Below are positions 1 through 64,000 of a stretch of 64,000 nt of DNA, in pieces (the stretch's first letter is position 1; every line of letters starts with the position of its first letter). Position numbers and translations under genes: made by a program. The DNA comes from Bathymodiolus brooksi (taxonomy: Eukaryota; Mollusca; Bivalvia; Mytilida; Modiolidae), in assembly GCA_963680875.1 (NCBI GenBank), contig OY804585.1, positions 28,634,186 to 28,698,185 of the forward strand, given 5' to 3'. The notes under the pieces are model-generated. The model ran no database searches. It saw nothing but the letters and a program-made list of their open reading frames with translations, and was not told the DNA's origin.

Positions 1-238
1 TAAATGTGAGATACATGTATTTTCAAATATAAAATGTTATTTGAAATAATAAGTATTGATACACAAAACAATTGTAATTTCATCATTGATGTTAGATATT
101 TATGAAACTTCTGTAAATAATGCATCCATATGTTCCTGAAACAATCACTCTTCAAAAACACGTCCAACGCTTGTAGCATACATTACATTATCAAATGAAA
201 TCATTCAAATGCCAGTATTACGACTCTGTATTGTATAT

Positions 239-3200
239 TCAATGAGTATCCATCGGGTCTGATATTCCGGAAATATAAATTCCATTTTTCACCACTGTTC
301 TTGACATTCCGTGTCGCCATGCGAAGTCAAACTGGTTACTTTCAGAATCTGCCTTTTTTGAGTATTTCACTCGCCGGAGGAAGACTCTGCATCCTCTGTC
401 GGCTGTAACGCTCCTGATTACTCTCATTACGCGTCCTTGTTGTGATTTTGATTGAAACAGAGTTCTCTCCCATTTTATGGTGTTCATGAATGTGGACTTT
501 CTTGTACTCACAGCAAAACTATAAACAACGTGCAATCTACCTTTCGCTTTAGTTTGAACCGCAAGTTCGTATATTCCCTTGTCATTAGAAAGTTTTGGGA
601 ACACAATGTTTTTCTTCCAATAAATATTATTATTCCTTAACCTTCGACATCTCCACCCCTTGACGCAGAGTTTGTCGGGAGAATAAACCAACTGCCATTT
701 TGTGGACGTCTTACACTTACAGCGCGAGTCGTATTTGATTGTTGAAATATTTTCTCTAAATTCCTGAAAAAAATGAAAAAAAAGACATTGAAGCGGAGTT
801 AGACAAAGAGATTACCAAATTCATTTTAGAAATATATCTACAATCTGTCGATATACTTGAATCACATATGAATCAACAAATTCATGATGGCTACCATGTA
901 ATTTACGAAGTGATGACTTCCGTCTGTTTCCTGTATCCCCGATTGAGTAATTTACTCAACAAGATTAGCCCCATGTTCAACATTCATTATAAGAACACAT
1001 GCTTTCGAAAACCGCATCACTTGGTATACAAACATTCCGTAGGCATGTGAAACACAAAGTTGCTACACAAGTAAGGAAAAAGTATTATTTGGAAATCAAA
1101 GTCATCACCTTTATCCTAAATTTTGAAACGATCATGTTCCATAATGCTAATATCAAAGTACAAGTCTAAATACGAGACGTATATATCAGTATCATAGTAT
1201 CTTCATCTTCGAGTTCGTTGGGGGTATATTAGAAGCAAGCAGGCCCAATAATTTTGGTGTGTTGGGCAGCGTCCTGTTGTTTACTAGTTAAAAGAGTGTT
1301 GCATACCTTCAATGGACGTTCTGTTTTCTTTTTCTTTTCTTTCACTTTCAGTTTATGTTTTCTTTCTTTTCTCGTCACCATTGGTTTTACTGTAGCTATT
1401 TTAAGAGGAGGTTTACTTGCGATAAGTGGAAGATGTGTCGAGGTTGCCAAAGTAACAGGCGCCACGCTTGACATACTTTTTGTGGAATCGTCTTTTCGTA
1501 ACGTTCCAAACATTCCTTCGAGATCTTTTGGCAAATTTCCTGTTCCTCCGTGCATTTGTTTTTCGCGTGACCTAACTTCATTTTCGTAGTTCTGAAAAAA
1601 AAGTTGAAAATTAAATAATAATGGTGCAAGATAGGATATAAATAGTATAACTAATTTAATTTTGTTGATCGATTAACAAATGGGGCTTCATTTTTCATTC
1701 CAAATGGTTTCTGAATATGCCTCGTTATTCTTAAATTAGTTCATTATTACTGATATACTTGTACAACGGTATCTCTCAAATAGATTGACTACTTTGATTG
1801 ACAGCAAATCTGATAAAAGAAAGGGTGTCGTATTAAAAGTCACTCAGAATAGGTAATTATGCTGATGTAGTATTTATGATAGTCAGGGCGCGACCTAACG
1901 AGTTGACCCTGATATGTACATGATCAAACCTTAAGCTCAAGCATATATATATATATATATATATATATAAACGTCTAAAATGGTTTGTAAAACAACACCA
2001 AGTACACAAAACAAAGTGATAAAGAATTAAACACTTCGTAGAATGACAAAATTTTCGTCCCACCGAGGGACTTTTTTGAAATTTGAAAAGTCGCCATATT
2101 GTTTCGAGATTTTATTTAATTAGACATTGATAAAGTCCCTCGGTGGGACGAAAATTTTGTCATTCTACGAAGTGTTTAATTCTTTATCACTTTGTTTTGT
2201 GTACTTGGTGTTGTTTTACAAACCATTTTAGACGTTTATACTTGTTTTACTTGTATAGTATCGTTATACCGTAACGATCCAACACCCCGTAAGATTGATC
2301 GTTGACTGGTTTTTCAGACGTATATATATATATATAATGCACTTCTTTTTAATTCTAGCATTGTTGTCATATTAGATACATTTATTTCGAGAACGCTTGG
2401 CTTGTGTTTGTGTTAAAAAGGAATTATTGTATTGCTTAATTTGTTGTTTTATCTTACCAGTAAGAAGTCCTCTCCTCGTTCAGCATAACAAATAGCCATC
2501 ATCATGTCAGTAATGTTAGAAAATTCTGTTAGCTTGAGGTAGTGACCATCAGTTTCTGATGCCAAGGTCTTGTAGAACTCGTCAACACCAGTATTGTCAA
2601 ACACTTGTACACCGTATACCTTGATTTTCTATTTAAAAAAAAAATGAGAATAAGGTTTAAAGTTTACTTTTAAGAGATTTTAACGCGTTTAAGTTTAAGT
2701 TTGCCCTTCAGACATTCTGTTATATAATATATGTATTAAAATAACTTTTTTGTATGAACATTAGCATTTTATTTCCTGGAAAAGCCAGAACACAGTGAAA
2801 TGAAAAGTACGCCAATAGGATATTGCAAATTAAGCAGAGATGAAAAAGGGGGGATAATTTTGCCATGCTGATGAAGTAATTTTTAGAAAACCAAACAGGA
2901 AAACCAGAGCATTATATTTACCATGCAGTTCATCAGTTTTAATTCTTCTCTCCAATTAATATTATCGATGTTCATAGCATAATCTGGTTCATGTGGATTA
3001 GCGTCTCCAATCAGGACAAGGATTTTCTGTGACCACGCTGTCCATGAAAAATTTTGCCGGACCATGCGTAAGACAAGTTCATAACATTCATCTGTGTCCC
3101 CTCCGCCCGTTCCGTCAATATCCTGAACAAATTGACAAAGTTCAGCAACATTTTGGCATAAATCTAATTCTTTTGTCAAATAGAAGACATCTTTATCGCA

Positions 3201-3386
3201 ATAATCTCCGTGTGCAATAACTCCGATTCTAATGCCAGGAATATCAGACTGTAATCGCTGGATCATGTCCTGCAGACGACCTCGGACCTCATCTAAAATT
3301 GAGGACATTGAACCCGTAGTATCAAAGGAGAATATTATCTCTAAAAGTCCTCCTGGAGGCAAAGTGCTAGTACTAGAACAAGCCAT
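239..3386 (-). CDS. von Willebrand factor A (VWA) domain protein, four exons
   Basis: Four exons join with all introns in phase 0: 3386-2922, 2628-2458, 1591-1307 and 763-239, giving about 481 residues. Every junction has a GT donor and AG acceptor. Exon 1 encodes a VWA fold: a hydrophobic strand leads into the metal-site (MIDAS) motif DTTGS (residues 22-26), then GTGGGDTDE near residues 92-100 and the strand LVLIGDANPHEPDY near 123-136. The last motif resembles the GDAPPHGP.Y signature of VWA proteins related to alpha-kinase VWKA and bacterial VWA proteins. Exon 2 finishes the domain. Exon 3 encodes a Lys-rich linker. Exon 4 encodes a C-terminal region that I do not recognise, with a Cys/Arg-rich start. 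There is no signal peptide or membrane segment, so it is probably intracellular. The ATG at 3386 is the first one in frame after a TTG. The ligand and role are unknown. Confidence 0.8.
1966..2240. repeat. Perfect palindrome (109-bp arms, 57-bp loop)
   Basis: Positions 1966-2074 and 2132-2240 are exact reverse complements, separated by 57 bp. The element lies in the second intron of the VWA gene, beside a TA dinucleotide run. It looks like a fold-back MITE. I see no clear target-site duplication because the left flank is a simple TA repeat. Confidence 0.85.
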
Positions 3387-4846
3387 GTTCAAGAAAATAT
3401 TTTTAAAATCCCTCTAATTCGTGTTTGTGTTAAATTACAGGAAAGAGCGCAATACGTCTTTAGTGTTTCGACTATATATGCAACATATATATACACACAC
3501 ATGATTATATTGATAAAAATAATATGACGTATTGTAATGAATCAATACACATGAAATGCGTTCCAACTTGCTTCCAGCGCATTTGATATGAAAAATCGAA
3601 AGGTATTACGAAAAATGCTACCCACCTTAAAATCGCGGGACCTATCGGACTTTTCCACTATCCAAGTAGTTATCGTTCAAATTCTCTCAACTTACTAGAT
3701 ATGCAATTTTGATAATAAAGATAGACTATTTAGGTAAAATTGTAAAACTTATAATGTTTTGTTTTACTTCCGTCTACGACAGTTATCAATAAGCATAATG
3801 ATAACCACAATAGAGTAGACATCTATATTGGATCATTGTTTATGATGTTGGGAGAATATATGTTGAATGTAATATGTTATTGAAGAAATACAGGGAACGT
3901 TTTGGGCTATTTCATATTTGAATAAGGTTATTTTTTAAGAAATATTCGAAGCTATTTCAACAAGGATATACCTTGATTTCTTTTTTTTTCAAAAAATCAT
4001 TAATGTTTTATCAATCGTTATGTATCTGATGAATCATCATATTTTTTCGTTATGTTGAGAGAATTTGAAAATAAAAATGTCGTTGTATTGCATTACAAAC
4101 ATATAGCGTTATAATATAGAAAATATGTTTACTGATCATTCAATCCATTTTAAATGTTTTCTTTGTTGCGGATAAGATAGGTTTTTTTTCTATCAGCAAT
4201 AGCATGCGTAAGTGTTGATTCGTCCATTAAATCACAAGTTCTTCCAACTGATAATTTTAGCAATATACATCATTTTAACTGGAAAAAGACTACTATATTC
4301 AATGACAACTAGTGTTTTAATAAATATTTAGTAAATAATATACATGTACATGTCATGTATATTCACAGTCAACTACTATATTTACGAGTCATTGGGTAAT
4401 TATTAATTTTCAACTGACTAAAGACAGTTGGGAGAATTTGAAAACTGAAAAGGCTACGATCTCCAAATAACTAATATTCGAATATATAGACATACAATGA
4501 AAAAGGGAATAAAACAAGTTGAGGTGTGACTTGCACCAACATTTCCATTTGACCAAATTTACTCCTCAGAAAGCAAACATTGCCGGTGTAAATGGTTTTT
4601 CTCAGACATATAAGAACATCATACAATAAGACAATCGTTACTAAAAAAATTCTGAAATTCTAGGTCCAACTTTAATAAATAAGCTTAAATGTTTACTTTT
4701 AAATTAATTTACCAAAATTAAAGCATTATTTTTTTTCCTGCACAAAATTTTAGGAACTGGTATTCAATTACCGGAGTTGTAATCGTCTACCTCCTCCATA
4801 GAGGATAAAATAAACCCGCCTTAAACGTATTAATTCCACTCCATAT
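3387..4846. other. AT-rich intergenic stretch without recognisable genes
   Basis: This is the upstream side of the VWA gene. It is AT-rich with short homopolymers and a short CA/TA run near 3485-3500. No open frame with family resemblance and no structured repeat was seen. The VWA promoter presumably lies just above 3386. Confidence 0.5.
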
Positions 4847-5369
4847 CACTGTCGTGTACCCGATAAGGAATGGTCATTTCAAGATGGCGGATTGTAAATC
4901 ATCAAAAAGGTAGGTGTGAAGATTTTGACTATTCTCATTCTTTATAGGTTATCTCAGTGTCTATGAGTTACACGTTTAGATAGGACAGTCTTTTTTCTAC
5001 TTCACCATTAAGTCAGTAAAGCTTGATCCTTTTGTTTTTATCGTAAACTGCCTTCGGTAGTTGATCAATGCAGCGACAAAGATATCGAGGCGTAGAATCC
5101 AATTTATTTCACCAATTCCTACCGCCTAGTGACTTTTTATATTAATATGTTGATGCCAAAATTATTCAAACATGTGAATTGTCCAGCAATTTTTTTTTCA
5201 GCCTTTGACAAGCCCTGTATCCCTCTTAAAACGTCTATGAAAAGTTTGTTTATGTCACGGAATGGTCACGACAAAAACATGACAAAAATGTATAGGAATG
5301 GTCTCATGTTTTGAGTGAAGGAATGGACTTTCAAGCCAAGGAATGGTCTTTTTTGTTTAGGAATGGTCT
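4847..5369 (+). repeat. Left arm of a 523-bp inverted duplication
   Basis: The sequence matches the reverse complement of 7172-7694 over 523 bp. I found only two mismatches, one near 4936 and one near 5217. The arm contains a start codon in a YY1-like AAGATGGCGG context at 4881 and a short coding exon with a GTAGGT donor. The motif GGAATGGTC recurs several times toward the inner end. Confidence 0.9.
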
Positions 5370-6675
5370 GATTGAACATATCGGATGTAAAGCGGGAGCA
5401 ATGGCTTTGTCGTTCATCCAGTGTTCACACTCGCATAAAATTTTATTTTTCTTGTCTTACTACATTCACTGTCATGTATTTCAATTGGTTTGTCAATATG
5501 ACGACATACCATTCGCTTCTCTGATATACTGTAAGCGTACGTTCTTTCCGATGTGTAGAATGTCCGGGAACGTAAATACCCTAGTGTATTTCTACCTTGC
5601 AGTATGCACTAGTGTGTTTATTCCGTAAGGAAGAAATACACTAGTGTATTTATATTTCTGTCGTGGAATTCCTACCTTAGTGCGTCTCAAGTGATATTTT
5701 TTTCTTCGTATGGTAATCTAGCAAAACTCCTCAACTACAGGCAGTTATGTATTGATTTTTTTTAATTTTTGGTGCTTAACGCCACTTTCAACAATATTTC
5801 AGCTATATCATGGTGACCAGTTTTAGTGGTGGAGGAAGTCGGAGTACCCGGAGAGAACCATCGACCATGGGCAAGCAACTAGTAAACTTTTATCACTTGC
5901 AGCTGCGAGTCGAGTGCACCCTTTTTTGTAATTTACAAAGCCGGGCGCGTATTGGTGATAGGCTTGTATGAATTGTTATATCCAACGACCTAACTCATTG
6001 AGCCACCCGGACCCCGACAGTTATGTATAATACATCACCATTTCAGTACACACCACTATTTTATTTGGACCGATGTTCTCAACTTTTATTATTATTTTTT
6101 TCTTCTTTTCTTTTACTTTTTGGATCTTCGGTTTTCTTACCACTAAGTCTAGACCACTGTTAGGTTTATGTATTAGTTTTTTCGTACATAGGTGCTTCAG
6201 TTCACATATATTATTTTAATTTTCCTATGTTTAAAATCAGTACATGTATTTACTTCATGAAAACAAAAATATACGAGGTTACTTAAATCTTCAATAGTTA
6301 TATCGTGTATTTCTCATTTTTACAGGTTTACTGTGATGGATACATCTTTCCACGCCTCAGAGAATGATTTTATATGAGAAGACTGGAAAATGTCTGAAAA
6401 GTAGAAGTGGTCTCAGACGACATCGCCTGAGACAACATTTAAAACAAGAGATAAAATTTAAATGTACCACTGATTCTTGCACAGCAGCATTTTGTGAAAA
6501 GGGGGAGCTATTGGCTCATCAGACCAACCATGGTGAACAAAAACGTATCACATGTAATTACAGTAACCACAAACTGTCAGGGAATATCACAGAGCTCACG
6601 AGGCAGAGATTCTTCCACATGTTCGGAGAGGATTATATCTTCAGGACTACTCACATTTTTCTCTGGATCAAATGA
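4884..6675 (+). pseudogene. Broken C2H2 zinc-finger gene copy
   Basis: Exon 1 (4884-4909, encoding MADCKSSK plus two bases) has a GTAGGT donor. A candidate exon 2 begins at 6326 after TTTTTACAG. Joined, the frame stops at TGA 6373-6375. One base out of frame, 6364-6675 encodes clear zinc-finger character. A first finger has a damaged Cys pair, with CEKTGKC-like residues followed by SGLRRHRLRQH. A second is well formed: C-x4-C-x12-H-x3-H (FKC, DSC, AFCEKGELLAH, TNH). A third is degraded. The pattern implies a one-base deletion near 6374 and decay of a once-functional gene. Exon 1 is shared with the minus-strand copy starting at 7657. The pairing of this exon 1 with this exon 2 is inference. 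Confidence 0.55.
5765..6012 (-). mobile_element. SINE, type A (tRNA-derived head)
   Basis: Read on the minus strand it begins with a tRNA-like head (GGTGGCTCAATGAG box-A region, then an acceptor-like ATACAAGCCTATCACC). It continues through the shared core with the CCGGGTACTCCG segment and ends in the tail AAAGTGGCGTTAAGCACC. Further copies lie at 34497, 54592 and 56925. Ends are approximate. Confidence 0.75.
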
Positions 6676-6854
6676 CTATAATTGTAATTGTTTGCAAATT
6701 GATAATAAAGATATAAAGAGTTGATTTCATAAAATTTATTTAAATAACAATGAATATTTCTTTTAGCAAAAATATTTTTATGTAAAAAATGACTCCCTGT
6801 CAATATCACAAAGTATAAACCATTACAATATGTGTACAATTGCTGAAAGAGTTC

Positions 6855-7657
6855 TTAACCAAATTTACCCACATTAGTGTTAAATTCAAAAGATCTAAAT
6901 TTTAATGTTTCATCCCGATAATTCTGGCAGCAGTGGTCCACTATGGCTTGGTGATTGGAAGTATCAAATTGGCAGTAGTAACACTTGTACCTATAGATAA
7001 AAGAAACATTGCATAATGAAATGGAAAAGATTATAACAATTTAATAGCAAATAAGGTATTTCGGGTATTTTAAGGCAAGATTGATCATATGAAATAAGAA
7101 GATTTACATTAAAGACCACAAACGGAAATGAACTTCAATAATATTATTAATAAGCATATCTTATATGATGGAGACCATTCCTAAACAAAAAAGACCATTC
7201 CTTGGCTTGAAAGTCCATTCCTTCACTCAAAACATGAGACCATTCCTATACATTTTTGTCATGTTTTTGTCGTGACCATTCCGTGACATAAACAAACTTT
7301 TCATAGACGTTTTAAGAGGGATACAAGGCTTGTCAAAGGCTGAAAAAAAAATTGCTGGACAATTCACATGTTTGAATAATTTTGGCATCAACATATTAAT
7401 ATAAAAAGTCACTAGGCGGTAGGAATTGGTGAAATAAATTGGATTCTACGCCTCGATATCTTTGTCGCTGCATTGATCAACTACCGAAGGCAGTTTACGA
7501 TAAAAACAAAAGGATCAAGCTTTACTGACTTAATGGTGAAGTAGAAAAAAGACTGTCCTATCTAAACGTGTAACTCATAGACACTGAGATAACCTATAAA
7601 GAACGAGAATAGTCAAAATCTTCACACCTACCTTTTTGATGATTTACAATCCGCCAT
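6855..7657 (-). CDS. Zinc-finger-like two-exon gene, minus-strand copy
   Basis: Exon 1 is 7657-7632 (ATG in AAGATGGCGG context, donor GTAGGT). Exon 2 starts at 6990 after CTATAG and is open to TAA at 6857-6855, giving about 53 residues. Exon 2 encodes YKCYYCQFDTSNHQAIVDHC, a C-x2-C-x12-H finger whose last His is replaced (CCQNYR). A DETLKFRSFEFN segment follows, typical of a multi-copy invertebrate zinc-finger-like family. A GTAAAT donor at 6868 would allow the gene to continue instead, but I found no further exon. Its start lies about 280 bp from that of FAM221A, head to head, so the two may share a bidirectional promoter. It may be a relic. Confidence 0.45.
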
Positions 7658-7694
7658 CTTGAAATGACCATTCCTTATCGGGTACACGACAGTG
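7172..7694 (-). repeat. Right arm of the 523-bp inverted duplication
   Basis: This is the inverted copy of 4847-5369 and ends abruptly on both sides. It contains the first exon of the minus-strand zinc-finger gene. The 1.8-kb spacer between the arms is not itself palindromic. Confidence 0.9.
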
Positions 7695-7937
7695 CATATA
7701 GGGAAATGGTCCCACAACTGGCCCGCCTCAAACTTTATTAAAATAATATCATATAAAGCCAACCACAGTAGATTTGTATAAATGACTTATTAATCCTTTC
7801 CCGAAGTTAGATAAAAATGTAATACCTTTAAATACGTAGTGGGTGTAGCAAAATATACATTGGATATGCTTTAATGGGTTTCAATATAAACACATTGATC
7901 TGTGGTAGTTAATATAAACACCCAGGTAAAAGTAAAA

Positions 7938-10900
7938 ATGGCGGAGCGACAGTATCATCTCAAATTTGACAGTAAAAATGCACAGGCAGTAGACAGTTAT
8001 TTGGAATATAAAAGGCAAGTATTTACTCTCAAACTCCTGTGTAGTTAGTTATTGATACATTTTGTATTTTAATACCGTCCAGATCATGTGATTGTCCTAC
8101 AGCAAACAAAACCAATAACCGGCTTTTCGTCTGCACGCTTATATCGGTCTGGCTAAAATCCATATTAACTTTAATAAATAACTTGTTTATTGGTTTAACA
8201 TTACATCTGATAAAATCTAAATTAAAAGACTATGCAACTTATATTTACTACTTCTCCTCAAAGAACGCAGCACAAAGGAGCATGGATAATGGCTGGATAG
8301 CTAAGATCGAGGAACGCGGGTGTCTACCTGTAGATTGTTTTTCAGTGAGCTAGCAGTATAAAATTCCAACTGAGTGTTGTGAATGAAGAATAACTAGTTC
8401 TCGCCATGATATAACCGAAAAATTCTTACCATTGCTAAAAACCACTCTCACATTACCTTCATTTGTACTCGTACATATATTTTGATTCTACGTCATCCCG
8501 GATGCGAGTTCAAAGATGTAGGCTACAGGTATATTTAATTTAACCTGCCACCTTCAAAGAGTGACTGTACACCACAGAGGAGACATTAATCCTATTTATA
8601 TACCACGAGATACCCTACTGGTCCGATTTTACATAAAATTAAAATAATGCATTTCAATTTTCTCATTTGTTACGATTAAAATAACAACCCGTTTGAAAAC
8701 AAAGTAACGTAAAATATAAAATATTATGCAATTATATATTGGAGCATTGTGTCTTATTCCATATTATTATTTATCGCACACAACACAAGGCAAATGTGTA
8801 TATACATGTGCAGGGGCGGATGCAGGATTTTAAGTTAGGGGGGGCGGACTTAAAAAAATTGCGCCGAGCGGAGGGAGGCTCGAAAAATTTCGGGGTATTT
8901 CGTGTCAAAAATCACGATTTTACGCCAAAAGATCATATTTTTTCCAACTTTAGAGGGGTCGCGCGCCTGGATCAGTCACTGATGTGTACCTTCATGCAGT
9001 TCGAACTGTACAATACATGTTCCCTTTTATAACGCGTTTAAGAGACAAAGAACAAAGTAGGGTATCAGATCCTGATTCAACATGTTTTACCACACATTGA
9101 AAAAAAACGTAGTTGTTATTACAAAAGGTATTGGGAAATGAATCAAAATTACATCTGCATTACTTCATCATGTTGGTTTTTTTAGTAACTTTTTAAATTT
9201 AAAAAAAAACTTTATCTGTAGGATTGTGGGTGATGATGATGGCGGTGAATTAATGACACCTGAAGAGTTCGAGGAATATAAGAAGAAAGTTCTCCCAATG
9301 GTAAATATATCAGCCCTAACATATTTTATAAATGAACTAAGTGTTCGCAATGCATGTTTTTAGAATAGTTATTTAAGATAAACAACTGATCGTAGCTGAA
9401 AGCTCTTAGTGGACTTGCGCATAATCTTTGTTACTGGAATCGCACGCCTAATATAGATACCAATGGCGTTATCAGAAGCCGCAAGTCGAAGTAGGGCAGA
9501 CAATACAATAGCCAAAAAGAATCATACCCCTTACATATAAAAGAAAAGCTTGAACATGCCAAAGACGTTATAAGACGCTATAAATCGAACAAAGATAGAC
9601 AATACAATGACCAAAAGAAAAAGGACAAACAATGATCTACAAGATACTACACAGAAAACTAAATATTGAGTAACACGAATCCCACTAGACACCTGGGGTT
9701 TGCGCAGGTGCTCCAGAAGGGCGACTTTACCTGTCTATCTATATTTTTAGAGTGAAAACAGAACTTTCCATGTTTTGTCTAGATATTGACAATAGTAATA
9801 CATATTCCATTTGGTTGCCTTCTAATTCAACAGAAGGAACATGCATTTATTTTCAAAAATAACAAGTAACAAACAAGATAAATTAAACGATATTTCTTTA
9901 TATTTTCACAGAGGTTAAAGAACAGGCTGTTTACAAGTTACTCTTCTCCTACGGGTATGGACTGTAAAATGGTAGGACCAGAGACGCCATGTTTCTGTAC
10001 TCACAGGTAGTGTTTTATTCTTACATATGAATGTAAATCAATTGATATACCCTTTAATGGTTAGGGTTATGGTGTTTGATGCCACTTTCAACAAAAGTTT
10101 ATCGATGACTTGCAAAACGGTGGCTATTTATTATTTTACTCCACCAGTAAAATGGACTGTACCAAGTCAGGGTCATTACGGTTTTCACAGTTTTCCGGTT
10201 GTTGACTGATTTTGTCTGTTTATATACTTATGAGTTTTGACTTTCCCTTTGGAAGATTGTTCGGAGTTCGGTAATTTTGTTATTACCCTTATTCGGTATC
10301 ACAGAAAAAATGTTGAAGGTTGCGTTACAGCACAATTTACTGTCTATATATAGTTTGTACCACACAACCAACGTTACCGGACGCAACTTTCGAAAACGAA
10401 AAGGAATGTAGACATGTTATCATATTCCTATACTTTGGAAGTCAATCGGAGAGGTATATTGTTTGTTTGTATTAAACTTCGTGTATAATCTGTGTTGAAT
10501 TTAAATTTATCCGTTTTGTTTTCCTCAGGTACAAACAACATAAAACTGACTTTGAAGTTCTTCCAACAACACGGCCAATACAACTGCCATGTAGACAGAA
10601 AGGGTGTAAATGTATAAGTTTTCATTTTGCACCTTTAAATGGAAGTCAACCAATAAGGTGCACGTGCAAGCACCCATCAGATGAACATTCAGAAGAAGAA
10701 CCATATCGGTGCAAAAAACGTAAGCCATGTTTTGCTAAAAAAAATATATAAAAAAAATAGAAAAACCAACACCCATCGTCGGAAACCATGAGTTTTGAGT
10801 CCACGACTGGTTACTGACGATGCTGTACACATTTCACAGACTTAAGAGGGTTGTTTTTCTCGATTGGTTGCTTGCAGCAATACTTTGTTCGTTCAAAGGG

Positions 10901-13900
10901 TCACATTTTTTGTTCCTATTATGTAATCTGATTAGACAGTCTAAATGGGCAAATATTTCAGACATGGGAGATACATTTAATGGTCGGTTATCACATAATT
11001 CCAGATTATTCAGGGTTCAATCAAGCCAGTTGTACTACATATATATATAAATATATTATATATAAACGTAGTTTTGCTTGTGATACTGTGGAAAATATGT
11101 TGATTGTAGCATACAGCATCCAAAATTCGTGATCAACAATACAGAGATATTGCATGAATATTGGTAATTATTATTCTAAGCAGAATATTATATGTTGCTC
11201 GAATTTGCAAATGCAATTAATATAATACGAGGACTAATATTTATCAATGTTCATGCAATAACCCTTTTATTAGATAGTAGAGTGGTCACACCATTTTAAC
11301 CTGTGGGTGACGTCATGTTTTGAAATACAATTATTGCGTTTGGTTAAATTTTAAATGAAATATTATACTACTATGCAATAAAAACGTAGATATCAAACTT
11401 AGTGCGCACGACTCGTTTCTGGTATAACCTTAATCAGGTATGCTAAAAATAGAAATATTGGAAAGTCAAATAATTTAAAAGTATTTGGGAGCATGAAGAC
11501 CAAAGGGCCTAAACAGGAGAGCCAAAATCGACTAAGGTCACCAATAATATGTTTTACAAGTATAATTTCTTAAACGTCACCAATGTATTTTCCCACTTAT
11601 TCTATTTATTTTAATGTTACTAAATTTATTCAACAAATGATTTATATAACAAATGATATGAATATAGTATATATGGAAACTATGTAGGCAATGCTTGAAC
11701 AAATGATATGAATATAGTATATATGGAAACTATGTAGGCAATGCTTGAACATCTTTTTATGGCTTGTAGTAGCTGTAATAATACATTTGCATGGGTTTAC
11801 AGTATTATGAACATGATGGTTTTTTAGTTTTGGATCAGTGTTTTATTCCACTCTCAGCAATACTTCAGTTATATTTTTGTTGTCAGTTTTATTGGTAGAG
11901 GAAACTGAATTACTGGAATATGAGGAGAAAAGTCAGTCACAAACTTCATCACATAAAGTTGTATCGAGTACTCCTAACCATGTGCCGGAATTGAACTCAT
12001 AACTTGAGTGACAATGTCATATCAATGTGTCATTATGTAAGGTGTAAGATAGGTGTATGACTGTTTTTGATTTTTAATCTAAGAAGAGTTTAAGACCAAA
12101 GGGGTAATCGGAATCCGTAAATCGAAGAACAGGCAACACAATGGCCAAAAGACAGAAGGACAGACAACACAATGGCCAAAAGAAAAAAGGACAAAAGGGA
12201 AAATAACAATCTACAAAACATACATATAAAACGAAAGATCGAGTAACACGAATCCCACGAAAAACCGGTGTGCACTCAGGTGCTCCGGAAGGATAAGCAG
12301 GTCTGGCTGCACTAGTGGCACCGGTCGTATTAATCTAGTTACAAACCCTCTGATAAGTCATGAATGAGGAATAAAGGACCTGGAAGTGTTTACTTATAAA
12401 TGACAGCACAATATGTGAATTACTGTTTTCACATCTACATATCCCATATATCGTGATTTTGTAGGAGGTTGTATAAAATGTACAGGGTTTACTAGTTCTT
12501 TTACGTGTGGTTGTGGTGCTTCCTACAAACAACACAAGATGGTAATAGAGACTGGTGAGGAAAGAGAAGCAAGAGGTCATCCTATAGGTCAAGCCACGCC
12601 TTACGCTGCCATGGGAGGACTTACAGGATTCTCATCTTTAGCGGACGGTTATATGAGGCTAGATCCCAGTGGAAGAGGTAATGAGTGCTTTCATTAGGAA
12701 AATAAAATCAATTGAATCAAGTTTAAAGATCCGTCTTCTATGCTGATAACTTCCATTATACAAATTGGCAAAGTTCTAGATCACTGATCATCTGCCTAAA
12801 TAGCAAACATTATTTCAGAGTTTGTCCATCATTATGGCACAGTCAGGCAAACACACCCTCTATCAAACACACCCTCTATCAAACAATTGGTATTTCTAAA
12901 GAGTAAGTATACGACACCCATCGTAAAGTCATATTTACGTAGAGGACATTTGTCATGTATTAATACTAGTAATTCAGCCAAAGGGTGAAATGATCAAATG
13001 TAATACATACTGGATACTAGAATTTAACATATAATTATCATGTGATTTGTTCTCGTGAAATATTGAATATGTGTCTAAGTCGTGTGTTTGGCTTTTAATG
13101 TATGTATATAAAACCATATTGCATACGTCTTCTTTTCCACGCAGATTACAGACATTAAGTTATAGATGACGTAACTTGATGACATCTCATTTTCGTTTGT
13201 TTTATAGGTGCTCCTAATAAAGGTTTCCTAGAACAATCCATCACATCAGATGACAACCCATTCCTACGTGCTAATATACAAACGATAAAGGCTCACCATA
13301 TGCAGAAGAAAATGCTTGAAGGAGGTTTGTTGAATTAGAAACAATGGCCTGGTAGTTTAATGAGTGCTTATATTTTGATTTCATTCAATGAAATATAGCG
13401 TTTATTCAGGATAGTGCCATATGTTTTTCCTTTACCTATAAACAATTTTAATCATCTGCAGCTCATGGTTGATTACACACGTTCCGCATCAACGAGCGTA
13501 ATCCACTGTTGGTAACCGACGATGGACAGCTTAGTTTGAAAAATGAAAATATAAATGAAGTTTTTCCATCTGATGACAAATATGTAAGTGCAATTTTTCG
13601 ATTTGTGCTCTCAAAAAACTAATTTGAACCTATATGTCCAAAGTTTTGTGCCAGATGGGGCTTTAAGCCTACATGATGAAGGTCCAGAAAGGTGTTACGT
13701 ACATGATGAAGGTCCAGAAACGTGTCACATACATGATGAAGGTCCAGAAACGTGTCACGTACATGATGAAGGTCCAGAAACGTGTCACGTACATGATGAA
13801 GGTCCAGAAACGTGTCACGTACATGATGAAGGTCCAGAAACGTGTCACGTACATGATGAAGGTCCAGAAACGTGTCACGTACATGATGAAGGTCCAGAAA

Positions 13901-15928
13901 CGTGTCACGTACATGATGAAGGTCCAGAAACGTGTCACGTACATGATGAAGGTATTCCAGAAACGTGTCACGTACATGATGAAGGTCCAGAAACGTGTCA
14001 TGTGCACTAAATTAAATATCTACGTTTTTATCATTATTGACAAGATAGTGATGATCTAGGTTTGGGTTATGGATGTTCATCGCCACTTTCAGCAATATTT
14101 CTACTATATCATGACTACCAGACTTAATGAGGAAGGAAACCCCCTGTGTAGGGTAAGTGCCAGGAAACCATAGCAATGGAGGTGGGTATCAGGGTTCGAA
14201 CAGACGTCAGTGGTGTTAAGCTTGTTGTCTGAAGTCAATGACGTTACACACTCGACCCCAGGTCTCACCTATCCTGTTCATGTCCGGTGGCGCATAAGGC
14301 ACGGATGCATTGCCTTCATTATTGTCTGTCTTTGTCTACTGTCTCTGCCCTTTCCCAGCTGTTCACCATGGTTTGTCTTTGTTTGTCACTCTACCGTCCT
14401 TCTCCAAGTTGTTTTACGTCCTTTTTGTTATTTAAATGCACGAGACAATTCATTGCTATATTACTGTTACCGTAATAGATATCAAGTCTAATGCGCCCGA
14501 TGCGTTACTGGTATAATCAGTAATGTTGGTATTATTACTCCCAATGACTGTTAGATTATTTGTCTTTGCACTCTTTGGACTTTGAGCGTACCTGATGAAC
14601 GTTATTCCAGAAACGCATCTTGCGCACTAAATTAGATATCTACGTATGTATTAGTTCATCAGGTTCTTGTGCTGTAATCACAATAATCGTTTGTCTTTGC
14701 TCTAACTTACAGATAAGGGTAGCCCTAGTGTAGGTAAGTTGTGAGTGTTGATTGGTATAAAGGTGCAAAACAAATTGTGGAGAGTGGATTTTTTTTTATT
14801 AATTAAATTTGGCTGGTTATGTTGGATGTGTTTAACGATATAATATGGTGATGGAAATAATGTTTTTCAGAAGGAAAAAGTGTGGAGAATCCTTGGAAAA
14901 TTATTAAAATTGAATTTATTTTTGTGTGTATATTTTTAAGGAATAAGTGGTCCTGAAGATGAGATTTTCAGCGACATCACAGAGCGGGTTTCCCAAATGA
15001 AAAGACCGGGAGAAGATGATATGAGTTACTATGAAAGAAGGTACCAAGAAAGGGTGGGTATTTCAACATTGATTGATATGTTTATTTATCCATTATTGTA
15101 ATATGATGAAATATCTTAAATTCATGGATGCCAATTTTAATGGATTGTTCATAAAAGACATATTGGTAGATTAATAAATTCGTGGGTTCCGAATTTAACA
15201 AATAAAATACCAAATGTATAAAATTGTGTGACTTATTAGTGTTGTGTTGGTCAATGCAAAGATAAATTTTTAGCTCTTTAATTTGTAGATTGCTTGAAGG
15301 ATGTTATGTTATTTTTCAAAATAAATTTGTAAATAAAGCAAAATGTACTAGTATGTATATATGGCCTTATAATTTAGTTTCAATGAACTTACAGTGTAGT
15401 ACAGCAAAGCCTGTAATTAATGTATGCTGATATATTCCCTCTAATATACTTAAACCTGTCATCAAACATTTGGGTTTGCCAGATACTTGAGGAAAGTCAT
15501 TCAAATTACGGCTTATGATTAGGGACCGACCATTTAACTTGCAGTCTATGGGGTTTTTTTTCGTTCAGAATTTTTTTTTCGGACAACCCGAGAGTTAGAA
15601 TATTTGTTTTTTTTCAAAATTTAACATGAGGTTATATGACAAAAACTCTGAATCAGATTATTTTTTTTTCCTCCACCACAATCAGAATATGTTTCCAGCA
15701 ACATTGGGAATCAGAATATTTTTTTTAGAAAAAAACCCATAGCCCCCCCCCTTTGGTATCATCAAACTTTTCTTAGAGTAATAACATATTTCCTCTTTAA
15801 TGTCATTACAGAAAACAGGAGGGAATAGCAAATCAGTTACAGGACCTAATTATGGTCAACTAGGTGCAGGTCAAAGAAGGGCTATTAATGAAAAGCCACG
15901 TTCAGGAAGAGCACAGCCTAAGCAATAA
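7938..15928 (+). CDS. FAM221A: FAM221A orthologue, nine exons
   Basis: Exons: 7938-8014, 9222-9300, 9912-10006, 10529-10719, 12465-12677, 13208-13324, 14713-14733, 14941-15053 and 15812-15928. They total 1023 nt, or 340 residues. All phases agree. Family landmarks appear in order: VDSYLEYKRIVGDDDGGEL, MTPEEFEEYKKKVLP, SPTGMDCKMVGPETPCFCTH, then a Cys-rich block (CRQKGCKC, PLNGSQPIRCTCKH, GGCIKCTGF, TCGCG). After that come PYAAMGGLTGFSSLADGYMR and the C-terminal RPGEDDMSYYERRYQER. These match vertebrate FAM221A almost end to end. The many Cys/His residues suggest metal binding. The biochemical role of the family is not established. The first intron has a GC donor (AG, then GCAAGT) and exon 7 is a 21-nt microexon. 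Introns are filled with SINEs, MITEs and a 30-bp array. No membrane or signal segment is visible. Confidence 0.92.
8245..8460 (+). mobile_element. SINE type C, 5'-truncated
   Basis: It matches the second half of the 34053-34425 element: the TTCTCCGCAAAGCACGCAGC-like region, the GTGAGCTAG...TATAAAA block and the CTCGCCATGATATA tail. It lies inside intron 1 of FAM221A. The tRNA head is missing. Confidence 0.6.
8811..8981. mobile_element. Non-autonomous DNA transposon, 5-bp target duplication
   Basis: A 171-bp element starts with CAGGGGCGGATGCAGG and ends in a decayed copy of the inverted terminus (CCTGGATCAGTCACTG). It is flanked by ATGTG at 8806-8810 and 8982-8986. It is the same family as 40229-40499. 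CAGGGGCGGAT termini are hAT-like. It lies in intron 1 of FAM221A. Confidence 0.75.
9470..9740 (-). mobile_element. Dispersed repeat, family E (retroelement 3' tail type)
   Basis: On the minus strand it carries the sequence seen also at 12060-12330 (minus), 18150-18375 (plus) and 20740-20935 (plus). It includes the GGAGCACCTG, GTGTTACTCGAT and TTTTGGCCATTGTGTTGTC segments. At 20.7 kb the same sequence follows a reverse-transcriptase remnant, which suggests it is a retroelement 3' region. Confidence 0.55.
10060..10300 (+). repeat. SINE tail fragment plus dispersed repeat G
   Basis: 10060-10110 is a minus-strand SINE tail remnant (TTATGGTGTTTGATGCCAC). 10162-10296 matches the reverse complement of 39850-39985: AGTCAGGGTCATTACGG, TTCCGGTTGTTGACTG and GAGTTCGGTAATTTTG. 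The nature of the parent element is unknown. Confidence 0.55.
11381..11570 (-). mobile_element. Dispersed repeat, family D
   Basis: On the minus strand it reads the family-D tail with ACCTGATTAAGGTTATACC and TAGTGCGCACTAAG-like segments ending GATATCTACG. Compare 14560-14645, 47519-47990 and 49093-49285. It is an intronic insertion in FAM221A. Confidence 0.6.
11651..11750. repeat. Exact tandem duplication, 2 x 50 bp
   Basis: The 50 bp starting at 11651 (AAATGATATGAATATAG...) repeat exactly from 11701. The duplication is intronic. Confidence 0.85.
11831..12010 (-). mobile_element. SINE type B, degenerate
   Basis: On the minus strand it retains the ACTGATTGC/GTGATAG head remnants and the core near TCCTCTACCAATAAAACTG. 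The tail reads AGAGTGGAATAAAACAC. It is diverged and the boundaries are approximate. Confidence 0.5.
12060..12330 (-). mobile_element. Dispersed repeat, family E
   Basis: It is colinear with 9470-9740 and with the reverse complement of 18150-18375: GGAGCACCTGAGTGCACACC, CGTGTTACTCGATC, and the GGCCATTGTGTTGTCTGTCC block. The block is partly duplicated here. It lies in FAM221A intron 4, just before exon 5. Confidence 0.6.
13671..14008. repeat. 30-bp tandem array, about 11 copies
   Basis: The unit is ACATGATGAAGGTCCAG plus AAACGTGTCACGT. One late unit carries a 3-bp insertion (GGTATTCCAG). Because 30 is divisible by three, long frames stay open on both strands; they are not genes. The insertion variant and the AAACGTGTCA segment match the tail of dispersed family D (GAACGTTATTCCAGAAACGC at 14597). 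The array is in FAM221A intron 6. Confidence 0.9.
14060..14180 (-). mobile_element. SINE fragment
   Basis: It is the tail and core of the common SINE on the minus strand (GGGTTATGGATGTTCATCGC, TTTCAGCAATATTTCTAC). It ends in 14154-14179, a 26-bp stretch that recurs exactly at 27757-27782, where it bridges a duplication junction. Confidence 0.5.
14560..14645 (+). mobile_element. Family D tail copy
   Basis: It contains GAGCGTACCTGATGAACG, TTATTCCAGAAACGC and TTGCGCACTAAATTAGATAT. A diverged second tail, in reverse, precedes it at 14475-14515 (GATATCAAGTCTAATGCGCC). It lies between the 30-bp array and the microexon. Confidence 0.55.
14713..14733 (+). CDS. FAM221A: FAM221A 21-nt microexon
   Basis: ACTTACAG precedes the exon and GTAAGTTG follows it, which are near-consensus splice sites. 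The exon is phase 1 at both ends, so including it adds seven residues (DKGSPSV) and skipping it keeps the frame. Its position is between the conserved PFLRAN region and the DDMSYYERRY motif. Confidence 0.6.
   Translation: MRVALV
15515..15745. mobile_element. Fold-back, T-rich dispersed element
   Basis: It has an AGGGACCGACCATTTAAC start, and internal inverted CTATGGGGTTTTTTTT and AAAAAACCCATAG segments. Repeated AATCAGAATATTTTTTT blocks run between them. It looks like a MITE-type element in the last FAM221A intron. Its class is undetermined. Confidence 0.45.
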
Positions 15929-16745
15929 ATATGAATTGAAAACAAGTTGGGTTAAGACCTTCTTCTTGTGAAGTTAACATTTATTGTGAATTATATTTAT
16001 AGCTGGTAGAAATATATCCTTGCCTCCTTAGTTTGACTTTAATGACAATTAATTTATCTCTTATAAGATCAGTCTTGTACATGTATGCCATTGTCCTATT
16101 TATTATGGGTGTGAATACTTTTAGTCCTGTGTTAGCTTATTTTCTATGGTAATATCTGTTAAAAAGTGTTTTAAAATTGTGAAGATATTTGTGAAGGCTG
16201 TCGAAATGGTCAAGTACATCTAACTTTTGATTAAAAGGCAACAAAAGAGTTTAGTGATGTGCAATTAATAATATAGGAAGTATATTTTTTTAGTTTTCAG
16301 ACACTTATTTCCATGCTGTAGTTTATTCAACATTAATCAGATGTGTGATGCTATATTCTATTGTGATATTTATATTTGATCTTGATATATAAGAAAATGT
16401 ATATTTGTATGCTATGAATTCATTTATAATCGTTGGATACATAATTTCGTGGGATTTTTTTGCGAGTTTTTTGTCACCCAAATGTTCATATCCATAAGAT
16501 ACAAACTAGAATTTAAAGTAATGATCATGACATCAAACCTACAAAATCAGCTGTCAAAAACAACACTAATTGTCTGCCAATGCACGAAATTTCAGATCAA
16601 CGAAAATAAGTGAATCCACAATATATTGTATGCAGTTTATAAATTGTTGCAATGCATGCTACGTTTTGTATGTAAAACTTGCCATTCTAGCCTTCTCGTC
16701 ATATGCGTATTTTATTTACATTTTTATTTTTCATATTCAAATTTG
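15929..16745. other. FAM221A 3' flank, AT-rich
   Basis: This is the probable 3' UTR of FAM221A. An AATAAA overlaps the stop region at 15924-15929 and other AT-rich signals follow. No other gene was seen. Confidence 0.45.
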
Positions 16746-16747
16746 CT

Positions 16748-17138
16748 GAAAACCGTCCAATCTATATTTTGTGGGGAAAAAACCGTCCAATCTATATTTT
16801 GTGGGGGAAAAACCGTCCAATCTATATTTTGTGAGGAAAAAACCGTCCAATCTATATTTTGTGGGGAAAAAACCGTCCAATCTATATTTTGTGTGGGAAA
16901 AACCGTCCAATCTATATTTTGTGAGGAAAAAACCGTCCAATCTATATTTTGTGGGGGAAAAACCGTCCAATCTATATTTTGTGGGGAAAAAACCGTCCAA
17001 TCTACATTTTGTGGGGAAAAAACCGTCCAATCTATATTTTGTGTTTGAAAAACCGTCCAATCTATATTTTGTGTTTGAAAAACCGTCCAATCTATATTTT
17101 GTGCTTGAAAAACCGTCCAATCTATATTTTGTGTTTGT
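16748..17138. repeat. 30-bp tandem array, about 13 copies
   Basis: The unit is AAAACCGTCCAATC plus TATATTTTGTGGGG. Variation is concentrated in the last four or five bases (GGGG, GAGG, TGGG, TTTG, CTTG). The unit length is divisible by three, so frames stay open on both strands without being genes. Confidence 0.9.
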
Positions 17139-17399
17139 TTGATTTTTGTCACTTGTTAATTGCACATTGATGCAGTAGTATTACAATAACTATTACAATA
17201 ACTTTGATAGCTATTTTTAGTCATTCTGTGATATATATTTATTGTTTTATAACATTCTGCCATGAATAGGGTAAAGAAATGTTAATTACTGTCTTATCAT
17301 TGATGAATACATATTTATATATATAAATGATTACAACATTATTTATTAAATAGTAAATAAATGTTAAATAAATCTGAAGGGACAATCAAGAGACAATCC

Positions 17400-18095
17400 A
17401 AGAACATGGGCTACATTGCGTATACAAGACACAGGACGAAGTCTAACAAAGCAAGAACATGGGCAACATTGCGTATACAAGACACAGGACGAAGTCTAAC
17501 AAAGCAAGAACATGGGCAACATTGCATATACAAGACACAGGACGAAGTCTAACAAAGCAAGAACATGGGCAAAATTGCGTATACAAGACACAGGACGAAG
17601 TCTAACAAAGCAAGACCATGGGCAACATTGCGTATACAAGACATAGGACGAAGTCTAACAAAGCAAGAACATTGGCAACATTGCGTATACAAAGCATAGG
17701 ACGAAGTCTAACAAAGCAAGAACATGGGCAACATTGCGTATACAAGACACAGGACGAAGTCTAACAAAGCAAGAACATGGGCAACATTGCGTATACAAGA
17801 CACAGGACGAAATCTAACAAAGCAAGAACATGGGCAACATTGCATATACAAGACACAGGACGAAGTCTAACAAAGCAAGAACATGGGCAAAATTGTGTAT
17901 ACAAGACACAGGACGAAGTCTAACAAAGCAAGACCATGGGCAACATTGCGTATACAAGACATAGGACGAAGTCTAACAAAGCAAGAACATTGGCAACATT
18001 GCGTATACAAAGCATAGGACGAAGTCTAACAAAGCAAGAACATGGGCAACATTGCGTATACAAGACACAGGACGAAGTCTAACAAAGCAAGAACA
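17400..18095. repeat. 53-bp tandem array, about 13 copies
   Basis: The unit runs GAACATGGGCAACATTGCG, TATACAAGACACAGGACG, AAGTCTAACAAAGCAA. Flanks on both sides (GGGACAATCAAGAGACAATCC before, AACACAGAAAACTATAAAG after) match dispersed family F (36290-36480, 55915-56110). The array therefore lies inside one such copy. A roughly 370-bp block of seven variant units occurs twice. Confidence 0.9.
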
Positions 18096-18149
18096 AACAA
18101 AGCACAACAACACAGAAAACTATAAAGATCCTAACATACTAGATTAACA

Positions 18150-18375
18150 CGACGGGTGTCACTAGTGGAGCAGGAACTGTTTACCCTTCCAGAGCACCTG
18201 AGTTCACCCCCGGTTGTTAGTGGGGTTCGTGTTACTCGATATTTAGTTGTATATGTATGTTTTGTAAATCGTTGTTTGTCCTTTTGTAATTTTTCTTTTG
18301 GCCATTGTGTTGTCTGTTCTTCTTCGATATACGGATTCTGATTACACCTTTGGTATCTTCAAACTCTTCTTCATA
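18150..18375 (+). mobile_element. Dispersed repeat, family E
   Basis: It contains AGTGGAGCAGGAACTG, CAGAGCACCTGAGTTCACC, GGTTCGTGTTACTCGAT and TTTTGGCCATTGTGTTGTC, ending near CCTTTGGTATCTTCAAAC. It is the same family as 9470, 12060 and 20740. Confidence 0.65.
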
Positions 18376-18789
18376 CACCGAGGGTAAACCCATGTGTTCG
18401 TAGCATATACTTATCATGAACATAGTGATATGACCAATGATTGGTCGATCGATTTAAATGGCTGTTTTATATCTATTTTAGCGATGATATCGTGACCACT
18501 ATAGGTACAGTGCTGGACAATCTGGTTAAAATCACATCTCTCACCTGCTCCAAATATAATATTAGTTTTATTAAACAGTCGATAGCCTCAACCATCATTT
18601 AAATATTAGATAGTATACATCGTAAGATATAATAGTGAAACAATAGTTAACTTTGAACCAAAATCTAATTGCTAATACAATCTTTCTTCGTCTGTACTGT
18701 ACGCAACTGACAGAATACTTTCCAAAAAGGTGTTAACATCTTTAGAAAAACCTTTTGATAAATCTGTTAAAATCCTTGATTTTAATATA

Positions 18790-18925
18790 CCAACCGCACC
18801 CGCGGTTTAGTAATAGTTTAGTACTCAGAAATACGGTGACGTTAAAAAATGTATGAATACATACTGCAAGCTCGAGCGTAGTGTCTGAGCTGTGAAATAT
18901 AAATTCAATACGCGGGTGCGGTTGG
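18790..18925. mobile_element. 136-bp MITE with TA target duplication
   Basis: It has inverted ends CCAACCGCACCCGCG and CGCGGGTGCGGTTGG, each flanked by TA (18788-18789, 18926-18927). It has no coding capacity. It abuts a reverse-transcriptase remnant. Confidence 0.7.
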
Positions 18926-18934
18926 TATGTTACT

Positions 18935-19333
18935 ATCAAGGTGTATACCATTCATAAAGCCAAAACTGAACTCGTCTCCTTTGTCATAGAGTATGGTAGA
19001 AGCTTGATCACTGGTGTCAAATTTGAGGTAAATCTCACGAAATGGGGTAGAGGAAGCTGTTTCTGTTGGTCATTTTATCTCAAGTTCTTTTGGGATATAT
19101 TGATGGAATCCAACTGTCTCATAGGAGTAAAGAAAAAAATATCGGTAAGGAGGGGGCACCGTGTATTCCCATCGGTATGTCGATGACTTGTTGAAAATGT
19201 GCCCTCCGAACTCAACAAATATGTTATCGATAAGGAACTTCAACATACTGATAACATCATTTTCTGTGTAGCAATTGTTGGTGATTGGTTCGTGCTTGAC
19301 AAAATAAGTTAATTCGTTACCCAAAACTATCAA
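18935..19333 (-). pseudogene. Penelope-like reverse-transcriptase remnant
   Basis: On the minus strand it reads NNCYTENDVISMLKFLIDN, then IFVEFGGHIF, then a frame-disturbed segment where the usual IPMGTNCAPLLADLFLYSYE block should be, ending FFLYSYE. Further in, pieces such as DTSDQAS and ILYDKGDEF resemble the SASYLDL and KLYDKRDDF blocks of the same protein, with an internal deletion. The domain is broken by frameshifts. It belongs to an RT family abundant in mollusc genomes. The Penelope-like assignment is from memory of the motif set. Confidence 0.6.
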
Positions 19334-20104
19334 CTAATGCATTTATAAGGTAATATAACGCTCCGCTTCATTAGATTAAATGAATCCTTACATGTAAGTA
19401 TAACATTGATTGATTGGTTGGTGTTAAGCGACAATTTTAGCAGAATTTCGGCAATATCGTGGCATGAACAAATTATATTGAATTAACGATATCATAGCTA
19501 GAAAACCCCTAAAAACAAGACAAAGAGCGTGACAATATGCAAACACCAAACACTCATTTACATCCCTTCCCGTGCACAGTGAATTGTTTACTCGACTTGT
19601 CCCGTACAGACAGCTAACGTCAGTGGCGTAGTTTTTATGTATACTTGAGTATCTACGTCATTTGCGACAAAAAATGATAAAACAAAATGAGAGAGAGATA
19701 CTTACATTTCTGTCACAGTGTGGTTGACTTGAAATTTAATAACTTGTTTAGGAATATCGATATTGCCTGTTTCAGTGATTTTCTAATTGAATTGTGGACC
19801 TGTTCTGGTGGTGTTTTTGTTTCATTTTCCTTATTATTATTACGAATCTTTCTAATTGAAATCAAAATTAGATGTTTCTGATATTTTGTGCCAATAATAG
19901 TGCATATAGCAAACATAAGATCTAACGGAGACATCTAATTATGATTAGATTGAAATCTTTTTACAACTAGGTGTTGTCTCTTTTCAACGTTTGATGTACT
20001 GTCCGTAATCCTTGAAAGTCGTACATTGCAACCCAGTTGACCGTGTCAAACATTTGATCTGCGATTTATTATGGATAAATCTATAAAATAAAAAGTGTTC
20101 GTGA

Positions 20105-20660
20105 CTTTTTTAGTGCCATGCTAATTGTACCCATTTGCTTGCCCATTTGTTTCTTAATTTGCATGAGACAGACTTCATTCATGGGCTTCTCAAGACGAAT
20201 GACAAGAGGCTATCCCGATTCTTTAATTTCATATTTCACTATATACATGTAGATAACCAAAATAATTCCAAACTTGGTGATTATCTTGATCACATCTATC
20301 CCATTGAACTTGAAATAAAGTATACCACAGATACAGCTAGGTCTGCTTCATACCTTGACCTACACATAGCAATTGACGGTGAATGAACGAAGCTTTACGA
20401 CAAAAGAGATGATTACAATTTTCCAATTGTGAACTTTCCATTTACATGTAGCAATATTCCAGCAGCACCTGTATATGGAGTAAATCTAAGTTGATGCGAT
20501 ATTCCAGAGCTTGTAGTTTCTATCATGATTTCCTTGATAGAGGATTGCTGCTAACAACCAAGGGTTCCTAATGATTACGTTGAAGTCGTCACTTCGCAAG
20601 TTTTACGGTCGCCACCATGACTTGGTTAACAGTTACGGAATAACCATGTCACAAATAACC
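20105..20660 (+). pseudogene. Penelope-like reverse-transcriptase remnant
   Basis: It continues the same RT family: ETDFIHGLLKTNDKRLSRFF, NFIFHYIHVDNQNNSKLGDY, IYPIELEIKYTTDTARSAS, YLDLHIAIDGE, then a TGA stop. Out-of-frame pieces follow: KLYDKRDDYNFPIVNFPF, CSNIPAAPVYGV, YHDFLDRGLLLT. The catalytic YIDD is altered to YIHV and at least three disruptions are visible, so it is inactive. Confidence 0.7.
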
Positions 20661-20739
20661 ACGGATATGTTCCCTTGGTTGCAATCACAATCCATCCCTT
20701 TCTTCATACATGATTTACTACCGGATTTTTGACAAGAGT

Positions 20740-20935
20740 AACATGACTGGTGCTTCAAGTAGAGCAGGAACTGTAAGTTACCCTTCCGGTGCAACCAAGT
20801 TCCCCCTGTTTTTGTGGGGTTGGTATTGCTCATTCTTTTGTTTTTTGTGAAGTGTGTAGTAGATCATCATTGTTTGTCTTTTTGTCCTTTTTCTATTGTA
20901 TCTTTGAATTGATGCTCTCTTCAAATCATTTGAAA
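20740..20935 (+). mobile_element. Family E tail following the RT remnant
   Basis: It contains ACTGGTGCTTCAAGTAGAGC, AGGAACTG, TTACCCTTCCGG and CATTGTTTGTCTTTTTGTCC. Its position directly downstream of the RT fragment suggests family E is the 3' region of that retroelement. Confidence 0.55.
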
Positions 20936-21039
20936 AAGATTAAACCTGACAATAAATGATTTAAAAAGAGCTTTCATTTTTAAAGTAATGTACTGATCCG
21001 TAAATGATTTTAAAGATTTAGTTAAAGTAATATTACACC

Positions 21040-21285
21040 AGTTTTGGATGCAGAAAATTTTCCATGAAAATTCAATTTGGAATACGGCGGTACCTTTACT
21101 AAGCTATTCGTGCATGTTTCAAGTCGAAATATGTTCCCAACAACTAGAAATCTGCAAATCCGTGTGCATGTTTATCGTCCTCGCCATTGCGTTGTGGAGA
21201 CTGATTAACTTTCGGTTGTTTTGTTCCGATGATTGCCGATCATGACCTCGTGAAGAAAAGATAAACAATCATGGATGCTGAGGTA
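21040..21285 (+). promoter_or_regulatory. CpG-richer patch with candidate first exon
   Basis: Compared with its AT-rich surroundings this patch has many CG dinucleotides (ATTCGTGC, CGTCCTCGCC, GTTCCGATGATTGCCG). It is followed by ATGGATGCTGAG and a strong GTAAGC donor at 21270-21287. This could be a promoter and 5' exon of the downstream plus-strand gene. No exon connecting it in phase to 41507 was found. Confidence 0.3.
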
Positions 21286-21289
21286 AGCA

Positions 21290-23455
21290 CGCACACATTC
21301 CTGACAATGATTATTGAGGAATCTGTATGTTTCATGTCGTGTGAACCAATTTTTTTTGCAATTATTCTTATGTGGTAAACACGGAATATATTTTTATTTC
21401 AAAATTTCTTGCATCCAACATTTTTTTCATCAACTGAACAGTGCGCATGAGCAATAATCTCCCCGAAAGAGTTCAAATCTTGGGTCACGCGCATATCATT
21501 TGCATTACTGTCCAGGAAGACAGAATGATCTGCTGTCAAATAGTTTGCGATTTGCTCTTAAAATCTGCTTTTGAGCGGATTTTTAATGTTATGCAGTTGA
21601 TTTTAGTTAAAATTAAGTGACATATTAAGTGAAAATATTTAATCCAAAAATTCCACGATATGTGCCTTTCATATTACTTTAATTTATATCTCTCTATACA
21701 TTCGTTGCGCGGTTCAGTTGTATATAATTGATTTGATGCGCAGTGCAATTAAATGAAAGACTCTTTAATTTCTTTTAACAGAGATATCTGCATTATAAAT
21801 ACACATGAAAGATATCTATTTTCTGTATTAAAATTACAGATGTCTGAAATACATAATTCACGATTTATTTTAAAATAGATATATCTGTATTACAAATAGA
21901 GATATCATTATCCTAATACATATGTACATACATCTCTATTGTATTAATACAGACCTCTCTATTTTAATGCAGATATATATATAGCTTTGATGGAGATAGG
22001 TTGTTTGTCTTTTTCTCAACTGTACTACTTTCTTCACTGCAATCTAATTAAATATATGCTTGTTGCGTCTTTTTTACTTGGCAACACACTAGTGTATAAC
22101 TAGAAAATACAATAACATATAACTTTAATTAGATTGCCTTCCAGTATTATTAAAATCTGATCTCTCACTTATTCTCCTCTGGAACCACGACATACCAGTA
22201 AAGAGGAGCAAGTGAGATATCTGATTTTAAGTAATCATTCTTGAACTATTTGAGTTTCATAATTTAACACTGAAGTGTTTTAACATGTCACAAATTAACT
22301 GTCCAATAATTCATTGTTTATTATTTTGTCTGTTTGTTTTTCTTTTATTTTTCGATTTTCTTTCAATTTTGAATTTTTCTCTCATCAGTAAACTTTTCAA
22401 GTTAGAGTTATCTCCCACTAATGAGTTTTCTGGCGCTAAGTCTCGTTTTCACCTTGCCATCATGTAAACAAATGTTGCAGAAAAGTGAATGGGCTGTTGT
22501 GTCACATTCCAGTGTTGTTGTCATCTAAGATGTTAAGGGAATACACTTCTTAAATATGATTGACAGGTCACTAATAGTGGAAATTAAGGCGATACCTTCC
22601 GTTTTAAATGAGAAAGATTACCTAAGGACAGGCCCACACATGTGAAAAAAATTAAACTTTAAATTGATTTTAAAATTTAGGAAATGTAGAAGAAATGACG
22701 TGATCATGAACAAATAGTGTTTCGTCGAAAATATTATTTTGTTGTACAGTTTTATTTGTATTCTGAAATCGGAAGACAACCATGTCTAATTATATTCCTA
22801 TTATTTATTTATTTATTTTCATGATGAAGTGGAATTTATGTGTGTATTGTAATTCGACAGGTGAGTTAAATATCCACCGGTATTATTAATTACAATATTA
22901 TCTAATTACCTGATTGCAACAGGTAATAAGATCTACATTAAACAAATAGGTTTTACAATTAACAAAATTAACAAAAAGGTGATAAAAGATTTTACATGAA
23001 TAAATCATATTTAATATTACTGTCAGATATTATTGAAGTCAACATGTTTATTTATAGATACACACTTGTACATGTATATACTTCCCCTTAAATAGACTGG
23101 TCAACAGAATACATCAAGAATAATCAGAAGTTAATTTTTATTCACAAATAAGAGATATATGCACGAATCAACTTCATATTTATTTATATTATTCTAAGTT
23201 AATAAAATATGATCATGCCATGATATAGCTGAAATACTGTTAAATTTGGTGTTAAACACCAATAAATCCATCAATAGTAACTTTAATTTTTTGTACATGG
23301 TATTAAAAATCTGAGATGTGGCATCGTCATTTGAAATCCAAATACTTGAAATAGTAAAAGAAAGTGAAAATGTAGGCTTACAGTAATTGATGAACATATA
23401 AAATACATTGCCCAACTTCCCATTTTATAAACTGGTATATATAATTACTATACAT
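21290..23455. other. AT-rich non-coding stretch
   Basis: It contains irregular AGATATC/GATATATC motifs at 21770-21990 and an imperfect hairpin (arms about 22157-22184 and 22202-22228, GATCTCTCACTT paired with AAGTGAGATATC). No convincing exon is visible. The hydrophobic frame at 22285-22467 lacks a usable donor. Confidence 0.45.
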
Positions 23456-23460
23456 TGTAT

Positions 23461-24917
23461 TTAGATACAGTCCATCTGTTTTAAGTGACTTTAGATACAG
23501 TCCATCTGTTTTAAGTGACTTTAGATACAGTCCATCTGTTTTAAGTGACTTTAGATACAGTCCATCTGTTTTAAGTGACTTTAGATACAGTCCATCTGTT
23601 TTAAGTGACTTTAGATACAGTCCATCTGTTTTAAGTGACTTTAGATACAGTCCATCTGTTTTAAGTGACTTTAGATACAGTCCATCTGTTTTAAGTGACT
23701 TTAGATACAGTCCATCTGTTTTAAGTGACTTTAGATACAGTCCATCTGTTTAAGTGACTTTAGATACAGTCCATTTGTTTTAAGTGACTTTAGATACAGT
23801 CCATCTGTTTTAAGTGACTTTAGATACAGTCCATCTGTTTTAAGTGACTTTAGATACAGTCCATCTGTTTTAAGTGACTTTAGATACAGTCCATCTGTTT
23901 TAAGTGACTTTAGATACAGTCCATCTGTTTTAAGTGACTTTAGATACAGTCCATCTGTTTTAAGTGACTTTAGATACAGTCCATCTGTTTAAGTGACTTT
24001 AGATACAGTCCATCTGTTTTAAGTGACTTTAGATACAGTCCATCTGTTTTAAGTGACTTTAGATACAGTCCATCTGTTTTAAGTGACTTTAGATACAGTC
24101 CATCTGTTTTAAGTGACTTTAGATACAGTCCATCTGGTTTAAGTGACTTTAGATACAGTCCATCTGTTTTAAGTGACTTTAGATACAGTCCATCTGTTTT
24201 AAGTGACTTTAGATACAGTCCATCTGTTTAAGTGACTTTAGATACAGTCCATCTGTTTTAAGTGACTTTAGATACAGTCCATCTGTTTTAAGTGACTTTA
24301 GATACAGTCCATCTGTTTTAAGTGACTTTAGATACAGTCCATCTGGTTTAAGTGACTTTAGATACAGTCCATCTGTTTTAAGTGACTTTAGATACAGTCC
24401 ATCTGTTTAAGTGACTTTAGATACAGTCCATTTGTTTTAAGTGACTTTAGATACAGTCCATCTGTTTTAAGTGACTTTAGATACAGTCCATCTGTTTTAA
24501 GTGACTTTAGATACAGTCCATCTGTTTTAAGTGACTTTAGATACAGTCCATCTGTTTTAAGTGACTTTAGATACAGTCCATCTGTTTTAAGTGACTTTAG
24601 ATACAGTCCATCTGTTTTAAGTGACTTTAGATACAGTCCATCTGTTTAAGTGACTTTAGATACAGTCCATCTGTTTTAAGTGACTTTAGATACAGTCCAT
24701 CTGTTTTAAGTGACTTTAGATACAGTCCATCTGTTTTAAGTGACTTTAGATACAGTCCATCTGTTTTAAGTGACTTTAGATACAGTCCATCTGGTTTAAG
24801 TGACTTTAGATACAGTCCATCTGTTTTAAGTGACTTTAGATACAGTCCATCTGTTTTAAGTGACTTTAGATACAGTCCATCTGTTTTAAGTGACTTTAGA
24901 TACAGTCCATCTGTTTT
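23461..24917. repeat. 30-bp tandem array, about 48 copies
   Basis: The unit TTAGATACAGTCC plus ATCTGTTTTAAGTGACT is repeated with very few variants. These are 29-bp units missing one T (near 23747, 23990, 24226, 24406, 24642), CTGG for CTGT (24135, 24344, 24793) and TTTG for CTG (23774, 24431). The spacing of the variants indicates block duplication. Confidence 0.95.
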
Positions 24918-26127
24918 TGGAGTTTTTCTTTAATGAGGACTAAATTTTAACAAATGGTACCTACTAATTTACAATTTTCAACAGTATGTAGTTAGATGGG
25001 TACATATTAACATATACAAACACCCCTATAAATAGTAAGGAAAAAACTTGCTGTGGGAATGGCTCTTTTTTAGTAAACAAGTATAACCTGTCACTCTTTT
25101 TTTGTTGCTTTTATTTGAGAAATGGGAGTTTTTGGAAATAAATAGCAGTGTTTCCAAAGGTAAATTGAAATTAAATGGACATTCAGGAGGTGCTCAGATT
25201 CCTACTGGTCATTTGATCCAGAAATGAATAACCTTTTACTGGACCAAACCAATTTTTACTGAAAATTGCCACATGTCCAACAGATCTTAGGAATGACTGA
25301 AATAAAAGACTTTTAGCATTATATGTACATATGTAGATCAGATTCATATTCTGGATTAGAATTACTACAAAATATATTGGGAGTTTAAAAAATAAGAAAA
25401 AATTCATGGCCAAGATTTATGTTTTATGTCATTTTCAATCTTTTTTCATATTCCGCCCCCCTTTTTCTTTAACAATATGTTGTTTATTACATACAGAAAC
25501 TTGGCAACAGCTGTTTGTGGTAAAACATTCTCAGGTATTGAGGTAATATTTAGTCTTTATTGATTGCTTCACACATTTGACATGTATTTCTTTAGTTCAG
25601 GTATTGTTTTTAACGATACCCCAAGTCAATTATTAATTATTCATTTCAAAAAGTTAATCAGATTATCCAAAACAATGCAATAAAGTGTTGTAGCATTCAT
25701 TAAAATTACATATTTAATATGTAGTCTCTATACCTTGTCAAATAATGATGGTTTATTGAGAATAAAAGATACCATATATCTTTATTGTAACTTGAACCTT
25801 AAGTTTTGACTTTTGTGATATATGAATCTACCCAAGGCTGTGGAAATATAAAAATGTTTGCTTGACTCAGGGCAAGATATATATGAAATAAGTTACGTGT
25901 CCATATAATATCCTACTTGTCCTCTTTTTTTAAAAATTGTTTATTTTCAATGAGCACCGGTCCTCTGGCCCAAGACCAGTAAAACTTTGCCTGGACCAGT
26001 AAATTTTTCAGATTTTATTTAGAACTACAAATAATTTGCTTTGGACCAGTACATTCAAATTTTCATTTCAAATACTGTGCATGTAGAAGACGAGGAAAGT
26101 CATCAGTAAAAATTCAACAGGGAAATG
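24918..26127. other. Non-coding stretch
   Basis: It is AT-rich with several degenerate GGACCAGTA motifs (25240-25260, 25965-26060). The only splice-like signal (ACATACAG at 25490) leads into a frame that stops at once. No gene was recognised. Confidence 0.45.
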
Positions 26128-27420
26128 TTTTCGTGAATCTTTTATTATTATTCATAGGAACATGCAGTGTGACCATCGCTGATTTGTGTTTCATAGATTT
26201 TTCCGTGTGGTTCTTTGATGCCAGAACCTTTCGCAGACATTTTAATTATGTATTTATCAATTGCCACGACACTGTTAATAATCCTTGACTTAGATCCTTA
26301 AGATTCTGTGTATTTTTCACTGCTTTCAGAACACAACCATTCCCAATCGAAAAAAACTCCACAAAACATTCATTAATCAATTTTAACTGTAAAGTTTTAC
26401 TATAGAATTGGTTATTAAGGAAACATACATATTCCCTGAACAATTTACTCAGAAAATTGCTATGCCGTGTAAAAAAAATTCTTTTCCAAGAACAAACCAG
26501 ATAGTACATTTACATGTCTGACTCATCTTTTTAGAATTCAGAAGATTTGTTTTCATTTCCTACCTGTTCACTATGAATCTGGGGGGTCGTCGTGGTCATG
26601 ATCGTATGGTAGTTGGATTTACAACTACATATGCAATCAGTGCCTATCACCACTAATGTTGTTAGTTCAAATCTCTCTCAGGAGAGGTGTACTCAATACA
26701 ATATTATGTGTATAAAGTATGTCATTGGCATGTGGCAGGTCTGTGGTTTTCTGCTGGTACACTGGTTTCCTCCACCAATAAAACTGACTGCCACAATCTA
26801 ACTGAAATATTGTTGAAAGTGGCATTAAACACCACAACCCTAACCCACTATGAATCTGTAGCCTCCATTGTAAGGGTGTTACCTAGGTAAATTGGTTTGT
26901 AGTTCTTTGTCTAGCTATTTTGGATATTTTTGAATATTCCGGAAAAACTGCATTTTATTTTAGTGGCAATTAAAAATTTGTTGAATATAATATTTGTATT
27001 ATACAATGCTATGTATATACCATGGTATTGGATCTTACGAATTAACGTATTTAAGCCAACACATTTGTACCCGTGAATTTTAAAAACAGTTTTATACATA
27101 CATACCTGTAGATAAACAGAGATTGTTGTAGGATAAAATTTTGGTAAGTCCCACCCAAAAAGCAATGTGTTTCTTTGTTATTTTTTTATATAAAAAATGG
27201 TGAGTCCCATACACAGAGGATGAGTCAAAGACTCGCCCAGGAAAGTTGTAAGTTTGATAAACCTTTTTTTCAACTTTTAAGCTTGAGCAGTTGAATGAAG
27301 AACAGCAATCAGAGTCACACTCCTTTAATACTCACAATTTTTAATAACATTGAGTTATATCTTCATTTCTATTATTGAAAATATGTAATTAGTCTGGAAG
27401 GAGAGATCATAGTAAAACAA
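26128..27420. repeat. Segmental duplication, copy 1
   Basis: It matches 27783-29075 at a constant offset of 1655 bp with only a few substitutions (26167, 26607, 26940 region). It contains a type B SINE and is followed by a short run of the 46-bp array. Confidence 0.95.
26580..26850 (+). mobile_element. SINE type B
   Basis: It has a head GTCGTGGTCATGATCGTA, then GTAGTTGGATTTACAACTAC, a box-B-like segment GTTAGTTCAAATCTC, the core CCTCCACCAATAAAACTGAC and a tail AAAGTGGCATTAAACACC. It is duplicated at 28235-28505. Confidence 0.8.
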
Positions 27421-27756
27421 AGGTCCTGTATTGCTGAGTGGTTGTGGTGGTTACAGTCATTGACAAAGGTCCTGTATTGCTGAGTGGTTGTGGTGATTAA
27501 AGTCATTGACAAAGGTCCTGTATTGCTGAGTGGTTGTGGTGGTTAAAGTCATTGACAAAGGTCCTGTATTGCTGAGCGGTTGTGGTGGTTAAAGTCATTG
27601 ACAAAGGTCCTGTATTGCTGAGCGGTTGTGGTAGTTAAAGTCATTGACAAAGGTCCTGTATTGCTGAGTGGTTGTGGTGGTTAAAGTCATTGACAAAGGT
27701 CCTGTATTGCTGAGTGGTTGTGGTAGTTAAAGTCATTGACAAAGGTCCTGTATTGC
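27418..27756. repeat. 46-bp tandem array, first block (about 7 copies)
   Basis: The unit runs ACAAAGGTCCTGTATTGCTG, AGTGGTTGTGGTGG, TTAAAGTCATTG. It ends abruptly at a 26-bp filler (27757-27782) before the second copy of the segmental duplication. Confidence 0.9.
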
Positions 27757-27782
27757 TAAGTGCCAGGAAACCATAGCAATGG

Positions 27783-29073
27783 TTTTCGTGAATCTTTTAT
27801 TATTATTCATAGGAACATGCATTGTGACCATCGCTGATTTGTGTTTCATAGATTTTTCCGTGTGGTTCTTTGATGCCAGAACCTTTCGCAGACATTTTAA
27901 TTATGTATTTATCAATTGCCACGACACTGTTAATAATCCTTGACTTAGATCCTTAAGATTCTGTGTATTTTTCACTGCTTTCAGAACACAACCATTCCCA
28001 ATCGAAAAAAACTCCACAAAACATTCATTAATCAATTTTAACTGTAAAGTTTTACTATAGAATTGGTTATTAAGGAAACATACATATTCCCTGAACAATT
28101 TACTCAGAAAATTGCTATGCCGTGTAAAAAAAATTCTTTTCCAAGAACAAACCAGATAGTACATTTACATGTCTGACTCATCTTTTTAGAATTCAGAAGA
28201 TTTGTTTTCATTTCCTACCTGTTCACTATGAATCTGGGGGGTCGTCGTGGTCATGATCGTATTGTAGTTGGATTTACAACTACATATGCAATCAGTGCCT
28301 ATCACCACTAATGTTGTTAGTTCAAATCTCTCTCAGGAGAGGTGTACTCAATACAATATTATGTGTATAAAGTATGTCATTGGCATGTGGCAGGTCTGTG
28401 GTTTTCTGCTGGTACACTGGTTTCCTCCACCAATAAAACTGACTGCCACAATCTAACTGAAATATTGTTGAAAGTGGCATTAAACACCACAACCCTAACC
28501 CACTATGAATCTGTAGCCTCCATTGTAAGGGTGTTACCTAGGTAAATTGGTTTGTAGTTCTTTGTCTAGCTATTTTGGATATTTTTGAATATTCCAGAAA
28601 AACTGCATTTTATTTTAGTGGCAATTAAAAATTTGTTGAATATAATATTTGTATTATACAATGCTATGTATATACCATGGTATTGGATCTTACGAATTAA
28701 CGTATTTAAGCCAACACATTTGTACCCGTGAATTTTAAAAACAGTTTTATACATACATACCTGTAGATAAACAGAGATTGTTGTAGGATAAAATTTTGGT
28801 AAGTCCCACCCAAAAAGCAATGTGTTTCTTTGTTATTTTTTTATATAAAAAATGGTGAGTCCCATACACAGAGGATGAGTCAAAGACTCGCCCAGGAAAG
28901 TTGTAAGTTTGATAAACCTTTTTTTCAACTTTTAAGCTTGAGCAGTTGAATGAAGAACAGCAATCAGAGTCACACTCCTTTAATACTCACAATTTTTAAT
29001 AACATTGAGTTATATCTTCATTTCTATTATTGAAAATATGTAATTAGTCTGGAAGGAGAGATCATAGTGAAAC
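27783..29073. repeat. Segmental duplication, copy 2
   Basis: This is the near-identical copy of 26128-27418. The junction on its left is the 26-bp filler that also exists at 14154-14179. On its right it runs into the long 46-bp array. Confidence 0.95.
28235..28505 (+). mobile_element. SINE type B (copied with the segment)
   Basis: Nearly identical to 26580-26850, it was duplicated along with its flanks rather than inserted independently. Confidence 0.8.
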
Positions 29074-32000
29074 AAAGGTCCTGTATTGCTGAGTGGTTGT
29101 GGTGATTAAAGTCATTGACAAAGGTCCTGTATTGCTGAGCGGTTGTGGTGGTTAAAGTCATTGACAAAGGTCATGTATTGCTGAGTGGTTGTGGTGGTTA
29201 AAGTCATTGACAAAGGTCCTGTATTGCTGAGCGGTTGTGGTGGTTAAAGTCATTGACAAAGGTCCTGTATTGCTGAGCGGTTGTGGTAGTTAAAGTCATT
29301 GACAAAGGTCCTGTATTGTTGAGTGGTTGTGGTAGTTAAAGTCATTGACAAAGGTCCTGTATTGCTGAGTGGTTGTGGTGGTTAAAGTCATTGACAAAGG
29401 TCCTGTATTGCTGAGTGGTTGTGGTAGTTAAAGTCATTGACAAAGGTCCTGTATTGCTGAGTGGTTGTGGTGGTTAAAGTCATTGACAAAGGTCCTGTAT
29501 TGCTGAGTGGTTGTGGTGGTTAAAGTCATTGACAAAGGTCCTGTATTGCTGAGTGGTTGTGGTAGTTAAAGTCATTGACAAAAGTCCTGTAGTGCTGAGT
29601 GGTTGTGGTGGTTAAAGTCATTGACAAAGGTCCTGTATTGCTGAGTGGTTGTGGTAGTTAAAGTCATTGACAAAGGTCCTGTATTGCTGAGTGGTTGTGG
29701 TGGTTAAAGTCATTGACAAAGGTCCTGTATTGCTGAGTGGTTGTGGTGGTTAAAGTCATTGACAAAGGTCCTGTATTGCTGAGTGGTTGTGGTGGTTAAA
29801 GTCATTGACGAAGGTCCTGTATTGCTGAGTGGTTGTGGTGGTTAAAGTCATTGACAAAGGTCCTGTATTGCTGAGTGGATGTGGTGGTTAAAGTCATTGA
29901 CAAAGGTCCTGTATTGCTGAGTGGTTGTGGTGGTTAAAGTCATTGACAAAGGTCCTGTATTGCTGAGTGGTTGTGGTGGTTAAAGTCATTGACAAAGGTC
30001 CTGTATTGCTGAGCGGTTGTGGTGGTTAAAGTCATTGACAAAGGTCCTGTATTGCTGAGTGGTTGTGGTGGTTAAAGTCATTGAGAAAGGGCCTGTATTG
30101 CTGAGTGGTTGTGGTGGTTGAAGTCATTGACAAAGGTCCTGTATTGCTGAGTGGTTGTGGTGGTTGAAGTCATTGACAAAGGTCCTGTATTGCTGAGTGG
30201 TTGTGGTGGTTAAAGTCATTGACAAAGGTCCTGTAGTGCTGAGTGGTTGTGGTGGTTAATAAAGTCATTGACAAAGGTCCTGTATTGCTGAGTGGTTGTG
30301 GTGGTTAGAGTCATTGACAAAGGTCCTGTATTGCTGAGTGGTTATGGTGGTTAGAGTCATTGACAAAGGTCCTGTATTGCTGAGTGGTTGTGGTAGTTAA
30401 AGTAATTGACAAAGGTCCTGTATCGCTGAGTGGTTGTGGTGGTTGAAGTCATTGACAAAGGTCCTGTATTGCTGAGTGGTTGTGGTAGTTAAAGTCATTG
30501 ACAAAGGTCCTGTATTGCTGAGTGGTTGTGGTAGTTAAAGTCATTGACAAAGGTCCTGTATTGCTGAGTGGTTGTGGTGGTTGAAGTCATTGACAAAGGT
30601 CCTGTATTGCTGAGTGGTTGTGGTGGTTGAAGTCATTGACAAAGGTCCTGTATTGCTGAGTGGTTGTGGTGGTTGAAGTCATTGACAAAGGTTCTGTATT
30701 GCTGAGTGGTTGTGGTGGTTAAAGTCATTGACAAAGGTCCTGTAGTGCTGAGTGGTTGTGGTGGTTAATAAAGTCATTGACAAAGGTCCTGTATTGCTGA
30801 GTGATTGTGGTGGTTAGAGTCATTGACAAAGGTCCTGTATTGCTGAGTGGTTATGGTGGTTAGAGTCATTGACAAAGGTCCTGTATTGCTGAGTGGTTGT
30901 GGTAGTTAAAGTCATTGACAAAGGTCCTGTATCGCTGAGTGGTTGTGGTGGTTGAAGTCATTGACAAAGGTCCTGTATTGCTGAGTGGTTGTGGTAGTTA
31001 AAGTCATTGACAAAGGTCCTGTATTGCTGAGTGGTTGTGGTAGTTAAAGTCATTGACAAAGGTCCTGTATTGCTGAGTGGTTGTGGTGGTTGAAGTCATT
31101 GACAAAGGTCCTGTATTGCTGAGTGGTTATGGTGGTTAGAGTCATTGACAAAGGTCCTGTATTGCTGAGCGGTTGTGGTAGTTAAAGTCATTGACAAAGG
31201 TTCTGTATTGCTGAGCGGTTGTGGTGGTTAAAGTCATTGACAAAGGTCCTGTATTGCTGAGTGGTTGTGGTGGTTAAAGTCATTGACAAAGGTCCTGTAT
31301 TGCTGAGCGGTTGTGGTGGTTGAAGTCATTGATAAATGTCCTGTATTGCTGAGTGGTTGTGGTAGTTAAAGTCATTGACAAAGGTCCTGTATTGCTGAGT
31401 GGTTGTGGTAGTTAAAGTCATTGACAAAGGTCCTGTATTGCTGAGCGGTTGTGGTGGTTAAAGTCATTGACAAAGGTCCTGTATTGCTGAGTGGTTGTGG
31501 TAGTTAAAGTCATTGACAAAGGTCCTGTATTGCTGAGCGGTTGTGGTGGTTTAAGTCATTGACAAAGGTCCTGTATTGCTGAGTGGTTGTGGTAGTTAAA
31601 GTCATTGACAAAGGTCCTGTATTGCTGAGTGGTTGTGGTAGTTAAAGTCATTGACAAAGGTCCTGTATTGCTGAGTGGTTGTGGTGGTTAAAGTCATTGA
31701 CAAAGGTCCTGTATTGCTGAGTGGTTGTGGTGGTTAAAGTCATTGACAAAGGTCCTGTATTGCTGAGTGGTTGTGGTGGTTAGGTGGTTAAAGTCATTGA
31801 CAAAGGTCCTGTATTGCTGAGTGGTTGTGGTGGTTAAAGTCATTGACAAAGGTCCTGTATTGCTGAGCGGTTGTGGTGGTTAAAGTCATTGACAAAGGTC
31901 CTGTATTGCTGAGTGGTTGTGGTAGTTAGTCATTGACAAAGGTCCTGTATTGCTGAGTGGTTGTGGTGGTTAAAGTCATTGACAAAGGTCCTGTATTGCT

Positions 32001-32580
32001 GAGTGGTTGTGGTGGTTAAAGTCATTGACAAAGGTCCTGTATTGCTGAGTGGTTGTGGTGGTTGAAGTCATTGACAAAGGTCCTGTATTGCTGAGTGGTT
32101 GTGGTGGTTAATGTCATTGACAAAGGTCCTGTATTGCTGGGTGGTTGTGGTGGTTAAAGTCATTGACAAAGGGCCTGTATTGCTGAGTGGTTGTGGTAGT
32201 TAAAGTCATTGACAAAGGTCCTGTATTGCTGAGTGGTTGTGGTGGTTAAAGTCATTGACAAAGGTCCTGTATTGCTGAGTGGTTGTGGTGGTTAAAGTCA
32301 TTGACAAAGGTCCTGTATTGCTGGGTGGTTGTGGTGGTTAAAGTCATTGACAAAGGTCCTGTATTGCTGAGCGGTTGTGGTGGTTAAAGTCATTGACAAA
32401 GGTCCTGTATTGCTGAGTGGTTGTGGTGGTTAAAGTCATTAACAAAGGTCCTGTATTGCTGAGTGGTTGTGGTAGTTAAAGTCATTGACAAAGGTCCTGT
32501 ATCGCTGAGTGGTTGTGGTTAAAGTCATTGACAAAGGTCCTGTATTGCTGAGCGGTTGTGGTAGTTAAAGTCATTGACAA
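29072..32580. repeat. 46-bp tandem array, main block (about 76 copies)
   Basis: Same unit as 27418-27756. Variant units recur in order: a TTAATAAAG insertion near 30255 and again near 30765, a GGTTATGGTGG variant near 30344 and 30850, and a CTGTAGTGCTG variant near 30230 and 30742. This shows a duplicated block of about 11 units (roughly 509 bp). Rare indels occur near 31785 and 31925. Confidence 0.95.
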
Positions 32581-32689
32581 GTTTTGACCACAAGTCTGGT
32601 TCACAAGGACGAGTAATTAATGATAATTTGATGTTACGTACATGTACAAGAACATGTATATATCCTTGCTGCAGAACCATGGCTTTTAA

Positions 32690-32870
32690 CAGTCTCCCAG
32701 GCAGGGTGTACTCGATATAGCATTATGTGATCAAATTAGTCAGTGACTTGCGACAGGTCGGTGGTTTTCTCCGGGTACTCCGGTTTCCCCCACCAATAAA
32801 ACTGACCGCCACGATATAGCTGAACTATTGTTGAAAGTGGCGTTAAGCACAAACAAACAAACACTAGTGG
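32690..32870 (+). mobile_element. SINE type B, 5'-truncated
   Basis: It contains GGGTGTACTCGATATAGC, GGTGGTTTTCTCCGGGTACT and the tail AAAGTGGCGTTAAGCAC followed by CAAA repeats. Confidence 0.75.
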
Positions 32871-32884
32871 CTTTAAACATCATA

Positions 32885-34045
32885 TAACCCTAACCCTAAG
32901 CATTAACCGCCTTTTATTTTCTTTTTTTTAACCATGCAGCTACAGGTAGTTGATGTTTAATCTTTTTTTAGGGGATTTTTTAAAAATTCTAAAAAAAAAT
33001 TAAAAAGGATCCACCAGGCCTTTGATTTTAATTACATTGTATATCTCCTATCTTTGATGTTGTTACACATGTCTAGGTACCAAACATGAATTATCAGTTT
33101 TCTATTTGTCATTCCAGTGGTGAAGGTCTCAGCAGGAAGTATTACACATTTTCACCCATTAGTTTACATGATGAAACGTTATTTGATGTTATAATTAGCT
33201 GTCTTAGGAAACTGGGATGGATAAAAAAAAATTCTCTATAAGCTGGATATTTTAAAATTTGTAAATAGTAGACTGGATTAATACAATATTTACTTAATGA
33301 TTCAATATTGTGCAAATAATAAATTACAGGGGGTTCATGTCGGGGAGATTCCGGTGATCAAAATCACATTTACCAATTTTACTTAAAGAGTTGTCTTATA
33401 TTTACACAAAAACACATGATACCATCTGAAAAACACAAAATTACATATATTTTTTTTATAAAATTGATCTAGCCACTCAGTTTAATTTTTAAGCGATTCC
33501 ACATTCCGCTTTTCAACGAAAAATGGCCATAGACTATTATTAAAAAAACCCAAAAGACCCTCTTATATGGTTAAATGTTAAATTGTCTGTTTTGCTCTGT
33601 TTTAAGTGATACAGAAATATGCATCCTACTTATTTGAAACATTGTCTATTTGATTATAAAATTGCATAACGTTAAAAGGAAGGATCTAAAAAAAAACCTT
33701 CATGACTCGAAAGCAAGATATTTAGTCAGAATAGGGGCTTGGTAAATTAATTGCTGTATACCATACATGTACGTCACTTGTGCATACATTTCGTGAGTAA
33801 AAGGAATGTACAAAATTAGGAACCAAAAAAATGTATGTTTAGAATACATTAATGATATGTAACTTTCTACAACCATATATATATTAATATGTATGTTAAT
33901 GTTCCTTTTAAGCATACTGTTAGTGTTACCGATTAATTTATACCTACTATCATTTAAATGTGTGGGTCCCAATGTTTGTTGATTACTCAAAAATGAGGAG
34001 ACTTATTGTTTTTGATCTGTGTCTTACTCTTATTATTCATATTAA
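32885..34045. other. Non-coding stretch
   Basis: AT-rich, with no supported exon, array or terminal inverted repeats. The frame on the minus strand at 33700-33990 has no recognisable features. Confidence 0.4.
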
Positions 34046-34052
34046 CCTACAA

Positions 34053-34425
34053 CCGCATCTGTGGTGTAATGGTTAGCGTGCTTCGTCTCGAGTGCGGTAG
34101 ATCGTGGGTTCGAGCCCCGGTCGGGTCAAACCAAAGATTATAAAATTGGTATTGGTTGTTTCTCCGCAAAGCACGCAGCATTAAGGAGGAAGAGCAAAGA
34201 CTGGTTGGCTTGGAATCGGAATAATGTGTCCGAGTGGAGCCACATGTTTACCCGAGGACTGTTGTTTCAGTGAGCTAGTACTATAAAAATCCAACTAAGC
34301 GTGTTGGTCTAGAACAAAGCGGCCCTCATCATCATCTTTTTGAAAATTAACCTGTTTTCGCCATGACATACCTGTAGCTGAAAAATTGCTGAATTGGCGT
34401 TAAACAATAATCACTCACTCACCAT
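34053..34425 (+). mobile_element. SINE type C with intact tRNA-like head
   Basis: The head has a box-A-like TGTGGTGTAATGGTTAGCG and a good box B, GGGTTCGAGCCCC. It is followed by ATAAAATTGGTATTGGTTG, AGTGAGCTAGTACTATAAAA and the tail TGAATTGGCGTTAAACAATA with CACTCACTCAC. It is the best-preserved copy of its family here. Confidence 0.85.
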
Positions 34426-34496
34426 ATTAGCCTATAGTCGCTCCGTTGAAACAATCAAGGCTGCTGTCTCCTCTAGCCAATACCAATTTATTAATA

Positions 34497-34750
34497 TGGC
34501 CTGGGTGGCTCAATGAGTTAGGTAGTTGGATTACCTAACAACTCATACAAGCCTATCACCAATACGGCGTGGATTCGCACCCGGCTCGGTAAATTACAAA
34601 AAGGGTGCACTCGACTCGCAGCCGCAAGTGATAAAGTTTACCAGTTGTTTTCCCATGGTTGGTGGTTCTCTCCGGGCACTCCGGCTTTTTCCACCCCTAA
34701 AACTGGTCGCCATGAAATAGCCGAAATATTGCTGAAACCCACAATTTATT
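34497..34750 (+). mobile_element. SINE type A
   Basis: It has a head GGCCTGGGTGGCTCAATGAG, box-B-like GGATTCGCACCC, core CTCCGGGCACTCCGGC and tail GAAATATTGCTGAAACCCAC. It is closely followed by AT-rich DNA. Confidence 0.8.
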
Positions 34751-34954
34751 AAACCTGTAAATACATTTTGTAGTTTTAACCTTTTTCAATTGTCATGTAC
34801 AATCTCTGACATACATGTAATCTTCAGTTATGTTGAAGGCCGTCAGTATTTGGTAGAAGTAGAAGTATTATTCTTTCTTTCTCAAGTATTTACATCGACT
34901 TTCTCGGAAACATTAAGTCAGATGTAATTGCAAGTTTTAACATTTGTTAAAGCT

Positions 34955-35385
34955 GAACACAGAGGGTAGGATACTACAATAGAAATCATATACCATACCA
35001 TTGAGAGACTTTGGTTGAACACAGAGGGTGGGATACTACAATAGAAATCATATACCATACCATTGAGAGACTTTGGTTGAACACAGAGGGTGTGATACTA
35101 CAATAGAAATCATATACCATACCATTGAGAGACTTTGGTTGAACACAGAGGGTGGGATACTACAATAGAAATCATATACCATACCATTGAGAGACTTTGG
35201 TTGAACACAGAGGGTGGGATACTACAATAGAAATCATATACCATACCATTGAGAGACTTTGGTTGAACACAGAGGGTGGGATACTACAATAGAAATCATA
35301 TACCATACCATTGAGAGACTTTGGTTGAACACAGAGGGTGGGATACTACAATAGAAATCATATACCATACCATTGGGAGACTTTA
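34955..35385. repeat. 62-bp tandem array, about 7 copies
   Basis: The unit runs GTTGAACACAGAGGGTGGG, ATACTACAATAGAAATC, ATATACCATACC, ATTGAGAGACTTTG. The units are almost identical. Confidence 0.9.
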
Positions 35386-35504
35386 GTAACAATTGACTAA
35401 CACTTTCTTCATTTTAATAGTTTTGTTTTGATTTCATTAATTAGATGGAAACAAGAATTTTTTTTACAAACTTCAGTGTTCTTCAAATATATCGTATTAT
35501 ATAT

Positions 35505-35755
35505 CCGGTGGCAGTGTGGCCGTGATCGTTATGTAGTTGGATTTACAACTACCTATGCAATCAGTGCCTATCACCACTGATGTGAGTTCGAATCTCGATC
35601 AGGGCGAAGTGTACAACATTATGTGATAAAGTTTGTCAGTGACTTGTGACAGGTCAGTGGTTTTCTGCCGGGTCCTCCGGTTTCCTCCACCAATAAAACT
35701 GACCGCCACGATATAACTAAAATATTGTTAAAAGTGGCGACATCATCAAACAATC
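35505..35755 (+). mobile_element. SINE type B
   Basis: It is complete: GGCAGTGTGGCCGTGATCG, box-B-like GAGTTCGAATCTC, core CTCCACCAATAAAACTGACC, tail AAAAGTGGCGACATCATC. Confidence 0.8.
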
Positions 35756-36284
35756 AAACTTCATCCAACATATTGACAAAAATCTTTAATTAAAAATAAA
35801 AAAAAATGACACACAATTTTTAATCTTTTACAAAATATAATTTTTAATAAATCAGATAATTTATGACATCATGTTTTACAACAAATTTGTCGATTTATAG
35901 GTAAAGGGAAGAATAAGTCAGTACAATCACGCACCATATGTTACCATTGTATAATCTTGAAGTTAAAAGACATGTGTGGGTTCAAGATTGATTTTCTTAT
36001 ATTGACTCAGCTTTAGCATCTGTTTTGGTTTGATGATAATCAGGATGAAGTTTATCATGGACCTGGGTATAAAGCCTGTGACCCCTTCTCCAATAAAAAA
36101 AAAAGTCACTGTGTAAAAGGGGTGGGGTGGTCTCTCTGGCAGGGGAACAATTTAGTAGTATTTTACTTTCTCAGTCAGTACATCTAAAATCTGATGAAAG
36201 GGGTTGCCTTGAGGTGGTCTTATAAGAGGGGGACTACTGTATATTAGAAATGGGGTCTTATATTTACTCTCCTCTTATTAAATA

Positions 36285-36485
36285 AACGTTAAAGGAACCC
36301 AAAGGGGCAATCAAGAATGAACAATCCAGAGACACCGGCAACACTGAGCACACAAGACACAGGATGAAGACAAACAATGCGCAAAAACACAACGCAACAC
36401 AGAACACTAAAAAGATGAGCCACACGGACCCCACCAAAACGAGGTGAAGCCAGGTGCTGGCAAAGGATAAGCAGTCTCTGTCTAT
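36285..36485 (-). mobile_element. Dispersed repeat, family F
   Basis: It contains AAAGGGGCAATCAAGAATG, CACACAAGACACAGGATG and AGCCACACGGACCCCACC, ending near GATAAGCAGT. It is shared with 55915-56110 and with the flanks of the 53-bp array at 17400. Just before it, 36120-36260 carries remnants of another element (GGTGGTCTTATAAG, GGGACTACTGTAT), also seen near 38930-38975. Confidence 0.6.
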
Positions 36486-36727
36486 TATAAGACACCCGCC
36501 ATGTTACTCATAGAGTCAAGAGATGTTGGAACATCCTTTTCTGTTTTGAAATGATTAATTGTTGTTGTTAATGACCGCCAATAGGAAATTGGTGTGAATT
36601 CTCATGTAGAAATTTAGCCACTGTGGTCATTAAAAATATTACGAAAATTTAACCATCTGGTTACTAAACATGCTAAGAATAGGATAATATGGTATAGTAT
36701 ACAGTCTGCAGTTGTTTGTATAATAGG

Positions 36728-36985
36728 GAGGTTATGGTGTTTAACTCCACTTTCAACAATATTTCAGTTATATGGTGGCGGTCAGTTTTATTGGTTGAGG
36801 AAACCACAGTCCCAGGAGAAAACCACTGACCTGTTGCAAGTCACTGACAAACTTTATCACATAATGTTGTATCAAGCACACCTCACCTGAGCGGGATTCA
36901 AACTCACAACGTTAGTGGTGATAGGCACTAATTACATAGGCACTAATCCAACTACCATACGATCACGTCCACGACGGCCAAGTAT
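36728..36985 (-). mobile_element. SINE type B
   Basis: On the minus strand: head GGCCGTCGTGGACGTGATCG, box-B-like GAGTTTGAATCCCG, core CCTCAACCAATAAAACTGAC, tail AAAGTGGAGTTAAACACC. Confidence 0.8.
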
Positions 36986-36989
36986 ATGT

Positions 36990-38098
36990 ATATCTAGATA
37001 TATACAATTTCAAGAAAGCGTGTTTACATGTAGATTATTTGTATTAATTTGGCCTGTTTTGAAATTGCTATGACAATAAAACAAATAAATATTGAAGATA
37101 AAATTTGTAGAGTTATAATACATGTATATCTAAATTTGTATGTTTTCTTCCCCTGTCTCTAGATAATAGGATTTACAGAGATTTAATTCTGACATGAATT
37201 CTGTATAATTTGATAAAAGTTGTTACTCATTTTGATTAAATTTTGCTGAGTTTTCTTCATTTCAAAATATTATGCAGGCTAATAATGTCGATATATACTG
37301 GTATGCTGTTTTGGGATAAACAAATCTAACAAGGGTAAAATATACATAATAAATTGTAAACCATAATTACCATATAAGAAAATATTATGTGAAAATCTGC
37401 ATACATATGAAATGAAATTGTTATACATTTGTTAGAAGATTAAGTCAATTTTGTATCAACAAAAACATAATTTAATGTATTTTACTGTTTAACTTGTTTT
37501 CTCAAATTATTTATTTTTATAAGCTAAACAATTTAAGAAAACAAATTGAACACAAACTAATGATAGTACTTTTGTAGACAAATTATTTAAGTCTGTGTTT
37601 AACTCTTGACGATTTGAAATACCTTCTTCTAAAAATTATTTAAAAATTACCGCTATAAACTACAGAGTTTTTTGCTCTTGTTGATAATAAAAAAACTATT
37701 AAAATTTGACGTGAATTGACCTCATAATTATTTGAAAAGTGTAGTTTTTCGTGAAATATGTAGTGAAAAGTAGAAGTATCCGAATACTTTTGTCCACTAT
37801 CTGTATATCAAGAAGTATTACTTCAAAAAGTGATTTGTCAACATTATGCTACTTGTACATGTATCACCTTTCAACAACAAAACAAACAGTGGGTACTCTT
37901 TGATGGTATTTGTGATATATAATGTTAACACCGGGTACCTAAAGCCTATGTTTGTTTAAGTACTTTATCTTATCTGTGTAAATTAACTTGAAGAGGACAG
38001 TTATATAGACTTTTTTTTGTCAACATTGACTACACGATGCTCATATTTTCTGTACTTGTATAAATGTTTTATACTTCACCATCTTCCTACCTAGGAAA
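36990..38098. other. Non-coding stretch
   Basis: AT-rich; no exon, array or element termini recognised. Confidence 0.4.
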
Positions 38099-38156
38099 GT
38101 ACAGTCAAACCTGTATATAAAGGTCACTCAAGGGAACCCGAAAATGTGGCCGCTGC

Positions 38157-38451
38157 CACAGGCGCTCGTAGCACGGACCACCCCCCTTTTTCTAACTTTC
38201 TGTTTACAAATTTATTTTCAATAAAATTTCTTTATTATTTCATCTGTTTTTCCTTATTTTAACTTGTTCGTGTCAAAATTCATACAATATTATGTCAACA
38301 TCAAATTGCAGATTGTATGAATATTGACACGAACAAGTTAAAATAAGGAAAAAGAGATGAAATAATAAAGAAATAAAGAAATTTTATTGAAAATAAATTT
38401 GTAAACAGAAAGTTAGAAAAAGGGGGGTGGTCCGTGCCACGAGCGCCTGTG
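38157..38451. mobile_element. hAT-like fold-back element nested in the pogo-type MITE
   Basis: The ends are CACAGGCGCTCGT and ACGAGCGCCTGTG, with long inverted arms (well over 100 bp each) around a short centre near 38300. It is flanked by the exact 8-bp duplication GCCGCTGC (38149-38156, 38452-38459), as expected for hAT. It is a clear nested insertion. Confidence 0.85.
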
Positions 38452-38518
38452 GCCGCTGCTGCCCTTTATATGCAGGTTAAAATAGTATGGACTATTCATT
38501 AATGGAAAAAACGAGACT

Positions 38519-38764
38519 TCCCTTTATAGACAGTGATTTGTTATATAGAGGTACCCTTTATAGACAGTGATTTGTTATATAGAGGTACCCTTTATAGACA
38601 GTGATTTGTTATATAGAGGTACCCTTTATAGACAGTGATTTGTTATATAGAGGTACCCTTTATAGACAGTTATTTGTTATATAGAGGTACCCTTTATAGA
38701 CAGTTATTTGTTATATAGAGGTACCCTTTATAGACAGTTATTTGTTATATAGAGGTACCCTTTA
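38519..38764. repeat. 34-bp tandem array, about 7 copies
   Basis: The unit is CCCTTTATAGACAGT plus GATTTGTTATATAGAGGTA. It is made of the subterminal sequence of the enclosing pogo-type element. GTGATTTG units precede GTTATTTG units. Confidence 0.9.
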
Positions 38765-38994
38765 AAGCAGGTTTGACTGTACATTGACAATACAACGGTC
38801 CCCGTCGTATAAGGCCCCACTCCCAACAAAGGTCGCCCTCTCATCAGGCTAGATTTTAAATGCACTGAGTTAATACAATACTACTAAATTATGCTCCTCA
38901 AGAACGACCACTCCTCTTATAAAAAGAGAGTTTATTATCGAAGGGATGACCTTATAAGAAAGGGACTACTGTATACAAGAAAATTAAGGTCATT

Positions 38995-39804
38995 CAGAGG
39001 CGTAGCTGAGGCTTAATAGTGTGCACGCTATAATTTTGAACGGGAGTGGGTTTGGATCTGCCCCCCGCCTGAATTTTTTTTTCGACGAGATGCAAAATAG
39101 TGCGATCTGGGGCCATTTCAGGGTTTCATATAACAAGCACAATTTTAATGACTGGTAGACAAGAATTTCTTAAACTTGTTCAAAATCTGCCCTTCGTGTT
39201 CAAAATCTCGGTGAATATGCATCAGTCCAAGGGAAGATAGCCTGTCATTCTTTATAGTCGACCTAACATAAGTTGTCATACATCTCACTACACTCAATTA
39301 CCTTTCTGCAGTTCAACTTGCTACTGGCATGATTAACAAAACACATAAAAATGTATCTGTAGAAGGATTGAGAACTGGATTTATAGAATTAGGTATGTTA
39401 CAAAGTGTTGTTGGCAAATCTTTCCGTTTTGTAATGACTAGAGGGTTCGCCATCTGGCAACTTCTTTCCAGAAACCCTCTAATGACAAATCAATGTCAGC
39501 CTGGTATGCATCGTATATTGTAGCGACATGATTATCAGTTATTTTGTTTTACCGCACGGGGCAGTAGATGCTGTGCATGGAAGCGGTTTTCCTATTTAAC
39601 GTAACGTTTGCTAGTCTATATATTAGTATACATAGTTACTAGTACATGTATGTCTTATTAGCGATATATAAATTATACTGATTAAATTACACTGTTAAAG
39701 TAGCAATACAAATATTGGGTTTTTTTTAAATGTTATTTCCCAATTATTTTTAAACTGCCGATGTGCACGCCATGGCGTGACAGCTATATACAGCTACGCC
39801 TCTG
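38995..39804. mobile_element. hAT-like DNA transposon, 810 bp, 5-bp target duplication
   Basis: The ends are CAGAGGCGTAGCTGAGG and CAGCTACGCCTCTG, flanked by TCATT at 38990-38994 and 39805-39809. A 64-codon frame (39329-39523) lies inside; I do not recognise it, and it is too short for a transposase. The element is probably non-autonomous or internally deleted. Confidence 0.75.
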
Positions 39805-39849
39805 TCATTTCATTCAGGTTTCAATTTTCTGTATTTTCTTTTGTTGTAA

Positions 39850-39985
39850 ATAAGGGTAATAACAAAATTACCGAACTCCGAACAATCTTACAAAGGGAAA
39901 GTAAAAACTCATAATTATATAAACAGACAAAATCAGTCAACAACCGGAAAACTGTGAAAACCGTAATGACCCTGACTTGATACAG
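39850..39985 (-). repeat. Dispersed repeat G
   Basis: It is the reverse complement of 10162-10296, with few mismatches. The parent element is unknown. Confidence 0.6.
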
Positions 39986-40228
39986 GCATACCAAAACTAC
40001 CCCTACTCCAAAGATATGATCAGGAATTCCTTTCAAAATTTGTTGGTTTTCTAGAAAGTTTTTTGGCATTAAAGTTCGGTAAGCTTTTTTTCAGATATAT
40101 GTTCGAGAGAAAAAATAACGACAGTTTATACTTGTACCCACTCGCATCAGAAATTGTATGTCAGGTTTATTTATTGTACTTGAACTAGATCTATCAGGTC
40201 TATATATATTAGCTCAGATTGTTATGAC

Positions 40229-40499
40229 CAGGGGCGGATCCAGGATTTCAAGTTAGGGGGGGCGCACTTAAAAAAAATTGCGCCGAGCGGAGGGAGGCGC
40301 TAAAATTTTTGGGGTATTTCGTGTGAAAAATCACGATTTTACGCAAAAAAATCATATTTTTTTCCAATTGCGGAGGGAGGCGCGAAAATATGTGGGGTAT
40401 TTCGTGTGAAAAATCACGATTTTACGCCAAAAAATCACATTTTTTTCCAATTTTAGGGGGGGGGCCGGGTGCGTGCGCCCCCCTCTGGATCCGCCCCTG
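40229..40499. mobile_element. hAT-like MITE with 5-bp target duplication
   Basis: The ends are CAGGGGCGGATCCAGG and CTGGATCCGCCCCTG, flanked by ATGAC at 40224-40228 and 40500-40504. The interior holds a direct duplication of about 70 bp (GCGGAGGGAGGCGC...AAATCACGATTTTACGC). It is the same family as 8811-8981. Confidence 0.85.
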
Positions 40500-40871
40500 A
40501 TGACATCCTGGTAACTTATGCAAGACATATTGTAAGCAAAAAAAATAAATAGCAGAAAAAATATTACAGCCATAAAAACCTACCTGCCAAGGTCATACTT
40601 GTATTATAAATCGTCCAATCAAATGCTATATATACTGGATTTAGTATTCTGATTGGATATTTTAAAAGTATGAGCACTAAGCTTGTTTCTCAAAATTGTA
40701 TATGACTGCAAGGCCTTAGCAACTTGCAATAGACGTACCTTGTAATCAAACATGCCTTCGGTGTTAAAGGAAGCTTATAATGCTTAGACCAATCAAATCT
40801 TCTTATCCATGTACTGAGCTTAAATTTGACTGTTGTAAATGACAGAAAATTAGGATTAAGAATATTTAAGG

Positions 40872-40990
40872 ATTGATCGCAATTTTTGTTCGGTTCATGA
40901 AGAAATAACCTCAATCAGGTTGTACACACCCTTGCGTACCTTGGTGATTGAGGTTATTTCGAATGAACCGAACAAATAATTACGATCAAT
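40872..40990. repeat. Inverted repeat, about 46-bp arms
   Basis: Arms 40872-40917 and 40945-40990 pair with a few mismatches (AATAACCTCAATCA against TGATTGAGGTTATT; TTGTTCGGTTCAT against ATGAACCGAACAA). It is a possible small MITE. A similar AATAACCTCAATC recurs at 41180. Confidence 0.6.
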
Positions 40991-41254
40991 ACTTATAAAT
41001 TAATTCAAACTTTTTGTAATGATATTGAAAAATATATTAATTTTTTTTCAAAATAAGGCAAATAATCGGAAATAAATTAAAATATCCCCAAAGGTGTCTC
41101 ATTTAAAGAAAATCGTCTGATGACAACGGCACACGACGCCTTGAAAACGGCATCTATTTATAGATTCCGTTCATTGACAAATAACCTCAATCTTTTCAAC
41201 CAATCAAAACACGTATACAATGACATGTGAGTCGGTTACTCTAAAATTAATTTA

Positions 41255-41345
41255 TTGGTGTATAACACCACTTTCAACAATATTTTAGCTATCCATGGCG
41301 GTCAGATTTATTGATTGAGGAAACATGAGTATCTGGATAAATTCA
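41255..41345 (-). mobile_element. SINE tail fragment
   Basis: On the minus strand it carries core CTCAATCAATAAATCTGACC and tail AAAGTGGTGTTATACACC. It lies upstream of the large KIAA1549-like exon. Confidence 0.6.
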
Positions 41346-41506
41346 CCACCTTTTCGACCAACAATTCCTGTTAACACTATTTGTTAGAGAAATGTAATTA
41401 GCTAAATAGACAGCAAGGCTAATAAATGCTTAAAAACTTTTACTAGTAAGTTTATTATTTGTTTATAGTTCATGCACTAACTGCTTTTTCGTTATTTTTT
41501 TGACAG

Positions 41507-44500
41507 CTGACTTGAGTGTGACACTGCATCCTTCAGAGAGTGGTGTGATTTTCACAGGTGTGGTCATTACTAACACTGTTAACACTGTTGACACTGATAC
41601 ACTGTCGTCTGCTCAGTCTGATGCTTTATTAACTAACTCTGCCATAGATAGTGTTAAATCTCAATCCAGTAGTGAGATATCTCTTAGTATGAAATCTCAG
41701 TACAATAGTGATATATCTCAACTAACAGTATCAAATAGTATTATTAATCTTCCCCCATCGTCTGCTGCAGTAGTAGGGGATAGCATATCAGCCAAGCAAT
41801 CAACCAGTCTAATTATTGAAAATGTAATTGTGCCAACCAAAACATTAGTTAGTGAAAATTTGACAGAAAAATCAAAATTAATCTCTGAATTATCTCCCTT
41901 TATTACAAAATCTGAAAATGCATTATCAATATCACCAGTGACTACTAATTCAGAAGTAATAAATTCGGTGATGGCAACAAAGATGGATGAAAGTTCTTCA
42001 CAAGCAAAAACTACCAGTCAAAATTATGTTTCTGACATCTTGTCAACAATAATATTAAAATCGCAGATTGATGTGTCACGACTAACAACTATCAGTCATT
42101 TATCTGTGGGAGTGGATATTGTACCTTCATCAACATCATCATCTGTTGTCATGGCTACCATTGTTCAAACGTCTGCTCTTAACACAGTAAACGTTGTTCA
42201 TCCATCATCTACATTGGAAATTACTGACAGTGTCAAAACCAGTAATATGGTGTCATCAGCTGGTGCTGTGGAAAACTCACAAACTATGGTTACAAATGCT
42301 TATATTACTCACACTGCTTCAGAGTCAAGTTTTCCTAAAACATCTGATCAAAATCTGATGTCTTCCATGATTTCAGGGGAGGTAATCATATCTACTCAAC
42401 AAGAGGAAAATTCACTGCTTAAATCAACCTTTGAACAAGGAATATCAACATCTGAACAAGGAATATCAACATCTGAACAAGCTGTTCAAGTGAGCAATGC
42501 AGTTCAATCAATTACGAGTTCAGCAGGAAGTAGCTATTTCACTGGAGATATTGACAAGACTAGCCTAGTGTTATCAGATTCTACACCACTGTCTACTGTA
42601 CATATTGGTGACAGCTTTGTTCCATCTATTGAACCAACAATGACTCACAAAGTAGCAGAAACAGCAACTAGTGTAGATGCATTTTCAAGCTCTACAACTG
42701 TTAGTGCACAAATGACAGACTCGATCGAAATCATTCCAAAATTAACAACAGTTTCATCATATGCAACTTCATCAGACATGCTTCCAGGAAATGTTTTTCA
42801 GGTTGATTCTAATGCAATATCAAGTGGCAATTTTACACAAAATGTTTTGAGAAGCACTGGGAATAGTATGGAATTAACAAAAACTGTTTCAAATAACATC
42901 CTCTCATTAACATTAGATTCAGGAATGACACCATCGAAGGCTGTTTCTTCATTAACAAGCACAGTTCTTTCTGATATTAACACAAGTAGTCATAGTGTAG
43001 AATTAAGTTTTTCACAAGACATGGCATCAATTGGTTCTTCATTTCTGAGCACTACACCACAATTGAATATCAGTGATTTTGAAACACGTTTGTTATCCGT
43101 CAGTTCTGACTTCGGAACAGTCACATCTAAAATAACCAATAGCTTTTCAAGTATGCCTGCGTCCACAAGTCATAATTTAGGACAAACAATATTACCGACA
43201 TCTTTCGTAATTACAACTCCACAAATGAATGCGAGTGCTTTTGAAACACAAACATTATATACTACCAGTTTGGAAATCTCATCAAATGCCTTAGTCAACC
43301 AATCAAACACACCCGACATAATGACAAGCTTTGTTATAACCACTCCTCAACTCAACATAAGTGTATTTGACACACAGTCTCTATTAAGTACAAGGACAGA
43401 TAACTCTACACAAATGTTTTCATTGAGCCAATCCAGTACACCTTTTATTCAACCACAGTCAAGTTTACAGACAGAAACAAACAGTTCAGAATTTTCTTTA
43501 AATTTTTCAAGTATTAATTTAACGTCACAGCTACCAGTACTTACAAGTTCAGAAAGTAGGTCAATGTATGATATTTCACCTACATCAGTTTTAGGTATTA
43601 GTTCAGTAAAACTATCATCAGAGATATCGAATAGTACCATTTCTGCTACACAATCAATAACTCCTGATTTTAGTAGTTTGTTTATCAGTTTAAATGCAAC
43701 ACCTTCAATATTTTCCAGTTTTGAAACTCAAAATTTGTCAGACATTTTATTAACCCCTAGTGTTTCTTTTGAAACAATATCCACCAATCAGAACCAATTC
43801 AGTTCAGAAGTTAATTTAACCTTGACCTCTGTTATCTTTGAATCCACTGTAAATATTAGCAATGCAAAAATAGTATCGTCTGTTGTTTCTATAGCATCGA
43901 CCCCTGACCTCAATTTTTCATCATTTTCAATTCAAGAAACACCTATGTCAATCATGAATTATTCAAATAGTTTAGAAGTTAGTAACTTAACCTCTGACCT
44001 TTATATGACCTCTGACATTTTACCTATCATATCAAGTTCTGAAATGTTAATCTTGACTGCTACCTCTGATCTTGTAATATCCTCATTAGATTTCCTAAAT
44101 TTTTCAACAACAGATATTCCTACTCAATCTACATTAACCTTTAACCTTACAACAGAGCCAATCACATCTTTATATCAACAAACATCAATTATCAGTGGCC
44201 TTTTTTCAAATTCGACGTTGACATCAGACATTTTACCAACATTAAATGTGTCTATGAGTGATATGAAGTCAGAACTCTCAACAGTGTTTCAAAATGGAAA
44301 TGAATCGGTTTCTGGAAATATTTCCATGGTAACATTTTTACCCAATGTATCATTGGATTCTGCATCTTTAATGTCTGATTTTGTTTCAACTGCAGCCTCA
44401 ACTTTACCAATCATAATACAACCGACAATGACAGTTAATTCAACACTAGATATGTCATCTGCTGCCATGGAAACACTTTTTGATATGACTGTCGTTACAA

Positions 44501-47500
44501 CACCATCAATAGTCATTTTTTCATCCGAGGAAATGCAACCTTCATTCACTGAAACCTTAAATGAAACTATTACCTTTAGAACAACAAGTTTGATGTCATC
44601 ACAAGTAGTGTCGTCTGCTTCAGTGGAAACACCCTTGAATATGTCTCTGGTTATGACGCCATCAACATATTTTTTTAAATCATCGCAGGGAGTGTCGTCT
44701 GTTGTCATGGAAACATCATTCAACATGACAACAGTCATAATGGAACTGACCACATCTGTAAGTACTTCCAAAGTAATTTCTACTGATGTGGTGGATGTGA
44801 TCAATTCAACATATTTATTGATAGAGCCGTCGTCTGTTTTGACATCACGCTCAGTGGATACAACAATGGAGTCAGCATCAACATTTTCCACAATAGATTT
44901 GCTCAAAAATGCAAGTGAATCAATCACATCCTTGCCTTCAATTGAAATATCATCATCTTCAATGGATGCTAATTTATCACAAAGTGTCATTAAATCTGAA
45001 CTTATTTCTTCCTCTTCAACTATTATAGCTGTGCCGATAAATAGCAGTGAATCTACTGTTGCATTTTCAAAAATTGAACCATTAACTTCTGATGTTTCAA
45101 CTAACATTGTGTCAGCAATAATTTCAACCACTGTTGGAATTCTAACAGAGAGTCCCTCCACGTCACAGTCCACGATACTAGACTTACCCACAAGCACTGG
45201 TGTGTCATTTACGTCACGGATACTAACATCTGATCTGATTACCTCGTCAATTGTTGAAATGTCTAGTTCTGTTTCTATGACAACAGCTGTGCCTACCTCC
45301 ATGCCGACAGCAACTAGTATTCCAACAACCGAACCAACAACAACTACTCCGACGACCACACCGACAACAACTACTCCCACGACAACGCCGAAGCCGACAA
45401 CACCAGATGTTGTGTCAACATACTGGGTAAAGACAGGTTAGTCAGAATATAAACAGAAGCAAACTAGAAAATTAAAAATATTAAATTCCTTAAAAATCTA
45501 AACTTGAAAAAGGTTGAATTTACGATAATACATAAGCATCGAAAGTGTAGTTTTATGTCAAGGAAGCAACAACACAGAGGTCTCCAATGTAATATTGATA
45601 AAAACCATTTATTTTACTATAATTTTTATCTATAGCTTCCATTAAAACTTGAGTCAAAGATGGTTGTTTTCCTTTTGAAAATTTCAACAATATCAATCTT
45701 TATTTATTATGCTGTAGAAAAAATCCCAGAATGCATTTGAATGTTGTATATAATATTAGTTAGTTGAATGTTTTATCATAAATGTAGTATTTGAGATGTG
45801 CATGATCCATTTTATCCCTGAATTCACATGTACATTCCCAGCTTAAAAAGAATATATAAGAATAATTTAGTATTTAATATTAACATAAAGAAAAGACAGT
45901 TTAAACAGCATGCATTCATTTATATGAATATGCATGAGGATTGATTAATAATTTATTTAAATGTCATTTATTGTAACATCCTCATTTCTCAGAGTTTCTC
46001 TGTCCACTTATGTCAAGTAGAACCCCTAACAAAATTACCTGTAGATTCTTGGGTTATAAAACAACATAATGATTTGATTGGATGCATCTCCAACAAAGAA
46101 GAACCAATCAGTAATGCATACAAGTCTGTATGTACATATGTATATCAGTATGTACACATTTTAGAAGGCAATCAAATTTTAAGGGTTAGGGTTATGGTGA
46201 TTAATGATTAACAATATTTCAGTTATATCGTGGCGGTCAGCTTATTGGTGGAGGAAACCACCGGCCTGCAGCAAGACACTGATAAACTTTATCACAAAAT
46301 GTTGTATCGAGTACACCCTGCCTGAGCGAGATTCAAACTCACAACGTTAGTGGTGATAGGCACTGATTGCATTGGTGGTTGTAAATCCAACTACCGTACG
46401 ATCACGACCACGTGCATCACTCCAGTGGCCCTGTGAATTCCAATCTAACATGGACACATATGGACATTAAGGAATTTGACAAATGAGGATTGTGTACTAA
46501 TTTAATTATACATTTTTGAGAAATTTAGTATTTTTATCCCTCATATTAAAACAGGTTAAAAAAAAATACCAGTAATAATCTTATCTCTGAAGATATTGTT
46601 ATATCAAGTCAAGGAGTAATTTACTCAAATTAATATATTTTATTTAATTATTCAAGTTACTTGTAATGGAAAACCTAAGTATCCTATTCATTTTAGAAAG
46701 TGGAGAAAAGTAGAGTGGTCTCCCTTTGTATCTTTCAAAGACCAATTACCTGACATAGTAAAGGGAGCTAACTTACTTTTGTTTTTCTCATCAAGTTAAT
46801 TTTAAAGGATTGATTTTTAAACTTTAGCTTAATTTTAGGTTAATTTGGAAATACAGGTAAGCAAATACATAAAATGAGAATAGTTAGTCCTCATTAGAAA
46901 ATACAATTATATTTATGTTTTTATATGACATCATTATATTTTCTACTGGTTTCCAGGAATTTTAGTACCAAAAACAGAGGATGTGACTACAATGACATTT
47001 AAAGTTAAGATGGAACAAGGTCTTGCTAAGGCATTTAACCTGGCTTTTCAGACACAAGAACAAGCGGGGAGACGGAGGAGAAAACGTTATGTGAAAATGG
47101 GAAATGCTGGTATTAATGTAAGGACTGTTTGATTGATTATAAATGGTTGCTATATGCTACTTTCAGACATGATCACCTTGAGTGAGGAAGATCATGGACT
47201 TCATCCTTTCTGCCGTCAAGCCTAAATACTATGAAATTGATATTTGCTGACTTTGCACTTATTAAGTACACATCATTAAGGAGAAAGAACAGAAACTGGC
47301 TGGTTAACAAACTGGATAATTTGTAGAGACATGTCTACTGCATACTGTTGAAAAATTGTTCACTTAGCTAAAAAAAAAAACCCAAACAAAAACAAATACT
47401 AACTCAACTATATAAGGAGTGGGAGGAGGATACAAGTCAAGCACACCATTGTTAAGCTTTGTGTAAACTTACAAGAAGATAGTTGGTAATATTATTGACT

Positions 47501-50500
47501 ATCAATCAACTTGTTAAAAAAAACTAAGGTTCTCCTCCCTCAGGCATATGTGACCTTAGCCGATTTTGGCTATCCTATTTAGGCCCTTTAGTTTTATTGC
47601 TCCCAAAACTTTAAATTATTTGGCTTTCCAATCTTTTGATTTTAAGCTTCACCCGATGATGGTTATTCCAATCTTTTGATTTTAAGCGTCACCTGATGAA
47701 GGTTATTCCAATCTTTTGATTTTAAGCGTCACCTGATGAAGGTTATTCCAATCTTTCGATTTTAAGCGTCACCTGATGAAGGTTATTCCAATCTTTCGAT
47801 TTTAAGCGTCACCTGATGAAGGTTATTCCAATCTTTCGATTTTAAACGTCACCTGATGAAGGTTATTCCAATCTTTCGATTTTAAGCGTCACCTGATGAA
47901 GGTTATTCCAATCTTTCGATTTTAAGCATCACCTGATGAAGGTTATTCCAGAAATATGTGGTGCACACTAAATTTGATATCAACATTTGTATTGTAAGTA
48001 AGTTATTTTTAACCCTAAGTGAGCAACTTTTTTTTAAGATATTTTATGGTAAGAACAAGTTACTTGTTGAAAAGATGATGATCTGTTTTGTGCTAGGTCA
48101 ACATGCCAATTTGGATTTTTATAGTGCCAGCTGATTGTGTTCAACATGTTGCCCCACTCAGATACATTATCCTGACTCCGAGCCAACCAGTCTTTCTTCT
48201 TCCTCCTTATTTCTGCAGGCTTAGCAGAGATGCAGCCAATATTGTATAGTCATCGGTTTGATTCTATAGGGGATGGAACCCATCGTCTACCACATTTGAG
48301 GCCTAGACGAGCAAATTAACCATTTGACCGTTGAGGCAGTTTTTATTTTAATAGGTTAAGCTGCAATATATACATTTGTGCATTGTAAAGGTAGCTAGAC
48401 AATTTTATATACACCAAACATGTCACAGTACTCTTGAAAATAAAAGAATAATTAAATCTTAAATATAAAAACAATTAATCAATCTGACAAGATTTGAAAA
48501 TGTTAAACAAGTGAAAAATGATAAATACTTAAGAGCTCTATAGTGTAACATCTGGTAGGATTGCTCTAAGACATTGATTTTGACATGTAAAATTATAGAT
48601 GAGGTAATCATTTTGTCAATGGTGGAATTATTTCTTCATTTTTCTACACGTTTAATAAAAATATTTACAACTTACTATTTAAAGAGATAAAAATTTGTAA
48701 TTTTAATAATAATTATACAAAAAAAATTGAGTAAATTTTTTGTTACCAAGAAGGAAAAAGAATCTTATTTGTTTAGCTGTATAATTGATATTTTCTTAAT
48801 GTTTAAATTCATAGTTAGAGAAAAAATGTTGACTTAATAAACTTTTTGTTAAAAATAAAATTTGAAGAATTTTTTTTTTTAGCACGTTATTTTGAATTTT
48901 TTGCTTTTGAAACAGAATGTGGTATTTGCTCAGAACATCTATTGATGGAATGTCATGAGTTAGCTCCCTTTGTTAAGGTTGCATCAATTTTAATGTACAC
49001 TGTATTTCAATGGTTAGATTTTTATAGAACCTCATTTTAGCAATATGGAAAATTATATTGAAATTTAAAAAAAATTAAATCAAGTAATTAAAATGTAGAT
49101 ATCAAATTTAGTACGTACGACGCATTTCAGGGATAACCTTCATCAGGTACGCTCAAAATCGAAAGATTGGAAAACCAAATAATTTAAAGCTTTGGAAGAA
49201 ATAAAACAAAAGAGCCCAAACAGGATAGCTAAAATAGGCTACGGTCACCTATACCTGAGGGAGGAGAACCTTAGTTTGATTAATAATTACATTATTTAGG
49301 AACTGTAAATTTCAGTAATAAATATATCTAATGAACTATGTCAGTGCCGAAGCATTGACTAGTGGGCGAATGATACCGTCGGGGACTAAAAACAACCTTC
49401 TTTTTAATATTTTGGTCTATCCAATGCACTAAATTGATATGATATCCTAGACTTTTATCATAGTTAAAAAGTTCTCCAAATAATATTTATGTAATAATGT
49501 TGTTGGAAACTGGCAATTTATGTAAATATTTTTCGTATCTGATCATATTTCCTGACCCTCTAGGGGAGGGAAATATGTAATCAGAAAAGGAAATATTTTT
49601 GCATATTACCAGATGATGTCAACATTGTTGTTCTTATTATACCGAATGTCGTAGTTTCTATACGTCACAGTTAAAGGTCAAAGGTTAAGTAATATTACCG
49701 AGCTACCCAGGTAATCTGTCGCTTTTACTATCATTCTATAAAGAAGTTCTTAAAATATATATCAAATATCATCAGTACAAATAATGCTATAAAAACATAC
49801 ATAAAATATAATTGATAATATCAACAAAATCGTCAAAAAAAGATTCATCATTGTGTGTACATCATCTGATGAATGCTAGTACTTATATAAGATTTTTGAA
49901 TGATCTTTTGATATTTAACAGTAATATAACGCTACCTTACACATTAATATTTTATTACATTGATTGATCAGAGTTAGATTTAGATCTACCTGAAGTATTA
50001 TAACCTGTAATTAGCAGGTAAATTGTTCAAATCCGTATATTTGTCTGTTGTGAAGTTCTAAATATAAACCTAATGTCTTCTTAATTTGAAAAGGGTGGGT
50101 TCTGTTAAAAAAATATTCAATAATTTGAATGAATTAAGGAAGCTGAATTTGGCGTAAACTGTAAAAGATGTATTATTTGTGTTGTTTCAATTTTCTCTAT
50201 CTTCATTAGGGTAGGGGTCAGGGAAAGGTGTTTTACCCCACTTTCAACAATATTTCAGTTATATCGTGGCAGTCAGTTTTATTGGTGAAGAAACCGGAGT
50301 ATCCGGAGAAAACCACAGACCTGTCGCAAGTCACTGACAAACTTTAACGTCATAACAGCCAATTTTTTGGCACAATTTAAACACGGTAGATAATTGATTT
50401 CTATGTAGAATATTTCTATATCACATATCAAAATCGTAAAAAAAAAAAATCATCAGCATGAAAAGGTAAAAATGAAAATTTCCATCCCAATTCAATTTTC

Positions 50501-53500
50501 ATTAGTGAACATAGAAACAATACATATTTATGCCGTATATCGTTAACAACAACAATACATGATTATGTAAACAAAGCCATATAAACATAGATACATTGGA
50601 ATATGGGATATTACATTTATTTTCTGTGGAAGAATTTAAATTCATGGATCCCAATTTTCTTTGATTGCTCATAAAAAACATATTCGTTGATTCTTAAATT
50701 TGTGGACTTGGAATTCCCAAAACGCTAACGTATGCATAGGCTGGTTTTTTAGTGGCTAGGGTTGGGGCTATATGGTGTTTAATGCCACTTTCAACCATAT
50801 TTCAGTTATATTATGGCGGTCAGTTTTATTGATGGAGGAAACCAGAGTAACCGGAGAAAACCACTGACCTGCCAGAAGTCACTGACAAGCTTTATCACAT
50901 AATGTAGTATCGAGTACAACTTGCCATGAGCGAGATTCGAACTCACAATAGGCACTGATTGCATAGATAGTTGTAAGTTCAACTACCATAGGACCATGAC
51001 CACGACGGCCTCTTTTCCGAATTAAAGCAGTAGCTTTTACAACATCTACATACTAGTATTCATAAAAAGGCTTTTACCACAATTATTCATTATAACTGTA
51101 ACAATTTGAAACAGTGTTAACCAAGTAAACCACTTTACCCTGCAGTCATGTGATTTTAAGTACAGTAAAATCTGTCTAAACCAAACCCTGAATAAACCAG
51201 AATAATGTATAAACCAAACTTTAACTAAAGTCCCAATGTAGGAAATCTTTGTTAATTTAACCTGCATAATACAAACACCAGTCTGTTCCGAACACAAAAG
51301 TTTGTCCAAAGGAGGTTTGGTTTAGAGAGGTTTAAACTGTACTAATAAAGGAATCAAATAAATTTCAGTGTTATTTAGTCAAGGACCTAAAAGAAAAGCT
51401 TTTCTGGTACCTGATTCATGTAGAGCCAACAGTAAGAAGAAGTAACAGTATAAGACGTGAAAACAATCAGTAAAATTTGGCAGTTTTTTTTACTTTTGGA
51501 CTTTAATACATTGCAGGATAAAAACTATGCATACAAGACAGGCCAAGACCATGTACACATATATTGTTTATATAGGCAGTGGTTCTATTCTACTGTAGAC
51601 TGAAAATAACTAGGTTGGCCAGAAATACAGGATGCACAAAATAAACTGCATCCAATCTTAGTGACAATCTTCTATAGAATCACCAACTGTTAATAATTGA
51701 AAGGTATTTTTTCCCTTTATTATCCCCTCGCCAACGAAGTTGCGAAGGGATATAGTAACGCTACCTTCCGTCCTTCCGTAACATCCTTGTGAACACTCTA
51801 AAATCAACATCCTTCAATGGATTTTGACCAAACTTGGTACATACTTAGTCCTTAAGATAAGCTGGAACCCTATGGATTTTCATGGTCAAAGGTCAAGGTC
51901 ACTGAGTCAAATTTTTATCATGTAACATCCTTGTGAACACTAGAATCAACATCCTTCAATGGATTTTGACCAAACTTGGTACATATTTAGTCCTTAAGAG
52001 AATCTGGAACCCTATTGATTTTCAAGGTCACCGGGTCAAATTGTTAGGCGAGGGGATACGCCACGCTTTGCATTGTCCTTGTTGAATTCTTTGCAGGTAA
52101 CCGAGGTAACTAGGACAACAGGAACCACACATGTATCAGTAGGGTACACAGTAGACAAAGATGGCAGCCCTCTTTCAGCCACGGAGGCTGTTACAGCAGC
52201 ATCATCTATTAGTGATTTAATAGTATTATCTCCCTTTATCTTTACAGGTAACCGAGGTAACTAGGACAGCAGGAACTACAGATGTATCAGTAGGATACAC
52301 AGTAGACAAAGATGGCAGCCCTCTTTCAGCCACGGAGGCTGTTACAGCAGCAGCATCTATTAGTGATCAGATGATGGCCATCAAGCTTGGATATGAAGTC
52401 AGTTCAAAGGCAGAAAGTAAGACTAGTTACAACAGAGATTGGTCAACAGGGGTTACCTTGGTCACAGTTAGGTCAATATACGTATACAGAGCCAATAAGG
52501 AAATGCATTCAGTTTTTATTAACTAAATATGGGATACATGAATTTGCATACAAATTGATAAAAAAAATCTTTTATTGAAAGACAAATAAAATGCAGTGAT
52601 TCCAAACTGACCAATTGAAAATGAGCATTATCCATAGTGTTTTGTTTCCTTGATTTTATGCACTGGATTAAATAACAATTTACAATTCTTTCAGTGTTTC
52701 AGCTAGACTTTGAAATCTTCAGGACAATTGCCAGTTTTATCAAAATTTCTTCAGGACATTCTTTAATAATTAAACTAATTTGCATAAAGCTCTTCAGGAC
52801 AATTTGAGAAATAGGTGCCTAGCTGAATAAATTTTTTTATGAGATTATTATGAAAAGAAAGTTAAGCAGTGATGGTTAACAATTCCACCAATATCAACAA
52901 AACAAACAATCACCTCTCATCTTAACTCACTGAACACAAAAAAGGGGACCATGATAGATGACTTTGGAAATCCAGATCCTGACTTGGGACAGCCACAAAA
53001 ATGTGTGTGGGTTAAACAGTTAATGGGATTTCAACCCTCCCCTCTTGATAACTGGATATCCAAAGGCAATACATGTAATAAACAATGTACCTTTTATGTA
53101 TCATGCTGTATTCCTGCACACTTACACACACACATTACCTGGAGAAGAAAGATTACATAATAAAACCATACCTGTATTTGGTTTTAAGAAGGATTCCATA
53201 CAGTATCAGTAATTTAGAAATAGATTTACCGACATGAAATTGTATCTCTATACAGAGCTCAAAATACAGTCAAACATGTCCTTTGTGACCTACAATGGGA
53301 ACATTAAAATAGGATCACATAAGAAAGATGTTCACTTAATACAGGTTTAATTAATATGCAAAGCACTGAAGGGAAATTAAAATAAAGGTCACATGATACA
53401 AGTTATTGCTTAATAGAGGTGGTCACTAAAGCAGATCTGACTGTAATCCAATATAAGACGTGTCTTCAATAAAATAAAATAATCAGAATGAAATCGGATA

Positions 53501-56500
53501 ATTTCTGCAGTATTGATGTTCTGCATCTACTAACACATGGGTGTGACAAGATAAATTATTCATAGAAATCTTTCCTTTATTCAAGCTTATGTGACAACCC
53601 AGTCTACAGTTTCTGAAGATCCTTCATTATTGTGGATTGTTGGGGCTGTTGTCGGTCCTGTAGCGTTTGTTGTCATAGTGATTTGGATTGTTGTGTGTAT
53701 AATATACTGTAAGAATAAAAGGGTACCAAACACCAAGACCCTGGACTCGGAGGGTGATCCACCACTCCTCAGAATGACATCACCAGCAGGAGAAGATGGG
53801 GTAATCATAGGATTTATTTTATAATATCTAATGTTTCAAACATATCACTTCAGCCCTGAGCTTCAACTTGTTTTATTGGTGATGTAATGGTTAGCATGCT
53901 CGCCTTCGAGTGTGATAGATCATGGGTTCAAGCCCCGATCTGGTCAAACCAAAGACTATAAAATTGGTATTTGTTGCTTCTCCGCTAAGCACGTAAAAGA
54001 GCAAAAACTGGCGACATGTCTATCCGCAGACTGTTGTGTCAGTGAGCTAGCACTATAAAAATCCAACTAAGCATGTTGATCTAGTACAAAGCGGACCTCA
54101 TCATCATTTCATTCAAAATTATCATGTTCTTGCCTTGATATAACTAAAAAGTTGCTGAGTTGGCATTAAACAACAATCACTCACTGTTTTGTTAATTCAT
54201 AAAGGGAGATACGTCACTACTTTTGTTTACACTTTTGATGTAAATTGATGTATTTAATGCTATTGTCTTATTTATTGAACCGTTCAATATTTTGAGTGTT
54301 TTTATACCAGCAACGTTAAACAAACCAAATCAGGAGGTATGCACAACTAATATTTTGATGCTGTACACTTCTGTACTGCAACATTTCATTATTATAAAAT
54401 GATCAATTTAAATATTATTAAATTATAGTGTTAGACTTTCTGTGTTAAGGATTTTATGGAGGGAAATTTATACTATGTATTTTTCAAAAATCTTTCCTTG
54501 GTCTAGACAGTGTCAATATATTGTATATATTGTGTTTTGAAAATCAAGGGAAGCAATCACTTTTTATACTCCTGTTCCTGGTTGATTTGATTTTGGTGTT
54601 TAATTCCACATTCAGCAATATTTCAGCTATATCATCGCGACCAGTTTTAGTGGTGGAAGAAGCCGGAGAGAACCACCGACCATGGGCAAGCAACTGGTAA
54701 ACTTTATCATTTGCGGCTGCGAGTCGAGTGTATTTTTTTTTGGAAATTACAAAGCCGGGCGTGAACCCATGCCGTATTGGTGATAAACTTGTATGAGTTT
54801 TTAGGTAATCCAACTACCTAACTCATTCAGCCCCCCTGTTCCTGGTTGAAGATATATAACTTTAATGCATGAATTGTGTTGATTTTATCTGATTACTTTG
54901 AGGAAGATGTAATATATAAAATAACGGCAGTTATGAAGGTCAAGACAGATATTATTGCTAATATACCAGCGAGTCTGATAGGACGAGCTGTTATACTAGT
55001 AATAATGTATGTCAAAACCTTCAAAAGTGACGTTATTGTGTATATCGGTTACATCAAAATGTATTTGATGCCACACTGACTGATTATTTTCAATATCATT
55101 CAGTATGATGATGTATCTTTGTAAAATCAGAGGAAGAAATGCATAAATTACTATTAATACATAAACTTACTATATATTAAATAGAAAAAAAGACTATTTT
55201 CAAATAAAAATTGAGAATTAATTTATCCTGATCTTTGTAATAATTACCGTAATGTACAGGTGGAAGAAGGACAACAGTACGATAAGGTCAGTGAACAGGA
55301 AGCCAATGGAACGTCTGCTTACAAAGTGACGTCACCAAAGAAACAGAAATACAAACTCAACCAAAATGAAGATCTCTATTCTGAAGTTAAGAAACATAAA
55401 CGTCCAGTGTCCAGTAAATCATCTGACAAAACAAGGTATAAATATAAAAAAAGTTAAAGAAATGAGATTAATGTAGTGAAATAGATTCTGAAAATAAAAA
55501 TAAAACAAAAATTGGACAAATTCATGTTCCAAGAAATGAAGGGTTTATTCTGATCATCACATTTCCTCTTTTCGAGTAAAACATGTTGAAAGAAAATTTG
55601 TCAAACTAGATCCAAAAAGCTAGAAAATGATGGCATATGGGTTTTCCATTTTCTGTTTTTTGCAACAATGAGTACTTTCATCTCTGTGTTCCATAATTTT
55701 TTCTTGTGTTCAAAGTTTTTGTACCAAAACTGAGGTAAAATTTCATATTCTTACCACAGTAATATTTATGTAGGTTAGTTTTCTTTGTAAGCAATACTTA
55801 AGTCTCTCTATTTTGTTTAAAGATTTAATAATATAATAGATTTTACGAAAAAGGATTTTGCAAAATGCATCTGAAACTCAAACAAAGGAAGAGAAGTTTC
55901 ATCACTGTTCTTTTGAATAAACGGTAGAGAAAACCGAAGGGGCAATCAAGAATGGGCAATCCAGAGACACTGGCATTATTCGGCACACAAGACACAGGAA
56001 GAAAACAAACAAAAAAACACAACATAACACAGAAATCTAAAATAATGAGCAACACAGACTCCACTAAAAAAACGGGGATGAACCTAATTATTTGTTATGG
56101 GTAAGCAGTTCTGCTTAAATTAAGCATTGTTTTGTTTCCATGTACAGATTTATTAAGTTTTTTGTTACCTTTATTTTTATATTTCTAGGTCAGATGGTGA
56201 GTCTTTGAATGTCATATCAGAAGATGGAGATAAAACTAAGAGAAAGAAACAGAAACAAAAAAGAAGTAGTCAGGCTGGTAATATTATCATTATTACTGCT
56301 GTAAATTAAAAGAATACTAATTTTAGTTGTTGAAAAGAAAGATAACTTTGAATATTGTTGTTATTAACAGTTATGTCCCCTTGATACAGCATTAGAGCAT
56401 TAGGAACCGTCGTGATCGTGATCGTATGATAGTTAGATTTACAACTACCTGTGCAATCAATGCCTATCACTGCTAATGTTGTGAGTTTGAATCCTGCTCG

Positions 56501-59500
56501 ATACAACATTATGTGATAAAGTTTGTCATAACTTGTGACAGGTCGGTGGTTTTCTCTGGGTACTCCGGTTTCCTCCACCAATAAAACTGACTCCCACGAT
56601 ATAACTGAAATATTGTTGAAAGTGGCATTAAAAACCATAAACCAACCTGTAAATTAAAAGGATGATGATTTTAGTTGTTGAAAAGAAAAATAACTTTGGA
56701 TAATATTGCTATTAAGAGTTATGTCCCCTTGATACAGCATTATAATGTGTTTGTACATACACTTACAGTCCAACTTTGTTGTGTCGAGGGTCAAAAGGAC
56801 TGTGTATTTTAGTTCTAATTATGGAGTATTTGAGTGTAAATTAAGCCAACAATAACTATGACATATAGCTATAACTTATAACATATTCTAACTTCTAGAT
56901 AACTTCATCGGTTAGGTCAGGACCCAGGTGGCTCAATGAGTTAGGTAGATGGATTACCTAGCAACTCATACAAGCCTATCACCAATACAGCGTGGGTTCA
57001 CGCCCGGCTTTGTAAATCACAAAAAAGGGTACACTCGACTCGCAGCCTCATGTGATACAGTTTACCAGTTGCTTGCCCATGGTCGGTGGTTCTCGCCAGG
57101 TATTCCGGCTTCTTCCACCACAAAAACTGGTTGCCATGATGTAGCTGATATATTGCTGAAAGTGGCATTAAACACCAAAAATCAAAATCAAATAAAATCA
57201 TCGGTTAGGTCAAGCCAAAGACTATAAAATTGATATTTGTTGCTTTGCCTCTAAACACACAGTATTAAGGTGTAAGAGGAAAGACCGCATGGCCCAGAAG
57301 TATGATAATGTGTCTGAGTGGGACGACTTGTCTACCCATGGCCCAGAAGTATGATAATGTGTCTGAGTGGGACGACTTGTCTACCCATGGCCCAGAAGTA
57401 TGATAATGTGTCTGAGTGGGACGACTTGTCTACCCATGAACTGTTGTTTCAGTGAGCTATCACTATAAAGATCCAACTGTGTTTGTTGGTCTAGTACAAA
57501 GTGGAGATCATCATCATTTCATTGAATGTAACTTATTCTCACCATGATAAAGATGAACAATTGGTCATTTGGTGTTAAACAACAATTACCCACTCACTAC
57601 AACTTCAAATCATCCAATAAAAGGACACATAACAAAGCTTGACTGAAATGTTAAATATTTCAGAGTTTTATCTAGTTAACATTTTTATTATTTCTGTACA
57701 GTTGATGAGGTTTTTATTATAATTAACATTTTTTATAATCTCTCTATAGTTGCTGGTTCAGAAGATCCAGATGTTTATTATAATTATTATTTTTTATAAT
57801 CTCTCTATAGTTGCTGGTTTAGGAGATCCAGATGTTTATTATAATTAACATTTTTTATAATCTCTCTATAGTTGCTGGTTTAGAAGATCCAGATGTTTAT
57901 TATAGTTAACATTTTTTATAATCTCTCTATAGTTGCTGGTTTAGAAGATCCAGATGTTTATTATAGTTAACATTTTTTATAATCTCTCTATAGTTGCTGG
58001 TTTAGAAGATCCAGATGTTTATTATAATTAACATTTTTTATAATATAGTTGCTGGTTTAGAAGATCCAGATGTTTATTATAATTAACAATTTTATAATCT
58101 CTCTATAGTTGCTGGTTTAGAAGATCCAGATGTTTATTATAGTTAACATTTTTTATAATCTCTCTATAGTTGCTGGTTTAGAAGATCCAGATGTTTATTA
58201 TAATTAACATTTTTTATAATCTCTCTATAGTTGCTGGTTTAGAAGATCCAGATGTTTATTATAATTAACATTTTTTATAATCTCTCTATAGTTGCTGGTT
58301 TAGAAGATCCAGATGTTTATTATAATTAACATTTTTTATAATCTCTCTATAGTTGCTGGTTTAGAAGATCCAGATGTTTATTATAATTAACATTTTTTAT
58401 AATCTCTCTATAGTTGCTGGTTTAGAAGATCCAGATGTTTATTATAATTAACATTTTTTATAATCTCTCTATAGTTGCTGGTTTAGAGGATCCAGATGTT
58501 TATTATAATTAACATTTTTTATAATCTCTCTATAGTTGCTGGTTTAGAAGATCCAGATGTTTATTATAGTTAACATTTTTTATAATCTCTCTATAGTTGC
58601 TGGTTTAGAAGATCCAGATGTTTATTATACTTAACATTTTTTATAATCTCTCTATAGTTGCTGGTTTAGAAGATCCAGATGTTTATTATAATTAACATTT
58701 TTTATAATCTCTCTATAGTTGCTGGTTTAGAAGATCCAGATGTTTATTATAATTAACATTTTTTATAATCTCTCTATAGTTGCTGGTTTAGAAGATCCAG
58801 ATGTTTATTATAATTAACATTTTTTATTATCTCTCTATAGTTGCTGGTTTAGAAGATCCAGATGTTTATTATAATTAACATTTTTTATAATCTCTCTATA
58901 GTTGCTGGTTTAGAAGATCCAGATGTTTATTATAGTTAACATTTTTTATAATCTCTCTATAGTTGCTGGTTTAGAAGATCCAGATGTTTATTATAATTAA
59001 CATTTTTTATAATATAGTTGCTGGTTTAGAAGATCCAGATGTTTATTATAATTAACAATTTTATAATCTCTCTATAGTTGCTGGTTTAGAAGATCCAGAT
59101 GTTTATTATAGTTAACATTTTTTATAATCTCTCTATAGTTGCTGGTTTAGAAGATCCAGATGTTTATTATAGTTAACATTTTTTATAATCTCTCTATAGT
59201 TGCTGGTTTAGAAGATCCAGATGTTTATTATAATTAACATTTTTTATAATCTCTCTATAGTTGCTGGTTTAGAAGATCCAGATGTTTATTATAATTAACA
59301 TTTTTTATAATCTCTCTATAGTTGCTGGCTTAGAAGATCCAGATGTTTATTATAATTAACATTTTTTATAATCTCTCTATAGTTGCTGGTTTAGAAGATC
59401 CAGATGTTTATTATAATTAACATTTTTTATAATCTCTCTATAGTTGCTGGTTTAGAAGATCCAGATGTTTATTATAATTAACATTTTTTATAATCTCTCT

Positions 59501-62484
59501 ATAGTTGCTGGTTTAGAGGATCCAGATGTTTATTATAATTAACATTTTTTATAATCTCTCTATAGTTGCTGGTTTAGAAGATCCAGATGTTTATTATAGT
59601 TAACATTTTTTATAATCTCTCTATAGTTGCTGGTTTAGAAGATCCAGATGTTTATTATACTTAACATTTTTTATAATCTCTCTATAGTTGCTGGTTTAGA
59701 AGATCCAGATGTTTATTATAATTAACATTTTTTATAATCTCTCTATAGTTGCTGGTTTAGAAGATCCAGATGTTTATTATAATTAACATTTTTTATAATC
59801 TCTCTATAGTTGCTGGTTTAGAAGATCCAGATGTTTATTATAATTAACATTTTTTATAATCTCTCTATAGTTGCTGGTTTAGAAGATCCAGATGTTTATT
59901 ATAGTTAACATTTTTTATAATCTCTCTATAGTTGCTGGTTTAGAAGATCCAGATGTTTATTATAATTAACATTTTTTATAATCTCTCTATAGTTGCTGGT
60001 TTAGAAGATCCAGATGTTTATTATAATTAACATTTTTTTATAATCTCTCTATAGTTGCTGGTTTAGAAGATCCAGATGTTTATTATAATTAACATTTTTT
60101 ATAATCTCTCTATAGTTGCTGGTTTAGAAGATCCAGATGTTTATTATAATTAACATTTTTTATAATCTCTCTATAGTTGCTGGTTTAGAAGATCCAGATG
60201 TTTATTATAGTTAACATTTTTTATAATCTCTCTATAGTTGCTGGTTTAGAAGATCCAGATGTTTACTATAGTTAACATTTTTTATAATATAGTTGCTGGT
60301 TTAGAAGATCCAGATGTTTATTATAGTTAACATTTTTTATAATCTCTCTATAGTTGCTGGTTTAGAAGATCCAGATGTTTATTATAATTAACATTTTTTA
60401 TAATCTCTCTATAGTTGCTGGTTTAGAAGATCCAGATGTTTATTATAATTAACATTTTTTATAATCTCTCTATAGTTGCTGGTTTAGAAGATCCAGATGT
60501 TTATTATAATTAACATTTTTTATAATCTCTCTATAGTTGCTGGTTTAGAAGATCCAGATGTTTATTATAATTAACATTTTTTTATAATCTCTCTATAGTT
60601 GCTGGTTTAGAAGATCCAGATGTTTATTATAATTAACATTTTTTATAATCTCTCTATAGTTGCTGGTTTAGAAGATCCAGATGTTTATTATAATTAACAT
60701 TTTTTATAATCTCTCTATAGTTGCTGGTTTAGAAGATCCAGATGTTTATTATAGTTAACATTTTTTATAATCTCTCTATAGTTGCTGGTTTAGAAGATCC
60801 AGATGTTTACTATAGTTAACATTTTTTATAATATAGTTGCTGGTTTAGAAGATCCAGATGTTTATTATAGTTAACATTTTTTATAATCTCTCTATAGTTG
60901 CTGGTTTAGAAGATCCAGATGTTTATTATAATTAACATATTTTATAATCTCTCTATAGTTGCTGGTTTAGAAGATCCAGATGTTTATTATAATTAACATT
61001 TTTTATAATCTCTCTATAGTTGCTGGTTTAGAAGATCCAGATGTTTATTATAATTAACATTTTTTATAATCTCTCTATAGTTGCTGGTTTAGAAGATCCA
61101 GATGTTTATTATAATTAACATTTTTTATAATCTCTCTATAGTTGCTGGTTTAGAAGATCCAGATGTTTATTATAGTTAACATTTTTTATAATCTCTCTAT
61201 AGTTGCTGGTTTAGAAGATCCAGATGTTTATTATAGTTAACATTTTTTATAATATAGTTGCTGGTTTAGAAGATCCAGATGTTTATTATAGTTAACATTT
61301 TTTATAATCTCTCTATAGTTGCTGGTTTAGAAGATCCAGATGTTTATTATAATTAACATTTTTTATAATCTCTCTATAGTTGCTGGTTTAGAAGATCCAG
61401 ATGTTTATTATAGTTAACATTTTTTATAATCTCTCTATAGTTGCTGGTTTAGAAGATCCAGATGTTTATTATAATTAACATTTTTTATAATCTCTCTATA
61501 GTTGCTGGTTTAGAAGATCCAGATGTTTATTATAGTTAACATTTTTTATAATCTCTCTATAGTTGCTGGTTTAGAAGATCCAGATGTTTATTATAGTTAA
61601 CATTTTTTATAATATAGTTGCTGGTTTAGAAGATCCAGATGTTTATTATAGTTAACATTTTTTATAATCTCTCTATAGTTGCTGGTTTAGAAGATCCAGA
61701 TGTTTATTATAATTAACATTTTTTATAATATAGTTGCTGGTTTAGAAGATCCAGATGTTTATTATAATTAACATTTTTTATAATCTCTCTATAGTTGCTG
61801 GTTTAGAAGATCCAGATGTTTATTATAATTAACATTTTTTATAATCTCTCTATAGTTGCTGGCTTAGAAGATCCAGATGTTTATTATAATTAACATTTTT
61901 TATAATCTCTCTATAGTTGCTGGTTTAGAAGATCCAGATCTTTATTATAATTAACATTTTTTATAATCTCTCTATAGTTGCTGGTTTAGGAGATCCAGAT
62001 GTTTATTATAATTAACATTTTTTATAATCTCTCTATAGTTGCTGGTTTAGAAGATCCAGATGTTTATTATAGTTAACATTTTTTATAATATAGTTGCTGG
62101 TTTAGAAGATCCAGATGTTTATTATAGTTAACATTTTTTATAATCTCTCTATAGTTGCTGGTTTAGAAGATCCAGATGTTTATTATAATTAACATTTTTT
62201 ATAATCTCTCTATAGTTGCTGGTTTAGAAGATCCAGATGTTTATTATAATTAACATTTTTTATAATCTCTCTATAGTTGCTGGTTTAGAAGATCCAGATG
62301 TTTATTATAATTAACATTTTTTATAATCTCTCTATAGTTGCTGGTTTAGAAGATCCAGATGTTTATTATAGTTAACATTTTTTATAATCTCGCTACAGTT
62401 GCTGGTTTAGAAGATCCGGAGGAAGACGCTCCAAAGCTGATAAAAACAACACATCTACAGAGTTATGAACCACAAGTAAAGTAG
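41507..62484 (+). CDS. KIAA1549: KIAA1549-like type I membrane protein (5' end missing)
   Basis: Exons: 41507-45436, 46957-47117, 52248-52416, 53586-53800, 55260-55435, 56189-56277 and 62399 to TAG at 62482-62484. All phases agree, giving about 1608 residues. The 3.93-kb exon encodes a Ser/Thr-rich ectodomain with many N-glycosylation sequons. It has degenerate internal repeats around [12 protein letters not shown] and METxFNMT, and ends in a Thr/Pro mucin-type stretch. Next come [18 protein letters not shown], the polybasic RRRRKRYVK (possible furin-type site) and [18 protein letters not shown]...LGYEV. Then one TM segment ([19 protein letters not shown]) and a Lys-rich cytoplasmic tail. This order matches the KIAA1549/KIAA1549L family (UPF0606), whose function is poorly known. 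The initiating exon, entered in phase 1, was not found. A GTAAAG donor at 62476 means the gene may run past the window instead of ending at TAG. Confidence 0.75.
45437..46956. other. Intron with SINE type B (minus, about 46184-46425)
   Basis: The donor GTTAGT at 45437 and acceptor TTTCCAG at 46956 bound it. The SINE reads on the minus strand from CGTGGTCGTGATCGTACGG to the tail near TTAATCACCATAACCC. The rest is AT-rich. Confidence 0.65.
47190..47350 (+). mobile_element. SINE type C remnant
   Basis: It retains ATTAAGGAGAAAGAACAGAA, CTGGCTGGTTAAC and GACATGTCTACTGCA of the type C body. The head and tail are lost. Confidence 0.4.
47519..47990 (+). mobile_element. Family D element with internal 40-bp array
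   Basis: The 5' part (AAGGTTCTCCTCCCTCAGGC, GGCTATCCTATTTAGGCCC, AATTATTTGGCTTTCC) is colinear with the reverse complement of 49093-49290. At 47641-47950 the segment GGTTATTCCAATCTTTCG + ATTTTAAGCGTCACCTGATGAA is repeated about 8 times. The element then ends normally with CCAGAAATATGTGGTGCAC and TTTGATATCAACATT. The array grew inside the element. Confidence 0.8.
48100..48310 (-). mobile_element. SINE type C, degenerate
   Basis: On the minus strand it has a TAGACGATGGGTTCCATCCCC box-B-like region and AAGGAGGAAGAAGAAAGAC, then CACTATAAAAATCCAAATTG. It is decayed. Confidence 0.5.
49093..49290 (-). mobile_element. Family D element
   Basis: It is a single-copy form (no internal array): AAGGTTCTCCTCCCTCAGG, AAATTATTTGGTTTTCC, GAGCGTACCTGATGAAGG, TACGTACTAAATTTGATATC. 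It is useful as the unexpanded reference for the array at 47641. Confidence 0.75.
49291..50210. other. Intronic AT-rich DNA
   Basis: This is part of the intron between 47117 and 52248. It holds a short inverted pair around 49540-49600 (TATTTCCTGACCCTCT with GGGAGGGAAATATG). No other feature was seen. Confidence 0.4.
50213..51013 (-). mobile_element. Two SINE type B copies on the minus strand
   Basis: A 5'-truncated copy lies at about 50213-50350 and a fuller one at 50757-51013. Both show CCACTTTCAA...ATATTTCAGTTATAT and the ACCGGAGAAAACCAC core region read in reverse. Between them the DNA is AT-rich. Confidence 0.7.
51163..51339. mobile_element. Pogo-type MITE, TA target
   Basis: The ends CAGTAAAATCTGTCTAAACC and GGTTTAGAGAGGTTTAAACTG (shown in part) form an imperfect inverted pair, flanked by TA at 51161-51162 and 51340-51341. 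Confidence 0.6.
51723..52056. mobile_element. TIR element with TCCCCTCGCC ends
   Basis: The left end TCCCCTCGCCAACGAAG and right end GTTAGGCGAGGGGA are flanked by TA at 51721-51722 and 52057-52058. The interior is a direct repeat of about 125 bp (TAACATCCTTGTGAACACT...GGAACCCTAT). It is a widespread invertebrate element type. It sits only 40 bp upstream of the duplicated acceptor at 52097. Confidence 0.7.
52097..52214 (+). pseudogene. Partial tandem copy of KIAA1549-like exon 3
   Basis: After TTTGCAG it reads [40 protein letters not shown] and then leaves the exon. The real exon at 52248 continues [11 protein letters not shown]. The copy keeps its acceptor but has no donor. Without splicing it runs into the next copy's acceptor and stops at TAG in a shifted frame. 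The offset is 151 bp, and a few substitutions (TTGTTH versus TAGTTD) separate the copies. Confidence 0.8.
52417..53585. other. Intron with pogo-type MITE at 53267-53443
   Basis: The MITE ends CAGTCAAACATG and CAGATCTGACTG are flanked by TA (53265-53266, 53444-53445). It belongs to the same broad group as 38102-38779. The rest of the intron shows no further feature. Confidence 0.55.
53877..54188 (+). mobile_element. SINE type C
   Basis: It has a head GGTGATGTAATGGTTAGCAT, box B GGGTTCAAGCCCCG, body AGTGAGCTAGCACTATAAAA and a tail TTGGCATTAAACAACAATCA. Confidence 0.8.
54592..54835 (-). mobile_element. SINE type A
   Basis: On the minus strand: GGCTGAATGAGTTAGGTAG, GGTTCACGCCCGGC box-B-like region, core CTTCTTCCACCACTAAAACT and tail AATGTGGAATTAAACACC. 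Confidence 0.75.
55915..56110 (-). mobile_element. Dispersed repeat, family F
   Basis: It contains GAAGGGGCAATCAAGAATGG, CACAAGACACAGGAAGAA and AGCAACACAGACTCCAC, ending near GGGTAAGCAGT. It is the intronic copy used above to place the 53-bp array. Confidence 0.65.
56300..56746 (+). repeat. SINE type B flanked by about 95-bp direct repeats
   Basis: The SINE spans about 56404-56643 (GTCGTGATCGTGATCGTATG head, AAAGTGGCATTAAAAACC tail). The flanks 56303-56397 and 56646-56746 are diverged direct copies (GATTTTAGTTGTTGAAAAG..., TATGTCCCCTTGATACAGC). That is much longer than an integration duplication. Confidence 0.7.
56925..57600 (+). mobile_element. SINE type A followed by SINE type C with a 3 x 49-bp repeat
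   Basis: Type A spans about 56925-57185 (CCAGGTGGCTCAATGAG head, AAAGTGGCATTAAACACC tail). Type C spans 57200-57600. Inside it, 57292-57438 is three exact 49-bp units (GCCCAGAAGTATGATAATG...GACTTGTCTACCCATG). The two SINEs are adjacent in tandem. Confidence 0.75.
57719..62398. repeat. 61-bp tandem array of 3' splice sites, about 75 copies
   Basis: Each unit has the order ATTTTTTATAATCTCTCTATAG, then TTGCTGGTTTAGAAGATCC, then AGATGTTTATTATAATTAAC (each shown in part). The first segment is a pyrimidine-containing acceptor. The middle 19 bases equal the start of the last recognised KIAA1549-like exon at 62399. A 55-bp variant lacks the six bases TCTCTC. Sequence variants recur about 970-1030 bp apart (58081/59050; 58621/59651) and about 543 bp apart (60261/60804), showing block duplication. 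The final acceptor differs (CGCTACAG) from the array units (CTCTATAG). Confidence 0.95.
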
Positions 62485-63450
62485 TCACATGATGTTTTTC
62501 ATATTTCTAATTTATTAAATTATGACTTTTTTAAAATTGTATTATTTTTATACTATATAGACTTATAACATAGATTTGTGTAATATTTCATTAATTTCTG
62601 GGTTGTACAAATAAATGGGTTTTGTTTTACTTTTTATGGTTGCGGTTTTTTTTACTGGCTTGAGGTGATGCATTTGTTGATAGGTAATTTTATATTTTAA
62701 TTTTGTGTAACCTAATTTTGTGCATTTTTCATTCAAGGTAACAATTACATATGTTACACTCGTATACAGGACCCTTTCAATATTTTTATTTGATATAGAT
62801 TTCATTTCAACTGTCACCACTGCCATAATTCATCGAATGAAATGAATCTTTATTAAATTATTAGATTTCTTAATAAAAATAAAAAAAGGGGGGAGAATAT
62901 GAAGATAGAATATAAAATCTCTTGAGTAAGAGAAGGCTCAGTTGCTGAGAAGAGAATGATTTTTTGTTAAATAAAATTATTTTACCCAATAATTTAAAAA
63001 AATTGTGTGAATTAATGTATTAGTTTGGTCGTTTTTTGAGAAAATTGATGAGTATTGAATAATGAAGCTATATCTGATCGATAGACTGAGTAATTTATGA
63101 GTATTGAATATTGAGGACAATATCTGCTCAATAGACTTAGTTGATTTGATAGACATTGAAGACATAGTGAAACTTTCAATTTAGTCAATGCAAAAAACAA
63201 AAAGAAATTGAAGTTTTTCTTCAACATCAGTAAAAAATTCTAAAGTGGATGGTGTGAAAATACTGTCGAAGCAGAATTAGATTGTGTTATAATTACATTC
63301 TTGAAGCATGGGAATAATTTAGAAGTAGTGGAAAAAAATATATGATGAAAGAAACTTTATAATGTACCGTGCTAAATAATGTTGACATGAGACTGAAGTG
63401 ATCGATCTTGTGAGGTTTGAACAATGTGTTAGATTAATGATGATAATGTA
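62485..63450. other. AT-rich DNA after the last recognised exon
   Basis: This is either the 3' UTR and flank (an AATAAA occurs near 62609) or, if the GTAAAG donor at 62476 is used, the next intron. No element or exon was recognised. Confidence 0.4.
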
Positions 63451-63457
63451 AAGTGTA

Positions 63458-63765
63458 CGAAGAACTTATTTTGTGCGAGGTGAAGTAAACCATTTTTATG
63501 AAGAACTTATTTTGTGCGAGGTGAAGTGAACCATTTTTACGAAGAACTTATTTTGTGCGAGGAGAAGTGAACCATTTTTACGAAGAACTTATTTTGTGCG
63601 AGGTGAAGTGAACCATTTTTACGAAGAACTTATTTTGTGCGAGGAGAAGTGAACCATTTTTATGAAGAACTTATTTTGTGCGAGGTGAAGTGAACCATTT
63701 TTACGAAGAACCTATTTTGTGCGAGGTGAAGTGAACAATTTTTACGAAGAACTTATTTTGTATGA
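63458..63765. repeat. 41-bp tandem array, about 7 copies
   Basis: The unit is AAGAACTTATTTTGTGCGAG plus GTGAAGTGAACCATTTTTACG. Minor variants are GTGAAG/GAGAAG and TATG/TACG. Confidence 0.9.
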
Positions 63766-64000
63766 GATCAATATCGATAATATGGGAAGCAATATTCTAA
63801 AAAAAAAAAAAAAAAGGATGAGTAAATCGTGTGAAATAATGATTATGTCATGAAAAGGGGAGGAATGTAATGATAAAAGAAGGATGTTAATGAAAAAACA
63901 ATTCTGGTTTTAAAAAAAACCTAGTTTTATGTGGAGAAAATCAGTTTATTGGTGAAAATTGTGAAAAAATGCTGACTTTGGCTTAATGTGAAAAAATGCT

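Follow-up and report, generated by a model that had tools for sequence, protein, structure and literature searches.

A minisatellite repeating the acceptor and the start of the predicted terminal exon of a KIAA1549-like gene

The window (the whole stretch of DNA that was analysed, 64,000 nucleotides) contains a predicted KIAA1549-like gene whose last intron ends in a tandem array of 61-bp units, detected by TRF at 57713-62417 with 77.9 copies and 96% matches in one assembly and one haplotype. The array is plainly beyond chance; it repeats the predicted last 3' splice site of the gene together with the beginning of the predicted terminal exon. We consider it probably a long acceptor-side 'mirage' minisatellite situated in repeat-rich DNA, mostly tolerated and perhaps leaky. 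The main features are listed in Table 1.

Table 1. Predicted features of the host gene and of the splice-site repeats in the window
Feature	Position	Strand	Basis
Large Ser/Thr-rich (mucin-like) ectodomain exon	41507..45436	+	1335-aa open frame, donor CAG/GTTAGT; 5' limit inferred
Exon with RRRRKR stretch, start of KIAA1549 match	46957..47117	+	In-frame chain, profile match
Second acceptor duplication, 151-bp unit, 1.9 copies	52088..52367	+	TRF, 92.9% boundary-spanning match
Exon 3' of second duplication	52248..52416	+	In-frame chain
Exon with transmembrane-like segment	53586..53800	+	In-frame chain; partly inside PF12877 match
Cytoplasmic exon	55260..55435	+	In-frame chain
Exon before array, phase-1 end	56189..56277	+	In-frame chain; donor CTG/GTAATA at 56278
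Outer unit copy, diverged and truncated, CAG acceptor, exon-like start 57702	about 57674..57719	+	Local alignment
61-bp minisatellite, 77 acceptor-like sites (TTAAC, pyrimidine tract, TATAG, exon start)	57713..62398	+	TRF, unit tables
Predicted terminal coding exon, 28-residue tail then TAG	62399..62484	+	Frame, GC contrast; without homology support
AATAAA poly(A)-signal-like hexamer	62610..62615	+	Sequence

Units and extent of the array

When the array is split at the exon start TTGCTGG, 78 such starts are obtained, comprising 77 array sites and the predicted true site at 62399. Successive sites are 61 bp apart in 65 of the 77 cases, 55 bp in eight, 60 bp in two and 62 bp in two. The 55-bp units lack CTCTCT in the pyrimidine tract, which is thereby 6 bp shorter at these eight sites, and their branch-like A lies 17 nt from the last G of the acceptor instead of 23 nt. 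Each of the 77 array acceptors has TATAG at its end, the site at 62399 being CTACAG, and a branch-point-like TTAAC is found upstream of the acceptor in every unit except the first, where it reads TTATT. The exon part of the unit corresponds to the first 19 bases of the terminal exon and is an exact copy of them in 70 of the 77 units, as counted from the unit table. The earlier note had described about 75 repeats of the acceptor and terminal-exon start; the repetition is real, with 77 sites and TATAG in each, and its statement that every unit carries the same 19 exon bases applies to these 70 units, the remaining seven being inexact.

Read from each site to the next, the 77 units (a copy number taken from a single assembly) can be sorted into 16 exact types, the most frequent with 33 units and the second with 19; 12 types (A, B, E, G, H, I, J, K, L, M, O and P) are present once or twice. 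The final intronic stretch of the array is the predicted true acceptor CTACAG. At the opposite end, the outer copy aligns to the unit with a score of 39; the maximum in 300 mononucleotide shuffles of the flank was 28, so that none of them reached this value.

Two other interpretations of the unit were discarded. A dispersed element was set aside for lack of other copies in the 64-kb window at E 0.01 and of matches to one exact 23-base pattern in viral contigs. RNA structure was dropped, as 25 of 200 shuffles fold as well as three units (z -1.31); known RNA families gave no match in the window at Rfam gathering scores. The same predicted intron contains a separate 49-bp array (57288-57438; 3.1 copies at 100%, TRF).

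Host gene and predicted terminal exon

By its sequence, the predicted host gene is a KIAA1549 homologue. The 298-residue part of the predicted protein used as a query matched the PF12877 (KIAA1549) profile with E 1.3e-22 and 80.4 bits (cut-off 24), over residues 8-155 and profile positions 146-291 of 676; five other Pfam families matched more weakly, all under their own cut-offs. The match ends at profile position 291, and the predicted tail of the gene is short and has no match. Exon boundaries are predictions made from sequence without cDNA. The six exons from 46957 to 62484 (Table 1), which follow the 1335-codon Ser/Thr-rich open frame, join into a continuous reading frame whose only stop is at its end. 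This in-frame chain bears out the earlier claims that the exon preceding the array ends at 56277 in phase 1, that 62399, with its CAG acceptor, is the predicted start of the last exon and gives the longer tail, of 28 residues, and, at the level of sequence, that the exons at 56189 and 62399 belong to one gene. The donor at 56278 is within the top 3.5% of GT sites of the window according to an approximate donor matrix. For the Ser/Thr-rich exon, no Pfam match reached E 1. The RRRRKR stretch in the following exon is presumably furin-like.

A protein search for relatives of the predicted protein returned 1148 candidates, none at E 0.001; 135 stretches found in viral contigs yielded no confirmed relative, and no PDB entry reached E 0.001. 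These results say little, because the collections searched consist mainly of microbial or viral sequences or solved structures. As no protein relative was found, the case for the terminal exon is made by its frame, composition and signals. The GC content is 0.41 in the exon and 0.19 past its stop. Outside the array there are 3245 AG sites; a phase-1 frame of at least 28 codons begins at 639 of them, and four of these 639 have a similar GC contrast, with cut-offs for frame and contrast that were set after the exon had been seen. Besides the AATAAA hexamer, ATTAAA is present at 62514, and neither hexamer occurs within the array. Unlike the array sites, 62399 would yield a short terminal exon. 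Most mature mRNA would use this acceptor, since it combines a short terminal exon beside a poly(A) signal with the only intact CAG unit.

Acceptor choice and alternative explanations

Joining 56277 in phase to an array site leads to an early stop in all 77 units, and in 76 of them the stop follows a tail of 12 residues. In 73 cases, 11 common residues are followed by N, S or T and the stop (commonest form 46, ending in YYS 25, ending in YYT two), and three tails differ by one other residue (two with LGD, one with DLYY). The first array unit gives a tail of 16 residues, four more than the others. The short tail ending in N, S or T before a constant stop, as proposed in the earlier note, thus describes 73 units, with the stop kept in 76, and fails for the first. 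By the approximate matrix, the top donor-like site in the array scores -5.33, whereas the donors of the gene itself range from 0.39 to 4.02, so a transcript spliced to an array site would carry the remaining array as 3' UTR to the poly(A) site. Use of array sites would therefore yield a nearly invariant 12-residue tail and a repeat-containing 3' UTR. Stop codons located in the last exon are not expected to elicit junction-dependent decay, and hence such decay is not expected here. The very long 3' UTR might nevertheless lower the stability of the array-spliced RNA.

The acceptor and donor matrices are approximate and untrained. On a uniform background, 68 array acceptors score 2.08, eight 2.13 and one 4.20, and site 62399 scores 1.24, so all 77 stand above it. 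On the composition of the window, the same classes score -0.28 (68 sites), -3.13 (eight) and 1.85 (one), and 76 of the 77 stand below 62399 (0.83). Both the array and 62399 are outranked by several further AG sites in this intron (the best, at 57100, scores 5.93, compared with 0.83 for 62399), and the matrix thus discriminates poorly. Because the order of the sites changes with the background and other AG sites score higher, sequence does not settle which acceptor wins. Acceptor 62399 has gained a C at -3, but carries a G inside its pyrimidine tract. The scoring of every unit, suggested in the earlier note as a check, thus gave largely opposite orders on the two backgrounds, and for the note's suggestion that CAG outcompetes TAG the sequence is ambiguous. 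Array sites are transcribed ahead of 62399, and this earlier transcription, together with scores about equal to that of the true site, makes broad use of array sites possible.

The array could be a splice-timing or decoy field, whose upstream acceptors draw off some transcripts, which then carry the short tail, in a proportion set by copy number. The 77 in-phase acceptors with their near-identical outcome, the lack of a good donor, the array scores resembling that of the true site and the human ABCA7 repeat, a donor-repeating VNTR that shifts splicing by length (PMC5954066, in the passages cited), are all in line with such a role. Nevertheless, it seems unlikely: the array has no sign of constraint, although the power to see any is lacking, eight of the 77 sites have the shortened tract with 17 nt between branch-like A and final G, and the amphioxus cases were judged non-interfering in the passages cited (PMC3087553, PMC3902484). 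The earlier note had set decoy or timing field against tolerated satellite; the satellite is better supported, the decoy having gained no positive evidence here. A stronger form, in which the units take a large share of transcripts and their number sets the ratio of two C-termini, appears less likely still; nearly all units would then give one 12-residue tail with a repeat-filled 3' UTR, as opposed to another C-terminus of a mucin-like membrane protein. Distinctly improbable, in our opinion, is that exon 62399 is unused, or that the gene does not end there and may instead finish by reading past 56277, leaving the array as an intergenic or intronic minisatellite. The tail has no homologue in the protein, viral-contig and PDB searches, exon 56189-56277 stays open for a few codons beyond 56277, and several intron AG sites score higher (57100 above all); against this stand the open 28-residue tail given by the phase-1 join, the fall in GC after its stop, the rarity of this combination of frame and contrast (four of the 3245 AG sites outside the array, with post hoc cut-offs) and the AATAAA downstream. 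An array length produced by the assembly, through inflation of a shorter array or joining of two haplotypes, is highly improbable. Multi-unit blocks do recur, and a mirage apparently misassembled in a draft genome is on record (PMC3087553, in part); on the other hand, 12 of the 16 unit types are present once or twice, in an order unlike simple inflation, and a much shorter array would still be the same structure.

Origin, known parallels and surroundings

The tolerated minisatellite that we favor would have started as a short tandem duplication across the last intron-exon boundary of the KIAA1549-like gene and would have grown later to 77 copies by repeated duplication of one unit and of several, with its sites tolerated or sparingly used. 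The same series of unit types reappear along the array (FFGCHFF 17 units apart, FKFFCLC nine units apart), which points to multi-unit duplication, as expected of tandem growth. The recurrence is irregular, the match by lag peaking at 0.36 (lag 16) compared with 0.25 expected, and the recurring blocks are an indirect sign of growth in length. Units at the edge, namely the first unit (type A) and the outer copy, are more diverged. That CAG stands at both outer edges and TAG at each of the 77 sites between them suggests amplification of a TAG unit. Constraint within the array was also considered and set aside for lack of power: the 77 units contain 14 distinct substitutions, including two at the true site, too few to reveal sparing (the chance that none of 14 falls in AG is 0.63, or about 0.67 for the 12 left without the true-site ones, and that none of 14 falls in TAG is 0.49). 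TTAAC and the stop codon overlapping it are both altered in the first unit.

Tandem repeats across an intron-exon boundary have been published as amphioxus 'mirages' (PMC3087553). The passages cited here name Adh3 and the globins BflGb6 and BflGb9 as mirage genes (PMC3087553) and report like repeats in TnC and PGBD5 (PMC3902484), those of PGBD5 being imperfect and lying over splice sites (PMC3902484). Units are 10-72 bp long in Adh3 (PMC3087553, PMC3902484) and 150-160 bp in BflGb6, where the 3' end of an intron and the 5' part of the next exon are duplicated in six and three units in two haplotypes (PMC3087553). According to the same passages, Adh3 data and globin RT-PCR suggested regular splicing without interference (PMC3087553), and Adh and TnC are listed among genes in which such repeats produce no aberrant mRNA (PMC3902484). 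As in those mirages, the present repeats span the intron-exon boundary, multiply the splice signal and have edge units that escape homogenisation: the unit includes 19 exon bases and the intron end (the boundary being predicted), and the signal TATAG is carried by 77 of 77. The array shares the acceptor-side form of BflGb6 and differs from it in the number and length of its units (77, each about 61 bp), in preceding a terminal exon and in belonging to another gene family.

The VNTR in intron 18 of human ABCA7, whose 25-bp unit is present in about 12 to about 427 copies, is reported to affect splicing through its length, and one unit can be retained via the repeated donor (PMC5954066, in part). 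Like the present array, it is long, lies in an intron and contains a splice site from an exon edge; unlike it, ABCA7 repeats a donor GT and not an acceptor with exon sequence, concerns an internal exon, and has a measured length effect. IFI6 (6-16, G1P3) reportedly carries a minisatellite of 12-bp units with multiple splice donors. Many splice sites are there supplied from the donor side, and in the present array from the acceptor side. In human paralogues, tandem repeats alter gene structure and sometimes activate cryptic splice sites (PMC2812944, in part). In the potato RdRp gene, tandem duplication created new splice-site choices and led to intron gain (PMC4974935, in part); the present array, by contrast, should not form a new internal exon, since the approximate matrix detects no good donor in it.

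Among the matches listed in open-licence literature, neither a similar mollusc case nor an acceptor-side array of such size was present. Splice-site repeats are already known from lancelets and humans, and the array adds a long example to them; its interest lies in how large it is, in the terminal exon that it precedes and in the nearly uniform short tail. Nearly all units encode the same peptide and stop, so copy number could vary with little change in the product, which would make the array a clean system for position effects in acceptor choice. It offers a natural test of how the spliceosome chooses among many near-identical acceptors: by taking the first one made, the one closest to the poly(A) site, or one with CAG in preference to TAG. 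A mollusc source, at which the look of the dispersed repeats in the window hints, would place mirages in an animal group other than lancelets.

Tandem repeats cover 22.1% of the window, or 15.9% when the main array is left out. For the 13 boundaries of the predicted gene (the first acceptor being placed by inference), a boundary-spanning second copy in the window was found for two of seven acceptors and none of six donors. The other acceptor concerned is that at 52248, where the duplication takes in the acceptor together with most of its exon, giving exon-like starts at 52097 (upstream copy) and 52248 (in-frame). The use of the upstream copy would lead to an in-frame stop, and the approximate matrix scores it below 52248 (4.53 and 8.12 on the uniform background, 4.12 and 6.74 on window composition). 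With 15.9% of repeats and two of seven acceptors duplicated, a repeat over an acceptor is unremarkable and needs no special cause.

Other repeats and exon-like frames were noted in the window. A direct duplication of about 1.64 kb (26124-27762 and 27778-29417; 99.1% identity) carries a 46-bp minisatellite, which forms a second array of about 76 copies at 29072-32580 (TRF). An upstream intron of the gene has a 40-bp minisatellite (47626-47950, TRF), and an apparent inverted fragment of its unit was seen by eye some 1.2 kb beyond (about 49128-49185). Exon-like frames match FAM221 (10476-10748, + strand; PF14753, E 3.1e-24) and a von Willebrand A domain (2883-3413, - strand; PF00092, E 2.1e-07). 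Finally, a 30-bp array of about 49 copies (23460-24917, TRF), to which a 239-bp period also fits, has open frames 85 to 123 codons long on each of the two strands.
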